A stretch of DNA of 44,809 nt. Source: an uncultured Hungatella sp. GTDB lineage: Bacteria; Bacillota; Clostridia; Lachnospirales; Lachnospiraceae. The notes under the pieces were generated by a model. It ran no database searches, was not told where the DNA came from, and was given only the letters and a program-made list of their open reading frames with translations. The stretch is taken from contig CATLBO010000016.1 of assembly GCA_949879025.1 (NCBI GenBank), positions 1-44,809 on the forward strand. The letters run 5' to 3'. The position numbers and the translations under genes were made by a program. This document shows positions 1 through 44,809 of the stretch, in pieces (the first letter of the stretch is position 1; every line of letters starts with the position of its first letter).

Positions 1-198
1 GCGCACTTCCTTATTATAATTTGTCAGCACCAAGGAGGGTGGTGACCTGCGTGCGCATCAGCGCACTTCCTTATTATAATTTGTCAGCACCAAGGAGGGT
101 GGTGACCTGCATGCGCATCAGCGCACTTCCTTATTATAATTTGTCAGCACCAAGGAGGGTGGTGACCTGCGTGCGCATCAGCGCACTTCCTTATTATA
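1..198. repeat. 60-bp tandem repeat array, about 3.3 copies
   Basis: Three full 60-bp units (1-60, 61-120, 121-180) plus 18 bases of a fourth, identical except for G to A at 111. The array begins at the window edge, so it probably continues upstream. Each unit has a TATAAT-like string (15-20 in unit 1) and two inverted repeats. One is GTCAGCACC/GGTGGTGAC (23-31 with 38-46, one G-G mismatch) around the loop AAGGAG; the other is GTGCGC-ATCA-GCGCAC (51-66) spanning the unit junction. The period is a multiple of three, so a reading frame stays open through it, but glgB has its own start and ribosome site downstream. There are no unique spacers, so it is not a CRISPR array. Confidence 0.95.
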
Positions 199-221
199 CC
201 ATAAAAGCAGGGGGAAAACAT

Positions 222-2021
222 ATGGATTTTTACGGATTTTATACGGGGACAGAATTTGAGGCATACAAATACCTGGGTGCCCACAGCCAGGCAGCCGGCA
301 TGGTGTTCCGTACATTTGCCCCAGGTGCCAGAAGCGTTGAGGTAATTGGGGAGTTTAACAGCTGGCAGGGAAGCGGGATGAAAAAGATCTATGACGGAAA
401 TTTCTGGGAATGCCTGATTCCAGATGCAAAACCAGGGCAGATGTACAAATACCGGATTACCGGAGCAGATGGCAGCTGCCGCGATCATGCGGACCCTTAC
501 GGATTTGCTATGGAGCTGCGTCCGCATACAGCCACATTTACCTGTGAAGAGGAAGCATTCGATTTTGGTGACGCCCCATGGATGAAAAAAAGAGGCGTAG
601 GAAAGGATAAGCCTTTCAACATTTATGAGGTTCACGCCGGCTCATGGAAACGCCCTTCCGATGAACCAGAGGACTGGTATAATTATGAAGAACTGGGGGA
701 AAAGCTGGTTCCTTATTTAAAGGAACAGGGGTATAACTTTGTGGAAATAATGCCTCTTGCGGAACATCCCAGTGATGAATCCTGGGGATATCAGATTACC
801 GGTTTTTTCAGTCCTACGTCCAGATACGGGACTCCGAAGCAGCTGAAGAATATGGTTAAACTGCTTCACAGCCATGACATAGGGGTTATTATGGATTTTG
901 TACCTGTGCATTTTGCGGTAGATGACTACGCCCTCTGGAATTACGATGGTACTGCCCTTTATGAATATCCAAACCAGGACGTAGGAAAGAGTGAATGGGG
1001 AAGCTGTAATTTTATGCATTCCAGGGGAGAAGTAAGAAGTTTTCTGCAGTCAGCCGCCAACTACTGGCTGACGGAGTTTCATTTTGACGGACTGCGGATG
1101 GATGCTATCAGCAACATGATTTATTGGCAGGGTAATCCGGCAAGAGGCGAGAATAAAGGAGCTGTTCTGTTTTTGCAGAATTTAAACCAGGGGCTGAAAA
1201 AGAGGCATCCTTCTTCCGTGCTGATTGCGGAAGACTCTACGGCCCGGCCGGATATTACAAAGGCAGTCTCAGAGGGAGGCCTTGGATTTGATTATAAATG
1301 GGATATGGGATGGATGAACGATACTCTTTCATATTTTCAGTCATCGCCGGAACAGAGAGTGGAGCGGTACCACAGGCTGACATTTTCCATGCAGTATTAT
1401 TACCAGGAAAATTATCTGCTTCCTCTGTCCCATGATGAGAATGTCCACGGAAAGGCTACTATTCTTCAGAAGATGAACGGGGACTATGAAGGGAAATTTC
1501 CACAGGCCCGGGCTTTTTATCTTTATATGTATGGGCACCCAGGCAAAAAACTGAACTTTATGGGAAATGAACTGGGACAGATGAGGGAATGGAATGAGAA
1601 AAGGGAACAGGACTGGGATATTTTGAAATATCCTGTTCATGATGCATTCTTCAGGTTTATGAGGGATCTGAACCAATTGTACTTAAAGAATCCTGCATTC
1701 TGGCAGAAGGATTATGAGCAGGATGGATTTCAATGGCTGGACTGTCATCAGGAATCCCGATGTATCTATGCATTTGAGCGAAAGGGACAGAAACAAAGGA
1801 TTGTGTTCGTCTTCAACTTTTCAGGTACAGAACAGAACTCTTATACAGTAAAAGTACCAGGGGCGCACAGGCTGGAGCTTCTGATGGATACAGACAGGGA
1901 CATTTATGGAGGAAACAGAATGGGGCTTGAAAACAGCACAGAGAAAAACATTGCACTGGTTTCCGAGGCGGCAGATTTGTCACTGGCGCCGTTTTCAGGA
2001 CAGTGCTATTTGGCAGAATAA
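222..2021 (+). CDS. glgB: 1,4-alpha-glucan branching enzyme (GH13, CBM48)
   Basis: The 599-aa product cuts alpha-1,4-glucan chains and reattaches them as alpha-1,6 branches during cytoplasmic glycogen synthesis. An N-terminal CBM48-type beta-sandwich (about residues 20-110, FAPGA and GEFNSW motifs) precedes a GH13 TIM barrel. The catalytic residues are visible: nucleophile D294 in DGLRMDA, acid/base E337 in AEDS and the transition-state pair H404-D405 in SHDEN. The start at 222 is chosen for its AGGGGG ribosome site. The frame runs open further upstream through the tandem repeats, but those 67 codons match no family N-terminus. Length is slightly short for GlgB. No glgA, glgC or glgP lies nearby. 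Confidence 0.93.
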   Translation: MDFYGFYTGTEFEAYKYLGAHSQAAGMVFRTFAPGARSVEVIGEFNSWQGSGMKKIYDGNFWECLIPDAKPGQMYKYRITGADGSCRDHADPYGFAMELRPHTATFTCEEEAFDFGDAPWMKKRGVGKDKPFNIYEVHAGSWKRPSDEPEDWYNYEELGEKLVPYLKEQGYNFVEIMPLAEHPSDESWGYQITGFFSPTSRYGTPKQLKNMVKLLHSHDIGVIMDFVPVHFAVDDYALWNYDGTALYEYPNQDVGKSEWGSCNFMHSRGEVRSFLQSAANYWLTEFHFDGLRMDAISNMIYWQGNPARGENKGAVLFLQNLNQGLKKRHPSSVLIAEDSTARPDITKAVSEGGLGFDYKWDMGWMNDTLSYFQSSPEQRVERYHRLTFSMQYYYQENYLLPLSHDENVHGKATILQKMNGDYEGKFPQARAFYLYMYGHPGKKLNFMGNELGQMREWNEKREQDWDILKYPVHDAFFRFMRDLNQLYLKNPAFWQKDYEQDGFQWLDCHQESRCIYAFERKGQKQRIVFVFNFSGTEQNSYTVKVPGAHRLELLMDTDRDIYGGNRMGLENSTEKNIALVSEAADLSLAPFSGQCYLAE

Positions 2022-2113
2022 AAAACAAGGTTCTCCTATCTTTCCGATTAAAAATGGTGTATACTGTCTATATAAGCAATGGGCGAAATAAAAATCACAA
2101 GGAGGGGTATGCT

Positions 2114-2917
2114 ATGGGAGAGATGTTTTCATCATTTGACGGCACAAAACTGTATCTGAATAAGGAGATACCAGAGAATCCGAAAGCAGCACTGGTGATT
2201 GTTCATGGGCTGTGTGAGCACCAGGGACGTTATGATTATCTGGCTGATATTTTCCATAAGGCGCAAATTGCCACCTATCGGTTTGACCATCGGGGCCATG
2301 GACGTTCAGAAGGCGAACGGACTTTTTATGAGGATTTTAATGAACTGTTAGATGATACCAATGTAGTGGTGGATATGGCTATTGCAGAGAACCCGGACAT
2401 TCCCGTATTTTTAATGGGGCACAGTATGGGGGGCTTTACGGTAGCTTTGTACGGAGCTAAATATCCGGATAAGAAGCTGAAGGGCATTGTTACCAGCGGT
2501 GCGCTGACTCATGATATCGGAGGCCTGATTACAGGCGTTCCAAAAGGCCTGGATACTCATACCCAGCTGCCCAATGAGCTTGGCAGCGGTGTCTGCTCTG
2601 TGGCTGAGGTGGTAGACTGGTATGGAAAAGATCCATATAATACGAAGACATTTACCACCGGCTTATGCTATGCCATCTGTGCAGGCCTTGACTGGTTCAA
2701 AGAAAAGGAAAAGGGCTTCAATTATCCTGTGCTAATGCTCCATGGAGAGAAAGACGGCCTGGTAAGTGTAAAGGATACATTTGAGTTCTTTGAACATGCG
2801 GCTTCCAGCGATAAACAGATGAAAGTTTATGGGAACCTGTTCCATGAGATTTTTAATGAATACTGCAGGGATGAGGTCATTGGAGATGCACTTTCCTGGA
2901 TAGAGAAGCGGATTTAA
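2114..2917 (+). CDS. alpha/beta hydrolase, lysophospholipase / monoacylglycerol lipase type
   Basis: The 267-aa cytoplasmic serine hydrolase of the Hydrolase_4 (PldB-like) family probably cleaves acyl esters; its substrate is unknown. The VIVHGLCEHQGRY segment forms the oxyanion region, the nucleophile elbow is GHSMGG with S104, and the triad is completed by D214 (GEKDG) and H244 (LFHEIF). The start at 2114 has AAGGAGGGG just upstream; longer in-frame starts inside the glgB end have no such site. It follows glgB by 92 nt with no obvious terminator and may share its transcript. A strong hairpin follows the stop. Confidence 0.88.
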   Translation: MGEMFSSFDGTKLYLNKEIPENPKAALVIVHGLCEHQGRYDYLADIFHKAQIATYRFDHRGHGRSEGERTFYEDFNELLDDTNVVVDMAIAENPDIPVFLMGHSMGGFTVALYGAKYPDKKLKGIVTSGALTHDIGGLITGVPKGLDTHTQLPNELGSGVCSVAEVVDWYGKDPYNTKTFTTGLCYAICAGLDWFKEKEKGFNYPVLMLHGEKDGLVSVKDTFEFFEHAASSDKQMKVYGNLFHEIFNEYCRDEVIGDALSWIEKRI

Positions 2918-2950
2918 TGATATAAAATGTGAAAAAGCAAAATTAAAAAA

Positions 2951-3000
2951 GAAAAAGAGTACACAGGCATATGCGGAGCAAACCCGGCATATGCCTGTTT
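2951..3000. terminator. bidirectional terminator hairpin
   Basis: A perfect 12-bp inverted repeat, 2963-2974 with 2987-2998 (ACAGGCATATGC / GCATATGCCTGT), lies between two convergent genes. On the minus strand it is followed by a T-rich run (complement of 2942-2958), making a good terminator for the minus-strand gene; on the plus strand the T tract is weaker. Confidence 0.75.
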
Positions 3001-3048
3001 GGCTTTCCTGTTTACACTAAGACGCTGATTTAGGGATTTTAAATAAGA

Positions 3049-3282
3049 TTAAGACAGCAGCTCCTTTAACAGGGCGGCAAAATCTAAATCATCTTTGGTC
3101 AGTTTTATATTGGAAGCCAGCTCCCTTCCATCTGGTGCTGTTACTTTGAATTCAATGACAGTTCCCTCTGCCAGGCTGGTTTTGTAAACAGCTTTCCAGA
3201 ACTTGAAGAATTTGGGATGTGCATTGGTAAAGCACTCCCAAAGAGGCTTCAGCTTCATTAAGGACATGGGATTTAAAGACAT
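3049..3282 (-). CDS. small conserved-looking protein of unknown function
   Basis: I do not recognise this 77-aa protein. It is soluble, with no signal peptide or membrane segment. It has an aromatic-rich N-terminal half (LWECF, FFKFWKAV), a central TVIEFKVTAPDGREL strand-like stretch and an acidic C-terminus ending in KELL. The start at 3282 is supported by AAAGGAGC on the minus strand ten bases upstream; an earlier in-frame start at 3306 lacks this spacing. A plausible promoter precedes it and a strong hairpin follows it, which together argue for a real one-gene unit. Confidence 0.7.
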   Translation of the reverse strand: MSLNPMSLMKLKPLWECFTNAHPKFFKFWKAVYKTSLAEGTVIEFKVTAPDGRELASNIKLTKDDLDFAALLKELLS

Positions 3283-3326
3283 ATGGATGGGCGCTCCTTT
3301 CTGCATACAGGCTTGTTCCGTTTACT

Positions 3327-3355
3327 ATATTATCATATGATGCATACTGGATCAA
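3327..3355 (-). promoter_or_regulatory. sigma-A-type promoter for the small minus-strand gene
   Basis: On the minus strand TTGATC (3355-3350) and TAATAT (3332-3327) are 17 bp apart, about 45 bases upstream of the start. Assigned by consensus only. Confidence 0.5.
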
Positions 3356-3498
3356 TGAATTTAAAAACAATTTCCAGTCATGCTGCAGTACTAGGAAACT
3401 GGTTGTTTATTTGTCTGAGTCTGGTAATTTCCTGGAGATTATATTATAATATTTCTGTAAGTCATCGGCAAAAGGAATATGAAAAGGAAGTGTAAAAT

Positions 3499-3900
3499 AT
3501 GTTTTTTATTTTTGGAATAAATTCCGGACAAAAGGAATTGTCTTCTGATCAGCTAGTTATCTGCAATATCTGCGGCGGCTACGGCAGGTACCAGGTTTTC
3601 ATGACCTATACCAGCCTAAGCTTATTTTTTATCCCGGTGCTGAAATGGGGGAGAAGTTATTACGTGAAAATGTCTTGTTGCGGAAGCATATATCAGTTAA
3701 ATGCTGATGTCGGAAAGCATATGGCTGCAGGAGAAAAAGCAGAGATCAGCCAATCAGATTTAACCCTTGTAAAATCAGGAAGAAGAGAGCAGTGGAATGC
3801 ATTGACCGGAAAGAGACGATGCTGCAGAAATTGCGGGTATGAGACAGAAGAAGACTTTGCATATTGCCCTAAATGCGGCGGCAGACTGGGGGAGGAATGA
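3499..3900 (+). CDS. zinc-ribbon protein of unknown function
   Basis: The 133-aa protein has two cysteine-rich parts: an N-terminal CNICGG with a later CCG, and a C-terminal zinc ribbon CRNCGYETEEDFAYCPKCGG of the short-rubredoxin-like type. A hydrophobic stretch (MTYTSLSLFFIPVLKW) sits between them. This layout is common in Firmicutes zinc-ribbon proteins without an assigned role; zinc binding is inferred from the paired CxxC motifs. The start at 3499 follows AAAAGGAAG. Its last base pairs overlap the start of the GH5 gene (ATGA), so the two are probably translationally coupled. A TATAAT at 3445-3450 could be its -10 box but lacks a good -35. Confidence 0.75.
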   Translation: MFFIFGINSGQKELSSDQLVICNICGGYGRYQVFMTYTSLSLFFIPVLKWGRSYYVKMSCCGSIYQLNADVGKHMAAGEKAEISQSDLTLVKSGRREQWNALTGKRRCCRNCGYETEEDFAYCPKCGGRLGEE

Positions 3901-5012
3901 GCGGACAGAGTAAAAGCGCTGAGATGATAAGGAAGAGACAGAGAGCCAAAAGGAAGGCAGCAGTGTTTCTGGCGGCAATTTTAGGAGCAGCAGTGCCAAA
4001 GGCAGGACGGGTTACGGCAGCAGAGGCAGCAGCTTTGGAGAATACAGCACAGGCAGATGCAATTGTCCGTTCTCATGGGGCTCTCCAGGTGGACGGTGCC
4101 AATCTGTCAGATGCCAATGGAGAACCATATCAGTTATTCGGCATGTCTACTCACGGAATTGCCTGGTTCCCACAGTATGTGAATAAGGAAACATTCTGCA
4201 CCCTGCGGGATGATTGGGGAAGCAACTGCATACGCCTGGCTATGTATACAGATGAATATGGAGGATACTGCAGCAGCGGAAATAAGGAAGAACTGAAAAA
4301 GACCGTGGAAAACGGAGTATCCTATGCAACAGAACTTGGGATGTATGTTATTGTAGACTGGCATGTGCTGAATGACAGAGATCCCAATATACATAAGGCA
4401 GAAGCTGCTGCTTTTTTTGATGAGATGGCGGCTATATGGAAGAATCATGATAATGTAATATATGAGATCTGCAATGAGCCCAATTCAGGCGTCGGATGGG
4501 AAGAAATAAAAGCCTATGCCAATGAAATTATCCCGATTATCCGCAGGCATAATAAGGATGCAGTGGTCATTGTGGGAACGCCATCATGGAGCCAGGACAT
4601 AGACCAGGCATTGAAAAACCCCCTTGATTTTGACAATGTGATGTATGCTCTCCATTTTTATGCAGGAACTCACACAGACTGGCTTCGAAAAAGGGCGGAG
4701 GAATGTATAAAACAGGGGCTTCCTGTGTTCGTCAGTGAGTTTGGCATGTGTGACGCTTCGGGAAACGGAGCCAATGATTTCATACAGACAGAAAAGTGGA
4801 TGGAACTGATCGACAAATATAATCTAAGCTACTGCTGCTGGAATCTGGCTAACAAAAATGAGAAAAGCAGTGTGCTGAAACCGGAATGTACGAAAATTTC
4901 CCAATGGAACGAGACAGATTTAAGCGAGTCCGGCCAGTGGATTCGGAACAGGTTCAGAAGTGAAAACACGGGGCCAAATAGAAATTTAACGAATGAAAAT
5001 TTGAAAAAATGA
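3897..5012 (+). CDS. secreted glycoside hydrolase family 5 (cellulase-like)
   Basis: The 371-aa product has a basic N-terminus (KRQRAKRK) and a hydrophobic stretch ending near AEAAA, consistent with a Sec signal peptide. The GH5 TIM barrel follows, with acid/base E194 in EICNEPN and nucleophile E281 in VSEFG; WHVLND and LHFYAGTH are also typical. The family cleaves beta-1,4 glycans such as cellulose, beta-glucan or mannan; which one cannot be read here. No carbohydrate-binding module, dockerin or sortase signal is present. The start overlaps the previous stop as ATGA behind GGGGGAGGA. The C-terminal tail after about residue 350 is polar and low in complexity. Confidence 0.88.
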   Translation: MSGQSKSAEMIRKRQRAKRKAAVFLAAILGAAVPKAGRVTAAEAAALENTAQADAIVRSHGALQVDGANLSDANGEPYQLFGMSTHGIAWFPQYVNKETFCTLRDDWGSNCIRLAMYTDEYGGYCSSGNKEELKKTVENGVSYATELGMYVIVDWHVLNDRDPNIHKAEAAAFFDEMAAIWKNHDNVIYEICNEPNSGVGWEEIKAYANEIIPIIRRHNKDAVVIVGTPSWSQDIDQALKNPLDFDNVMYALHFYAGTHTDWLRKRAEECIKQGLPVFVSEFGMCDASGNGANDFIQTEKWMELIDKYNLSYCCWNLANKNEKSSVLKPECTKISQWNETDLSESGQWIRNRFRSENTGPNRNLTNENLKK

Positions 5013-5032
5013 ATAATTATTCAAAAAATCTA

Positions 5033-5061
5033 TTGACGAAAGTCTAAATAGTCCATATGAT
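5033..5061 (+). promoter_or_regulatory. sigma-A promoter for the antiporter-xpt unit
   Basis: TTGACG (5033-5038) and TATGAT (5056-5061) with a 17-bp spacer, 32 bases before the antiporter start and just after the GH5 stop. Confidence 0.75.
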
Positions 5062-5093
5062 TATAGAGAAAACGTTTACAAGGGGAGAGATCG

Positions 5094-6602
5094 ATGAATT
5101 TTGGTTTTTTAAGTTTACTACCGCCAGTTGTGGCTGTAGTTATGGCAATTAAGAGCAAAAATGTCATTTTGTCACTGTTTTGCGGAGGATTTGTGGGAAC
5201 CTTGATTTTTGCCGGAGGGAATCCCTTTTTGGCTACAAAGTCAATTATTGGAGATTATTTTTTTGTGCAGCTTACAGATTCCTATAATGCAGGAGTAATT
5301 GTATTGGTAATCTTTATCGGAGGGTTTATTAAACTTATGGAGAAATCCGGCGGTGCCCAGGCTTTCAGCAAAAGTGTGTATAAATATGTAAATACTAAAC
5401 TGAAGGCTCAGCTTTGTGCCTGGATGGGAGGAATTTTAATTTTCTTTTCTGATTTGGGAACGCCTCTTTTAGTAGGCCCGGTTTTTAGGCCGCTGTTCGA
5501 TAAACTGAAAATTTCCAGAGAAAAGCTGGCATGGATTCTGGATTCCACCTCTTCTCCTGTAGCTATCCTGATTCCGTTTATTGGCTGGGGCGTATATATC
5601 ATGGGGCTGATTCAGGCAGAATTTGAAAATTTAGGGATAACCCAGTCAGACTACAGTACTTTTATAGAGGCGATTCCGTTTCAGATTTATGCCATTTTGG
5701 CGATTATTATGATCCCCCTTGTGGCTTTTACAAAGAAGGACTTTTCCCAGATGAAGAAAGCGGAGGCGGAGGCAGGCCTGCGGGAATATTCCTTTGAGGA
5801 GGAACTTCAGGGCCAGATCCAAAAAGGCGGAAAGGTTTATGGAACAGCCAACGCAAGGCCGGCTATGGTGATTGTTCCCATTGTCGTGGTGTTTGCAACT
5901 CTTTTTATTACTTTGGCGCCGCTGGGATTCCCCTTTAAAAAGGTGGACGGAAATGCATTCCGGGTGGCTCTGACCATGGGATATTTTTACGGAGCCCTTG
6001 TTTTGATGGCATTTATCGGCGTCTATAAAGTGAAGACATTCCGTGATACGTTTAAGATCTACGTAGACGGTATGAAAGGAATGACGGATGTGGCAGTGAC
6101 GCTGGTGCTTGCCTGGTCTCTTGGCAGCATGATAAGCGCTCTTGGAACGGCAGATTTTATTGTAAATGGGTTAAAGAATATGAATTTTTCTGCCGGCCTG
6201 GTACCGGCGGCTATCTTTATCTTTGGGGCATTTGTATCATTTTCTACAGGAAGCTCCTGGGGAACCTTTGCCATTATGATGCCGCTTGCCATTCCCATGG
6301 CTCATGCCTTTGCCATTCCCTATGCTATTGCCATTGGTGCGGTTCTGTCAGGAGGCCTGTTTGGTGACCATTGTTCTCCGATTTCAGATACTACTATTCT
6401 GTCTTCCACAGGAGCGGAGTGTGATTTAGTTGATCATGTGAAGACGCAGCTTCCCTATGCCTGTGTCAACGGTATTATTGCATTTGCAGCGTTTATTTTT
6501 GCAGGCTTTACCAAAAGCCCGCTGGCAGCGGCCCTGGCAGCAGGGCTTCTGCTGGCGGTGATGATGGTGTGGGGAAAGAAAGAGGAGAAGATGCCGGTAT
6601 AA
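5094..6602 (+). CDS. Na+/H+ antiporter family protein (NhaC-like)
   Basis: The 502-aa integral membrane protein has about a dozen hydrophobic helices and the NhaC-family features SDLGTPLLVGP, STSSPVAILIPFIGWG and SGGLFGDHCSPISDTTILSS. Related proteins exchange Na+ for H+ or, in some branches, carry organic acids or amino acids, so the substrate is uncertain. The start has AAGGGGAGAG upstream and a good promoter. xpt follows after 25 nt with no terminator, suggesting a two-gene transcript. It is placed in COG1757 by these motifs. Confidence 0.85.
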   Translation: MNFGFLSLLPPVVAVVMAIKSKNVILSLFCGGFVGTLIFAGGNPFLATKSIIGDYFFVQLTDSYNAGVIVLVIFIGGFIKLMEKSGGAQAFSKSVYKYVNTKLKAQLCAWMGGILIFFSDLGTPLLVGPVFRPLFDKLKISREKLAWILDSTSSPVAILIPFIGWGVYIMGLIQAEFENLGITQSDYSTFIEAIPFQIYAILAIIMIPLVAFTKKDFSQMKKAEAEAGLREYSFEEELQGQIQKGGKVYGTANARPAMVIVPIVVVFATLFITLAPLGFPFKKVDGNAFRVALTMGYFYGALVLMAFIGVYKVKTFRDTFKIYVDGMKGMTDVAVTLVLAWSLGSMISALGTADFIVNGLKNMNFSAGLVPAAIFIFGAFVSFSTGSSWGTFAIMMPLAIPMAHAFAIPYAIAIGAVLSGGLFGDHCSPISDTTILSSTGAECDLVDHVKTQLPYACVNGIIAFAAFIFAGFTKSPLAAALAAGLLLAVMMVWGKKEEKMPV

Positions 6603-6627
6603 GAAGATGCCGCTGGAAGGAGAACAT

Positions 6628-7209
6628 ATGAAACTTTTGGAAGAACGTATCAGGCAGGAGGGCGTGGTAAAAGACAATGATGTACTGAAGGTAGACAGGT
6701 TTTTGAACCATCAGATGGATGTGAACCTGTTTATGGAAATGGGGAAAGAGTTTAAGCGGCTGTTTGGGAATGAGAAAGTAAGCAGGATACTGACCATTGA
6801 GGCATCCGGCATAGGAATTGCCTGCGTGGCAGCTCAAAGCTTCGGGGTGCCAGTGGTTTTTGCGAAGAAGAACAAGACGAAGAATATTTCAGGAGATGTA
6901 TATACAACTCAGGTGGAGTCTTTTACGCATGGAAAGAGCTATGAGATTATGGTTTCCAGAGAATTTTTAAAGCCTCAGGACAGAGTGCTGCTGATCGACG
7001 ACTTTTTAGCAAACGGAGCCGCCCTTATGGGGCTTATTACATTGGTGAGACAGGCAGGAGCTACTGTGGCAGGGGCGGGGATCTGCATAGAAAAGGCATT
7101 TCAGCCGGGAGGAAAGAGGATACGGGAGCTGGGCATAAGAGTGGAATCCCTGGCCAGAATCGAGAGTATGAGCCAGGAAGGCGGCATAAAATTTATTGAC
7201 ATGCCGTAG
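6628..7209 (+). CDS. xpt: xanthine phosphoribosyltransferase
   Basis: The 193-aa cytoplasmic enzyme converts xanthine and PRPP to XMP in purine salvage. Family hallmarks are the N-terminal LLEERI, the base-proximal IEASGIGIA, KKNKTKNISGDVYTT, and the PRPP-binding VLLIDDFLANGAA with D124-D125. The start at 6628 follows GGAAGGAG; an in-frame ATG 21 bases earlier overlaps the antiporter end and has no ribosome site. I see no purine riboswitch upstream, unlike many Firmicute xpt genes. The last codons and stop overlap the promoter of the cobalamin operon. Confidence 0.93.
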   Translation: MKLLEERIRQEGVVKDNDVLKVDRFLNHQMDVNLFMEMGKEFKRLFGNEKVSRILTIEASGIGIACVAAQSFGVPVVFAKKNKTKNISGDVYTTQVESFTHGKSYEIMVSREFLKPQDRVLLIDDFLANGAALMGLITLVRQAGATVAGAGICIEKAFQPGGKRIRELGIRVESLARIESMSQEGGIKFIDMP

Positions 7210-7223
7210 AAATGTGGTATACT
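7196..7223 (+). promoter_or_regulatory. extended -10 promoter of the cobalamin operon
   Basis: TTGACA (7196-7201), a 16-bp spacer and TATACT (7218-7223) preceded by TGG, giving an extended -10. The -35 lies in the last codons of xpt. The expected transcript start, near 7230, is just ahead of the riboswitch. Confidence 0.8.
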
Positions 7224-7241
7224 TTGATAAATTAAATATGT

Positions 7242-7450
7242 GACATTCAGGTGTCAGAACAATGCTTGGAATTGAAAGCGTTGGTTTTGGTGAAAAGGGA
7301 AACAGGTGAAAATCCTGTACGAACTCGTCACCGTAATTAGGGAGCAGAAGCCGATATATCACTGGGAGACTGGGAAGATGGCTGATGTGACGATCTATAA
7401 GCCGGGAGACCTGCCTGAATGTAGTACGGAAACGTTTGTTTCAGACCACG
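7242..7450 (+). ncRNA. cobalamin (B12) riboswitch aptamer
   Basis: The class hallmarks appear in order: GGTGAAAAGGGAA (from about 7288), ACAGGTGAAAATCCTGT with its short stem, a CACTGGGAGACTGGGAAG segment near 7360-7377, and the B12 box GCCGGGAGACCTGCC at 7401-7415. Adenosylcobalamin-type riboswitches turn their genes off when the ligand is present. It lies between a good promoter and a terminator, and the first gene downstream is a cobaltochelatase. Exact ends are approximate. Confidence 0.93.
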
Positions 7451-7529
7451 AGTAAATTGGTTGTACGTGCTGAGTTTGCAGAACAGAACATGCTTTTGAC
7501 AGTTTATTCTGCAGATTTATTTGTGCATG

Positions 7530-7581
7530 AAACCCTTTATCGGCTGCGTAGGTTGAACGGCGGCTGGTGAAAGGGTTTTTT
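7530..7581 (+). terminator. riboswitch-controlled intrinsic terminator
   Basis: AAACCCTTT (7530-7538) pairs with AAAGGGTTT (7570-7578), followed by a T run to 7581, ending 36 bases before cbiK. The inner arm holds a second GC-rich paired region. A further inverted repeat, TGCAGAA/TTCTGCA upstream (about 7477-7513), may belong to the competing fold. This is the expected expression platform, giving premature termination when B12 is bound. Confidence 0.85.
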
Positions 7582-7617
7582 GTATTAAGAAAGCTGCAAA
7601 AAAGAAGAGGAGGAGAC

Positions 7618-8514
7618 ATGAAGAAACAGTTAAAGGCATTGCTAATGGGATTTTTAACGGGGGCACTGTGCATGGCAGGGTGTAAAAGCGAGGCGGCTTC
7701 AGAGAAAGCGGATGGAGGAGGCAATACGGCCATTTTAGTAGTGAGTTTTGGAACCAGCTATAATGACAACAGAAAAGTTACCATTGAGGCTATTGAGGAC
7801 GCAATTGGAAAGGCATGCCCGGACTATCAGGTGCGCAGGGCGTTTACCAGCCAGATTATTATTGACAAGCTGAAAGAAAGGGATGGGCTGATCATTGACA
7901 ATGTTGAGGAGGCGCTGGACAAGGCGGAAAAGGATGGAATCACTAATCTGGTGGTGCAGCCTACACATTTGATGGATGGATATGAATATACGGATTTGGC
8001 ACATGCCCTGAAAAATTATGAGGGCAGATTTGACAAAGTTGTATTGGGGGAACCGCTGCTTTCCAGCAGCGAGGATTTTGATGAGGTGATGAAAGCTGTT
8101 ACGGAGAAGACATCATCTTATGATGACGGGGAGACGGCTGTCTGCTTTATGGGACATGGGACAGAGGCTGACTCCAACAGGGTTTATGCCGATATGCAGG
8201 ACAGGCTGACGGCGGAAGGGTATGGAAATTATTATATCGGAACTGTGGAGGCAGAGCCGACGCTGGATGATGTTTTGGCCCTGTTAAAGGAAAAAGGGAT
8301 CTACAAAAGGGTGGTTCTTGAACCTTTGATGGTAGTTGCAGGAGATCATGCCAACAATGACATGGCAGGAGATGAGAAGGACTCGTGGAAGACTATTTTG
8401 GAAAATGAAGGGTATGAGGTGGAGTGTGTCCTTGAAGGGCTTGGCCAGATTCCGGCTATTCAGGATATCTATGTAAAACATGTCCTGGCAGCAGTTGAAC
8501 AGATGAAAAAGTAG
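7618..8514 (+). CDS. cbiK: sirohydrochlorin cobaltochelatase CbiK, lipoprotein form
   Basis: CbiK inserts Co2+ into sirohydrochlorin, the entry step of the oxygen-independent cobalamin pathway. The 298-aa protein carries the family histidines: H117 in QPTHLMDG, H180 in MGHGTEAD and H244 in AGDHANNDMAGD, the last two matching the metal-site histidines of the Salmonella enzyme. Unusually, it begins with a lipoprotein signal (hydrophobic core, lipobox CMAGC, lipidated Cys22), so it should sit outside the membrane. A periplasmic CbiK that also binds heme is known in Desulfovibrio. The start at 7618 follows AGAGGAGGAG. It leads an operon whose next four genes are also surface or transport proteins. 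Confidence 0.9.
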   Translation: MKKQLKALLMGFLTGALCMAGCKSEAASEKADGGGNTAILVVSFGTSYNDNRKVTIEAIEDAIGKACPDYQVRRAFTSQIIIDKLKERDGLIIDNVEEALDKAEKDGITNLVVQPTHLMDGYEYTDLAHALKNYEGRFDKVVLGEPLLSSSEDFDEVMKAVTEKTSSYDDGETAVCFMGHGTEADSNRVYADMQDRLTAEGYGNYYIGTVEAEPTLDDVLALLKEKGIYKRVVLEPLMVVAGDHANNDMAGDEKDSWKTILENEGYEVECVLEGLGQIPAIQDIYVKHVLAAVEQMKK

Positions 8515-8540
8515 TTCGTTTAGGGGGCATCAGACAGAAA

Positions 8541-9482
8541 ATGGAAAAAGTATTCAAGGGCAGCTTGTTTTTACTGGCTTTCATAATCAGCGTACTGACG
8601 GCACCAGAAAAATGCTATGGGGAAGAGACGGAACCAGGCCTGTCTCCTGTTTATGGGAAAGATATAAAGGACGGAAGTTATCAGGTTGAGGTGGAATCCA
8701 GTTCGTCCATGTTCCGTGTTGTTAAGGCAGAGCTGACCGTTGAGAAGGGAAGTATAAAAGCAGATATTACTTTAAGCGGAACAGGCTATCTAAAACTGTT
8801 TATGGGGAAAGGGCAGGAGGCTTTAAAGGCTGGGGAGGACAGCTATATTCCCTATGAGGAGGATGAAAGCGGGGCTTATACATATACCATACCCATTGAA
8901 GCACTGAACGCAAAGTTTCCGTGCGCTGCATACAGCAAGAGAAAAGAAACATGGTATGATCGGCAGCTTGTGATATGGTCTTCTTCTCTGCCGAAGGAGG
9001 CTTTTACAGGAGAAGCACAGGAAATGGCTAAGCCGGCGCCGGTTCTCATAGAGAAAGATACTGGAGAGTATACAGCCGAGGTTTCTTTGAAAGGAGGAAC
9101 CGGAAGGGCCGGAATTGTTTCTCCGGCGCATATCCATGTGGAGGACGGTTCTGTCAGTGCATTGATTCAATGGAACAGCCCCAATTTTGATTATATGATT
9201 GTCAATGGGCAAAAGTATCTGCCAGTTAATTCCGGAAACGGAGAATATTCCGTGTTTGAGATTCCGGTTTTGGCATGGGATGCGGAGATGAATGTGACTG
9301 CGGATACCGTTGCCATGAACAGTCCTCATGAGATTGAGTATATATTGATATTCCATTCAGATACCCTGCAAAAAGAAAAAAGCGGTTCCAGAGGATTGGC
9401 TGCAGCAGTTATTTCTGCTGCAGCAGTTGGAGCAGGATGGTTGATTATATACAGGGGCAGAAGAAAGGCAAGGAATGCTTAA
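8541..9482 (+). CDS. membrane-anchored protein with two NEAT-like beta-sandwich domains
   Basis: The 313-aa product has an N-terminal signal peptide (to about residue 27), two repeats of a roughly 110-residue domain (about 40-150 and 170-285) and a C-terminal membrane helix followed by the basic tail YRGRRKARNA. Both repeats start with DG/TG-Y-x-V/A-E-V and contain a second strand of the KLTV-x-x-G type, an aromatic stretch (GTGYLKLFMG; NFDYMIVNGQKYLP), an F-E-IP or YTIP motif, and an end like EIEYILIF. This resembles the iron-transport-associated (NEAT-type) fold that binds heme or other tetrapyrroles. I infer capture of a tetrapyrrole, corrinoid or metal at the surface for the downstream ABC transporter; the ligand is unknown. 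It overlaps the next gene by 8 nt. Confidence 0.72.
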   Translation: MEKVFKGSLFLLAFIISVLTAPEKCYGEETEPGLSPVYGKDIKDGSYQVEVESSSSMFRVVKAELTVEKGSIKADITLSGTGYLKLFMGKGQEALKAGEDSYIPYEEDESGAYTYTIPIEALNAKFPCAAYSKRKETWYDRQLVIWSSSLPKEAFTGEAQEMAKPAPVLIEKDTGEYTAEVSLKGGTGRAGIVSPAHIHVEDGSVSALIQWNSPNFDYMIVNGQKYLPVNSGNGEYSVFEIPVLAWDAEMNVTADTVAMNSPHEIEYILIFHSDTLQKEKSGSRGLAAAVISAAAVGAGWLIIYRGRRKARNA

Positions 9483-10659
9483 AGGCAGGAGAATACGGTG
9501 TTTATTGGCAGCAGTTATTTTGGGAGTAAGCATGCCTGCAGGATGTGGCAGCCAGACTGGCCATAAAGGAAAGGACCAGGCGTATTTTGACCAGAAGGAA
9601 AGAGGCCAAGGGATTAGCAAAATGCTTTCTTATACAGAGAGCATGGATCTGCAGTTTGCCTGCAGGTTTGCTGTGGATTATTATGAAGACGGATATGCTC
9701 TGATTTTGACGGAAAATGGGAAGCGCTATCTGGTGGTGCCGGAAGACGGAGAGGCGCCGGAGGACTTAGACCAGGAGATTACAGTGTTGAGACGTCCGCT
9801 GAATAACATTTATCTGGTGGCAACGGCGGCAATGGATATGTTCTGCCAGTTGGACGGACTGGATTTTGTTGGGTTTTCCGGACAGAAATCTGATGGATGG
9901 GCCATGGAAGAGGTTCGACAGGAGATGGAAAAAGGGAACATTTTATATGCGGGAAAATATGATTCGCCGGATTATGAACGAATTGTATCTGGGGGATGCT
10001 CCCTTGCTGTTGAAAATAATATGATTACCCATTGTCCAGAAGTGGCCGAGAAGCTGGAAAGCTTCGGAATACCGGTACTAATTGATTCTTCCAGCTATGA
10101 GAGCCATCCTCTTGGACGAGTGGAATGGATAAAGCTGTACGGCGTTTTGCTGGGCAGGCAAGAGGCGGCGTCAGCAGCTTTTGATAGACAGGTTAAGGCC
10201 TTTAAACGTGTTGCAGATATGGAAGCATCAGGAAAGACAGCGGCATTTTTTTATATTACGGCAAATGGCATGGTCAGTGTCAGGACGGCCTCAGATTATG
10301 TACCTGCATTGATTAGGCTGGCCGGAGGAAGGTATGTGCCGGATGTGGATGAGAAGGAAAGCAGACGTTCTACGATGGTCATGCAGATGGAGGAATTTTA
10401 TCTTGCCGCCAAAGATGCGGACTATTTGGTCTATAACAGCACCATAGACGGGGAATTAGAATCTATAGAGGAACTGATTATGAAAGAAAATCTGCTGGGA
10501 GATTTTAAGGCGGTACAGGAAGGCAATGTATGGTGTACTGACAGGGATTTATATCAGCAGTCCATGTCAGCAGGGCTGATGATGGAAGATATCCATAGGA
10601 TGTTGTCAGGGGATGCAGACCGGCAGAAAGAGATACAGTGTTTGTATCAGCTTAAATAG
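9475..10659 (+). CDS. ABC transporter substrate-binding lipoprotein (cobalamin/iron-complex type)
   Basis: The 394-aa lipoprotein (lipobox PAGC, Cys24) belongs to the helical-backbone binding proteins used with FecCD/BtuC permeases. A Firmicute-type N-terminal segment (FAVDYYEDGYALI, RYLVVPED, NNIYLVATAAMDMF) precedes the two binding lobes (DGLDFVGFSGQKSDGW; IPVLIDSSSYESHPLGRVEWIKLYGVLLGR). The B12 riboswitch makes a corrinoid or corrin precursor the likely cargo; heme, a siderophore or another metal complex remains possible. It starts inside the end of the NEAT-like gene (AAGG ribosome site) and is 9 nt from the permease. Confidence 0.85.
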   Translation: MLKGRRIRCLLAAVILGVSMPAGCGSQTGHKGKDQAYFDQKERGQGISKMLSYTESMDLQFACRFAVDYYEDGYALILTENGKRYLVVPEDGEAPEDLDQEITVLRRPLNNIYLVATAAMDMFCQLDGLDFVGFSGQKSDGWAMEEVRQEMEKGNILYAGKYDSPDYERIVSGGCSLAVENNMITHCPEVAEKLESFGIPVLIDSSSYESHPLGRVEWIKLYGVLLGRQEAASAAFDRQVKAFKRVADMEASGKTAAFFYITANGMVSVRTASDYVPALIRLAGGRYVPDVDEKESRRSTMVMQMEEFYLAAKDADYLVYNSTIDGELESIEELIMKENLLGDFKAVQEGNVWCTDRDLYQQSMSAGLMMEDIHRMLSGDADRQKEIQCLYQLK

Positions 10660-10668
10660 GAGGGGCAA

Positions 10669-11688
10669 ATGCTGGAAAACAGGAAAACAGCCCGCTGCAG
10701 TATGGCATTGACTTTTCTCGGTGTGGGAAGCCTGATGCTTCTTTTCTGCAATATTATATTCGGAAGCATTTCCATTCCTGCCCGGGAATTTGGAAGTTTT
10801 TTGGCAGGGGGCAGGATGGATGAGACTTACAGGCGCATTATTATGGAGATTCGTTTTCCCAGGGCTGCGGCCGCATTCTGGCTTGGCGGGGCGCTGGCAT
10901 TATCCGGTTATCTTTTGCAGACTTTTTTTCGCAATCCCATAGCAGGGCCTTTTGTGCTGGGAATCTCATCAGGTTCAAAGCTTGCAGTGGCGCTGGTTAT
11001 GATCTTTTTTCTTGGGAAGTCCATAAGGGTAAGTTCCGGTGCATTGATTGCGGCGGCATTTGCAGGTGCGCTGCTTTCTATGGGGGTGGTTCTTTTAATG
11101 TCAAAAAAAGTGGACAGTATGGCTTTGCTGGTTATCAGCGGCGTGATGATTGGATATATTTGCTCTGCTATAACGGACTTTATTGTGACTTTTGCAGATG
11201 ATGCGGATATTGTGAATCTGCACAGCTGGTCCCAGGGCAGCTTTTCTGGAATGAATTGGGACCATGTGGCAGCTATGGCGGCAGTGCTGTCTGTGTCGGT
11301 TTTGATTATCTTTTGTTTGGCAAAGCCTATAAGCGCATATGAACTGGGGCAATCTTATGCGGAGAACATGGGCGTAAATACCGTTAAGCTGCAGATTCTT
11401 CTGGTTATACTTTCCAGTATTCTTTCTGCCTGCGTGGTGGCTTTTGCAGGCCCCATCTCATTTGTAGGAATTGCAGTTCCGCACCTTGTTAAGAGACTGG
11501 CGGATACTAGCAGGCCCCTTTGGATGATACCGGCAAGCTTTCTGGGAGGCAGTATGTTCTGCCTTGGCTGTGACCTTATAGCCAGAATTTCATTTGCGCC
11601 TGTAGAGCTTGGCATCAGCACGGTAACGGCTGTTTTTGGGGCGCCGGTGGTACTTTGGATCATGGCAGGAAGGAGAATGGGGACATGA
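10669..11688 (+). CDS. FecCD/BtuC-family ABC transporter permease
   Basis: The 339-aa polytopic protein has about ten hydrophobic segments and motifs of vitamin B12 and iron-complex permeases: RFPRAAAAFWLGGALALSG near residue 65, FFRNPIAGPFVLGISSG, and the C-terminal VAFAGPISFVGIAVPHLVKRL, the loop that contacts the ATPase. It forms the translocation pore with the preceding binding protein and following ATPase. Its ribosome site is AGGAGGGG; its stop overlaps the ATPase start by 4 nt. Confidence 0.9.
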   Translation: MLENRKTARCSMALTFLGVGSLMLLFCNIIFGSISIPAREFGSFLAGGRMDETYRRIIMEIRFPRAAAAFWLGGALALSGYLLQTFFRNPIAGPFVLGISSGSKLAVALVMIFFLGKSIRVSSGALIAAAFAGALLSMGVVLLMSKKVDSMALLVISGVMIGYICSAITDFIVTFADDADIVNLHSWSQGSFSGMNWDHVAAMAAVLSVSVLIIFCLAKPISAYELGQSYAENMGVNTVKLQILLVILSSILSACVVAFAGPISFVGIAVPHLVKRLADTSRPLWMIPASFLGGSMFCLGCDLIARISFAPVELGISTVTAVFGAPVVLWIMAGRRMGT

Positions 11689-12884
11689 AAAATTATTATT
11701 TTCAGGCAGAACATTTATGGGCGGGCTACAACAGGAAACCCATTGTTAGAGAGCTGGAGTTTAGGCTTCCCAAGGGAGAGATTTTAAGTCTGATCGGCCC
11801 CAACGGAGCGGGAAAATCTACGGTTTTAAAAAGCATTGCGGGACAGCTTGGACTTATAGAAGGAGTTGTTTATCTGGGAGAGGACAGCTTGTCAGAACTT
11901 GGCAGAAAGCAACTGGCAAAGAGAATGTCGGTGTTGTTTACAGAGAAACCAAAGGGGGAGATGATGACCTGCAGAGATATGGTGGCTACAGGAAGATACC
12001 CCTATACAGGGCGGTTCGGGGTGCTTTCCCCAAAAGATATGTGTATTGTGGATGAAGCACTGGAAATGGTGCATATAGCGGGGATGGCGGAACTGGATTT
12101 TAATAAGGCCAGCGATGGGCAGAAACAAAGGGTGATGCTTGCAAGGGCCATGTGCCAGGAACCGGAGATTGTAATACTGGATGAGCCTACGTCGTATCTG
12201 GATGTAAAACATAAACTGGAATTTCTGTCTGTCCTGCAGGACATGAAGGAAAAGAAAGGGCTTACAGTAATTATGTCCCTTCATGAGCTGGAACTGGCAA
12301 AAAGAATTTCCGACAAGGTTCTTTGCCTCAAAGACGGATACGCAGGGAAATATGGGACGCCAGAGGAGATTTTCAGTCACGGATACATAGAGGAGCTTTT
12401 TGACATCAGAGAGGGAAGCTTTGACCAGGAAAGCGGAAGCGTGGAATTGCGGCGTCCAAAAGGCAGGGCGGATCTGTTTGTGATTGCCGGAGGAGGACAA
12501 GGAAGGGACATTTATTACAGACTGCAGAGAGAAGGCAGACCCTTTGCTACAGGAATTCTTTATGATAATGATTTGGACTATCCTGCGGCCAGATCGCTGG
12601 CCGCACAAGTCATTGGGACAAAAGCATTTGAAACGGTCGAAGAAGGCACTATCTGTAGGGCCAGGCAGATAATGGATGCCTGCGGCCAGGTAATTTGCTG
12701 CAGGGAAAACATAGGAAGCCTGGATTTGGCCAACCGGGAGCTGATGGAATATGCTAGGGAGAAGGGAATGTATGTCAAAGGTTATTATGGTTCAGGGAAC
12801 TATGTCAGGTGCGGGAAAGAGCCTTCTTGTGGCTGGGCTGTGCAGGATTATGAGCCAGGACGGGTATCGGACGGCTCCCTTTAA
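11685..12884 (+). CDS. ABC transporter ATPase (BtuD/FecE type) with C-terminal extension
   Basis: The 399-aa protein has an N-terminal ATPase domain (about 1-245): Walker [10 protein letters not shown] at 38-46, an SDGQKQR signature, Walker B VILDEPTS and a switch histidine in SLHELEL. An extra C-terminal domain (about 265-365) begins with [17 protein letters not shown] and has a Rossmann-like look; its role is unknown to me. The final 37 codons lie inside cbiP in another frame and read like arbitrary sequence, suggesting that an ancestral stop near the cbiP start was lost. The overlap with cbiP is 113 nt. Start at 11685 by the ATGA overlap. Confidence 0.88.
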
Positions 12885-14256
12885 ATCCCAGAATATGGCG
12901 CTTAATTCTTATGTTACAAGAGATGGGCTTGAGATGGGAAGGGCGCAGGCAATGCAGGCAGAGGCAGCAGGAATAAAGCCCCGGGTATGCATGAATCCGA
13001 TTCTGCTGAAGCCGACAGATCATACAGGCTCCCAGGTCATTGTAAATGGGCAGATTCTTAGAAATATGAGTGCAAAGGAATATTTTTCCTATAGGAAAAA
13101 GCTGATTCCGGATATAAAGAAGGCCTTTTCCATATTAGAAAAGGATGCGGATGTAATTATCATAGAAGGAGCCGGCAGTCCAGCGGAGATAAATCTGCGG
13201 AAACATGATATTGTGAACATGGGATTGGCTCAGATGGTAGATGCGCCGGTGCTCCTTGTAGGTGACATTGACAGAGGAGGCGTGTTTGCACAGCTTTTGG
13301 GGACTCTTATGCTGCTTTCCCAAGAGGAGAGAAGACGGATAAAAGGCCTGATTATTAATAAGTTCCGGGGGGATAAGTCGCTTCTGGACCCGGGGATTGA
13401 AATGTTGGAAGAAAAGGGAGGAATTTCGGTAACAGGGGTGATTCCCTACATGGATATTTCTCTGGAGGATGAGGACAGCCTGACAGAACGATTTGAGAAA
13501 AAGAAAAGAGGCCTTATTGATATTGCGGTAATCCGGTATCCGCGAATTTCCAATTTTACCGATTTTAATATTTTTGAACAAATACCAGGTGCAGCTGTCC
13601 GATATGTGGCTTCAGCAGATAGACTGCTGCAGCCGGATATAATATTTCTGCCAGGCAGCAAGAATACCATGAAAGATTTAGCCTGGATGCGAAGCGGCGG
13701 ATTGGAGGACGCAGTGAAAGCCATGGCAGGAAAAGTACCAATCTGCGGTATCTGCGGAGGCTACCAGATGATGGGACAATGGATTTCTGATCCGGAAACC
13801 TGGGAGGCAGGAGGAAGTATGAGAGGAATGGGGCTCCTTCCTGTTAAAACAAAGTTGCAGAAAGAAAAGGTATGCAGGCAGGTTTGCGGAAAGATCACAA
13901 AAACAGAAGGGATATTCTCCGGGATTACCGGGCTGGAGTATGCAGGATACGAGATACATATGGGACGGACAATGCTGATGGAGGGAGAAGGAACAAAAGG
14001 AAATGAGGCCTTTGTTTCTGGCAGGCAAAAGGACGTGTATGGAACTTATATTCATGGGATATTTGACAGAAGCGGCATAGCTTCTGCTATTGTGAAAGCA
14101 TTGGCAGAGAGAAAAGGAGCAAAGATAAAGGGAGAAGGTTTTGATAATTATATGGATTTTAAGAATAAGCAGTATGATAGGCTGGCGGATACTTTAAGAC
14201 AGCATCTGAATATGGAGGAGATTTATGGAATGCTGGAAGAAAGTCATTTGCAATAG
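12772..14256 (+). CDS. cbiP: cobyric acid synthase
   Basis: The 494-aa glutamine-dependent enzyme (CobQ/CbiP) amidates four side-chain carboxylates of adenosylcobyrinic acid a,c-diamide to give cobyric acid. The N-terminal DTBS-like ATPase part has [14 protein letters not shown] and [10 protein letters not shown]. The C-terminal class I glutaminase-like part has its nucleophile in [11 protein letters not shown] (about residue 326) and a late [10 protein letters not shown] histidine. The start at 12772 follows GGGAGAAGGGA and gives the normal N-terminus. It lies inside the preceding ATPase reading frame, so the first 37 codons encode two proteins. Confidence 0.95.
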
Positions 14257-15325
14257 CCATACAGAGGAGGAACTGAAAAGGCTGCGTGTAGATGTTCCAG
14301 ACAATGGGATATATAAAAAGGTGCTGAAAAACTGGGACAGCATAGCCAAACCTCTTGATGGGATGGGACGGTTTGAAATACTGACTGCACAGATAGGCGC
14401 TGCAGCCGGCACAGATGACATCTGCATTTCCAGAAAGGCTGTTATTGTCATGTGTTCGGATAATGGAATTGTAGAAGAAGGAATCAGCCAGTCAGGGCAG
14501 GAGATTACGGCGTTGGTGGCACGTCAGATAGCCATGGGGAATTCTTCAGTGGGAAAAATGGCGGCAGCAATAGGAGCAGATGTGATACCCATAGATATGG
14601 GCATTAACCAGAAGGAATCTGTTCCTGGAGTTCTTAACAGAAGAATACGCCGGGGAACAAGAAATTTCAGAAAAGAGCCTGCCATGACTCGGGAAGAAGC
14701 TGTCAGGGCAGTGTTTACAGGGATACAGACAGTGTGGGAATGTAAAGAAAAGGGGTATGACATTCTGGCCACGGGTGAAATGGGGATTGGAAATACCACT
14801 ACAAGCAGTGCCGTGGCTGCTGCGTTGCTTAACTGCAGTGCAAAAACGGTTGTGGGGAGAGGCGCAGGTTTAAGCGATGAAAAGCTGGCCCATAAGCAGC
14901 TGATTATTGAGGATGCTATAGATAAATATCAACTGACAGGGGCAGAGCCTTTAAAAGTGCTGGAATCTGTGGGAGGCTATGATATTGCAGGACTTGCAGG
15001 CGTGTGCATCGGCGGCGGACTGTACCATATGCCAGTGGTTTTGGATGGGGTAATCAGCATGACGGCTGCGCTGCTTGCCCAGCGGCTGGTTCCGGGAACC
15101 GTCAGATATCTGATACCATCTCATAAAGGGAAAGAACCGGCAGTGAAAAGAATCATGGAGGAGCTGAAGCTGGAGCCTGTTATTGATGGAGGTATGGCAT
15201 TGGGGGAAGGGACAGGGGCAGTCATGATGCTGGATCTGCTGGATTTGGCATTGAAGATCTATAATGGAAGAAACACGTTTTCAGATATTCAGATAGAACC
15301 ATATGAAAGGTATTCAGACAGATGA
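14225..15325 (+). CDS. cobT: nicotinate-nucleotide--dimethylbenzimidazole phosphoribosyltransferase
   Basis: The 366-aa enzyme activates the lower-ligand base as its alpha-ribotide for the nucleotide loop. Family motifs include [31 protein letters not shown], the glycine-rich [25 protein letters not shown], and SHKGKEPA with the late catalytic-region EGTGAVM. The start at 14225 has GGAGGAG upstream and overlaps cbiP by 32 nt. No dimethylbenzimidazole synthesis gene (bluB or bza) is in the window, so the native lower ligand cannot be told. Confidence 0.95.
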
Positions 15326-15885
15326 TGATTCTGATTATAGGGGGCAGCGGAAGCGGAAAATCTTCCTATGGGGAGCAGACAGCGGTTTCTCTTTCAGCAG
15401 GAAAGGACTTCAAAAAGTATTACATTGCTGCTATGAAGATATTTGATGGTGAGGGGCAGAAAAAAGCAGAAAGACACAGGGCATTAAGAAGCGGGAAAGG
15501 TTTTATTACCATTGAGCAGCCTGTGGATTTTTTCAGGGTTCTGGAGAAGATGGAAGAAGGAAACAGAACTTTACTGCTGGAGTGCATATCCAACCTTGCG
15601 GCTAATGAGATGTTTTCTGGGGAAGTGCCTAAGCCGCCAATGGAAACAGCAGAAAAAATCATTGGGGAAATACAGAAGGTACAAAGACAGGTAACCCATT
15701 TGATTGTGGTAAGCAATAATGTATTTGAGGACGGAATTGCTTATGAAAAGACTGTTATGGAATATATACAGGCAATGGGACGGATTAATCAGAAGCTGGC
15801 TTCCATGGCAGACAGAGTGGTGGAGGTTGCAGCCGGAATCCCTATAACTGTGAAACAGGAGGACAGCAGGATATGCAGGTTTTGA
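15322..15885 (+). CDS. cobU: adenosylcobinamide kinase / adenosylcobinamide-phosphate guanylyltransferase
   Basis: The 187-aa cytoplasmic enzyme phosphorylates adenosylcobinamide and transfers GMP to it. The P-loop GGSGSGKSSYGE (residues 7-18) is intact. AERHRALR carries the histidine region used for the GMP intermediate, followed by LLLECISNLAANEMF and a C-terminal ADRVVEVAAGIP. It begins MM; either Met could start. It overlaps the cobT stop by 4 nt and cobS by 13 nt. Confidence 0.92.
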   Translation: MMILIIGGSGSGKSSYGEQTAVSLSAGKDFKKYYIAAMKIFDGEGQKKAERHRALRSGKGFITIEQPVDFFRVLEKMEEGNRTLLLECISNLAANEMFSGEVPKPPMETAEKIIGEIQKVQRQVTHLIVVSNNVFEDGIAYEKTVMEYIQAMGRINQKLASMADRVVEVAAGIPITVKQEDSRICRF

Positions 15886-16643
15886 AATCTTTTTTCATAG
15901 CATTTGCCCTGTACTCCCAAATCCCCGTTCTTCGGTTTCCATGGAAAGAGGAGGACATGAAATACACGTTTTGTTTTTTTCCATGGATAGGGGCGGTTAT
16001 TGGGGGATGCGTCTATATTTGGAACCGCTTGTGCGGAATATGGGGCATTGGAAATGGTGCCCGAACGGCAGTGGGGATAGTGCTGCCGTTAGTGATTACA
16101 GGCGGCTTTCATTTGGATGGATTTATGGATACTATGGATGCGTTTCATTCCTATGAGCCTGAAGAACGGAAATTGCAGATTTTAAAGGACCCCCATATCG
16201 GCGCATTTGCCGTTATTATGCTGGCTGTATACGGGCTGGCATATATGGGGGCATTCTCAGAAATACAGGATGACAGTCTGATAAAGATCGTGTGCCTGGG
16301 ATTTTTTTTATCCCGATGTTTAAGCGGAATCGGGGCCCTTTCATTTCCCCTGGCAAAAAGGGACGGGATGCTTTATCTTTTTGCGGATCGTTCTCACAAA
16401 AGGATTGTTAAGGGGGTATTGTATCTGGAGTGTGGGATGTGCATGGGCCTAATGCTTTTTTCGTCGTTTGGCCCAGGGCTTTGTGTGGCATCGGCTGCTT
16501 TCCTGTCATTTTTCTTCTGCCGCAGGCGCTGCGAAAAGGAGCTGGGAGGAATAACCGGGGACACGGCAGGGTATTTTGTAGTACTCTGCGAAGTTTGGAT
16601 GGCAATAGCAGCAGCTGCCGTCCAGATAGTTTTAAAAGCATAG
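15873..16643 (+). CDS. cobS: adenosylcobinamide-GDP ribazoletransferase (cobalamin synthase)
   Basis: The 256-aa membrane protein joins adenosylcobinamide-GDP and alpha-ribazole (or its phosphate). It shows the family N-terminus FFIAFALYSQIPVLRFPW, then FFPWIGAVIGG, the acidic GGFHLDGFMDTMDAF motif, ILKDPHIGAFAV and a late GGITGDTAGY. Six to seven hydrophobic helices are visible. The ribosome site AGGAGG lies inside cobU. Confidence 0.93.
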   Translation: MQVLKSFFIAFALYSQIPVLRFPWKEEDMKYTFCFFPWIGAVIGGCVYIWNRLCGIWGIGNGARTAVGIVLPLVITGGFHLDGFMDTMDAFHSYEPEERKLQILKDPHIGAFAVIMLAVYGLAYMGAFSEIQDDSLIKIVCLGFFLSRCLSGIGALSFPLAKRDGMLYLFADRSHKRIVKGVLYLECGMCMGLMLFSSFGPGLCVASAAFLSFFFCRRRCEKELGGITGDTAGYFVVLCEVWMAIAAAAVQIVLKA

Positions 16644-16669
16644 GATATTCAGGAAATGAGGAAGGAAAG

Positions 16670-17053
16670 ATGAAACTGATTATAGGCGGATATGCACAGG
16701 GAAAATTGGACTATGTTTTGGAAAAATACGGTATGGAAAATGTTTCAGTGTGGGAGGGTACGCTGCCAAACAGCAAGGAGCTGGCTGAAAAAACAGTGGT
16801 CATTAACCATTTTCATAACTGGGTTAGGAACCGGGTGGCAGAAGGCGGGTGCCCTCAGCAGGAGGTACGGTTATTTTTAGAGCAATATAGAGACTGCATT
16901 ATAATCAGTGATGAAATCGGAAATGGGATTGTGCCCCAGGACCCTTTGGAAAGAGAGTACAGAGAGTGTACAGGGAGAATCCTGATTCAGATTGCAGAAA
17001 GGGCAGAGGAAGTGGAGAGGGTTTTATGTGGAATCGGCCAGAGAATCAAATAG
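16670..17053 (+). CDS. short CobU/CobP-like protein with a degenerate P-loop
   Basis: The 127-aa protein starts with LIIGGYAQGKLDYV, where a kinase P-loop would read GGxxSGKS, so the lysine is kept but the serine is lost. It ends with CobU-like elements: IISDEIGNGIVPQDPLEREYRECTGR (16926-17003) and an IAERAEEVERVLCGIG helix. The middle of a full CobU is largely missing. A complete cobU lies two genes upstream, so this may be a partner, a regulator, or a guanylyltransferase-like remnant. It begins 26 nt after cobS behind GAAGGAAAG and overlaps cbiB by 28 nt. Similar short proteins are known in clostridial cobalamin operons. Confidence 0.8.
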   Translation: MKLIIGGYAQGKLDYVLEKYGMENVSVWEGTLPNSKELAEKTVVINHFHNWVRNRVAEGGCPQQEVRLFLEQYRDCIIISDEIGNGIVPQDPLEREYRECTGRILIQIAERAEEVERVLCGIGQRIK

Positions 17054-18045
17054 CTGTATTTATACTGGGATTTTTCCTGGATCTGGCGTTAGGAGATCCC
17101 CATGTTTTTCCTCACCCTGTCCGGCTTATGGGAAAGCTCATAAACGAAACCGAAAAAAGACTGCGGAAAAACAGGACAAGTTCAGATGCAGAATTTTGGT
17201 CAGGCACTGCACTGATTGCTATAGTGCTTGGATGTACGGCTGCATCAGCATGGATCATTCTGTATGCAGCCTACAGTCTGCATTTTTATGCGGGCATGGC
17301 AATGGAGATACTTATGGTTTATCAGATTTTGGCTGCTAAGTGCCTGAAGATTGAAAGCATGAAAGTTTATGAATGCCTGAAGGCAGGCGGACTGGAGCAG
17401 GCAAGGGCAGCGGTATCTATGATTGTGGGCAGGGATACAGAAGCGCTGAATGAGGAAGAGATTGCAAAGGCAGCCATTGAGACAGTAGCAGAAAACACTT
17501 GTGACGGAGTTATTGCCCCTATGCTGTACACAGCTTTTGGGGGGCCGGTGCTGGGCTTCCTCTACAAGGCAGTGAATACGATGGATTCCATGATCGGCTA
17601 CAAGAATGACACCTATTTATACTTTGGAAGGGCGGCTGCAAAACTGGATGATATTGCCAATTATGTACCATCCAGAATCAGTGCTGTGTTTATGATTGCA
17701 GCGTCTTTCCTTTTGGGAAAGGAATTTTCCGGAAAAGGGGCATGTTATATTTACAGAAGGGACAGCAGAAACCATGCAAGCCCCAACTCTGCACAGACGG
17801 AATCAGCGTGCGCTGGAGCCCTTGGTATCAGGCTGGCAGGAGACAGCCAGTATTTTGGAAAGACAGTAAAAAAGTCTTATATCGGAGACAATCAGCGTCC
17901 CGTAGAATATGAAGATATAAAACGTGTAAATAAACTGATGTATGCAGCAGCCGTTCAGTGTGAATTGCTGTGTATACTGCTGATTTGGGGAAGGGGGATA
18001 CTATGGCGTCGGTTCATGGCGGGGATATTTACCGGAATCATGTAG
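17026..18045 (+). CDS. cbiB: adenosylcobinamide-phosphate synthase
   Basis: The 339-aa membrane protein attaches (R)-1-amino-2-propanol phosphate (or a related linker) to adenosylcobyric acid. Recognisable are DLALGDPHVFPHPVRLMGKLI near the N-terminus, AAVSMIVGRDTEALNEEEIAKAAIETVAENTCDGVIAPM (17407-17523) and YKAVNTMDSMIGYKND. The start at 17026 follows GGAGAGG inside the CobU-like gene. The following aminotransferase starts 43 nt before its end. Confidence 0.93.
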   Translation: MWNRPENQIAVFILGFFLDLALGDPHVFPHPVRLMGKLINETEKRLRKNRTSSDAEFWSGTALIAIVLGCTAASAWIILYAAYSLHFYAGMAMEILMVYQILAAKCLKIESMKVYECLKAGGLEQARAAVSMIVGRDTEALNEEEIAKAAIETVAENTCDGVIAPMLYTAFGGPVLGFLYKAVNTMDSMIGYKNDTYLYFGRAAAKLDDIANYVPSRISAVFMIAASFLLGKEFSGKGACYIYRRDSRNHASPNSAQTESACAGALGIRLAGDSQYFGKTVKKSYIGDNQRPVEYEDIKRVNKLMYAAAVQCELLCILLIWGRGILWRRFMAGIFTGIM

Positions 18046-19646
18046 ATTTGGATTTTTCTGTAAATATAAACCCACTGGGTGTGCCTGGGCAGGTGGCGGC
18101 AGCCATGCATGAGGCAGTTGGAATGTGCAGCAGATATCCGGATATGGAGGCAGAACGTTTAAAGACAGCCGTCAGCCGTATGCAGGAAGTTCCAAAAGAG
18201 TGTCTGGTATTCGGAAACGGTGCGTCAGAACTTTTTATGGCAGTGGTTCATGGACTACGGCCAGAGAAGATAGTGATACCGGTTCCATCCTTTTACGGGT
18301 ATGAGTATGCGGCTGAAGCGGCAGGAGGGACAGTCCTTTACTGGGAAACAAAAGAAAAAAATTCTTTTGCAGTAACGGAAGAAATCTGCACGGTTCTTAC
18401 AGAGGATACGGACATGGTGTTTCTTGCAAACCCCAATAATCCTACAGGAAGCCTGATGGGCAGGGAAACTATGGAAAAGATTCTGGCACACTGCAGAAGT
18501 AAGGGGATTTATGTGGTGCTGGACGAGTGCTTTATTGAATTTTGCGGCAGGGAATATTCCATGGAATCCGGGCTGAACCGGTTTGACAATCTAATCATTG
18601 TCAGGGCGTTTACTAAGATTTTTTCCATTCCCGGCGTGCGTTTGGGATACCTTTTGTGCCGTAACAGAAAAATTCTGGCTAAAATCCGAAGACAGCTTCC
18701 AGAGTGGAATCTGTCATGTTTCGCCCAGGCGGCAGGGTGCGCATGTGCACTGCAGACAGATTTGGCAGCCCAGACACAGGAATATGTGGTGAAAGAGAGA
18801 CAGTATCTTGAGCAAGGGCTTATAAAAGCAGGGGTTCAGGTGTTTCCTTCCCAAGCTAATTTTATCCTGTTTTACAGTAAAGAACACATATACGACAGGC
18901 TGCTGAACAAGGGAATTCTTATAAGAGACTGCAGGAATTACAGAGGACTAAGGCCTGGTTTTTATCGGATTGCAGTGAAGACCAGAAAGGAGAATGAGAT
19001 TTTGCTAAGAGAGATTGAATGCTTGCTGCCGGCAGATATTGAACGGCGAAGCTTTGAGATCATAGAACGGGAACTTCAGGACAGGAACATTGTTCTTCCT
19101 TTCCAGGAACGCATGGTTACGAAACGGGTGATCCATGCCACCGCTGATTTTGATTATGCGGATACTTTGACATATTCAGAAAATGCAGTAACAATCGCAG
19201 GAGAGATTATAAAGAACGGCGCATGTATTGTGACAGATACCAACATGGCTTTAGCCGGAATTAACAAGAAGGTATTGGCAGGGTTCGGCGGAAAAGCCTG
19301 CTGTTTTATGGCAGAGGAAAAGGTTGCTGTTGAAGCAGAAAAACGGGGGATGACAAGGGCGGCGTTTAGTATGGAAAAGGCGGCAGAAATCCCGGGGCCT
19401 GTTATTTTCGTCATCGGAAACGCCCCTACAGCGCTTATAAGGCTGTATGAGCTGTCCCAGGAAAGGGACTGGAAACCGGCATTTATCATTGGAGTTCCTG
19501 TAGGATTTGTGAATGTGGAGGCAGCCAAGGAACTTATATTACATTCAGGGATACCGCATATTGTGAACAGAGGGAGAAAGGGAGGAAGCAATGTGGCAGC
19601 GGCCATATGCAATGCCATTCTCTACGGGCTGCCAGGGGCGGAATAA
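18003..19646 (+). CDS. CobD-CbiC fusion: threonine-phosphate decarboxylase / cobalt-precorrin-8 methylmutase
   Basis: The 547-aa protein joins two enzymes used at different pathway stages. Residues 1 to about 350 form a PLP fold-type I aminotransferase-like CobD, which makes aminopropanol phosphate from threonine phosphate: MASVHGGD, FSVNINPLG, NPNNPTG and K205 in RAFTKIFSIPGVRLGY. Residues from about 355 form CbiC, which moves the C11 methyl to C12: RVIHATADFDYADTL, GACIVTDTNMALAGI, GVPVGFVNV and RGRKGGSNVAAAICNAI. The start at 18003 follows AAGGGGG. Both active regions look intact. Confidence 0.93.
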   Translation: MASVHGGDIYRNHVDLDFSVNINPLGVPGQVAAAMHEAVGMCSRYPDMEAERLKTAVSRMQEVPKECLVFGNGASELFMAVVHGLRPEKIVIPVPSFYGYEYAAEAAGGTVLYWETKEKNSFAVTEEICTVLTEDTDMVFLANPNNPTGSLMGRETMEKILAHCRSKGIYVVLDECFIEFCGREYSMESGLNRFDNLIIVRAFTKIFSIPGVRLGYLLCRNRKILAKIRRQLPEWNLSCFAQAAGCACALQTDLAAQTQEYVVKERQYLEQGLIKAGVQVFPSQANFILFYSKEHIYDRLLNKGILIRDCRNYRGLRPGFYRIAVKTRKENEILLREIECLLPADIERRSFEIIERELQDRNIVLPFQERMVTKRVIHATADFDYADTLTYSENAVTIAGEIIKNGACIVTDTNMALAGINKKVLAGFGGKACCFMAEEKVAVEAEKRGMTRAAFSMEKAAEIPGPVIFVIGNAPTALIRLYELSQERDWKPAFIIGVPVGFVNVEAAKELILHSGIPHIVNRGRKGGSNVAAAICNAILYGLPGAE

Positions 19647-19650
19647 TAGG

Positions 19651-20763
19651 ATGCGCCGGGGATTTACTACGGGAAGCTGTGCGGCAGCGGCAGCAAAAGC
19701 AGCAGCCTATATGCTGCTGACAGGAAAAAAGAGAACAGAGATTGTCATAGAAACTCCCAAGGGGATTCTTTATAAGGCGGAACTTTTGGACATTTGCCGC
19801 AGAGAAAATCAAGTAAGCTGTGCAGTAGAAAAAGACGGCGGGGATGATCCGGACATTACCACCGGAGTGCGGATTTATGCCAAAGTTTCTTACAGAGAAG
19901 GACAGGACATTGTTATTGAAGGCGGCGAAGGAGTGGGAATGGTTACCAGGCCGGGGCTGGATCAGCCGGTGGGCAGCGCTGCCATTAACCATGTTCCAAG
20001 ACAGATGATAAAAAGGGAAGTTACGGAAGTGTGCCGGCTGACAGATTATAAAGGCGGATTAAGAATTGAGATTGCAGTACCAGGAGGACAGCAGCTTGCA
20101 GAGAGCACATTTAATCCCAGGCTTGGAATCATAGGGGGCATATCTATTCTGGGGACTACAGGAATCGTGGAGCCTATGAGCAGTCAGGCTTTTCTGGATA
20201 CCATTAGGGCAGAGTTAAGCCAAAGGAAGGCAGAAGGATTTGACTATGCCGTATTGACGCCAGGTAACTATGGACTTGATTTTATGAAAAGAACCTATAG
20301 CTGGGATTTGGATAAAAGTATAAAATGCGGCAATTTTATCGGGGCAGCCCTGGATATGGCGGCTGAACTGGAATTCGCAAAAATCCTATTTATGGGCCAT
20401 ATAGGCAAACTGATCAAGGTGTCAGGAGGAATCATGAATACCCATTCCCGGGAGGCGGACTGCCGGATGGAGCTGCTTGCCGCTTTTGCAGTTTCAGAGC
20501 AGGTGGATTATGCATGCATATGCAGAATTCTGGAATGCAAAACAACGGAAGAAGCGGTGCGTATTCTGAAAGGAAGCGGGAAGCTGCAGCCGGTTATGAG
20601 GCATATAGCGGAGCGCATCTGTTATTACATGGAAAAGAGAGCCGGCCAAAAAATAAAAGCAGACTGTATCTTATATACAAATGAACTGGGAGAATTGGCA
20701 AAAAGCGGGGAGGCAGAAGCATGGTTTACTTTGTTGGCGCAGGAACAGGGGCAGCGGATTTGA
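19651..20763 (+). CDS. cbiD: cobalt-precorrin-5B (C1)-methyltransferase
   Basis: The 370-aa enzyme methylates C1 after ring contraction and acetaldehyde loss in the oxygen-independent route. It opens with the characteristic RRGFTTGSCAAAAAKAA and contains VEKDGGDDPDITTGV, GVGMVTRPGLDQPVGSAAIN (19935-19988), GGISILGTTGIVEPMS and MGHIGKLIKVSGGIMNTHSREADCR (20391-20465). The start at 19651, 4 nt after the fusion gene, gives the correct family N-terminus. It overlaps cbiF by 43 nt. Confidence 0.95.
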   Translation: MRRGFTTGSCAAAAAKAAAYMLLTGKKRTEIVIETPKGILYKAELLDICRRENQVSCAVEKDGGDDPDITTGVRIYAKVSYREGQDIVIEGGEGVGMVTRPGLDQPVGSAAINHVPRQMIKREVTEVCRLTDYKGGLRIEIAVPGGQQLAESTFNPRLGIIGGISILGTTGIVEPMSSQAFLDTIRAELSQRKAEGFDYAVLTPGNYGLDFMKRTYSWDLDKSIKCGNFIGAALDMAAELEFAKILFMGHIGKLIKVSGGIMNTHSREADCRMELLAAFAVSEQVDYACICRILECKTTEEAVRILKGSGKLQPVMRHIAERICYYMEKRAGQKIKADCILYTNELGELAKSGEAEAWFTLLAQEQGQRI

Positions 20764-21479
20764 TAACAATCAGAGGGATGAGGCTGCTGGGACAGGCGGA
20801 TGTGATTATTTATGCCGGCTCTCTTGTAAATCCGGAACTTCTTTCTTATGCTCATAAGGAATGTGAGATTCATAACAGTGCCTGGCTGACTCTTGAAGAA
20901 GTGGTGAAGATTATGAGGGAGGCTGAGGAAAAAGGGAAAATGACTGTCCGGCTTCACACAGGAGAACCAAGCATTTATGGGGCTGTCAGAGAACAGATGG
21001 ATCAACTGGATAAGGCAGGAATCAGCTATGAAAGCTGCCCAGGGGTAACAGCCTGTTTTGGGGCAGCGGCATCATTGAATTTGGAATACACCTTGCCTGG
21101 GATTTCCCAGTCACTGATAATCACAAGGATGGAGGGAAAGACAGCAGTGCCGGCCGGGGAAAGCTTGGAATCTCTTGCCGCCCACCAGGCGTCTATGGCT
21201 ATTTATCTAAGCACAGGACTACTTTTGGAAGTCAGCAGGCGTTTAATTGCAGGCGGCTATAGGGAAGATACTCCGGCAGCCCTGGTTTATAAAGCTACCT
21301 GGCCCCAGGAGGAGGCATATATCTGTACAGTGGGGACACTGTATGACACAGCTATGGAACATGGCATAGCAAAAACCGCTGTAGTGCTGGTAGGCGACGC
21401 AATTGCCCATCAGAATTACAGGAGATCAAGATTGTATGCCCCGGATTTCTCAACAGAATTTCGGAAGGCAAAAGAGTAA
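20721..21479 (+). CDS. cbiF: cobalt-precorrin-4 C11-methyltransferase
   Basis: The 252-aa SAM-dependent enzyme of the tetrapyrrole methylase family methylates C11. Typical parts are MVYFVGAGTGAADLITIRG, IIYAGSLVNPELL, RLHTGEPSIYGA and PGVTACFGAAASLNLEYTLPG. It starts within the cbiD end behind GGGGAGG. Ordinary length for the family. Confidence 0.95.
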   Translation: MVYFVGAGTGAADLITIRGMRLLGQADVIIYAGSLVNPELLSYAHKECEIHNSAWLTLEEVVKIMREAEEKGKMTVRLHTGEPSIYGAVREQMDQLDKAGISYESCPGVTACFGAAASLNLEYTLPGISQSLIITRMEGKTAVPAGESLESLAAHQASMAIYLSTGLLLEVSRRLIAGGYREDTPAALVYKATWPQEEAYICTVGTLYDTAMEHGIAKTAVVLVGDAIAHQNYRRSRLYAPDFSTEFRKAKE

Positions 21480-21506
21480 AGGCTGCAGATGACAGGAGAC
21501 AAATAT

Positions 21507-22586
21507 ATGGACAGAAACAGGAAGTTGAGCATAATTAGCTTTACTGGTAAGGGAAAAAGGCTTTCCCAGACGATTGAGGAACAACTGACAGATATAGAAG
21601 TCTCCCTGTTTACAAAACATAAACCTGACATAGGTGAGGAAGGCAGCCAATGGGTGCCATATGTGGAGAATTCTGTGGGACAGTGGGCAAAGGAACAGAT
21701 GGAAAAAGGAAATGCCATGCTGTTTATAGGGGCATGCGGAATTGCGGTCAGGGCAGCAGCCCCTTATGTAACAGACAAGCTTTATGACAGCCCGATACTG
21801 GTCATGGATGAACATGCAAAGCATGTGATCCCTCTTCTGGCAGGGCACATGGGGGGAGCCAACGGGCTTGCCCGCTTTATTGGCCGAAAAATAGGAGCAG
21901 AGCCAGTGATTACTACGGCAACAGATATTAACGGAATATTTGCAATTGATCTGTTTGCCAAGAGAAACGGACTTTTGATTACAAACAGGCAGGGAATTGC
22001 AAGGGTATCTTCCAAAGCCTTAGACAGAAAAACCATAACAATATCCATAGAGCCGGGCCACAGAAAACAGGATAGCCTAATGCCGGAAGGAGTATGCATA
22101 ACCGATTATCCTCCTGCATGCCCGGCAGATGTGGTTATTACGTCTCAGGAGTATGAATATGACACAGAGCTTCTTTTAAAGCCTAAGGAGTATGTGATTG
22201 GAATGGGATGCAGAAGAGGGAAAGAAAGAACGGAAATCCAGGCTTTTATTTTGAGAGAACTGGACAGGGTTGGTATTTGCTTATGTCAGGTGTATGCCCT
22301 TGCTTCTATTGATCAGAAGCGAAATGAACAGGGACTGGCAGAGTGGTGCAGGAGAGAGAAAATCCCCTTTGTCACTTATACTGCCCAGGAGCTTAAGGAG
22401 ATAAAAGGAACGTTTGGCAGTTCTTTATTTGTAGAGGAAACCGTAGGCGTTGATAATGTCTGCGAACGGGCGGCTTTAAAAGCCTGTGGCTGGGGTGGAA
22501 AACTGATCTGTGAAAAACGTGCAGAAAACGGAATGACCTTTGCAGCGGCCAAAAGAGAATGGATGGTTGATTTTGATGAAGAATAA
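21507..22586 (+). CDS. cbiG: cobalt-precorrin-5A hydrolase
   Basis: The 359-aa enzyme opens the delta-lactone and releases the C20 carbon as acetaldehyde. Motifs are FIGACGIAVRAAAPYV, PLLAGHMGGANGLA, TTATDINGIFAIDLFA and, in the C-terminal domain, YVIGMGCRRGKE. I prefer the start at 21507 because AGGAGA lies eight bases upstream. An in-frame ATG at 21489 with AAAGG upstream is the alternative and would add six residues. It overlaps cbiH by 11 nt. Confidence 0.93.
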   Translation: MDRNRKLSIISFTGKGKRLSQTIEEQLTDIEVSLFTKHKPDIGEEGSQWVPYVENSVGQWAKEQMEKGNAMLFIGACGIAVRAAAPYVTDKLYDSPILVMDEHAKHVIPLLAGHMGGANGLARFIGRKIGAEPVITTATDINGIFAIDLFAKRNGLLITNRQGIARVSSKALDRKTITISIEPGHRKQDSLMPEGVCITDYPPACPADVVITSQEYEYDTELLLKPKEYVIGMGCRRGKERTEIQAFILRELDRVGICLCQVYALASIDQKRNEQGLAEWCRREKIPFVTYTAQELKEIKGTFGSSLFVEETVGVDNVCERAALKACGWGGKLICEKRAENGMTFAAAKREWMVDFDEE

Positions 22587-23430
22587 AATTTATATAATAG
22601 GCATAGGGCCTGGGCAGGAAGATATGATGACTGGTGAGGCCATAAAAGCGCTGGAACAGGCGGATGTTATTGTAGGATATACTGTATATCTGAATCTGCT
22701 TGGCAGCCGGTTTCAGGATAAAGAGCTGATATCAACTTCCATGGGGCGGGAAGAAGAACGCTGCAGAATCTGCTTTACAGAGGCAGAGAAGGGCAAAAGG
22801 GCGGCGCTGATTTGCAGCGGAGATGCAGGAATCTACGGAATGGCGTCTTTGATGTATAAAATCGCCGGTCAATACCCAAACACGGAACTTACCGTGATTC
22901 CTGGAGTAACCGCAGCCAGCAGCGGGGCTGCAGTGCTGGGCGCCCCTGTCAGCCATGATTTCTGCACAGTCAGTTTAAGCGATTTGCTGACGCCGTGGGA
23001 AGTAATAGAGAAGCGGCTGGATTCTGCGGCAAAGGGAGACTTTGTGATAGTAATCTATAACCCGTCCAGCCATAAGAGAAAAGACTATCTGAAAAGAGCT
23101 TGTGATATTCTGCTGCAAACCATAGACGGCAGCCGGGCGTGCGGGTATGTGGAAAATATCGGGCGAAGAGGAACAAAAGCATATGTCTGTACGCTGGAAG
23201 AGCTGAGATACAGGGAAGTGACGATGTTTACCACAGTGTTTATCGGCAATTCCGATTCTGAAATCATAGATGGAAAACTGATTACGAAGCGAGGGTATAA
23301 AATTGAAAGAAGTGCTGATATTTGCGGGAACAACGGAAGGGAGGGAACTGTCGGAATATCTGGCAGCGGCAGGGGAAGCCCACAGAATCTGCGTGGCAAC
23401 GGAATACGGGGAGACTGTATTAAAACCTGA
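22576..23430 (+). CDS. cbiH: cobalt-precorrin-3 C17-methyltransferase
   Basis: The 284-aa SAM-dependent ring-contraction enzyme shows IYIIGIGPGQEDMMTGEA, ADVIVGYTVYLNLL, ICSGDAGIYGMASL, VIPGVTAASSGAAVLGAPVSHDF (22893-22961) and VIVIYNPSSHKRKDYL. CbiH proteins usually end soon after the KLITKRGYKI region, reached here near 23303. The last 42 residues are read from the start of the next gene in another frame, are rich in Gly and Ser and look unselected. The start at 22576 gives the normal N-terminus, though its ribosome site is weak and it may depend on coupling to cbiG. Confidence 0.92.
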   Translation: MKNKIYIIGIGPGQEDMMTGEAIKALEQADVIVGYTVYLNLLGSRFQDKELISTSMGREEERCRICFTEAEKGKRAALICSGDAGIYGMASLMYKIAGQYPNTELTVIPGVTAASSGAAVLGAPVSHDFCTVSLSDLLTPWEVIEKRLDSAAKGDFVIVIYNPSSHKRKDYLKRACDILLQTIDGSRACGYVENIGRRGTKAYVCTLEELRYREVTMFTTVFIGNSDSEIIDGKLITKRGYKIERSADICGNNGREGTVGISGSGRGSPQNLRGNGIRGDCIKT

Positions 23431-25345
23431 CCCGCTGGTAACGGTACATAAGGGAAGAATGGAGCAGGAGGAAATCCGGGAATTTCTGCAGAAAGGTAAT
23501 TTTGCGGCTGTGGTAGATGCCACACACCCATATGCCCAACGCATTACCAGCAGCATAAAAGAAGCAATGAAGGGAATGGATATCCCCCGGCTCCGTCTGA
23601 AGCGGGAGGAAGACGGATACAAGAGCCAGGCTGTCTGCTTCGACAGCAATGAGATATGCGCCAAGGCTTTAGAACAGACAGCAGGAAATATTCTGCTGAC
23701 AACGGGAAGCAGGGATCTGGAGATATACTGCAGAAGCAGACAAGTGCGAGACAGGCTTTATGTGCGGGTGCTTCCTGCCCCGGAAAGTATTTCCAAGTGC
23801 ATAGAACAGGGAATCTGCGGCAGACAGATCATAGCAATGCAGGGGCCCTTCAGCGCAGAGATGAATGAAGCCATGATCCGCCAGTATAACATTTCCTGTC
23901 TGGTGACAAAAGCCAGCGGAAGTGCAGGCGGGTATGAGGAAAAGCTGGAAGCGGCCAAAAGGACAGGTGCCAAGGCATATGTTATAGGACGGCCTCAAGG
24001 CAGTGAGGAAGGCATGGGATTTGCTGAAGTCTGCAGAGCTTTAGAAAAAATATGCGGGAGAGTGTTTGTCCGCCCGGATGATACCTGTCTGGAGATTATA
24101 CTGGCCGGCGCAGGGATGGGTGACAAAAACTGCCTGACAGCGGAGGTGCAGCAGGCTGTTCATAGGGCTGATGTATTGCTGGGCTCCAAAAGGCTGCTGG
24201 AACAGTGGGGCGGCAAAGATAGGTGTCATCCATTCTATGAGGCGGCCCAAGTTATTCCGATTTTAAGAAACATGAAGGGAAAGACAGCGGTTATTCTTTT
24301 TTCCGGTGACAGCGGGTTTTACAGCGGCTGCGCTTCCCTGTACACAGCTTTGAAGAGGGAGATTGGGGAAAAGCGGCTGAAGGCGTCTGTGCGTATTATG
24401 CCAGGTATTTCTTCAGTAGCTTTTCTAGCCGCCTGCGTCGGGGAAAGCTATGGGGACGGGGCCATTTACAGCATGCACGGAAAAGATTTGTGCAATCTGG
24501 CGCAGAAAATAAAGGGCAGCGAGAAAACGTTTCTGCTTACTTCTAGTGTCAGGGACGTAAACCGGATCGGCAGGATTTTAGAGGAAGCCGAAATGGATGA
24601 CTGCCGGGTCATAACAGGGTATCAGCTGTCTAATAAGAATCAGAAAATACGAAGCTTAACACCGCAGCAGTGTTGTGGATTAAAAGAGGAAGGGCTGTAT
24701 ACGTGCTTGGTAAAGAACCCCTCTGTCAGGGAAAGGAAGGCCACACATGGCATTGAAGACGAGGCGTTTATTAGAGATAAAGTTCCGATGACAAAGGAGG
24801 AGGTAAGAGATGTAAGCATCTGTAAGCTTAAGCTGCACCAAAAGGCAGTTGTCTATGATATTGGAAGCGGCACCGGATCTGTAGCAGTGGAAATAGCAGG
24901 ATTGCGTGATGACATACAGGTGTTTGCCATTGAACGTAAAAAAGAGGCAGTTTCCTTAATCCGGAAAAACAGAGAAAGGTTCCGGCTGGAGAATATTATT
25001 ATAGAAGAGACAGAAGCGCCTGAGGGGCTTTTTGGCCTGCCTGCGGCTAGTCATGCATTTATAGGAGGAAGCAGAGGCAGACTGAAAGAGATTCTGGATG
25101 CACTGCAGCACATAAATTCCAGGATGCGGGTTGTCATTAATGCTGTCAGTATAGAAACGCTCTGTGAACTTAGGGAGATTTTGCAGCAATATAAAATAAA
25201 AGATGAAGAACTCCTGCAGATTCAGGTAAGCAAGGCAAGAAAAGCAGCAGGATATCATTTGATGCAGGCCGAAAATCCGGTGTGGATCTGTGCTTTTCGT
25301 TTTGCAGGGGAGAGGGATACAAGCTCATGGGATATAGAAGGGTAA
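23303..25345 (+). CDS. CbiJ-CbiE-CbiT triple fusion
   Basis: The 680-aa protein carries three activities. CbiJ, cobalt-precorrin-6A reductase (about 1-255): VLIFAGTTEGREL, DATHPYAQRITSSI, LLTTGSRDLE, ASGSAGGYEEKLEAA. CbiE, C5-methyltransferase (about 265-470): LAGAGMGDKNCLT, LFSGDSGFYSG, PGISSVAFLAA. CbiT, C15-methyltransferase and decarboxylase (about 485-680): an IRDKVPMTKEEVR start, SAM-binding VYDIGSGTGSVAVEIA, FIGGSRGRLKEIL. CbiE-CbiT fusions are common; adding CbiJ is less so. It starts at TTG behind GAGGG, inside the last 128 nt of cbiH. Confidence 0.92.
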   Translation: MKEVLIFAGTTEGRELSEYLAAAGEAHRICVATEYGETVLKPDPLVTVHKGRMEQEEIREFLQKGNFAAVVDATHPYAQRITSSIKEAMKGMDIPRLRLKREEDGYKSQAVCFDSNEICAKALEQTAGNILLTTGSRDLEIYCRSRQVRDRLYVRVLPAPESISKCIEQGICGRQIIAMQGPFSAEMNEAMIRQYNISCLVTKASGSAGGYEEKLEAAKRTGAKAYVIGRPQGSEEGMGFAEVCRALEKICGRVFVRPDDTCLEIILAGAGMGDKNCLTAEVQQAVHRADVLLGSKRLLEQWGGKDRCHPFYEAAQVIPILRNMKGKTAVILFSGDSGFYSGCASLYTALKREIGEKRLKASVRIMPGISSVAFLAACVGESYGDGAIYSMHGKDLCNLAQKIKGSEKTFLLTSSVRDVNRIGRILEEAEMDDCRVITGYQLSNKNQKIRSLTPQQCCGLKEEGLYTCLVKNPSVRERKATHGIEDEAFIRDKVPMTKEEVRDVSICKLKLHQKAVVYDIGSGTGSVAVEIAGLRDDIQVFAIERKKEAVSLIRKNRERFRLENIIIEETEAPEGLFGLPAASHAFIGGSRGRLKEILDALQHINSRMRVVINAVSIETLCELREILQQYKIKDEELLQIQVSKARKAAGYHLMQAENPVWICAFRFAGERDTSSWDIEG

Positions 25346-26694
25346 TGATTGCCGCACCAAAAAGCGGAAGCGGAAAAACCATGGTAACCTGCTGTCTTCT
25401 TCAGGCATTGAAAAACACCGGGGAGAATCTTGTGTCTTTTAAATGCGGGCCGGATTATATTGACCCTATGTTCCATCAGCAGATAATAGGAGTACCAGCC
25501 AGAAATCTGGATACTTTTTTTACTGGAGAAGAGCAGACGCGAAAGCTGTTTCTGGACAGTGCAGGTAAAGACAAAATCGCAGTGCTGGAAGGGGTTATGG
25601 GTATATTTGACGGATTAGGGGGAGTCAGGGAAGAAGGTTCCTCGTATCATTTGGCTCAGGTGACTAAGACCCCCATAATTTTTGTAGCAGATATAAAGGG
25701 AATGGGGCGTTCCGTGATTCCTTTGCTTGCAGGGTTTCTTGCCTATGATAAAATGCATCTTATCCAGGGCGTGATATTAAACAGGGCTTCCAGAAGATAT
25801 TATGAAACCATAAGCCCGCTGATAGAAAAAGAACTGGGAATTTCCGTCTTGGGACATGTTCCGGAGTGCAGGGACATGCATGTTGACAGCCGTTATCTGG
25901 GACTTAAGCTGCCCAATGAGACAGATGACATAAGACGGCGTCTGGAAACGGCTTCAGAGGAATTTGCAAAGACAGTATCAATAGAAAAGGTCATGGATAT
26001 TGCATCAGGTGCAGAAATGCTGCCAGCCGGACGGGAAGAAAAAAGAAGGGATGGCAAAAAGAAAAAAAACGTGATTGCCGCAGCAAGAGATGAGGCATTT
26101 TGCTTTTACTATGAGGAAAACCTTCGGATGCTGCAGGAATTTGGGGCAGAAATAAAATACTTTTCCCCTTTGCATGACCATAAGCTGCCGGATGGGTGCT
26201 GCGGAATCTTAATTGGGGGCGGATACCCTGAACTGTATGCCGGCAGACTTAGCGAAAATGAAAGAATGCGCAACTGCATCAAACAGGCAGCTGAAAATGG
26301 AATGCCGATAGTGGCTGAGTGCGGCGGTTTTATGTATTTGCATTCAGAGCTTGTTGACCGAGAAGGGGTGTGCTACGCCATGGCAGGAGTGATTTCGGCA
26401 AGGTGCTTTTATACAGGCAGGCTGATCCGTTTCGGGTATGTAGAGATTCAAGATAGGAAAGGCTGTTTCCTTCCGGAGGGTAAAGGGATAAAAGGCCATG
26501 AATTTCATTACTATGACAGCACAGACAATGGAAAGGATGCATTGGCCATAAAACCGGTAAGCGGCAGGACGTACTCCTGCATTATGGAGGGGGAGAATTA
26601 CTGGATGGGCTTTCCCCACTTGTATTATCCGTCTAATGGGGCCTTTGCCAAAAGTGTGGTGGAAAAGGCAGAAGCGTACAGGAGGGCAAAATGA
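25327..26694 (+). CDS. cbiA: cobyrinic acid a,c-diamide synthase
   Basis: The 455-aa glutamine-dependent amidotransferase amidates the a and c side chains of cobyrinic acid. The ATPase half has MIAAPKSGSGKTMVTCCLL, FKCGPDYIDPMFH and LEGVMGIFDG. The glutaminase-like half has LIGGGYPELYA, the nucleophile in VAECGGFMYL and, late, GHEFHYYDS and HLYYPSNGAFA. The start at 25327 follows GGGGAGAGG; an in-frame ATG 45 bases earlier lies deeper in the fusion gene. It is the last gene of the B12 operon. No terminator with a T tract follows directly. Confidence 0.94.
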   Translation: MGYRRVMIAAPKSGSGKTMVTCCLLQALKNTGENLVSFKCGPDYIDPMFHQQIIGVPARNLDTFFTGEEQTRKLFLDSAGKDKIAVLEGVMGIFDGLGGVREEGSSYHLAQVTKTPIIFVADIKGMGRSVIPLLAGFLAYDKMHLIQGVILNRASRRYYETISPLIEKELGISVLGHVPECRDMHVDSRYLGLKLPNETDDIRRRLETASEEFAKTVSIEKVMDIASGAEMLPAGREEKRRDGKKKKNVIAAARDEAFCFYYEENLRMLQEFGAEIKYFSPLHDHKLPDGCCGILIGGGYPELYAGRLSENERMRNCIKQAAENGMPIVAECGGFMYLHSELVDREGVCYAMAGVISARCFYTGRLIRFGYVEIQDRKGCFLPEGKGIKGHEFHYYDSTDNGKDALAIKPVSGRTYSCIMEGENYWMGFPHLYYPSNGAFAKSVVEKAEAYRRAK

Positions 26695-26761
26695 CGTCAA
26701 AAGAATGGTGCGGAATATGGTTTCTCCAGGAAAAAGCGTAAGCTTGCTAAGCGAAATAACA

Positions 26762-26790
26762 TTGCTCCTGAATACAAAACATGCTATACT
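26762..26790 (+). promoter_or_regulatory. extended -10 promoter for mazG
   Basis: TTGCTC (26762-26767), a 17-bp spacer and TATACT (26785-26790) preceded by TGC. It separates mazG from the cobalamin operon. Confidence 0.65.
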
Positions 26791-26803
26791 GTTACATACA
26801 CAT

Positions 26804-26839
26804 TCAAAGCCTTTTGTGCCTGATAGCGAAAGGCTTTGA
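26804..26839 (+). other. leader hairpin between cbiA and mazG
   Basis: A perfect 11-bp inverted repeat, TCAAAGCCTTT (26804-26814) with AAAGGCTTTGA (26829-26839), without a following T tract. It lies in the mazG 5' leader. It could stabilise the cobalamin operon 3' end or act as a weak terminator. Confidence 0.5.
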
Positions 26840-26872
26840 AAGCAGATCGTACAGGCGAAGGAGGACAAGGCA

Positions 26873-27253
26873 ATGTACACATTTCAGGAATTAACCGACG
26901 TCATAGAGAAACTCCGCTCTCAAGAAGGGTGCCCCTGGGATAGGGAGCAGACCTATGAAAGCCTAAAAAAATGCCTTGCTGACGAAACCCAGGAGGTTTT
27001 CGACGCAGTGGACAATCATGATATGGATAATCTGTGCGAAGAACTGGGTGACGTGCTTATGCTGATCATGCTTAACTGCCAGATTGCCAGAGAGCAAGGG
27101 GCGTTTTCCATTGACGACGTAATCGACGGCGTATGCCGGAAAATGATACGCAGGCATCCCCATGTATTTGGTGATGTAAAGGTAAATTCCATGGAGGAAA
27201 TCCGGGACTTGTGGAATGCAATAAAAGCACAGGAAAAAGCCGAAAGACCTTGA
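26873..27253 (+). CDS. mazG: MazG-family nucleoside triphosphate pyrophosphohydrolase
   Basis: The 126-aa protein is a single-domain all-alpha NTP pyrophosphatase that hydrolyses (d)NTPs to monophosphates, a housecleaning role. It has the family start LTDVIEKLRSQEGCPWDREQTYESL (26888-26962) and the metal site ETQEVFDAVDNHD followed by EELGDVLM. Only one MazG domain is present; many relatives have two or a methylase domain. The start follows GAAGGAGGA. It lies 100 nt ahead of hup, which has its own promoter. Confidence 0.92.
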   Translation: MYTFQELTDVIEKLRSQEGCPWDREQTYESLKKCLADETQEVFDAVDNHDMDNLCEELGDVLMLIMLNCQIAREQGAFSIDDVIDGVCRKMIRRHPHVFGDVKVNSMEEIRDLWNAIKAQEKAERP

Positions 27254-27278
27254 CAAAACTAGGCAAAAAAGATATAGT
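27250..27278 (+). promoter_or_regulatory. sigma-A promoter for hup-rqcP
   Basis: TTGACA (27250-27255), a 17-bp spacer and TATAGT (27273-27278), overlapping the mazG stop. Near-consensus strength fits an abundant nucleoid protein. Confidence 0.85.
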
Positions 27279-27353
27279 AAAAAAGCTACAAATTTGAGTG
27301 GTTGTGAAATCGTGGCATGAAAGGCTGCCATAGTTATTAGGAGGAAGATTTCA

Positions 27354-27629
27354 ATGAATAAGACAGAATTGATTTCAGCAATGGCCGAGAAAGCGGAACT
27401 CTCCAAAAAGGATACGGAGAAGGCGCTGAAGGCTTTTGTTGATGTTATTTCAGATGAACTGGTAAAAGGCGAGAAGATTCAGATAGTAGGTTTTGGTACA
27501 TTTGAGGTTGTGGAGAGAAAAGAGAGAGAAGGCAAAAAACCGGGAACTGACGAGATCATTATGATTCCGGCATCTAAGTCTCCCAAGTTTAAAGCCGGGA
27601 AGGCATTGAAGGATAAGGTAAACGTATAA
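27354..27629 (+). CDS. hup: HU family DNA-binding protein
   Basis: The 91-aa histone-like nucleoid protein binds and bends DNA as a dimer. It has MNKTELISAMAEKAELSKKD, the VGFGTFEVVERKEREG core and a beta arm with PASKSPKFKAGKALKD; the usual RNP of the arm is replaced here by TDEIIMIPASK. The start follows TTAGGAGGAAG. It is followed after 3 nt by rqcP and then a terminator, forming a short two-gene unit. Confidence 0.95.
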   Translation: MNKTELISAMAEKAELSKKDTEKALKAFVDVISDELVKGEKIQIVGFGTFEVVERKEREGKKPGTDEIIMIPASKSPKFKAGKALKDKVNV

Positions 27630-27632
27630 TAT

Positions 27633-27872
27633 ATGAGATTGGATAAATTTCTGAAGGTTTCGCGTTTGATTAAGCGAAGAACAGTGGCCAATGAGGCCTG
27701 TGACGCAGGACGTGTTCTGGTAAACAGCAAACCGGCCAAGGCATCCCTGAATATAAAGGCCGGAGATACGATTGAGATCCAGTTTGGAACCAATTCTGTC
27801 AAAGTAGAAGTTCTGGACGTTCAGGAGACCGTGAAGAAAGATGAGGCTAAGGAACTTTACCGGTATATCTGA
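27633..27872 (+). CDS. rqcP: S4-domain RNA-binding protein RqcP (YabO/HSP15 family)
   Basis: The 79-aa protein has a single S4 fold: MRLDKFLKVSRLIKRRTVA, NEACDAGRVLVNSKPAKAS and a C-terminal strand-rich tail. In B. subtilis this protein works with RqcH on obstructed 50S subunits during C-terminal alanine tailing. The order hup, rqcP, yabP, yabQ, divIC matches other Firmicutes. Its own ribosome site is weak, so coupling to hup translation is likely. Confidence 0.93.
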   Translation: MRLDKFLKVSRLIKRRTVANEACDAGRVLVNSKPAKASLNIKAGDTIEIQFGTNSVKVEVLDVQETVKKDEAKELYRYI

Positions 27873-27886
27873 CGAATAAACAGTCG

Positions 27887-27938
27887 GACCCCCTAATATA
27901 CTTAACCAAGGATATAAGTATATTGGGAGGTCTTTTTT
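27887..27938 (+). terminator. intrinsic terminator whose stem contains the yabP ribosome site
   Basis: An 18-nt arm (27887-27904) pairs with 27915-27932 with one C-A mismatch and one G-U pair across a 10-nt loop, followed by six Ts (27933-27938). It ends transcripts from hup-rqcP. The 3' arm contains GGGAGG (27925-27930), the yabP ribosome site, and the T run ends one base before the yabP ATG. Confidence 0.88.
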
Positions 27939-27939
27939 G

Positions 27940-28224
27940 ATGGAGGAAAAGACAGGCACAAGACCCCACAGACTGATGATGCAGAACCGTGCTGCTTTAA
28001 GCGTCAGCGGCATTCGGGATGTGGTTTCCTTTGATGAGAATCAGGTGGTACTGGATACGGATATGGGACTTTTGACAATGAAAGGGAAAGATCTGCATGT
28101 AAGCCGTCTGACTCTGGAAAAAGGCGAAGTGGATGTGGACGGGACGATTGACAGCCTGGTATATTCGTCCAATGAATCATACCGGAAATCTGGAGAGTCC
28201 CTTTTTAACCGTCTGTTCCGGTAA
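27940..28224 (+). CDS. yabP: sporulation protein YabP
   Basis: The 94-aa protein belongs to the YabP/YqfC family, needed in the mother cell during sporulation. Typical parts are PHRLMMQNRAALSVSGIRDVVSFDE (27964-28038), LLTMKGKDLHVSRLTLEKGEVDVDG (28069-28143) and a closing FNRLFR. The start at 27940 is nine bases after GGGAGG; a TTG one codon earlier is in frame. The ribosome site lies in a terminator stem, so reading from upstream transcripts should be poor. Confidence 0.93.
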   Translation: MEEKTGTRPHRLMMQNRAALSVSGIRDVVSFDENQVVLDTDMGLLTMKGKDLHVSRLTLEKGEVDVDGTIDSLVYSSNESYRKSGESLFNRLFR

Positions 28225-28234
28225 GGAGGAAGCC

Positions 28235-28597
28235 ATGAGCGTCAGTATTCGCTATGAAGCACATCTTCTTTTTATGAGTATATGTACCGGGGCAGGGCTT
28301 ATGATGGTATATGACTGCGTCAGATTTTTCCGGATAATCTGTCCCCACAAGACATGGGCAGTGGGAGCCGAGGATCTGATCTGCGGCTTTTACTGCGCAA
28401 TTATGACATTTTCTCTTTTATACCAGCAAAATGACGGCAATTTGCGGGGATTCTGCATTGGAGGTGTTGTTTTGGGAATGGCAGCGTATGAGTACGCCAT
28501 AAGCAGAAAAGTATTAAAGCGCTTGCAAAAGATTGTGGAATGGATTAAAATGAAAGGAAGGAAGCGTCGGAACCGATTCAGGCAGGAGAGCAAATGA
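28235..28597 (+). CDS. yabQ: spore cortex biosynthesis protein YabQ
   Basis: The 120-aa membrane protein has three hydrophobic segments (about 8-26, 42-60 and 66-86) and a basic C-terminus (KMKGRKRRNRFRQ). The N-terminal IRYEAHLLFMSICTGAGLMMVYDCVRFFR (28247-28333) is characteristic of YabQ, a sporulation membrane protein needed for cortex formation in B. subtilis. The start follows TAAGGAGGAAG, 10 nt after yabP. The stop overlaps divIC as ATGA. Confidence 0.9.
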   Translation: MSVSIRYEAHLLFMSICTGAGLMMVYDCVRFFRIICPHKTWAVGAEDLICGFYCAIMTFSLLYQQNDGNLRGFCIGGVVLGMAAYEYAISRKVLKRLQKIVEWIKMKGRKRRNRFRQESK

Positions 28598-28917
28598 GAG
28601 AACCAGGACGATCAAGATCGGTAAGAAAGAGAAAAGAACGGCTGGGCAACCGTATGGCTATGATAGGCATTACATTTGTAGTAATGAGCATGGCGGTGGT
28701 GATGCATATTCGGGGGGAAACCTTGAGGGAGAAGGATCTGGCATATCAGATAAAAGAGGAGAACTTAAATTATCAGCTGGAACAGGAAAGCAGGCGCGCC
28801 GAAGAACTGGAGGAGCAGAGGATCTATGTTCAGACAAAAGAGTATATTGAAAAGGTAGCCAAGGAAAAACTTGGGCTGGTGAATCCGGATGAGATTCTCC
28901 TTAAGCCAATACAGTAA
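28594..28917 (+). CDS. divIC: septum formation initiator family protein (DivIC/FtsB)
   Basis: The 107-aa bitopic protein has a basic cytoplasmic N-terminus, one membrane helix (about 22-40), a coiled coil (about 45-80) and the conserved end YIEKVAKEKLGLVNPDEILLKP (28843-28908). DivIC forms a complex with FtsL and DivIB at the division site. It is coupled to yabQ by a 4-nt overlap. Confidence 0.92.
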   Translation: MREPGRSRSVRKRKERLGNRMAMIGITFVVMSMAVVMHIRGETLREKDLAYQIKEENLNYQLEQESRRAEELEEQRIYVQTKEYIEKVAKEKLGLVNPDEILLKPIQ

Positions 28918-28940
28918 GTGCGCAGCGGATGCTGCCGAAA

Positions 28941-29008
28941 TTTGTCGAAAGATTTTTTGGACAGGCAGTTCGGAATTGACAAATATTTCCCTTTTGACTG
29001 TGTATAAT
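28941..29008 (+). promoter_or_regulatory. Spo0A box and 21-bp-spaced promoter of spoIIE
   Basis: A perfect 0A box TTTGTCGAA (28941-28949) precedes TTGACA (28976-28981), a 21-bp spacer and TATAAT (29003-29008). The -35 also reads as an imperfect reverse 0A box, TTTGTCAAT. Long-spaced sigma-A promoters with 0A boxes are known at B. subtilis spoIIG and spoIIE, which Spo0A-phosphate activates. Confidence 0.85.
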
Positions 29009-29069
29009 TCATACGGGGGTTTCCTGCATTGCAGCAGAGAACCTGTATGTAAAGTCAGGAGGGATTTTT

Positions 29070-30509
29070 GTGTTTTATCGGAAAAAGGCGTATGGGGATA
29101 TGGCGGGAATCCATGTATATACAGCCAGGAAGCTAAGTGATATGGCAAATTCCCTGGAAGGACTGGCAAGAGCCTTTGACAGGGAAAAAAGTATAGGGGG
29201 AAGCCTAAGCAGGGAGGATGGGCTGGCAGCGCTTCAGATGGCTGGTGCAATGGTATGCGGTGACTGCAGCAAATGCAATCTTTATTCAGACAGCGAAAAA
29301 GAGGACAGCTATTATTTGTACTATCTGCTGAGGGCATTTGAGCAGAAAGGAAACGTAAGCTTTGAGGATATGCCCAGGCTGTTTCGTGAAACCTGCGGAC
29401 GGCAGGAGGATTATGTAGGCCATTTAAACCGCAATCTGGGGCGGGCTACTATGAATCTGACCTGGAAAAACCGTTTTTTAGAAAGCAGGGATGCGGTTAT
29501 CAGCCAATTTCGGGAGCTGGCTGTGATTCTGGAGGAGTTTTCCAGGCAGATGGAGCAGGCGGTGGATGTAACGGCTGAGGTGGAGCTGGATGTGCGGAAG
29601 GCTTTTCTGCGGCATCATATGGTAATTGATCATATGCTGATGCTGGAATATGATAATAAGCACAGAGAGGCATATATTACCGTGCGTACAAACAACGGCA
29701 GATGTATTATGGCTAAAGACGCAGGGGAGTTTTTAGGCCAGGCTGTGGGAAAGCGGGGATGGGCTGCTGCCAAAGACAGCAGGTCGGTAATAAACCGCCA
29801 GTTTGCCACAGTCCGGTTTATAGAGGAAGGGGCGTACCGGGTTATGTGGGGCGCTGCCAGGGCGGCCAAAAGCGGAGAGACGGTGTCAGGGGATAATTAT
29901 ACATTTTCCCAGAATATGCCGGGACAGGTGATCATGAGCCTGTCAGATGGTATGGGAAGCGGGGAAATAGCAGCTAGGGAAAGCCAGAAGGTTATCGAGC
30001 TGGCAGAACAGCTTTTGGAAGCAGGGTATACGGCAAGAGCCGCCTTAAAGATGGTAAATACGGTGCTTCTTCTGGCCGGGGAGGAACAGCACCCGGCTAC
30101 GGTGGACTTGTGCTGCATTGATTTATATACAGGTGTTCTGGAGGTTATGAAGCTGGGGGCAGTTGCTACCTATGTTTTGGATGAAGACGGTGTGGAGCTG
30201 CTGGAGACGGCCCAGACTCCGGCCGGGGTTCTGGAACATGTGGAGCCGGTTCTGCTGTCCAGGAAATTGTGGGAAGAGAGCCAGGTGGTCATGGTCAGCG
30301 ACGGCATCCTGGAAGCTTTGCCAGGTGAGAATAAGGAGCAGATCATGAAAGAGTATCTGGAGGATGCCCAGAGTGGGAATCCCCAGGAACTGGCGGAACG
30401 GATTTTAGAGTTTGCCATGTCATTTTCTGAAGAAAACAGGGATGACATGACTGTTTTGACGGCAGGAATATGGAGGCGGAGCGCAGCCAGTACTGTTTTG
30501 CGGAAATAG
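29070..30509 (+). CDS. spoIIE: SpoIIE-type serine phosphatase lacking the membrane domain
   Basis: SpoIIE dephosphorylates SpoIIAA to release sigma-F in the forespore. This 479-aa protein has a helical regulatory part (about 15-215, CGDCSKCNLY and EEFSRQMEQAV resembling SpoIIE region II) and a PP2C phosphatase domain (about 225-475) with metal-ligand aspartates in SDGMGSGE (D293), MVSDGILEAL (D411) and NRDDMT (D458-D459). The usual N-terminal block of about ten membrane helices is absent, and no sequence for it exists between the promoter and the GTG start. The start follows AGGAGGG six bases away. Place and promoter support the SpoIIE assignment. Confidence 0.9.
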   Translation: MFYRKKAYGDMAGIHVYTARKLSDMANSLEGLARAFDREKSIGGSLSREDGLAALQMAGAMVCGDCSKCNLYSDSEKEDSYYLYYLLRAFEQKGNVSFEDMPRLFRETCGRQEDYVGHLNRNLGRATMNLTWKNRFLESRDAVISQFRELAVILEEFSRQMEQAVDVTAEVELDVRKAFLRHHMVIDHMLMLEYDNKHREAYITVRTNNGRCIMAKDAGEFLGQAVGKRGWAAAKDSRSVINRQFATVRFIEEGAYRVMWGAARAAKSGETVSGDNYTFSQNMPGQVIMSLSDGMGSGEIAARESQKVIELAEQLLEAGYTARAALKMVNTVLLLAGEEQHPATVDLCCIDLYTGVLEVMKLGAVATYVLDEDGVELLETAQTPAGVLEHVEPVLLSRKLWEESQVVMVSDGILEALPGENKEQIMKEYLEDAQSGNPQELAERILEFAMSFSEENRDDMTVLTAGIWRRSAASTVLRK

Positions 30510-30615
30510 CAAGTGGTGAATTCACTGTAATTTTCACAAGGCACTACTATGTGAATGGAGGCGCAGCTTAATTGGATTGGGAAGTATTTCCGGACAAAAG
30601 AAGCAGGTGATAAAT

Positions 30616-32004
30616 ATGCAGAGAAAAGTAGAGGCATATATTCGAAGATACAATATGCTGGAACAGGGAAGCAAGGTGATTGCGGCAGTATCAGGAGGAG
30701 CGGATTCGGTCTGCCTGCTTCACCTGCTGGTATCCATTAGCCGGCAGTTTGGGCTGGAGATTCAGACGGTTCATGTCCACCATGGGCTTCGTGGGCAGGA
30801 AGCGGACAGAGACGCTCAGTTTGTCAGGGAACTTTCAGAAAAGTGGAAGGTTCCCTGTCTTGTAGTCTGCCGGGATGCTGCTGCATATGCAAAGCAGCAT
30901 GGTGTGAGCGTGGAGGAGGCGGGAAGAGAAATCCGCTACCAGGCTTTTCAGGAAGCAGCAGGACAGAATGATAAGGCTCGGATTGCAGTGGCCCACCACC
31001 AGGAAGACCAGGCGGAAACCATTCTCCATAATCTTTTCAGAGGCAGCGGACTGAAAGGGCTGGGAGGCATGGCGCCAGTAAGAGGGAATATTATCCGGCC
31101 TCTTTTGTGTACGGGACGCAGGGAGATAGAGGCTTATCTGCAGGAGCAGGGCATTCCTTATTGCCAGGATTCTACCAACGCCTCTACCGAGTATACAAGA
31201 AATAAGCTGCGCCATAAGGTGATTCCTATGGTCTGTGAAGAGGTAAATTTCCAAGCAGTGGCGCATATTGTGGCAGCAGGGGAAAAGATGCGGCAGGCAG
31301 AAGGCTATTTTGAACGTGAATCTGCAAGGCTGTGGCAGGAGTACGGAAGGACGGACATCCAAGATGGGGGATACAGGCGGCTGGGCATTCCAGCGGAAAC
31401 TGTGGCAGGCCTGCCGGATATTTTACAGGGGTATGTGGTTATGGAAATGATAAGGAGGCTTTGCGGCTCACGAAAGGACATTTCTTCCGGCCATGTGCAG
31501 CAGGTGCTGGATCTGGCAGAGAAAGGTACCGGAAGGTATTTTGATTTGCCTTATGGGGTGAGGGCCTGCAGGGAATATGACACTGTGTGGCTGGAGGCGG
31601 GAGAACGGGCGGATAAAAGGCAGCCCGGTATGCTTCTGAATAACGATTCTTTTTCCATGGAATGCATTGCGGCTTCTGCCTTCAGAGAAAAATACCGGAA
31701 AATTCCGGAAAAAACGTATACGAAATGGTTTGATTATGATAAAATAAAAGGTACGTTATCTGTAAGAACAAGGCAGACCGGAGACTATTTTACCTTAAAA
31801 GACGGTAAAAAAAAGACGATAAAAGCATTCATGATAGATGAGAAGATTCCCAGAGCAAAAAGGGATGAGATGCTGCTTCTTGCGGAAGGGCATCATGTGC
31901 TGTGGATCGTAGGCTGCCGAATCAGTGAATTTTACAAAGTAACAGAGGAAACAAAACAAATTTTACAAGTGAAGGCAGATGGAGGAGAAGAACATGGAAG
32001 ATAA
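30616..32004 (+). CDS. tilS: tRNA(Ile)-lysidine synthase
   Basis: The 462-aa enzyme converts C34 of the CAU-anticodon tRNA-Ile to lysidine, letting it read AUA. The PP-loop AAVSGGADS (SGGADS at 26-31), HVHHGLRG, AVAHHQEDQAETIL, FRGSGLKGLGGM and RPLL are present, followed by the C-terminal domain (SVRTRQTGDYF, KKTIKAFMIDEKIPRAKRD). The start at 30616 is chosen because AGGTG precedes it and the family N-terminus fits; a longer in-frame form from 30577 is possible. It overlaps hpt by 11 nt. Confidence 0.95.
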   Translation: MQRKVEAYIRRYNMLEQGSKVIAAVSGGADSVCLLHLLVSISRQFGLEIQTVHVHHGLRGQEADRDAQFVRELSEKWKVPCLVVCRDAAAYAKQHGVSVEEAGREIRYQAFQEAAGQNDKARIAVAHHQEDQAETILHNLFRGSGLKGLGGMAPVRGNIIRPLLCTGRREIEAYLQEQGIPYCQDSTNASTEYTRNKLRHKVIPMVCEEVNFQAVAHIVAAGEKMRQAEGYFERESARLWQEYGRTDIQDGGYRRLGIPAETVAGLPDILQGYVVMEMIRRLCGSRKDISSGHVQQVLDLAEKGTGRYFDLPYGVRACREYDTVWLEAGERADKRQPGMLLNNDSFSMECIAASAFREKYRKIPEKTYTKWFDYDKIKGTLSVRTRQTGDYFTLKDGKKKTIKAFMIDEKIPRAKRDEMLLLAEGHHVLWIVGCRISEFYKVTEETKQILQVKADGGEEHGR

Positions 32005-32518
32005 GATTCGTGTCCTGATTTCAGAGGAGGATGTGAACAGAAAGATCAGTGAAGTTGCGGCCCTCATAAGCAAGGATTACGAAGGGAAAGAGGTACATTT
32101 GATCTGCATTCTTAAAGGCGGCGTATTCTTTACCTGTGAACTGGCAAAGCGGCTTACGGTTCCGGTGTCACTGGACTTTATGTCTGTGTCCAGTTATGGG
32201 GCAGGAACAAAGTCCAGCGGAGTGGTAAAGATAATCAAAGACCTTGATGAACCTCTGGAGGGGAAGCATGTGGTGATTGTGGAGGATATTATAGACTCAG
32301 GCCGCACTCTGTCGTATCTGATAGAGATTCTGTCTAAGAGAGGGCCGAAAGATATCCGCCTGTGCACATTGCTTGACAAGCCGGAGAGAAGAGTGAAAAA
32401 GCAGGTAAAGGTAGATTATACATGTTTTACGATTCCAGATGAGTTTGTAGTGGGATATGGTCTGGACTATGACCAGAAATACAGAAATCTTCCATATATT
32501 GGAGTAGTAGAACAGTAA
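31994..32518 (+). CDS. hpt: hypoxanthine phosphoribosyltransferase
   Basis: The 174-aa purine salvage enzyme makes IMP (and GMP) from the base and PRPP. It shows LICILKGGVFFTCELA, the flexible-loop region VSSYGAGTKSSG, PRPP-binding VVIVEDIIDSGRTL and FVVGYGLDYDQKYRNLPYIGV (32446-32508). The start at 31994 follows GGAGGAG; the in-frame ATG at 31979 inside tilS would add five residues. Neighbours tilS and ftsH are the usual ones in Firmicutes. Confidence 0.95.
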   Translation: MEDKIRVLISEEDVNRKISEVAALISKDYEGKEVHLICILKGGVFFTCELAKRLTVPVSLDFMSVSSYGAGTKSSGVVKIIKDLDEPLEGKHVVIVEDIIDSGRTLSYLIEILSKRGPKDIRLCTLLDKPERRVKKQVKVDYTCFTIPDEFVVGYGLDYDQKYRNLPYIGVVEQ

Positions 32519-32530
32519 GGAGGCAGTTAG

Positions 32531-34336
32531 TTGAGACAGCGACAATCAATAAGCGGACTTGGGCTTTTGCTGGCAATGATGATCGTCATGGTCCTGGTAT
32601 TCCGCATTACAGGAAACATGGGGGAGGAAAGCATTACTCAGCAGGACTATATACATGCCGCCCAGGAGGGGCAGGTCACTTCGGTGGTTATCCGCCCCAA
32701 CAAGGAGACTCCTACAGGGGAACTGGCCCTGGCCATGAAGGACGGCAGGCAATGGGTGGTCTATGTAGCTGATGTGAAGGAGGAGCAGAAGTTTCTCATG
32801 GAGCAGGGAATTCCCTGTATTATGGGAAATGTTCCCCAGGAAAGCTATGTATTGTCCATGATTGTGCCTATTGTACTGTCCGGTGTGGTTCTGGTGGTGG
32901 TTTTCATGATGATGAATGCCAGAGCTTCCGGAGGCGGGGCCAATGCCAGGATGATGAATTTCGGGAAGAGCCGGGCAAAGCTCAGCAGGGATGCCAGCAA
33001 ATATAATTTTAAGAAGGTGGCAGGCTTGCGGGAGGAGAAAGAAGACCTGGAGGAACTGGTGGATTTTCTGAGAAATCCGCAGAAGTACACAAATGTGGGG
33101 GCAAGGATTCCCAAGGGTATCCTTTTGGTAGGGCCTCCGGGAACTGGCAAGACCCTGCTGGCCAAGGCAGTGGCCGGGGAGTCGGGTGTTCCTTTCTTCA
33201 GCATTTCCGGCTCTGACTTTGTGGAGATGTTTGTGGGCGTAGGCGCATCAAGAGTCAGGGATCTGTTTGAGGAAGCAAAAAAGAATGCCCCCTGTATTGT
33301 ATTTATTGATGAGATTGACGCTGTGGCAAGGCAGAGGGGAACCGGCCTTGGAGGCGGCCATGACGAAAGGGAGCAGACCCTGAATCAGCTTCTGGTGGAG
33401 ATGGACGGATTCGGCGTCAATGAAGGGATCATTGTGCTGGCGGCAACTAACCGGGTGGATATTTTAGACCCTGCTATTCTGCGTCCAGGGCGATTTGACA
33501 GAAAGATTACAGTTGGCAGGCCTGATGTCAGGGGCCGTGAGGAAATTTTAAAGGTTCATGCCCAGGATAAACCGCTGGGGGATGATGTGGATCTGGAACG
33601 GGTGGCAAGGACTACTGCAGGATTTACAGGAGCAGACCTAGAGAGCCTCCTCAATGAATCCGCCATTCTTGCAGCCAGAGAGGGGCGGAACTTTGTACGC
33701 CAGAATGATATTGACCGATCTTTCATCCGTGTGGGAATCGGTACGGAGAAACGCAGCCGGGTGATTTCTGACAAGGAGAAAAGGATTACGGCATACCATG
33801 AGGCAGGTCATGCGATTTTATTCCATTTGCTGCCGGAAGTGGGGCCGGTTCATACCATATCCATTATTCCTACGGGAACCGGAGCGGCGGGATATACCAT
33901 GCCCCTTCCAGAAAAGGATGAGATGTTCAATACCAAAGGCAAGATGCTGCAGACGATTATGGTGTCTCTAGGCGGGCGTATTGCTGAGGAGCTTATTCTG
34001 GATGATATTACCACCGGTGCCTCCCAGGATATTAAGCAGGCTACTGCTCTGGCAAGATCCATGGTAGTAAAGTATGGCATGTCAGAGAAGATAGGTATGA
34101 TCAACTATGAGACAGAAGGCGATGAGGTGTTTATCGGGCGGGATATCGGCCATACGAAAAGCTACGGGGAAGATGTGGCGGCCGATATAGACAAAGAAGT
34201 AAAGAAGATCATTGACCAGTGCTATGTGAAGGCCAAAGCCATGATTCACGAACATGAGTATGTGCTTCACAAATGTACAGAAGCGCTTCTGGAAAAAGAA
34301 AAGGTTGGGCAGGCAGAATTCGAACAGATGTTTTAA
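32531..34336 (+). CDS. ftsH: ATP-dependent zinc metalloprotease FtsH
   Basis: The 601-aa membrane protease degrades membrane and regulatory proteins. It has two membrane helices (about 8-26 and 107-128) flanking a short extracytoplasmic domain, an AAA+ module with Walker A GPPGTGKT (201-208), [13 protein letters not shown] and an SRH region ending in RPGRFDR, then the peptidase site HEAGH (423-427). It starts at TTG, nine bases after AAGGAGG. The C-terminus ends soon after the peptidase domain, without the long tail of some relatives. Confidence 0.95.
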
Positions 34337-34710
34337 AAAGAGACAAAGTGCACAAAAATGCAGAATGGTTTTTGGCAAGTTTGTGCATGCTGGTTCTTGG
34401 ATTATTTTAAATCTCGTGGTATTATAATAGATGTAACCCCCCAATACATTATATAGTTTTTGCTACACCCCATAAGAAACGAAATACCTTCTCCTAAAAG
34501 AGCCAGCTACCCCGCTGGCTCTTTTACTTTTCCGGCCTATGGCAGTCTGCTTTGCAAAATGGCCCATGAAATGCTTCATGGGTGTTTCCATGAAAGTTCC
34601 CAATAGAAAAGAAAATTATTTGGCAGAATTTTGGGTTGTATAATTGGCAGGAATCATTTAGAATAGAAGGGCAGCAGTTTTTGCAGTTTTGAGGAAGGGA
34701 AAAAGCTTTT
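34337..34710. other. 374-bp intergenic region with three hairpins and two -10-like boxes
   Basis: No gene is seen. After ftsH comes TGCACAAA/TTTGTGCA (34349-34356 with 34380-34387), then TATAAT at 34423-34428 without a well-spaced -35, then the strong terminator at 34496-34525. Next is a small perfect hairpin, CCCATGAA-ATGC-TTCATGGG (34563-34582). A second TATAAT at 34639-34644 probably serves the GH13 gene, with a poor -35 (TTATTT, 17 bp away). Confidence 0.6.
34496..34525 (+). terminator. strong intrinsic terminator downstream of ftsH
   Basis: A perfect 12-bp stem, AAAAGAGCCAGC (34496-34507) with GCTGGCTCTTTT (34514-34525), and a 6-nt loop; the T-rich stretch continues past it. It lies 160 nt after the ftsH stop. 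Confidence 0.88.
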
Positions 34711-36780
34711 ATGAGGTTTGAAAATCAGGATGCAATTAACAGGCAGGCTTTGTTTGCTGATGAGAATGAGGAATATCGTATTCCGGCGGAACCGGATGCC
34801 GGACAGGTTGTTACCCTGCGTTTTAGGACTGCCAGAGATAATATAGATGATGTGTATTATAAGGAGGATGGGGCGCCCCAGGAGACAGCCCTGACAAAAA
34901 CAGAGTCTGACGGCATGTTTGACTATTATGAATATAAAATGGAAGTGCCGGACAGGCCGGTAAAGTATCATTTTCGGATAGTGAAGGGGCAGGAGTGCTG
35001 TTACTATAATCGTCTGGGTGTGTGCCCGGAAGCCCAGCAATGCTTTGACTACTGCATTACGCCGGGATTCCACACGCCAGAGTGGGTCAAAGGCGCAGTA
35101 ATGTACCAGATTTTTGTAGACCGTTTCTGTAATGGAGATACCTCCAATGACGTGGTAGACTGGGAGTATGTATATATCGGCCAGCCGGTTCACCAGATTA
35201 AGGACTGGAGCCAGAATCCGTCTGCCATGGATGTAGGGTGTTTTTACGGCGGAGATCTGCAGGGAGTGTGGGACAAGCTGGACTATATAAAAGGGCTTGG
35301 GGTGGAAGTAATTTATTTTAATCCTCTTTTTGTTTCCCCGTCCAATCACAAGTATGACACTCAGGATTATGATCATATCGACCCCCATTACGGATGCATT
35401 GTAAAAGACGGAGGCAGCGTGACAGAACCTGGTGCGGCCGGCAATGAAGAGGCATCTAAATATCGCCTTCGCTCTGCAGATCCGGAGAATTTAAAAGCCA
35501 GTGATGAGTTTTTTGCCAGATTTGTGGCGGAAGTCCACCGCAGAGGGATGCGGGTGATCATGGACGGCGTGTTTAATCACTGCGGTTCTTTTAATAAATG
35601 GCTGGACAGAGAACAGATTTACAAGAACAGCGACTGCTATGAGCCAGGGGCCTATGTGTCAAAGGACAGCCCATACCACTCCTTTTTTAAATTTCATGAT
35701 GAAAACGCATGGCCAAATAACCCTCACTATGACGGATGGTGGGGCCATGATACACTTCCCAAACTGAATTACGAGGATTCTGAAAAGCTGTATGAATATG
35801 TTCTGAATATCGCAAAAAAATGGGTTTCCCCTCCTTTCAGCGTAGACGGCTGGCGTCTTGATGTGGCGGCGGATTTGGGGCATACCAGTGAATATAACCA
35901 TAAATTCTGGAAAGACTTCCGCAAGGCGGTAAAGGAGGCTAACCCAGATGCCGTCATTCTGGCGGAACACTACGGCGATCCCAGTAGCTGGCTTCATGGA
36001 GATCAGTGGGATACCGTAATGAATTATGATGCATTTATGGAGCCGGTGACCTGGTTTCTCACAGGCATGGAGAAGCACAGCGATGAGTACAATGAAAATA
36101 TGTACGGAAACGGCCATGCATTTTTTCACTCCATGTTTTACCACATGAGCAAAATGCAGACTCAGTCAGTGCAGATTTCCATGAATGAGTTGTCCAATCA
36201 CGATCACAGCCGTTTTCTTACCAGAACCAACCGGACTGTGGGACGTATCGGATCGGCAGGCCCGGAAGCGGCGGAACAGGGAATCAACAAAGGGATCTTT
36301 CGGGAGGCGGTGGTGATCCAGATGACATGGCCAGGGGCTCCTACCGTGTATTACGGCGATGAGGCAGGAGTATGCGGATGGACGGACCCGGATAACCGCA
36401 GAACGTATCCATGGGGCAGAGAGGATCTGGAACTGATAGAATTCCATAAATATATGATTTTCCTTCATAAATGGTGTCCGGCTTTGAGAAAAGGCTCTTT
36501 AAAACAGCTGATGGCAGACTACCAGTTTATCAGTTACGGCAGGTTTTCAGGCAGCAACCGATGCGTGGTGGCAATAAACAACAGTGACAGAGAAAGGGAA
36601 GTGAAGCTGCCGGTGTGGGAGCTTGGCATTTCAGATGAGGACATCCTGACACAGGTGGTGTGTACCAATGCAGAAGGATATGACGCAGGCTTTCGTGTCT
36701 ATGGGGTTGAGGAGGGAATGGCTGCCTTGACTATGGAACCTTACAGCGGAATTTTGCTGGTTTCCAACAAAAAAACTTGA
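34711..36780 (+). CDS. GH13 alpha-glucan hydrolase (neopullulanase / maltogenic amylase-like)
   Basis: The 689-aa cytoplasmic protein (no signal peptide) has an N-terminal beta-sandwich (about 1-120) and a GH13 barrel. The catalytic residues are D384 in DGWRLDVA, E419 in LAEHYG and the H497-D498 pair in LSNHDHSR; VMYQIFVDRFCNGD and VFNHCG are the usual early motifs. Its layout is that of cyclomaltodextrinase/neopullulanase enzymes that split maltodextrins and branched oligosaccharides. The start follows GGAAGGG by about 11 bases. It is transcribed alone and sits just upstream of two tRNA genes. Confidence 0.9.
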   Translation: MRFENQDAINRQALFADENEEYRIPAEPDAGQVVTLRFRTARDNIDDVYYKEDGAPQETALTKTESDGMFDYYEYKMEVPDRPVKYHFRIVKGQECCYYNRLGVCPEAQQCFDYCITPGFHTPEWVKGAVMYQIFVDRFCNGDTSNDVVDWEYVYIGQPVHQIKDWSQNPSAMDVGCFYGGDLQGVWDKLDYIKGLGVEVIYFNPLFVSPSNHKYDTQDYDHIDPHYGCIVKDGGSVTEPGAAGNEEASKYRLRSADPENLKASDEFFARFVAEVHRRGMRVIMDGVFNHCGSFNKWLDREQIYKNSDCYEPGAYVSKDSPYHSFFKFHDENAWPNNPHYDGWWGHDTLPKLNYEDSEKLYEYVLNIAKKWVSPPFSVDGWRLDVAADLGHTSEYNHKFWKDFRKAVKEANPDAVILAEHYGDPSSWLHGDQWDTVMNYDAFMEPVTWFLTGMEKHSDEYNENMYGNGHAFFHSMFYHMSKMQTQSVQISMNELSNHDHSRFLTRTNRTVGRIGSAGPEAAEQGINKGIFREAVVIQMTWPGAPTVYYGDEAGVCGWTDPDNRRTYPWGREDLELIEFHKYMIFLHKWCPALRKGSLKQLMADYQFISYGRFSGSNRCVVAINNSDREREVKLPVWELGISDEDILTQVVCTNAEGYDAGFRVYGVEEGMAALTMEPYSGILLVSNKKT

Positions 36781-36829
36781 TTTTTTGACGCAGCTGTGAT
36801 AATATAATTATTGCTTGTCAGTGTCATAT

Positions 36830-36911
36830 GGATGGGTTCCCGAGTGGCCAAAGGGGGCAGACTGTAAATCTGTTGCGATGCGCTTCGATGGTTCGAATCC
36901 ATCTCCATCCA
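36830..36911 (+). tRNA. tRNA-Tyr (GTA)
   Basis: The acceptor arm GGATGGG pairs with TCCATCC, the discriminator is A, and the anticodon stem GCAGA/TCTGT encloses the loop CTGTAAA with anticodon GTA. A long variable arm of the class II type and the T-loop GGTTCGAATCC are present. CCA is not encoded. A TATAAT lies at 36803-36808, but its -35 is unclear. Confidence 0.96.
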
Positions 36912-36936
36912 TTTTCCATCAGATGATGAGGGATAT

Positions 36937-37022
36937 GCCGCAGTGGCGGAACTGGCAGACGCACAGGACTTAAAATCCTGCGGGACTAATCTCCCGTGCC
37001 GGTTCGATTCCGGCCTGCGGCA
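36937..37022 (+). tRNA. tRNA-Leu (TAA)
   Basis: GCCGCAG pairs with CTGCGGC, the discriminator is A, and the anticodon stem CAGGA/TCCTG encloses CTTAAAA with anticodon TAA. A long variable arm and GGTTCGATTCC T-arm are present; CCA is not encoded. It is 25 nt after tRNA-Tyr and shares its transcript. Confidence 0.96.
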
Positions 37023-37026
37023 TTAA

Positions 37027-37053
37027 AAGGCTCCGGTTTTCCGGGGCTTTTTT
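37027..37053 (+). terminator. intrinsic terminator of the tRNA pair
   Basis: AAGGCTCCGG (37027-37036) pairs with CCGGGGCTTT (37041-37050), ten pairs with two G-U, a TTTT loop and a T tract. Confidence 0.9.
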
Positions 37054-37110
37054 GTATTTATGCTGCATAGTCCTGCAGATACACTGACAGCTTCGCACTG
37101 CATTTTTAAG

Positions 37111-37139
37111 TTGCACAGACATTTAAAATGTGATACTAT
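37111..37139 (+). promoter_or_regulatory. possible extended -10 promoter for the DUF4317 gene
   Basis: TTGCAC (37111-37116), a 17-bp spacer and TACTAT (37134-37139) preceded by TGA. Confidence 0.5.
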
Positions 37140-37214
37140 CAGATATATTTTGGTATTTGGCAATAGACAGACTCCGAGAGTACAGACGGTGATAAAGGAG
37201 GTAATGACAGCTAT

Positions 37215-38369
37215 ATGAATAAAAAAGAAGTTTCTGAAATCCGCAAACAGTATACGCCAGAACGATGCACGATTTCCCGGATATGCGGCTGCTACATAGA
37301 TGCTGAAAAAAACATAAAGACGGAACTGAAAGAGGCATTTTTGTCCCTTCCCGAAGATGATGCTTTTAAATATTTCACTATTTTTAAAAAAACCTTGTCA
37401 GGAACTCTGGGCCGCAATCTTCTGAATCTGGACTTTCCGTTGGAAGAGGAGAAGGAGGGCGGAGCACAGGAGTTCCTTTTAAAACTGCGGGACAGCCAGC
37501 TGAAAGACGACGAACTGATTCATCAGTTTTACAACAGGATCATAGAGAACTTTGAATACGGAGAAAATTATTATATTATCCTTATCCACGTGTCCTATGA
37601 TGTCCCAGGCAAGGCATCTGACGGCATGGAGATGTATGATGCTTCAGACAATGTGTATAACTATATTCTGTGCAGCATCTGCCCGGTGCATCTGTCAAAG
37701 CCGGGGCTTGGATATAATATTGAGAAAAACTGCATTGAGAACAGGATTCAGGACTGGGTTGTGGATCAGCCTGTAAAAGGCTTTCTGTTTCCATGCTTTA
37801 ACGATCGGTATACAGATATTCACAGTATTCTTTATTATACAAAAGATGCGGCCAAGATTCAGGAGGATTTCATTCAGAATATGTTTGGGTGCAGCCGTAT
37901 CCCTCTTGCAGCTGATACCCAGAAAGAAACATTTAATGCCCTTCTTTCCGATACTCTGGGAGAAGACTGTGATTATGACGTGATAAAGAATATCCATGAG
38001 ACTCTTAATACCAGGCTGGAGGAATTTAAAGATGAACCGGAGCCTTTGGAACTGGGCAAACAGGAGGTTCGCCGTCTTTTGGAGGACAGCGGGGTTTCGG
38101 ATGAGAAGCTGGAGGAATTTGATCAGCGCTATAACCAATGCGCCGGAGAAACTACTTCATTTCTTGCATCCAATATTGCCAATGCCAGAGGCTTCCATAT
38201 TGAGACAGCGGACGTGGTGGTTCAGGTGAAGCCAGAGGCGGCAGACTTGGTGGAAACCAGATTTATCGGCGGCCGCCAGTGCCTGGTTATTGCCATCAAC
38301 GAACATGTGGAGGTAAATGGGGTGAATGTGCGGGTTCTGCAGGACGAAAGTGAGGAAAAGGGTCTTTAA
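37215..38369 (+). CDS. DUF4317 family protein
   Basis: The 384-aa soluble protein of unknown function begins MNKKEVSEIRKQYTPERCTI and RICGCYIDAEK, which I recognise as DUF4317, a family largely from Clostridia. It has no signal peptide, membrane helix or obvious catalytic motif. Acidic patches (LEEEKEGG, EFKDEPEPLE) and a C-terminal strand-rich part (DVVVQVKPEAADLVETR; CLVIAINEHVEVNGVNV) are visible. AAAGGAGG precedes the start by 13 bases, a slightly long spacing. It is a one-gene unit ending at a hairpin. Confidence 0.85.
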   Translation: MNKKEVSEIRKQYTPERCTISRICGCYIDAEKNIKTELKEAFLSLPEDDAFKYFTIFKKTLSGTLGRNLLNLDFPLEEEKEGGAQEFLLKLRDSQLKDDELIHQFYNRIIENFEYGENYYIILIHVSYDVPGKASDGMEMYDASDNVYNYILCSICPVHLSKPGLGYNIEKNCIENRIQDWVVDQPVKGFLFPCFNDRYTDIHSILYYTKDAAKIQEDFIQNMFGCSRIPLAADTQKETFNALLSDTLGEDCDYDVIKNIHETLNTRLEEFKDEPEPLELGKQEVRRLLEDSGVSDEKLEEFDQRYNQCAGETTSFLASNIANARGFHIETADVVVQVKPEAADLVETRFIGGRQCLVIAINEHVEVNGVNVRVLQDESEEKGL

Positions 38370-38391
38370 GGCGCAGACTGTGACACCAGGC

Positions 38392-38430
38392 CCGGGAGAG
38401 ATCACAAAGATTTCTCCCGGTCTTTCTTTT
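38392..38430. terminator. terminator hairpin between convergent genes
   Basis: CCGGGAGA (38392-38399) pairs with TCTCCCGG (38413-38420), followed by TCTTTCTTTT on the plus strand. It terminates the DUF4317 gene and lies partly within the 3' end of the minus-strand gene. Confidence 0.7.
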
Positions 38431-39025
38431 CGTAATATTGAATCCACTCATCCAGGCTCCAAGGTTCATAGCCGGAGTACATGCAGAAACAATTTATCAT
38501 ATTGCAGGGAATAGAACGCTTATTGCCCTGAACATCCGTGATCACTGTTTGCCTGGTGATTTCCTGAAACTGTTCAATAAGTTTCTGGTCCTGGGTGTCA
38601 TGGACATGGCCATAAAGCATATAAGTTTTAGGAAAGCCCTTTGCGCTAAGGCGGTACTGCCCGTTATAGCACATGATAGGGTAGTGGCAGAGAACCACTT
38701 TCCGGTTATTATCAGACAGTTCTGCATATGGCTTTATCCATATAAACCTGGAGGCATTGACAGCTTTGTTTTTCAGAAACCTGTCATGATTGCCTTGGAT
38801 CAGGTAAAGCTTTCCGCACAGCTGCTGTAAAAGGCTATTGGTCTCTTCTGCATTGCCCCAGGACAGATCTCCGATAATAACCACCTCATCTTTTTTTCGG
38901 ACTTTTTTGTTCCATTTTTCAATCATGTATGCATTCATCTGCTGTACGCTTTCAAATCCTCTCCTGTCCATTTGATCATTTAAGGCAGCATGGAAAAAAT
39001 GCGTGTCTGCAATATAATATCTCAT
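38402..39025 (-). CDS. calcineurin-like metallophosphoesterase
   Basis: The 207-aa cytoplasmic protein has the full two-metal phosphoesterase motif set: DTHFFH near the N-terminus, GDLSWG, GNHD, CHYP and GHVHDT. This subgroup often carries the AINDTHF-type start and has no assigned substrate; phosphodiester or phosphomonoester hydrolysis is expected. The start at 39025 is chosen because GGAGG lies just upstream on the minus strand. The last codons run into the terminator hairpin shared with DUF4317. Confidence 0.88.
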   Translation of the reverse strand: MRYYIADTHFFHAALNDQMDRRGFESVQQMNAYMIEKWNKKVRKKDEVVIIGDLSWGNAEETNSLLQQLCGKLYLIQGNHDRFLKNKAVNASRFIWIKPYAELSDNNRKVVLCHYPIMCYNGQYRLSAKGFPKTYMLYGHVHDTQDQKLIEQFQEITRQTVITDVQGNKRSIPCNMINCFCMYSGYEPWSLDEWIQYYEKKDREKSL

Positions 39026-39199
39026 AAGGCCTCCTGCTTTCCGCCGGTTATTTCCAACTCTCAGACGCATAAGATGTGATATTTGAATTATACATGGAAT
39101 ACTGGAAAAAAGCGAGTGATTCTGGTATGGCATTATCCGGATCTTTGGCAGGGAGTAAAAAGACTTATACCCATACCCAGTGGGAATAGAGAAAAGATC

Positions 39200-39228
39200 T
39201 TGACGGAAAGTTTTTTATTTGATATGGT
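39200..39228 (+). promoter_or_regulatory. sigma-A promoter for the GntR regulator
   Basis: TTGACG (39200-39205), a 17-bp spacer and TATGGT (39223-39228). It is followed at 39227-39235 by GTTATAAAT, also found in the palindrome ahead of the kinase gene. The remaining bases from 39026 to 39199 show nothing I can assign. Confidence 0.65.
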
Positions 39229-39276
39229 TATAAATAAGTATTATGACTATTATCATATGAAAAAGAGGAATGTACA

Positions 39277-40002
39277 TTGAAAGAGAATAATTATGTTCCT
39301 ATGTATCAGCAGATTAAAGCAGCAATAAAAAACTCCATTGATGACGGGACATATAAGTCAAGGGAGAAGATACCTTCAGAGCCGGAACTTTGTCATGAGT
39401 ATGGCGCAAGCCGGATTACGGTTCGCCGTGCAGTGGAAGAATTATGCAATGAAGGGTATCTCATTAAAATGCAGGGGCGAGGTACTTTTGTCAGCATGGG
39501 GCGCGTTCATCGGAAGTTTACAGGTGTTGCCACCAGGGTCAGAAGCTTTACCCAGGCCTGCCAGGATGAGGGAATGGTTGCCGGAGGCAAAGTACTGGAG
39601 CGGCAGATTGTTCCGGTCCGCAAGGATGAGCAGGAATTTTTTCAGTTGGAAGAAGATGCGCTGCTGGTGTATATTCAGCGTATCCGTACTGCAGATGGTC
39701 AGACGATGATGCTGGAAAGCCATTTTTTTCCGTATAATGAGTTTAGGGGGCTGCTGAATATGGATCTTCAGGATGTTTCCCTTTTTTCCAAGGTTGAGGA
39801 GGCGTATGGACGTAAATTTACCAGTTCCTACCGCTCCACATTGGAAGTTACAAAGGCATCAGCAGACATTGCCCAAAAGATGGGGATTCCCTTAAATGAA
39901 CCTTTATTTTTTTTAAATGTGTATTTTCTGGATCAGTATGAAAAAACATTATGTATTGGCCGCCAATACTATGTGGGCAGCCGATATATGTTTATTCTGT
40001 GA
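39277..40002 (+). CDS. GntR family transcriptional regulator (HutC/UTRA subfamily)
   Basis: The 241-aa regulator has an N-terminal winged helix (about 5-75: PMYQQIKAAIKNSI, KIPSEPELCHEYGASRITVRRAVEEL at 39373-39450, GRGTFVS) and a C-terminal UTRA ligand domain (about 90-235). HutC-type regulators usually repress nearby catabolic genes until a small phosphorylated or amino-sugar-like ligand binds. It starts at TTG, nine bases after AAAGAGG. It is transcribed toward, and separated by a strong terminator from, the kinase operon it probably controls. Confidence 0.92.
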   Translation: MKENNYVPMYQQIKAAIKNSIDDGTYKSREKIPSEPELCHEYGASRITVRRAVEELCNEGYLIKMQGRGTFVSMGRVHRKFTGVATRVRSFTQACQDEGMVAGGKVLERQIVPVRKDEQEFFQLEEDALLVYIQRIRTADGQTMMLESHFFPYNEFRGLLNMDLQDVSLFSKVEEAYGRKFTSSYRSTLEVTKASADIAQKMGIPLNEPLFFLNVYFLDQYEKTLCIGRQYYVGSRYMFIL

Positions 40003-40025
40003 GGAAAATAAACTGGCCTTTTTCA

Positions 40026-40066
40026 TAACGGGTCGGACTTTTTTTAAGTCCGGCCCGTTATTTTTT
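40026..40066 (+). terminator. strong intrinsic terminator after the GntR gene
   Basis: A 15-bp stem, 40026-40040 with 40046-40060, with one G-U pair and a 5-T loop, followed by TTTTTT (40061-40066). Confidence 0.95.
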
Positions 40067-40118
40067 ACTATTACGTGGAAAAATACAAAATAAAAGTGTA
40101 GAAAACCACAAAAATATA

Positions 40119-40147
40119 TTGACTTTTTGACAGATAAATAATAAAAT
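40119..40147 (+). promoter_or_regulatory. sigma-A promoter of the kinase-transporter operon
   Basis: TTGACT (40119-40124), a 17-bp spacer and TAAAAT (40142-40147). An overlapping TTGACA (40127-40132) has no matching -10. Confidence 0.7.
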
Positions 40148-40169
40148 GTAAACAAGCATAATAAACATC

Positions 40170-40181
40170 TATAACGTTATA
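40170..40181. promoter_or_regulatory. candidate GntR operator palindrome
   Basis: The perfect 12-bp palindrome TATAACGTTATA lies between the promoter and ribosome site of the kinase gene. Its right half plus flank, GTTATAAAT, recurs ahead of the GntR gene at 39227-39235. The position just downstream of the transcript start suits a repressor. Confidence 0.55.
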
Positions 40182-40201
40182 AATTAAAAGGAGATGACAT
40201 T

Positions 40202-41017
40202 ATGGTAAAATTTGCCGCTGCGGGGTATGTCTGTATAGATTATTATCCGGATTTTGATAATCGCTATTATGTAACCGGAAACGGAGTTGATGTTCTGTTT
40301 AACTTGCTGGATATGAGGCATGATATACAGTCTTCCATGGTATCAGCGGTTTCAGATGATGAATATGGAAAAGCAGCTGTAAAGGAATTTAGGGAAAGAA
40401 GTATTGACTGCTCTCATTTGGATATTATTCCGGGAGGGGAGACGCCTAAAGTCCCGCTGCACCTTATTCATAATGATCGGATTCATGGAAAACCTGTGCG
40501 GGGGATTATGCAGGACTATGAGTTTTCCGATGAGGCCATTGATTTTATTTGCACTCACCAGATGATGCATACAGATTTTACCGGAAAGCTGAATCTGCGG
40601 CTGCCTGAAATCCGCAAAAGGGGGGTGAAGGTGTTTTTTGATTTAAGTAATGCGCTGGATCATCCGGATATGAAATTTGTGCTGAGCAACATAGACTGCG
40701 GGCTGGTTTCTTTTGGAGATGATATGGAAAGAGGAAAGGATTTCCTTTCCTATGCAGTCAGCCTTGGGGCCAAGCTTATGATAGCAACATTTGGAGAGAA
40801 AGGGGCCCTGGCATATGATGGCGGAAAGTTTTATAAAGGGGAGATTACTTCGGTACAGCAGGTGGTAAATACTGTGGGAGCAGGAGATTCTTATTTTGCA
40901 GGTTTTATATCCGGGCTTATTGACGGGAAATCCATACCAGACTGCATGAATGAAGGGGCCAAAAGGTCTGCCAAGATAATTTCGGTTTTTGAACCATATT
41001 TAAAGACGAATAAATAA
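40202..41017 (+). CDS. PfkB family sugar kinase, fructoselysine 6-kinase-like
   Basis: The 271-aa kinase has the PfkB fold with the end motif TVGAGDSYFAGF, D229 being the catalytic base. The N-terminal GYVCIDYYPDF, a GN-V-V/L-N-L stretch, and HNDRIHGKPVRGIMQDYEFSD (40468-40530) resemble FrlD, which phosphorylates fructoselysine at C6. No deglycase (FrlB-type SIS protein) is present, so the exact fructosamine substrate, or whether it is one, is open. The ribosome site is AAAAGGAGATG. First gene of an operon with hydrolase, YjbQ and amino acid transporter genes. Confidence 0.82.
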   Translation: MVKFAAAGYVCIDYYPDFDNRYYVTGNGVDVLFNLLDMRHDIQSSMVSAVSDDEYGKAAVKEFRERSIDCSHLDIIPGGETPKVPLHLIHNDRIHGKPVRGIMQDYEFSDEAIDFICTHQMMHTDFTGKLNLRLPEIRKRGVKVFFDLSNALDHPDMKFVLSNIDCGLVSFGDDMERGKDFLSYAVSLGAKLMIATFGEKGALAYDGGKFYKGEITSVQQVVNTVGAGDSYFAGFISGLIDGKSIPDCMNEGAKRSAKIISVFEPYLKTNK

Positions 41018-41038
41018 TAAAAAAAGGAGCAAGTTGAT

Positions 41039-41890
41039 ATGGTGATCGATATTCATACACATCCGTTGTTATTTGATGAAATTAATGAAAACAGAGACGA
41101 CCTGCTGTTTCGTAAAGAGCAGTTTGGCGTGTTCAAGTCTGGGATTGTTCCAGTGGATTTTGAGCTGAGACTGCTGGAAGACGCCGGGATTGACAAGGCG
41201 GTACTTCTGCCGGAAGACTATTCTGCAGAGGCTGGACGAGCTATTATCAGCAACGACGAGATGGTACGTATTGTTAACAGAAGCCCGGAGCATTTTATTG
41301 GATTTGCAGGGATTGATCCAAGAAGAGAGGACGCAGAGAAAGAACTGATTAGGGCTTTTGATGAGCTGAAGCTTGCAGGGCTTAAGCTGAATCTTTCCAG
41401 GCTGCATATGTACCCGGATGACTCCAGTCTGGCACCGATTTATGAGATCTGTGAGAAGAAAAATAAGCCTATCATGTTTCATGCAGGGTACAGCTGGGAG
41501 CCAAACACTCCTGCCAAATATTCGGAGCCGATCCGGTTTGAGGATGTTGCAGTAAATTATCCGGACCTCCGCTTCTGCCTGGCACATATGGGATGGCCCT
41601 GGTGGGAAGAAACCATTATGATGCTTATGAAGTACCCTAACGTGTACGCAGACACATCCATGGTATATATGGATTCCCCTAAAAATTACTATTCCCATCT
41701 GTTCTCTGTAAATATGAATCTGAACTGGCTGCAGAACTGCTTCCAGGACAAGGTAATGTTTGGATCGAATAATCCCAGATTCCGCCATGTGAGAAGCCTG
41801 GCCGGAATGAAAGAACTTCCTCTTCGCCAGGATGTTCGGGATGCTGTTTTTGGAGGGAATGCAATTCGTTTCCTTGGATTGGAGGGTTAA
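41039..41890 (+). CDS. amidohydrolase family (PF04909-like) protein
   Basis: The 283-aa TIM-barrel hydrolase has the metal-binding IDIHTHP start, a GLKLNLSR strand, FHAGYSW, and LAHMGWPWWEE. The late motif that normally reads GSDxP or GTDYP is GSNNP here, so the usual catalytic, metal-binding Asp is N244. The protein may use another residue, do different chemistry or bind without hydrolysis. Relatives decarboxylate or hydrolyse small carboxylates and amides. The start follows AAAAAGGAGC by nine bases. It lies between the kinase and yjbQ. Confidence 0.82.
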   Translation: MVIDIHTHPLLFDEINENRDDLLFRKEQFGVFKSGIVPVDFELRLLEDAGIDKAVLLPEDYSAEAGRAIISNDEMVRIVNRSPEHFIGFAGIDPRREDAEKELIRAFDELKLAGLKLNLSRLHMYPDDSSLAPIYEICEKKNKPIMFHAGYSWEPNTPAKYSEPIRFEDVAVNYPDLRFCLAHMGWPWWEETIMMLMKYPNVYADTSMVYMDSPKNYYSHLFSVNMNLNWLQNCFQDKVMFGSNNPRFRHVRSLAGMKELPLRQDVRDAVFGGNAIRFLGLEG

Positions 41891-41891
41891 T

Positions 41892-42323
41892 ATGATTAAA
41901 TTATATGAGAGACAGCTGGAGACACATAAGGAATTTGAGATGATTAACATTACTGCTGACGTAAGGAAGGCAGTGGAAGAAAGCGGAATTAAAAACGGTA
42001 TCGTAGCAGTGATTACGAAACATACGACTACAGGCATTATGGTCAATGAAGCACTTCCATGTGTGGAAAAGGATATTGAAATACTGCTGGATCGTCTGGT
42101 GCCAAATGATTACCCGTATGTACATACCCATATGCTGCCGACTTACGGCACATGTTCAGGAAATGCCCCCGGACATTTAAAATCCCTGCTTGCAGGTAAC
42201 CACTGCATGTTCCCTGTAATCGACGGACAGATGCGTACTGGCGGAGAGCAGAACATTTATTTTGCGGAACTGGATGGTCTGCAGATACGCAGTTACTTTA
42301 TAGAGATAATGGGAGAGGGATAA
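41892..42323 (+). CDS. YjbQ / UPF0047 family protein
   Basis: The 143-aa beta-rich protein shows family motifs TKHTTTGIMVNE, a D-x-x-x-x-L-x-x-LVP stretch, YVHTH, GNAPGHLKSLLAGN and FAELDG. Family members are called secondary thiamine-phosphate synthases because E. coli YjbQ has weak activity; the real role is unsettled. The usual LGTWQ motif is altered here (TGGEQ). The start at 41892 follows GGAGGG, directly after the amidohydrolase stop. Linkage to a sugar kinase points to a catabolic role in this locus. Confidence 0.85.
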   Translation: MIKLYERQLETHKEFEMINITADVRKAVEESGIKNGIVAVITKHTTTGIMVNEALPCVEKDIEILLDRLVPNDYPYVHTHMLPTYGTCSGNAPGHLKSLLAGNHCMFPVIDGQMRTGGEQNIYFAELDGLQIRSYFIEIMGEG

Positions 42324-42327
42324 TCAT

Positions 42328-42981
42328 ATGATTCTTGGAATGGATTTTACCTTTTTAAATAAATATTGGTTTTACTATGCAAATGGATTAAAGCTGACGC
42401 TTCAGCTTGCCTTTTGGACATTAATTTTAGCTTCAATAATCGGGATTGCCATGGGAATGGTACGTGCCCAGAATTATAAATTTATCAGCCTGATTATTGA
42501 CGGTTTTATAAATTTTATACGCGGCATTCCGATTATGGTGCAGGTGTTCATCGTGTACTATGGGATTGCCAGTCAGCTGCCGCAGTTTTGGGCTGCCGTT
42601 GCGTCTCTGAGCGTGAACAGCTCAGTTTACATCGCAGAACATACGCGGGCCGGAATGCAGGCGGTAAATAAGGGACAGATGGAGGCGGCCCGATGTATCG
42701 GGATGTCAAAACTGGAAGCAAACTGGTACATTATAATCCCACAGGCAATTAAAAATATCCTGCCTTCTCTTTGTAATGAATTTATTCTGCTGATTAAAAA
42801 TACATCCATTGTATCCGTAATTGCGCTTCATGAGCTGACATACACATCCAATTCCGTAAGGGCAAATACTTTTTTGGCTTATGAACCATTAATTGTTACA
42901 GCAGTGATTTATTTTGTTATTACTTATACAATTAAGAAGCTGGTTGGGATACTGGAGAGGAGGCTTCATGCACATGACTAA
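42328..42981 (+). CDS. polar amino acid ABC transporter permease
   Basis: The 217-aa HisM/GlnP-type permease has five or so membrane helices, [17 protein letters not shown] at the N-terminus, [16 protein letters not shown], and the ATPase-contact loop [30 protein letters not shown] (42682-42771). It should form a homodimer, since only one permease gene is present. It starts 5 nt after yjbQ behind GGGAGAGGG and overlaps the ATPase gene. Confidence 0.93.
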
Positions 42982-43717
42982 GGAAAAAGATGTTATTATC
43001 CAGGTAAAGGGACTGAAAAAGAGTTTCGGAAGCCTGGAGGTGCTTAAAGGCCTGGATGTGGAAATCGATCGCGGAGAGGTGGTAGTAGTAATTGGCCCGT
43101 CAGGTTCCGGAAAATCTACTTTCTTAAGATGCCTGAATCTGCTGGAATCTCCCACAGCCGGCGATATTTTGTTTCATGGGAAATCTATTCTGGGCAAAGG
43201 CCTGAATCTGGATGAATATCGGGAAAAGTTTGGCATGGTATTCCAGCTGTTTAACTTGTTTGAAAACTTAAGCGTACTGGATAATGTGACAATTGGCCCA
43301 AGAAAAGTTAAAAAGATTCCCAAGGAGGAAGCTGAGAAGCAGGCCATGGGACTGCTGAAAAGGGTTGGGCTTGATAACAAAGCCGATGCATATCCGTCCC
43401 AGCTGTCCGGCGGACAGAAACAGAGAGTGGCCATAGCCCGGACCCTGGCAATGGAGCCGGAGGTTATTCTGTTTGACGAGGCAACTTCGGCATTGGACCC
43501 TGAAATGGTGGGAGAGGTTCTTCAAATAATGCGGCAGCTGGCAGAGGATGGCATGACCATGGTAGTCGTAACCCACGAAATGGGATTTGCAAGGGAAGTA
43601 GGGGACAGGCTGATCTTTATGGACGGCGGATATATTGTGGAGGAAGGCGATCCAAAGAATGTGATAGCCAATCCCCAACATCAGAGGACGAAAAATTTCC
43701 TAAGTAAAATGCTGTAG
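42974..43717 (+). CDS. polar amino acid ABC transporter ATPase
   Basis: The 247-aa HisP/GlnQ-type ATPase has Walker [11 protein letters not shown]-loop MVFQLFNLF, signature LSGGQKQR, Walker [15 protein letters not shown] and switch [11 protein letters not shown] prefer the ATG at 42974, ten bases after AGGAGG; the ATG at 42968, only four bases from it, is in frame and adds two residues. It overlaps the permease by 8 nt. Confidence 0.93.
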
Positions 43718-43892
43718 AAACATTGTATTATTTACTTTAAGAGTCCGTCGCCTAATAGGCGGCATGAATTCAGGTATGCCAAATGTGCCTGCCAGACTTT
43801 TATGTAGGCGGTGTGCCTGCAGCCGGGCGCATACAGGTTTACTTTGTTCGTAGGCCCAAGGGCTTATAGAAGATAAAAAGGAGCGAAAAACT
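43718..43892 (+). other. structured 175-nt intergenic region before the binding-protein gene
   Basis: No gene. It contains GTCGCCT-AAT-AGGCGGC (43747-43763), a GTGTGC/GCATAC pairing (about 43812-43837) and GCCC-AA-GGGC (43855-43864), but no T-tract terminator and no promoter I can support. It matches no riboswitch class I recognise. Confidence 0.6.
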
Positions 43893-44809
43893 ATGAAAAA
43901 AAAGAGGTTAGTTGCAATGGGGCTTGCGGCCGTAATGACACTTTGTATGGCTGCATGCAGCAGTACAGAAACAAAGCCTGCAGACCAGGGTGAAACTACT
44001 GCAAAAGCAGCAGAAGCGCAGACTGAGGCACAGAAAGAACAACAGGCAGCACCCGCCCAGGATATGGGTCCCATTTTTACGGATCTGGTAGAAAACGGCG
44101 TGCTGAGAGTCGGCATTATTGGCAATGATCCTACCTTCTGCTATCACACGATTGAGGACGGAAAAGATGTGCTTGCAGGCTTTGAGGTTGCCGGCATGTA
44201 TGAGATGGCAAAACGCCTTACAGACTATCTTGGCAGAGAGGTGACAGTTGATTTTTATGAATCCGATTTTACAGGCTGTATGTCAGCCCTGGAATCGAAG
44301 AAAATTTTCTTTGTAACCCGTTTGGCTCCCACAGAAGAACGTATTAAAACCTGGCTGTTTACAGATGTATACCACAAATCTGATGAATGCTATGTGGCAT
44401 TAAAGGATAATGTTGACAATGAAAAATTCGGAGGAACTCTGGAAGGAGTTACAGTTGCAGCTCAGATGGGTTCCACAGACGTTATTTTTACAAACTTTAA
44501 ATATCCGGATGCTCAGATTGAGGAACTGCCTATGGTGTCTGATCTGCTGCTGGCAGTGAAGAACAAGAAGGTAGACCTTGCAGCAATGAATGCAGTATCA
44601 GCGGCAATGTCAGTGGAGGCAAATGATGATCTGGCACTGGTGGAGAAGATCTGCTGGGCGCCTGGGGACGATCTGGATAAGGGCTGCGGCCTTTGTATGG
44701 CTTATGGAAACGAAGACTTTGCTGAATGGTGCAACGGATTTTTCAGTGACATCAGGGCCGAGGGCCTTTGGGCTCAAATGCAGGATGATGCTGCATCAAG
44801 CCTTGACGC
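43893..44809 (+). CDS. ABC transporter substrate-binding lipoprotein, partial at the 3' end
   Basis: At least 305 codons, with no stop before the window ends. The N-terminus MKKKRLVAMGLAAVMTLC leads to lipobox MAAC (Cys24), then a Thr/Ala/Gln-rich linker, then a periplasmic-binding-protein type II (SBP_bac_3-like) domain beginning near FTDLVENGVLRVGIIGNDPTFCY (44077-44145). VEVAGMYEMAKRLTDYLGREV is as expected, with FEV in place of the first three. It should feed the adjacent permease and ATPase. The start follows AAAAGGAGCG. The ligand is unknown; an amino acid or amino-acid conjugate fits the neighbours. Confidence 0.88.
   Translation, partial: MKKKRLVAMGLAAVMTLCMAACSSTETKPADQGETTAKAAEAQTEAQKEQQAAPAQDMGPIFTDLVENGVLRVGIIGNDPTFCYHTIEDGKDVLAGFEVAGMYEMAKRLTDYLGREVTVDFYESDFTGCMSALESKKIFFVTRLAPTEERIKTWLFTDVYHKSDECYVALKDNVDNEKFGGTLEGVTVAAQMGSTDVIFTNFKYPDAQIEELPMVSDLLLAVKNKKVDLAAMNAVSAAMSVEANDDLALVEKICWAPGDDLDKGCGLCMAYGNEDFAEWCNGFFSDIRAEGLWAQMQDDAASSLD

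Follow-up and report, generated by a model that had tools for sequence, protein, structure and literature searches.

Behind a cobalamin riboswitch of an uncultured Hungatella sp. lie five genes that we think rather likely to encode a B12-repressed surface module, which would capture an exogenous sirohydrochlorin-type tetrapyrrole, load it with cobalt at the surface and import it into the corrin pathway. In the window (the whole analysed stretch of DNA, 44,809 nucleotides), all features described here are on the forward strand. The riboswitch aptamer (Rfam RF00174; 7232..7432, 101.7 bits) is followed by a terminator-like hairpin with a U-run (7523..7585, -31.2 kcal/mol, z -5.7), and then by the gene of an exported CbiK, a class II chelatase with a lipoprotein signal at Cys22 (7618..8514). 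The product of the next gene (8541..9482) is anchored in the membrane and has two NEAT-type domains, A (residues ~37-156) and B (~166-282). A Peripla_BP_2 substrate-binding protein with a lipoprotein-like signal at Cys24, read from the sequence (9475..10659), a FecCD/BtuC-type permease (10669..11688) and a FecE/BtuD-type ATPase extended at its C-terminus by ~150 aa (11685..12884) complete the module. Rfam, Pfam and the sequence confirm this arrangement, which an earlier note on the same DNA had described. Downstream lie the corrin/cobamide genes cbiP, cobT, cobU, cobS, cbiB, cobD-cbiC, cbiD, cbiF, cbiG, cbiH, cbiJ-E-T and cbiA (12772..26694), the cbiT part of the cbiJ-E-T fusion being named from reading only. 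No cbiL was found among these genes; a cbiL match sits on another contig (C87) of the genome.

The window CbiK matches PF06180 at full length (positions 2-261 of 262; 289.4 bits, cut-off 26.2) and the NCBIfam SiroCoChCbiK equivalog at 249.7 bits, below the curated score of 400. Its putative active-site residues H180, H244 and E123 align with those of PDB 1qgo; we take the His, His and Glu of class II chelatases of the CbiK type to be as in the S. enterica CbiK. In the family sample (150 genomes of the host's family, with 47 exported CbiKs in 46 relatives and 55 cytosolic CbiKs) this triad is kept in all 47 exported CbiKs. Matches of the window CbiK among known structures include FetB (PDB 9b86, E 1.5e-47), presumably the same protein as IhtB, and the Desulfovibrio vulgaris CbiK (PDB 2xvx, E 1.8e-39). 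CbiKs were called exported by eye, from N-termini and neighbours, and the calls were afterwards tested by signal prediction of the N-termini. A Sec-type signal was predicted in 45 of the 47 exported proteins and a lipobox in 43, compared with two (both within long fused frames) and none, respectively, of the 55 cytosolic ones. A cytoplasmic CbiK or CbiX elsewhere in the genome, which the earlier note had named as speaking against its module, was not found in the 83% complete assembly; PF06180 gave one match, and CbiX matched that same gene only. The window CbiK is probably a cobaltochelatase that acts on a sirohydrochlorin-type ring at the surface. In 16 CbiD+ relatives an exported CbiK and another CbiK are both present.

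Of the NEAT-like domains of the earlier note, domain B is borne out by structure prediction: in the model it has the NEAT fold, which it would share with the Isd heme uptake proteins of Gram-positive bacteria (IsdX1, IsdX2 and IsdH). Profile scores are low for the whole protein (20.6 bits with PF05031, under the Pfam gathering score of 32.8). Among single domains, 17 of 22 B domains (best E 1.5e-6) and 11 of 18 A domains (best E 6.8e-5) reach an E of 0.1 or lower with PF05031; domain B of the window, taken singly, gave no match. Against PDB sequences, a profile search with domain B returned chance matches only, and direct phmmer searches with P0002 and P0003 returned none. In Isd systems surface capture feeds an Fe-type ABC importer, and the NEAT heme binders carry a YxxxY heme motif. 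This motif is absent from both window domains. Domain B has H263-x3-Y267 instead (among 55 domains 89% have the H and 100% the Y, in a register set by the pattern alone), and domain A has K135-x3-Y139 at the corresponding place (K in 87% of 54). The window module also differs from Isd in that its NEAT partner is a predicted cobalt chelatase and a B12 riboswitch lies upstream.

The co-occurrence of the lipoprotein CbiK with the two-domain protein, on which the earlier note had staked its reading, is strongly conserved. NEAT domains are fused in frame to, or encoded at most 9 kb downstream of, 45 of the 47 exported CbiKs and none of the 55 cytosolic ones; the neighbour scan covered that side on a single strand. 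One of the 45 (L046) begins at a contig end and was called exported owing to its fused NEAT domain, so that its NEAT link is circular, and without it the count is 44/46; the second CbiK of G010, cut by a contig end, was counted as cytosolic with its N-terminus missing. The linkage, active-site and signal counts exclude three CbiK matches that scored below 200 bits (L137, L141 and L142); the genome-level lists keep them. Single-frame fusions comprise 14 distinct CbiK-NEAT and 10 NEAT-binding-protein frames, and a cobalamin riboswitch was found in 36 of the 41 loci searched. The contig scan for relatives found three.

Within the family sample, the NEAT family (scored by a P0002 match with an E of at most 0.001) occurs in 52 of the 87 CbiD+ genomes versus one of the 63 CbiD- genomes, and this near-confinement argues against heme-iron uptake. 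Presence lists were compiled manually from profile matches, genes of the relatives were labelled by their best match to the window's genes or to the HemC, SUMT, SirC and CbiL frames of its own genome, and absences were read from draft genomes. Genomes without HemC would make no uroporphyrinogen III. The exported CbiK is the sole CbiK in 22 of the 30 CbiD+ genomes without HemC, and two of the 30 have a cytosolic one; a cytosolic CbiK is present in 48 of the 57 CbiD+ genomes with HemC. Of the 80 CbiD+ genomes that have a CbiK, 8/30 exported-only ones carry HemC versus 48/50 with a cytosolic CbiK (p 4.5e-11); at a completeness of at least 95% the counts are 3/16 versus 39/41. Most of the 22 exported-only genomes without HemC also lack SUMT (20 genomes) and SirC (19 genomes; counted from ~60 bits of PF13241 upward, a cut of our own), and the 18 of the 22 for which corrin genes were fetched all match cbiD, F, H, J and E/T. 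CbiL, scored absent if no match, alone or frame-joined, reached ~130 bits, was not detected in 19 of the CbiD+ genomes, and the NEAT family is present in 18 of these; it is missing in none of the 34 genomes with a cytosolic CbiK alone. Against the pattern, five of the 30 HemC- CbiD+ genomes (G018, G052, G062, G127 and G149) are without the NEAT family; a HemB match of G149 (24 bits) was left uncounted. Three independent pairs lie on supported branches of the CbiK tree (the trees are quick ones), all in the same direction or tied; with only three usable pairs the result is not significant, nor could it be.

Outside the family, a class sample, scored for CbiK and HemC irrespective of CbiD, gave an exported-only CbiK in 7 of 14 genomes without HemC versus 1 of 42 with it, among genomes with a CbiK above 100 bits (p 1e-4); six of the HemC+ genomes (G239, G353, G333, G344, G294 and G180) were called cytosolic from a frame length of at most 275 aa. 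The other seven HemC- genomes have no exported copy, two of their matches being partial, and for two of the seven exported CbiKs (G171 and G245) the stretch that was fetched shows no NEAT partner.

We propose that the surface NEAT domains take up an exogenous sirohydrochlorin-type tetrapyrrole, which would be factor II or, in species without CbiL, the C20-methylated factor III. The lipoprotein CbiK would load this ring with Co2+ on the outer side of the membrane, perhaps displacing another metal, and the binding protein would hand the cobalt-loaded ring, for which the transporter may be specific, to the FecCD-type importer. The cytoplasmic CbiL/H/F/G/D/J/E/T/C/A enzymes would then complete the corrin. 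We infer the ligand and the order of chelation and import; the class of the riboswitch suggests that B12 represses the module. Species without CbiL would need a ring more advanced than sirohydrochlorin, thus one ligand may not fit all. Eight exported-only CbiD+ genomes, the window's own included, have HemC, and seven of these also CbiL, which speaks against the proposal: sirohydrochlorin made de novo there would meet no CbiK in the cytosol, so that SirC or a further enzyme would have to take over the step. The window's genome (83% complete) has HemC, SUMT and SirC matches, the exported CbiK is the only CbiK found in it, and HemB was not found at that completeness; there the corrin branch is probably fed or supplemented through the module, with the de novo branch serving siroheme.

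BtuFCD corrinoid importers resemble the window importer in their binding-protein, permease and ATPase families and in the B12 riboswitch upstream. The permease matches the FecCD Pfam model and has BtuC as its best NCBIfam score (198.2 bits, under the equivalog cut-off of 334). For the ATPase, a corrinoid ATPase model gives 187 bits over 327 residues (cut-off 537), and FecE a higher 207 bits. It is nevertheless unlikely that the module is a plain cobamide or cobinamide importer under B12 control, with CbiK and the NEAT protein aiding corrinoid scavenging or being incidental, since the importer of the module is linked to NEAT and CbiK, with NEAT fused to CbiK in 14 loci and to the binding protein in 10, the CbiK active site is invariant, and corrinoid import alone gives no reason to keep corrin genes without HemC, SUMT and SirC. 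Whole corrinoids may be a further cargo. That the outer CbiK only carries or scavenges Co2+ or a tetrapyrrole, the metal being inserted elsewhere, would accord with three HemC- CbiD+ genomes (G040, G094 and G142) in which the NEAT family is present and CbiK gave no match. We consider it improbable in view of the invariant His/His/Glu and of the 22 HemC- exported-only genomes without any other CbiK match; the CbiX matches listed for the family sample fall in CbiK genes, the one exception being weak (22.1 bits) and lying in a long G084 frame.

Heme-iron acquisition, with a surface CbiK that strips iron from heme as proposed in the available text on IhtB of Porphyromonas gingivalis (PMC10913741), is the least probable of these readings. 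It is favoured by the match to FetB and by the structures of Isd NEAT domains with heme; the frequency of the B12 riboswitch in the loci searched, the single CbiD- genome with the NEAT family and the HxxxY and KxxxY motifs stand against it, and the same source describes IhtB as not under PgFur regulation. As a main role, we reject heme-iron uptake on the grounds of the riboswitch and the near-restriction of the NEAT family to CbiD+ genomes. Thus, of the ligands considered in the earlier note, a heme-like one fits poorly, whereas a sirohydrochlorin-type tetrapyrrole agrees with the corrin genes retained in genomes without HemC, SUMT and SirC. The module of capture, cobalt loading and import proposed there is well supported by its conserved order, fusions, invariant catalytic residues and co-occurrence with these losses; the reading of the earlier note as a whole is supported in part.

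The known systems nearest to the module are the periplasmic CbiK of Desulfovibrio and the Iht system of P. gingivalis. We know of no NEAT partner of the former. The D. vulgaris protein (2xvx) is exported like the window CbiK and described, in the part of the source available, as periplasmic (PMC4063343); according to the accessible text of PMC545781, btuCDF and cbiK-cbiL of Desulfovibrio are under a single B12 element, and this cbiK may be the gene of the periplasmic copy. The Iht system of P. gingivalis (IhtABCDE) consists, like the window module, of a CbiK-family lipoprotein, a binding protein, a permease and an ATPase; unlike it, the system is Gram-negative with a TonB receptor, is read as heme-iron uptake, and has no NEAT protein named in the portion of the source at hand (PMC10913741). 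No TonB-dependent receptor of the IhtA type was found among the five module genes or the scanned corrin genes, the other frames of the window being read by eye. Shelton et al. (PMC6461909, accessible sections) predicted 180 tetrapyrrole precursor salvagers, mostly Firmicutes, that have the corrin pathway without early tetrapyrrole steps, and verified ALA dependence in three species; no system that would capture or take up a ring is named in those sections. They describe the steps to precorrin-2 as missing in P. gingivalis and cite a title that tells of a functional corrin pathway. Our literature search, with most subscription papers outside its scope, retrieved no paper joining CbiK and a NEAT domain, and nothing on sirohydrochlorin or siroheme uptake or on an exported chelatase.

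The HemC- relatives that bear the module resemble the tetrapyrrole precursor salvagers in having corrin genes without early tetrapyrrole genes. The module is a concrete candidate for the uptake route of such salvagers, since its genes can be named and their co-occurrence pattern is strong. More tentatively, and with slightly more doubt than confidence, we suggest a nutritional type widespread among the relatives, in which B12 would be made only from half-built rings that neighbours release, either sirohydrochlorin or, in species lacking CbiL, factor III, with cobalt insertion moved to the surface and coupled to NEAT capture and import; by the same logic Iht of Porphyromonas would be a B12-precursor system, answering to a corrin pathway without precorrin-2 synthesis. 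If the proposed module operates as described, it would explain how species unable to make the ring precursor could still make B12, one step of B12 synthesis would run outside the membrane, and NEAT domains would handle rings besides heme. Sirohydrochlorin or factor III would then be traded within microbial communities, and genome-based B12 maps that score CbiK as a cytosolic step would misjudge many species.

A strong terminator-like hairpin separates the cobalamin riboswitch upstream of the module (7232-7432, 101.7 bits) from cbiK, which starts at 7618 just after a purine-rich ribosome-binding site. The genes for the NEAT-type protein, the binding protein, the FecCD permease and the ATPase follow in that order, with cbiP and other corrin/cobamide genes downstream. 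The same five-gene order was found in 3/3 matched relatives, 'Clostridiaceae bacterium' (L152, NEAT protein identity 59%), 'uncultured Clostridiales' (L153) and 'Lachnospiraceae bacterium' from roe deer abomasum (L154). The C-terminus of the ATPase (11685-12884) is extended by ~150 aa for which Pfam gives no separate match, and ATPases of similar length are found in many relatives. Further along, a short CobU-like frame (16670-17053, PF02283, 46.5 bits) lies near the full CobU gene (15322-15885).

CbiK has a lipoprotein signal at its N-terminus (Cys22) and matches Pfam CbiK over its full length. Among proteins of solved structure it matches 1qgo and 2xvx, the Salmonella and D. vulgaris CbiKs, respectively, and 9b86 (FetB). 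H180, H244 and E123, the active-site residues by comparison with the Salmonella enzyme, are invariant in 47/47 exported relatives. A large subgroup of exported CbiKs (e.g. L044, L047, L053) has an added segment, LIDAIYVQ...AWDALTDAQKELVEG..., between the signal and the CbiK domain, which is absent from the window CbiK.

The NEAT-type protein scores below the Pfam NEAT cut-off, and the top structural matches of its predicted model are NEAT structures. Heme-binding NEATs carry a YxxxY motif. Domain A has K135-x3-Y139, and its WYD aligns with the FYD of IsdX2-NEAT5; domain B ends in AMSxPHExxY, where H263 is conserved in 89% of 55 domains and Y267 in every one (100%). Because YxxxY was found in neither domain A nor domain B, their sequences suggest that they handle another ring or metal than heme.

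Conservation was assessed in a fixed sample of 150 Lachnospiraceae genomes, the own genome included, in which 108 CbiK matches occur in 84 genomes; surroundings were fetched for all but one 44-residue fragment. The matches are of two kinds, cytosolic CbiKs, which mostly start a few residues ahead of the domain, and exported ones, represented by 47 proteins from 46 relatives (the window left out), with a signal in 45/47 and a lipobox in 43/47 (L036 has a weaker signal and no lipobox; L046 is cut by a contig end). The linkage of a lipoprotein CbiK with the two-domain protein, which the earlier note proposed to check across Clostridia, is borne out in this sample: NEAT lies in the same frame or ≤9 kb downstream in 45/47 exported versus 0/55 cytosolic cases. 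Exported CbiKs are accompanied by a binding protein in 36/47, a permease in 35/47 and an ATPase in 32/47 cases, with several of these loci cut off by contig ends; the cytosolic ones have 1, 2 and 11, respectively. CbiK-NEAT fusions occur in 14 distinct single frames and NEAT-binding protein fusions in 10, a chain that links chelatase, NEAT and transporter. An RNA family search of 41 of 62 exported-CbiK loci placed a cobalamin riboswitch upstream on the same strand in 36/41 (7/9, 10/10, 11/11, 8/11); in two of the five misses (L035 and L042) <500 bases precede the gene, a limit that does not apply to L180, L186 and L188.

The NEAT family is present in 52/87 genomes with CbiD versus 1/63 without it (G063, 89% complete). 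HemC gave no match in 30/87 CbiD+ genomes; CbiK is solely exported in 22 of them, solely cytosolic in 2 and absent from 6. Cytosolic CbiK occurs in 48 of the 57 HemC+ CbiD+ genomes. Thirteen of the 22 reach a completeness of ≥95%; SUMT is absent from 20 of the 22 and SirC from 19, from which it follows that genomes without HemC, SUMT and SirC enter the pathway at sirohydrochlorin or later. In the 18 of these 22 with corrin genes fetched, cbiD, cbiF, cbiH, cbiJ and cbiE/T were all matched; cbiG had no match in G072. No CbiL match was obtained for 12/22. Over all CbiD+ genomes the number without CbiL is 19, of which 18 have the NEAT family; CbiL is present in 34/34 genomes with cytosolic CbiK alone. 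Four CbiL-less genomes with the NEAT family are HemC+ (G003, G029, G048, G053), and their early branch may serve siroheme only. In three HemC- CbiD+ genomes (G094, G040, G142; loci L061, L065, L145) NEAT proteins, two of them >1000 aa, adjoin importer genes with no CbiK match; there, cobalt may already be inside the ring on arrival.

A class-wide sample of 311 genomes contains 56 with CbiK at >100 bits that belong to families other than the own one. Exported-only CbiK occurs there in 7/14 HemC- versus 1/42 HemC+ genomes (p 1e-4), counted irrespective of CbiD and with 6 of the 42 classed by frame length. NEAT plus importer modules were seen in families f5, f14, f53 and f61, and f14, f26 and f43 have lipoprotein CbiKs for which the fetched stretch shows no NEAT partner. 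In the best quick tree of 61 exported CbiKs, HemC status switches 14 times; supported branches yield only 3 independent contrasts, each of them either a tie or in the expected direction. The association is strong by count and weaker by strict phylogenetic test. Three HemC- genomes (G203, G208, G283; loci L178, L179, L185) have a CbiK without detected signal beside FecCD/ATPase importers, the match in G208 being partial; this chelatase may act inside the cell on a ring that has been imported.

The own draft genome (255 contigs, 3.79 Mb, completeness 82.8%; window in contig C16) encodes HemC, SUMT and UroS fused in a single frame, SirC adjoining a siroheme-type sulfite/nitrite reductase gene, and a CbiL match on contig C87. 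SirC, an oxidoreductase, the reductase and the fusion cluster at 7688-13551 of L143 (contig C37), which suggests that the siroheme branch is encoded there. It may operate side by side with an imported ring. One CbiK match was found, and a second may lie in the unseen ~17%. A search for HemB in this 82.8% complete assembly gave no match; in all, 22/66 HemC+ genomes of the family sample, own one included (HemC on C37), are without a HemB match, and in these an unrelated enzyme may make porphobilinogen, or it may be imported.

In P. gingivalis, the Iht system shares this layout, with an outer-membrane receptor, and is read in PMC10913741 as heme-iron uptake. Such a function is unlikely for the present module, because the NEAT family is so confined to CbiD+ genomes. 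In the accessible part of PMC6461909, P. gingivalis is itself cited as having a corrin pathway but no synthesis of precorrin-2, and we suggest that both systems are of one functional type. That part predicts 180 species of tetrapyrrole precursor salvagers, with ALA dependence shown in three, and names no uptake system for later rings. According to the available portion of a review (PMC7689651), non-catalysed cobalt insertion is negligible with cobalt buffered at cellular availability and CbiK sustains insertion, which would be a reason to pair a chelatase with capture.

We propose that NEAT would capture an exogenous ring, into which CbiK would insert cobalt at the cell surface; the loaded ring would be passed to the binding protein and imported, corrin enzymes would complete it, and B12 would switch the whole module off. 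The module is a real, conserved feature and a new arrangement of known parts, with a predicted function.
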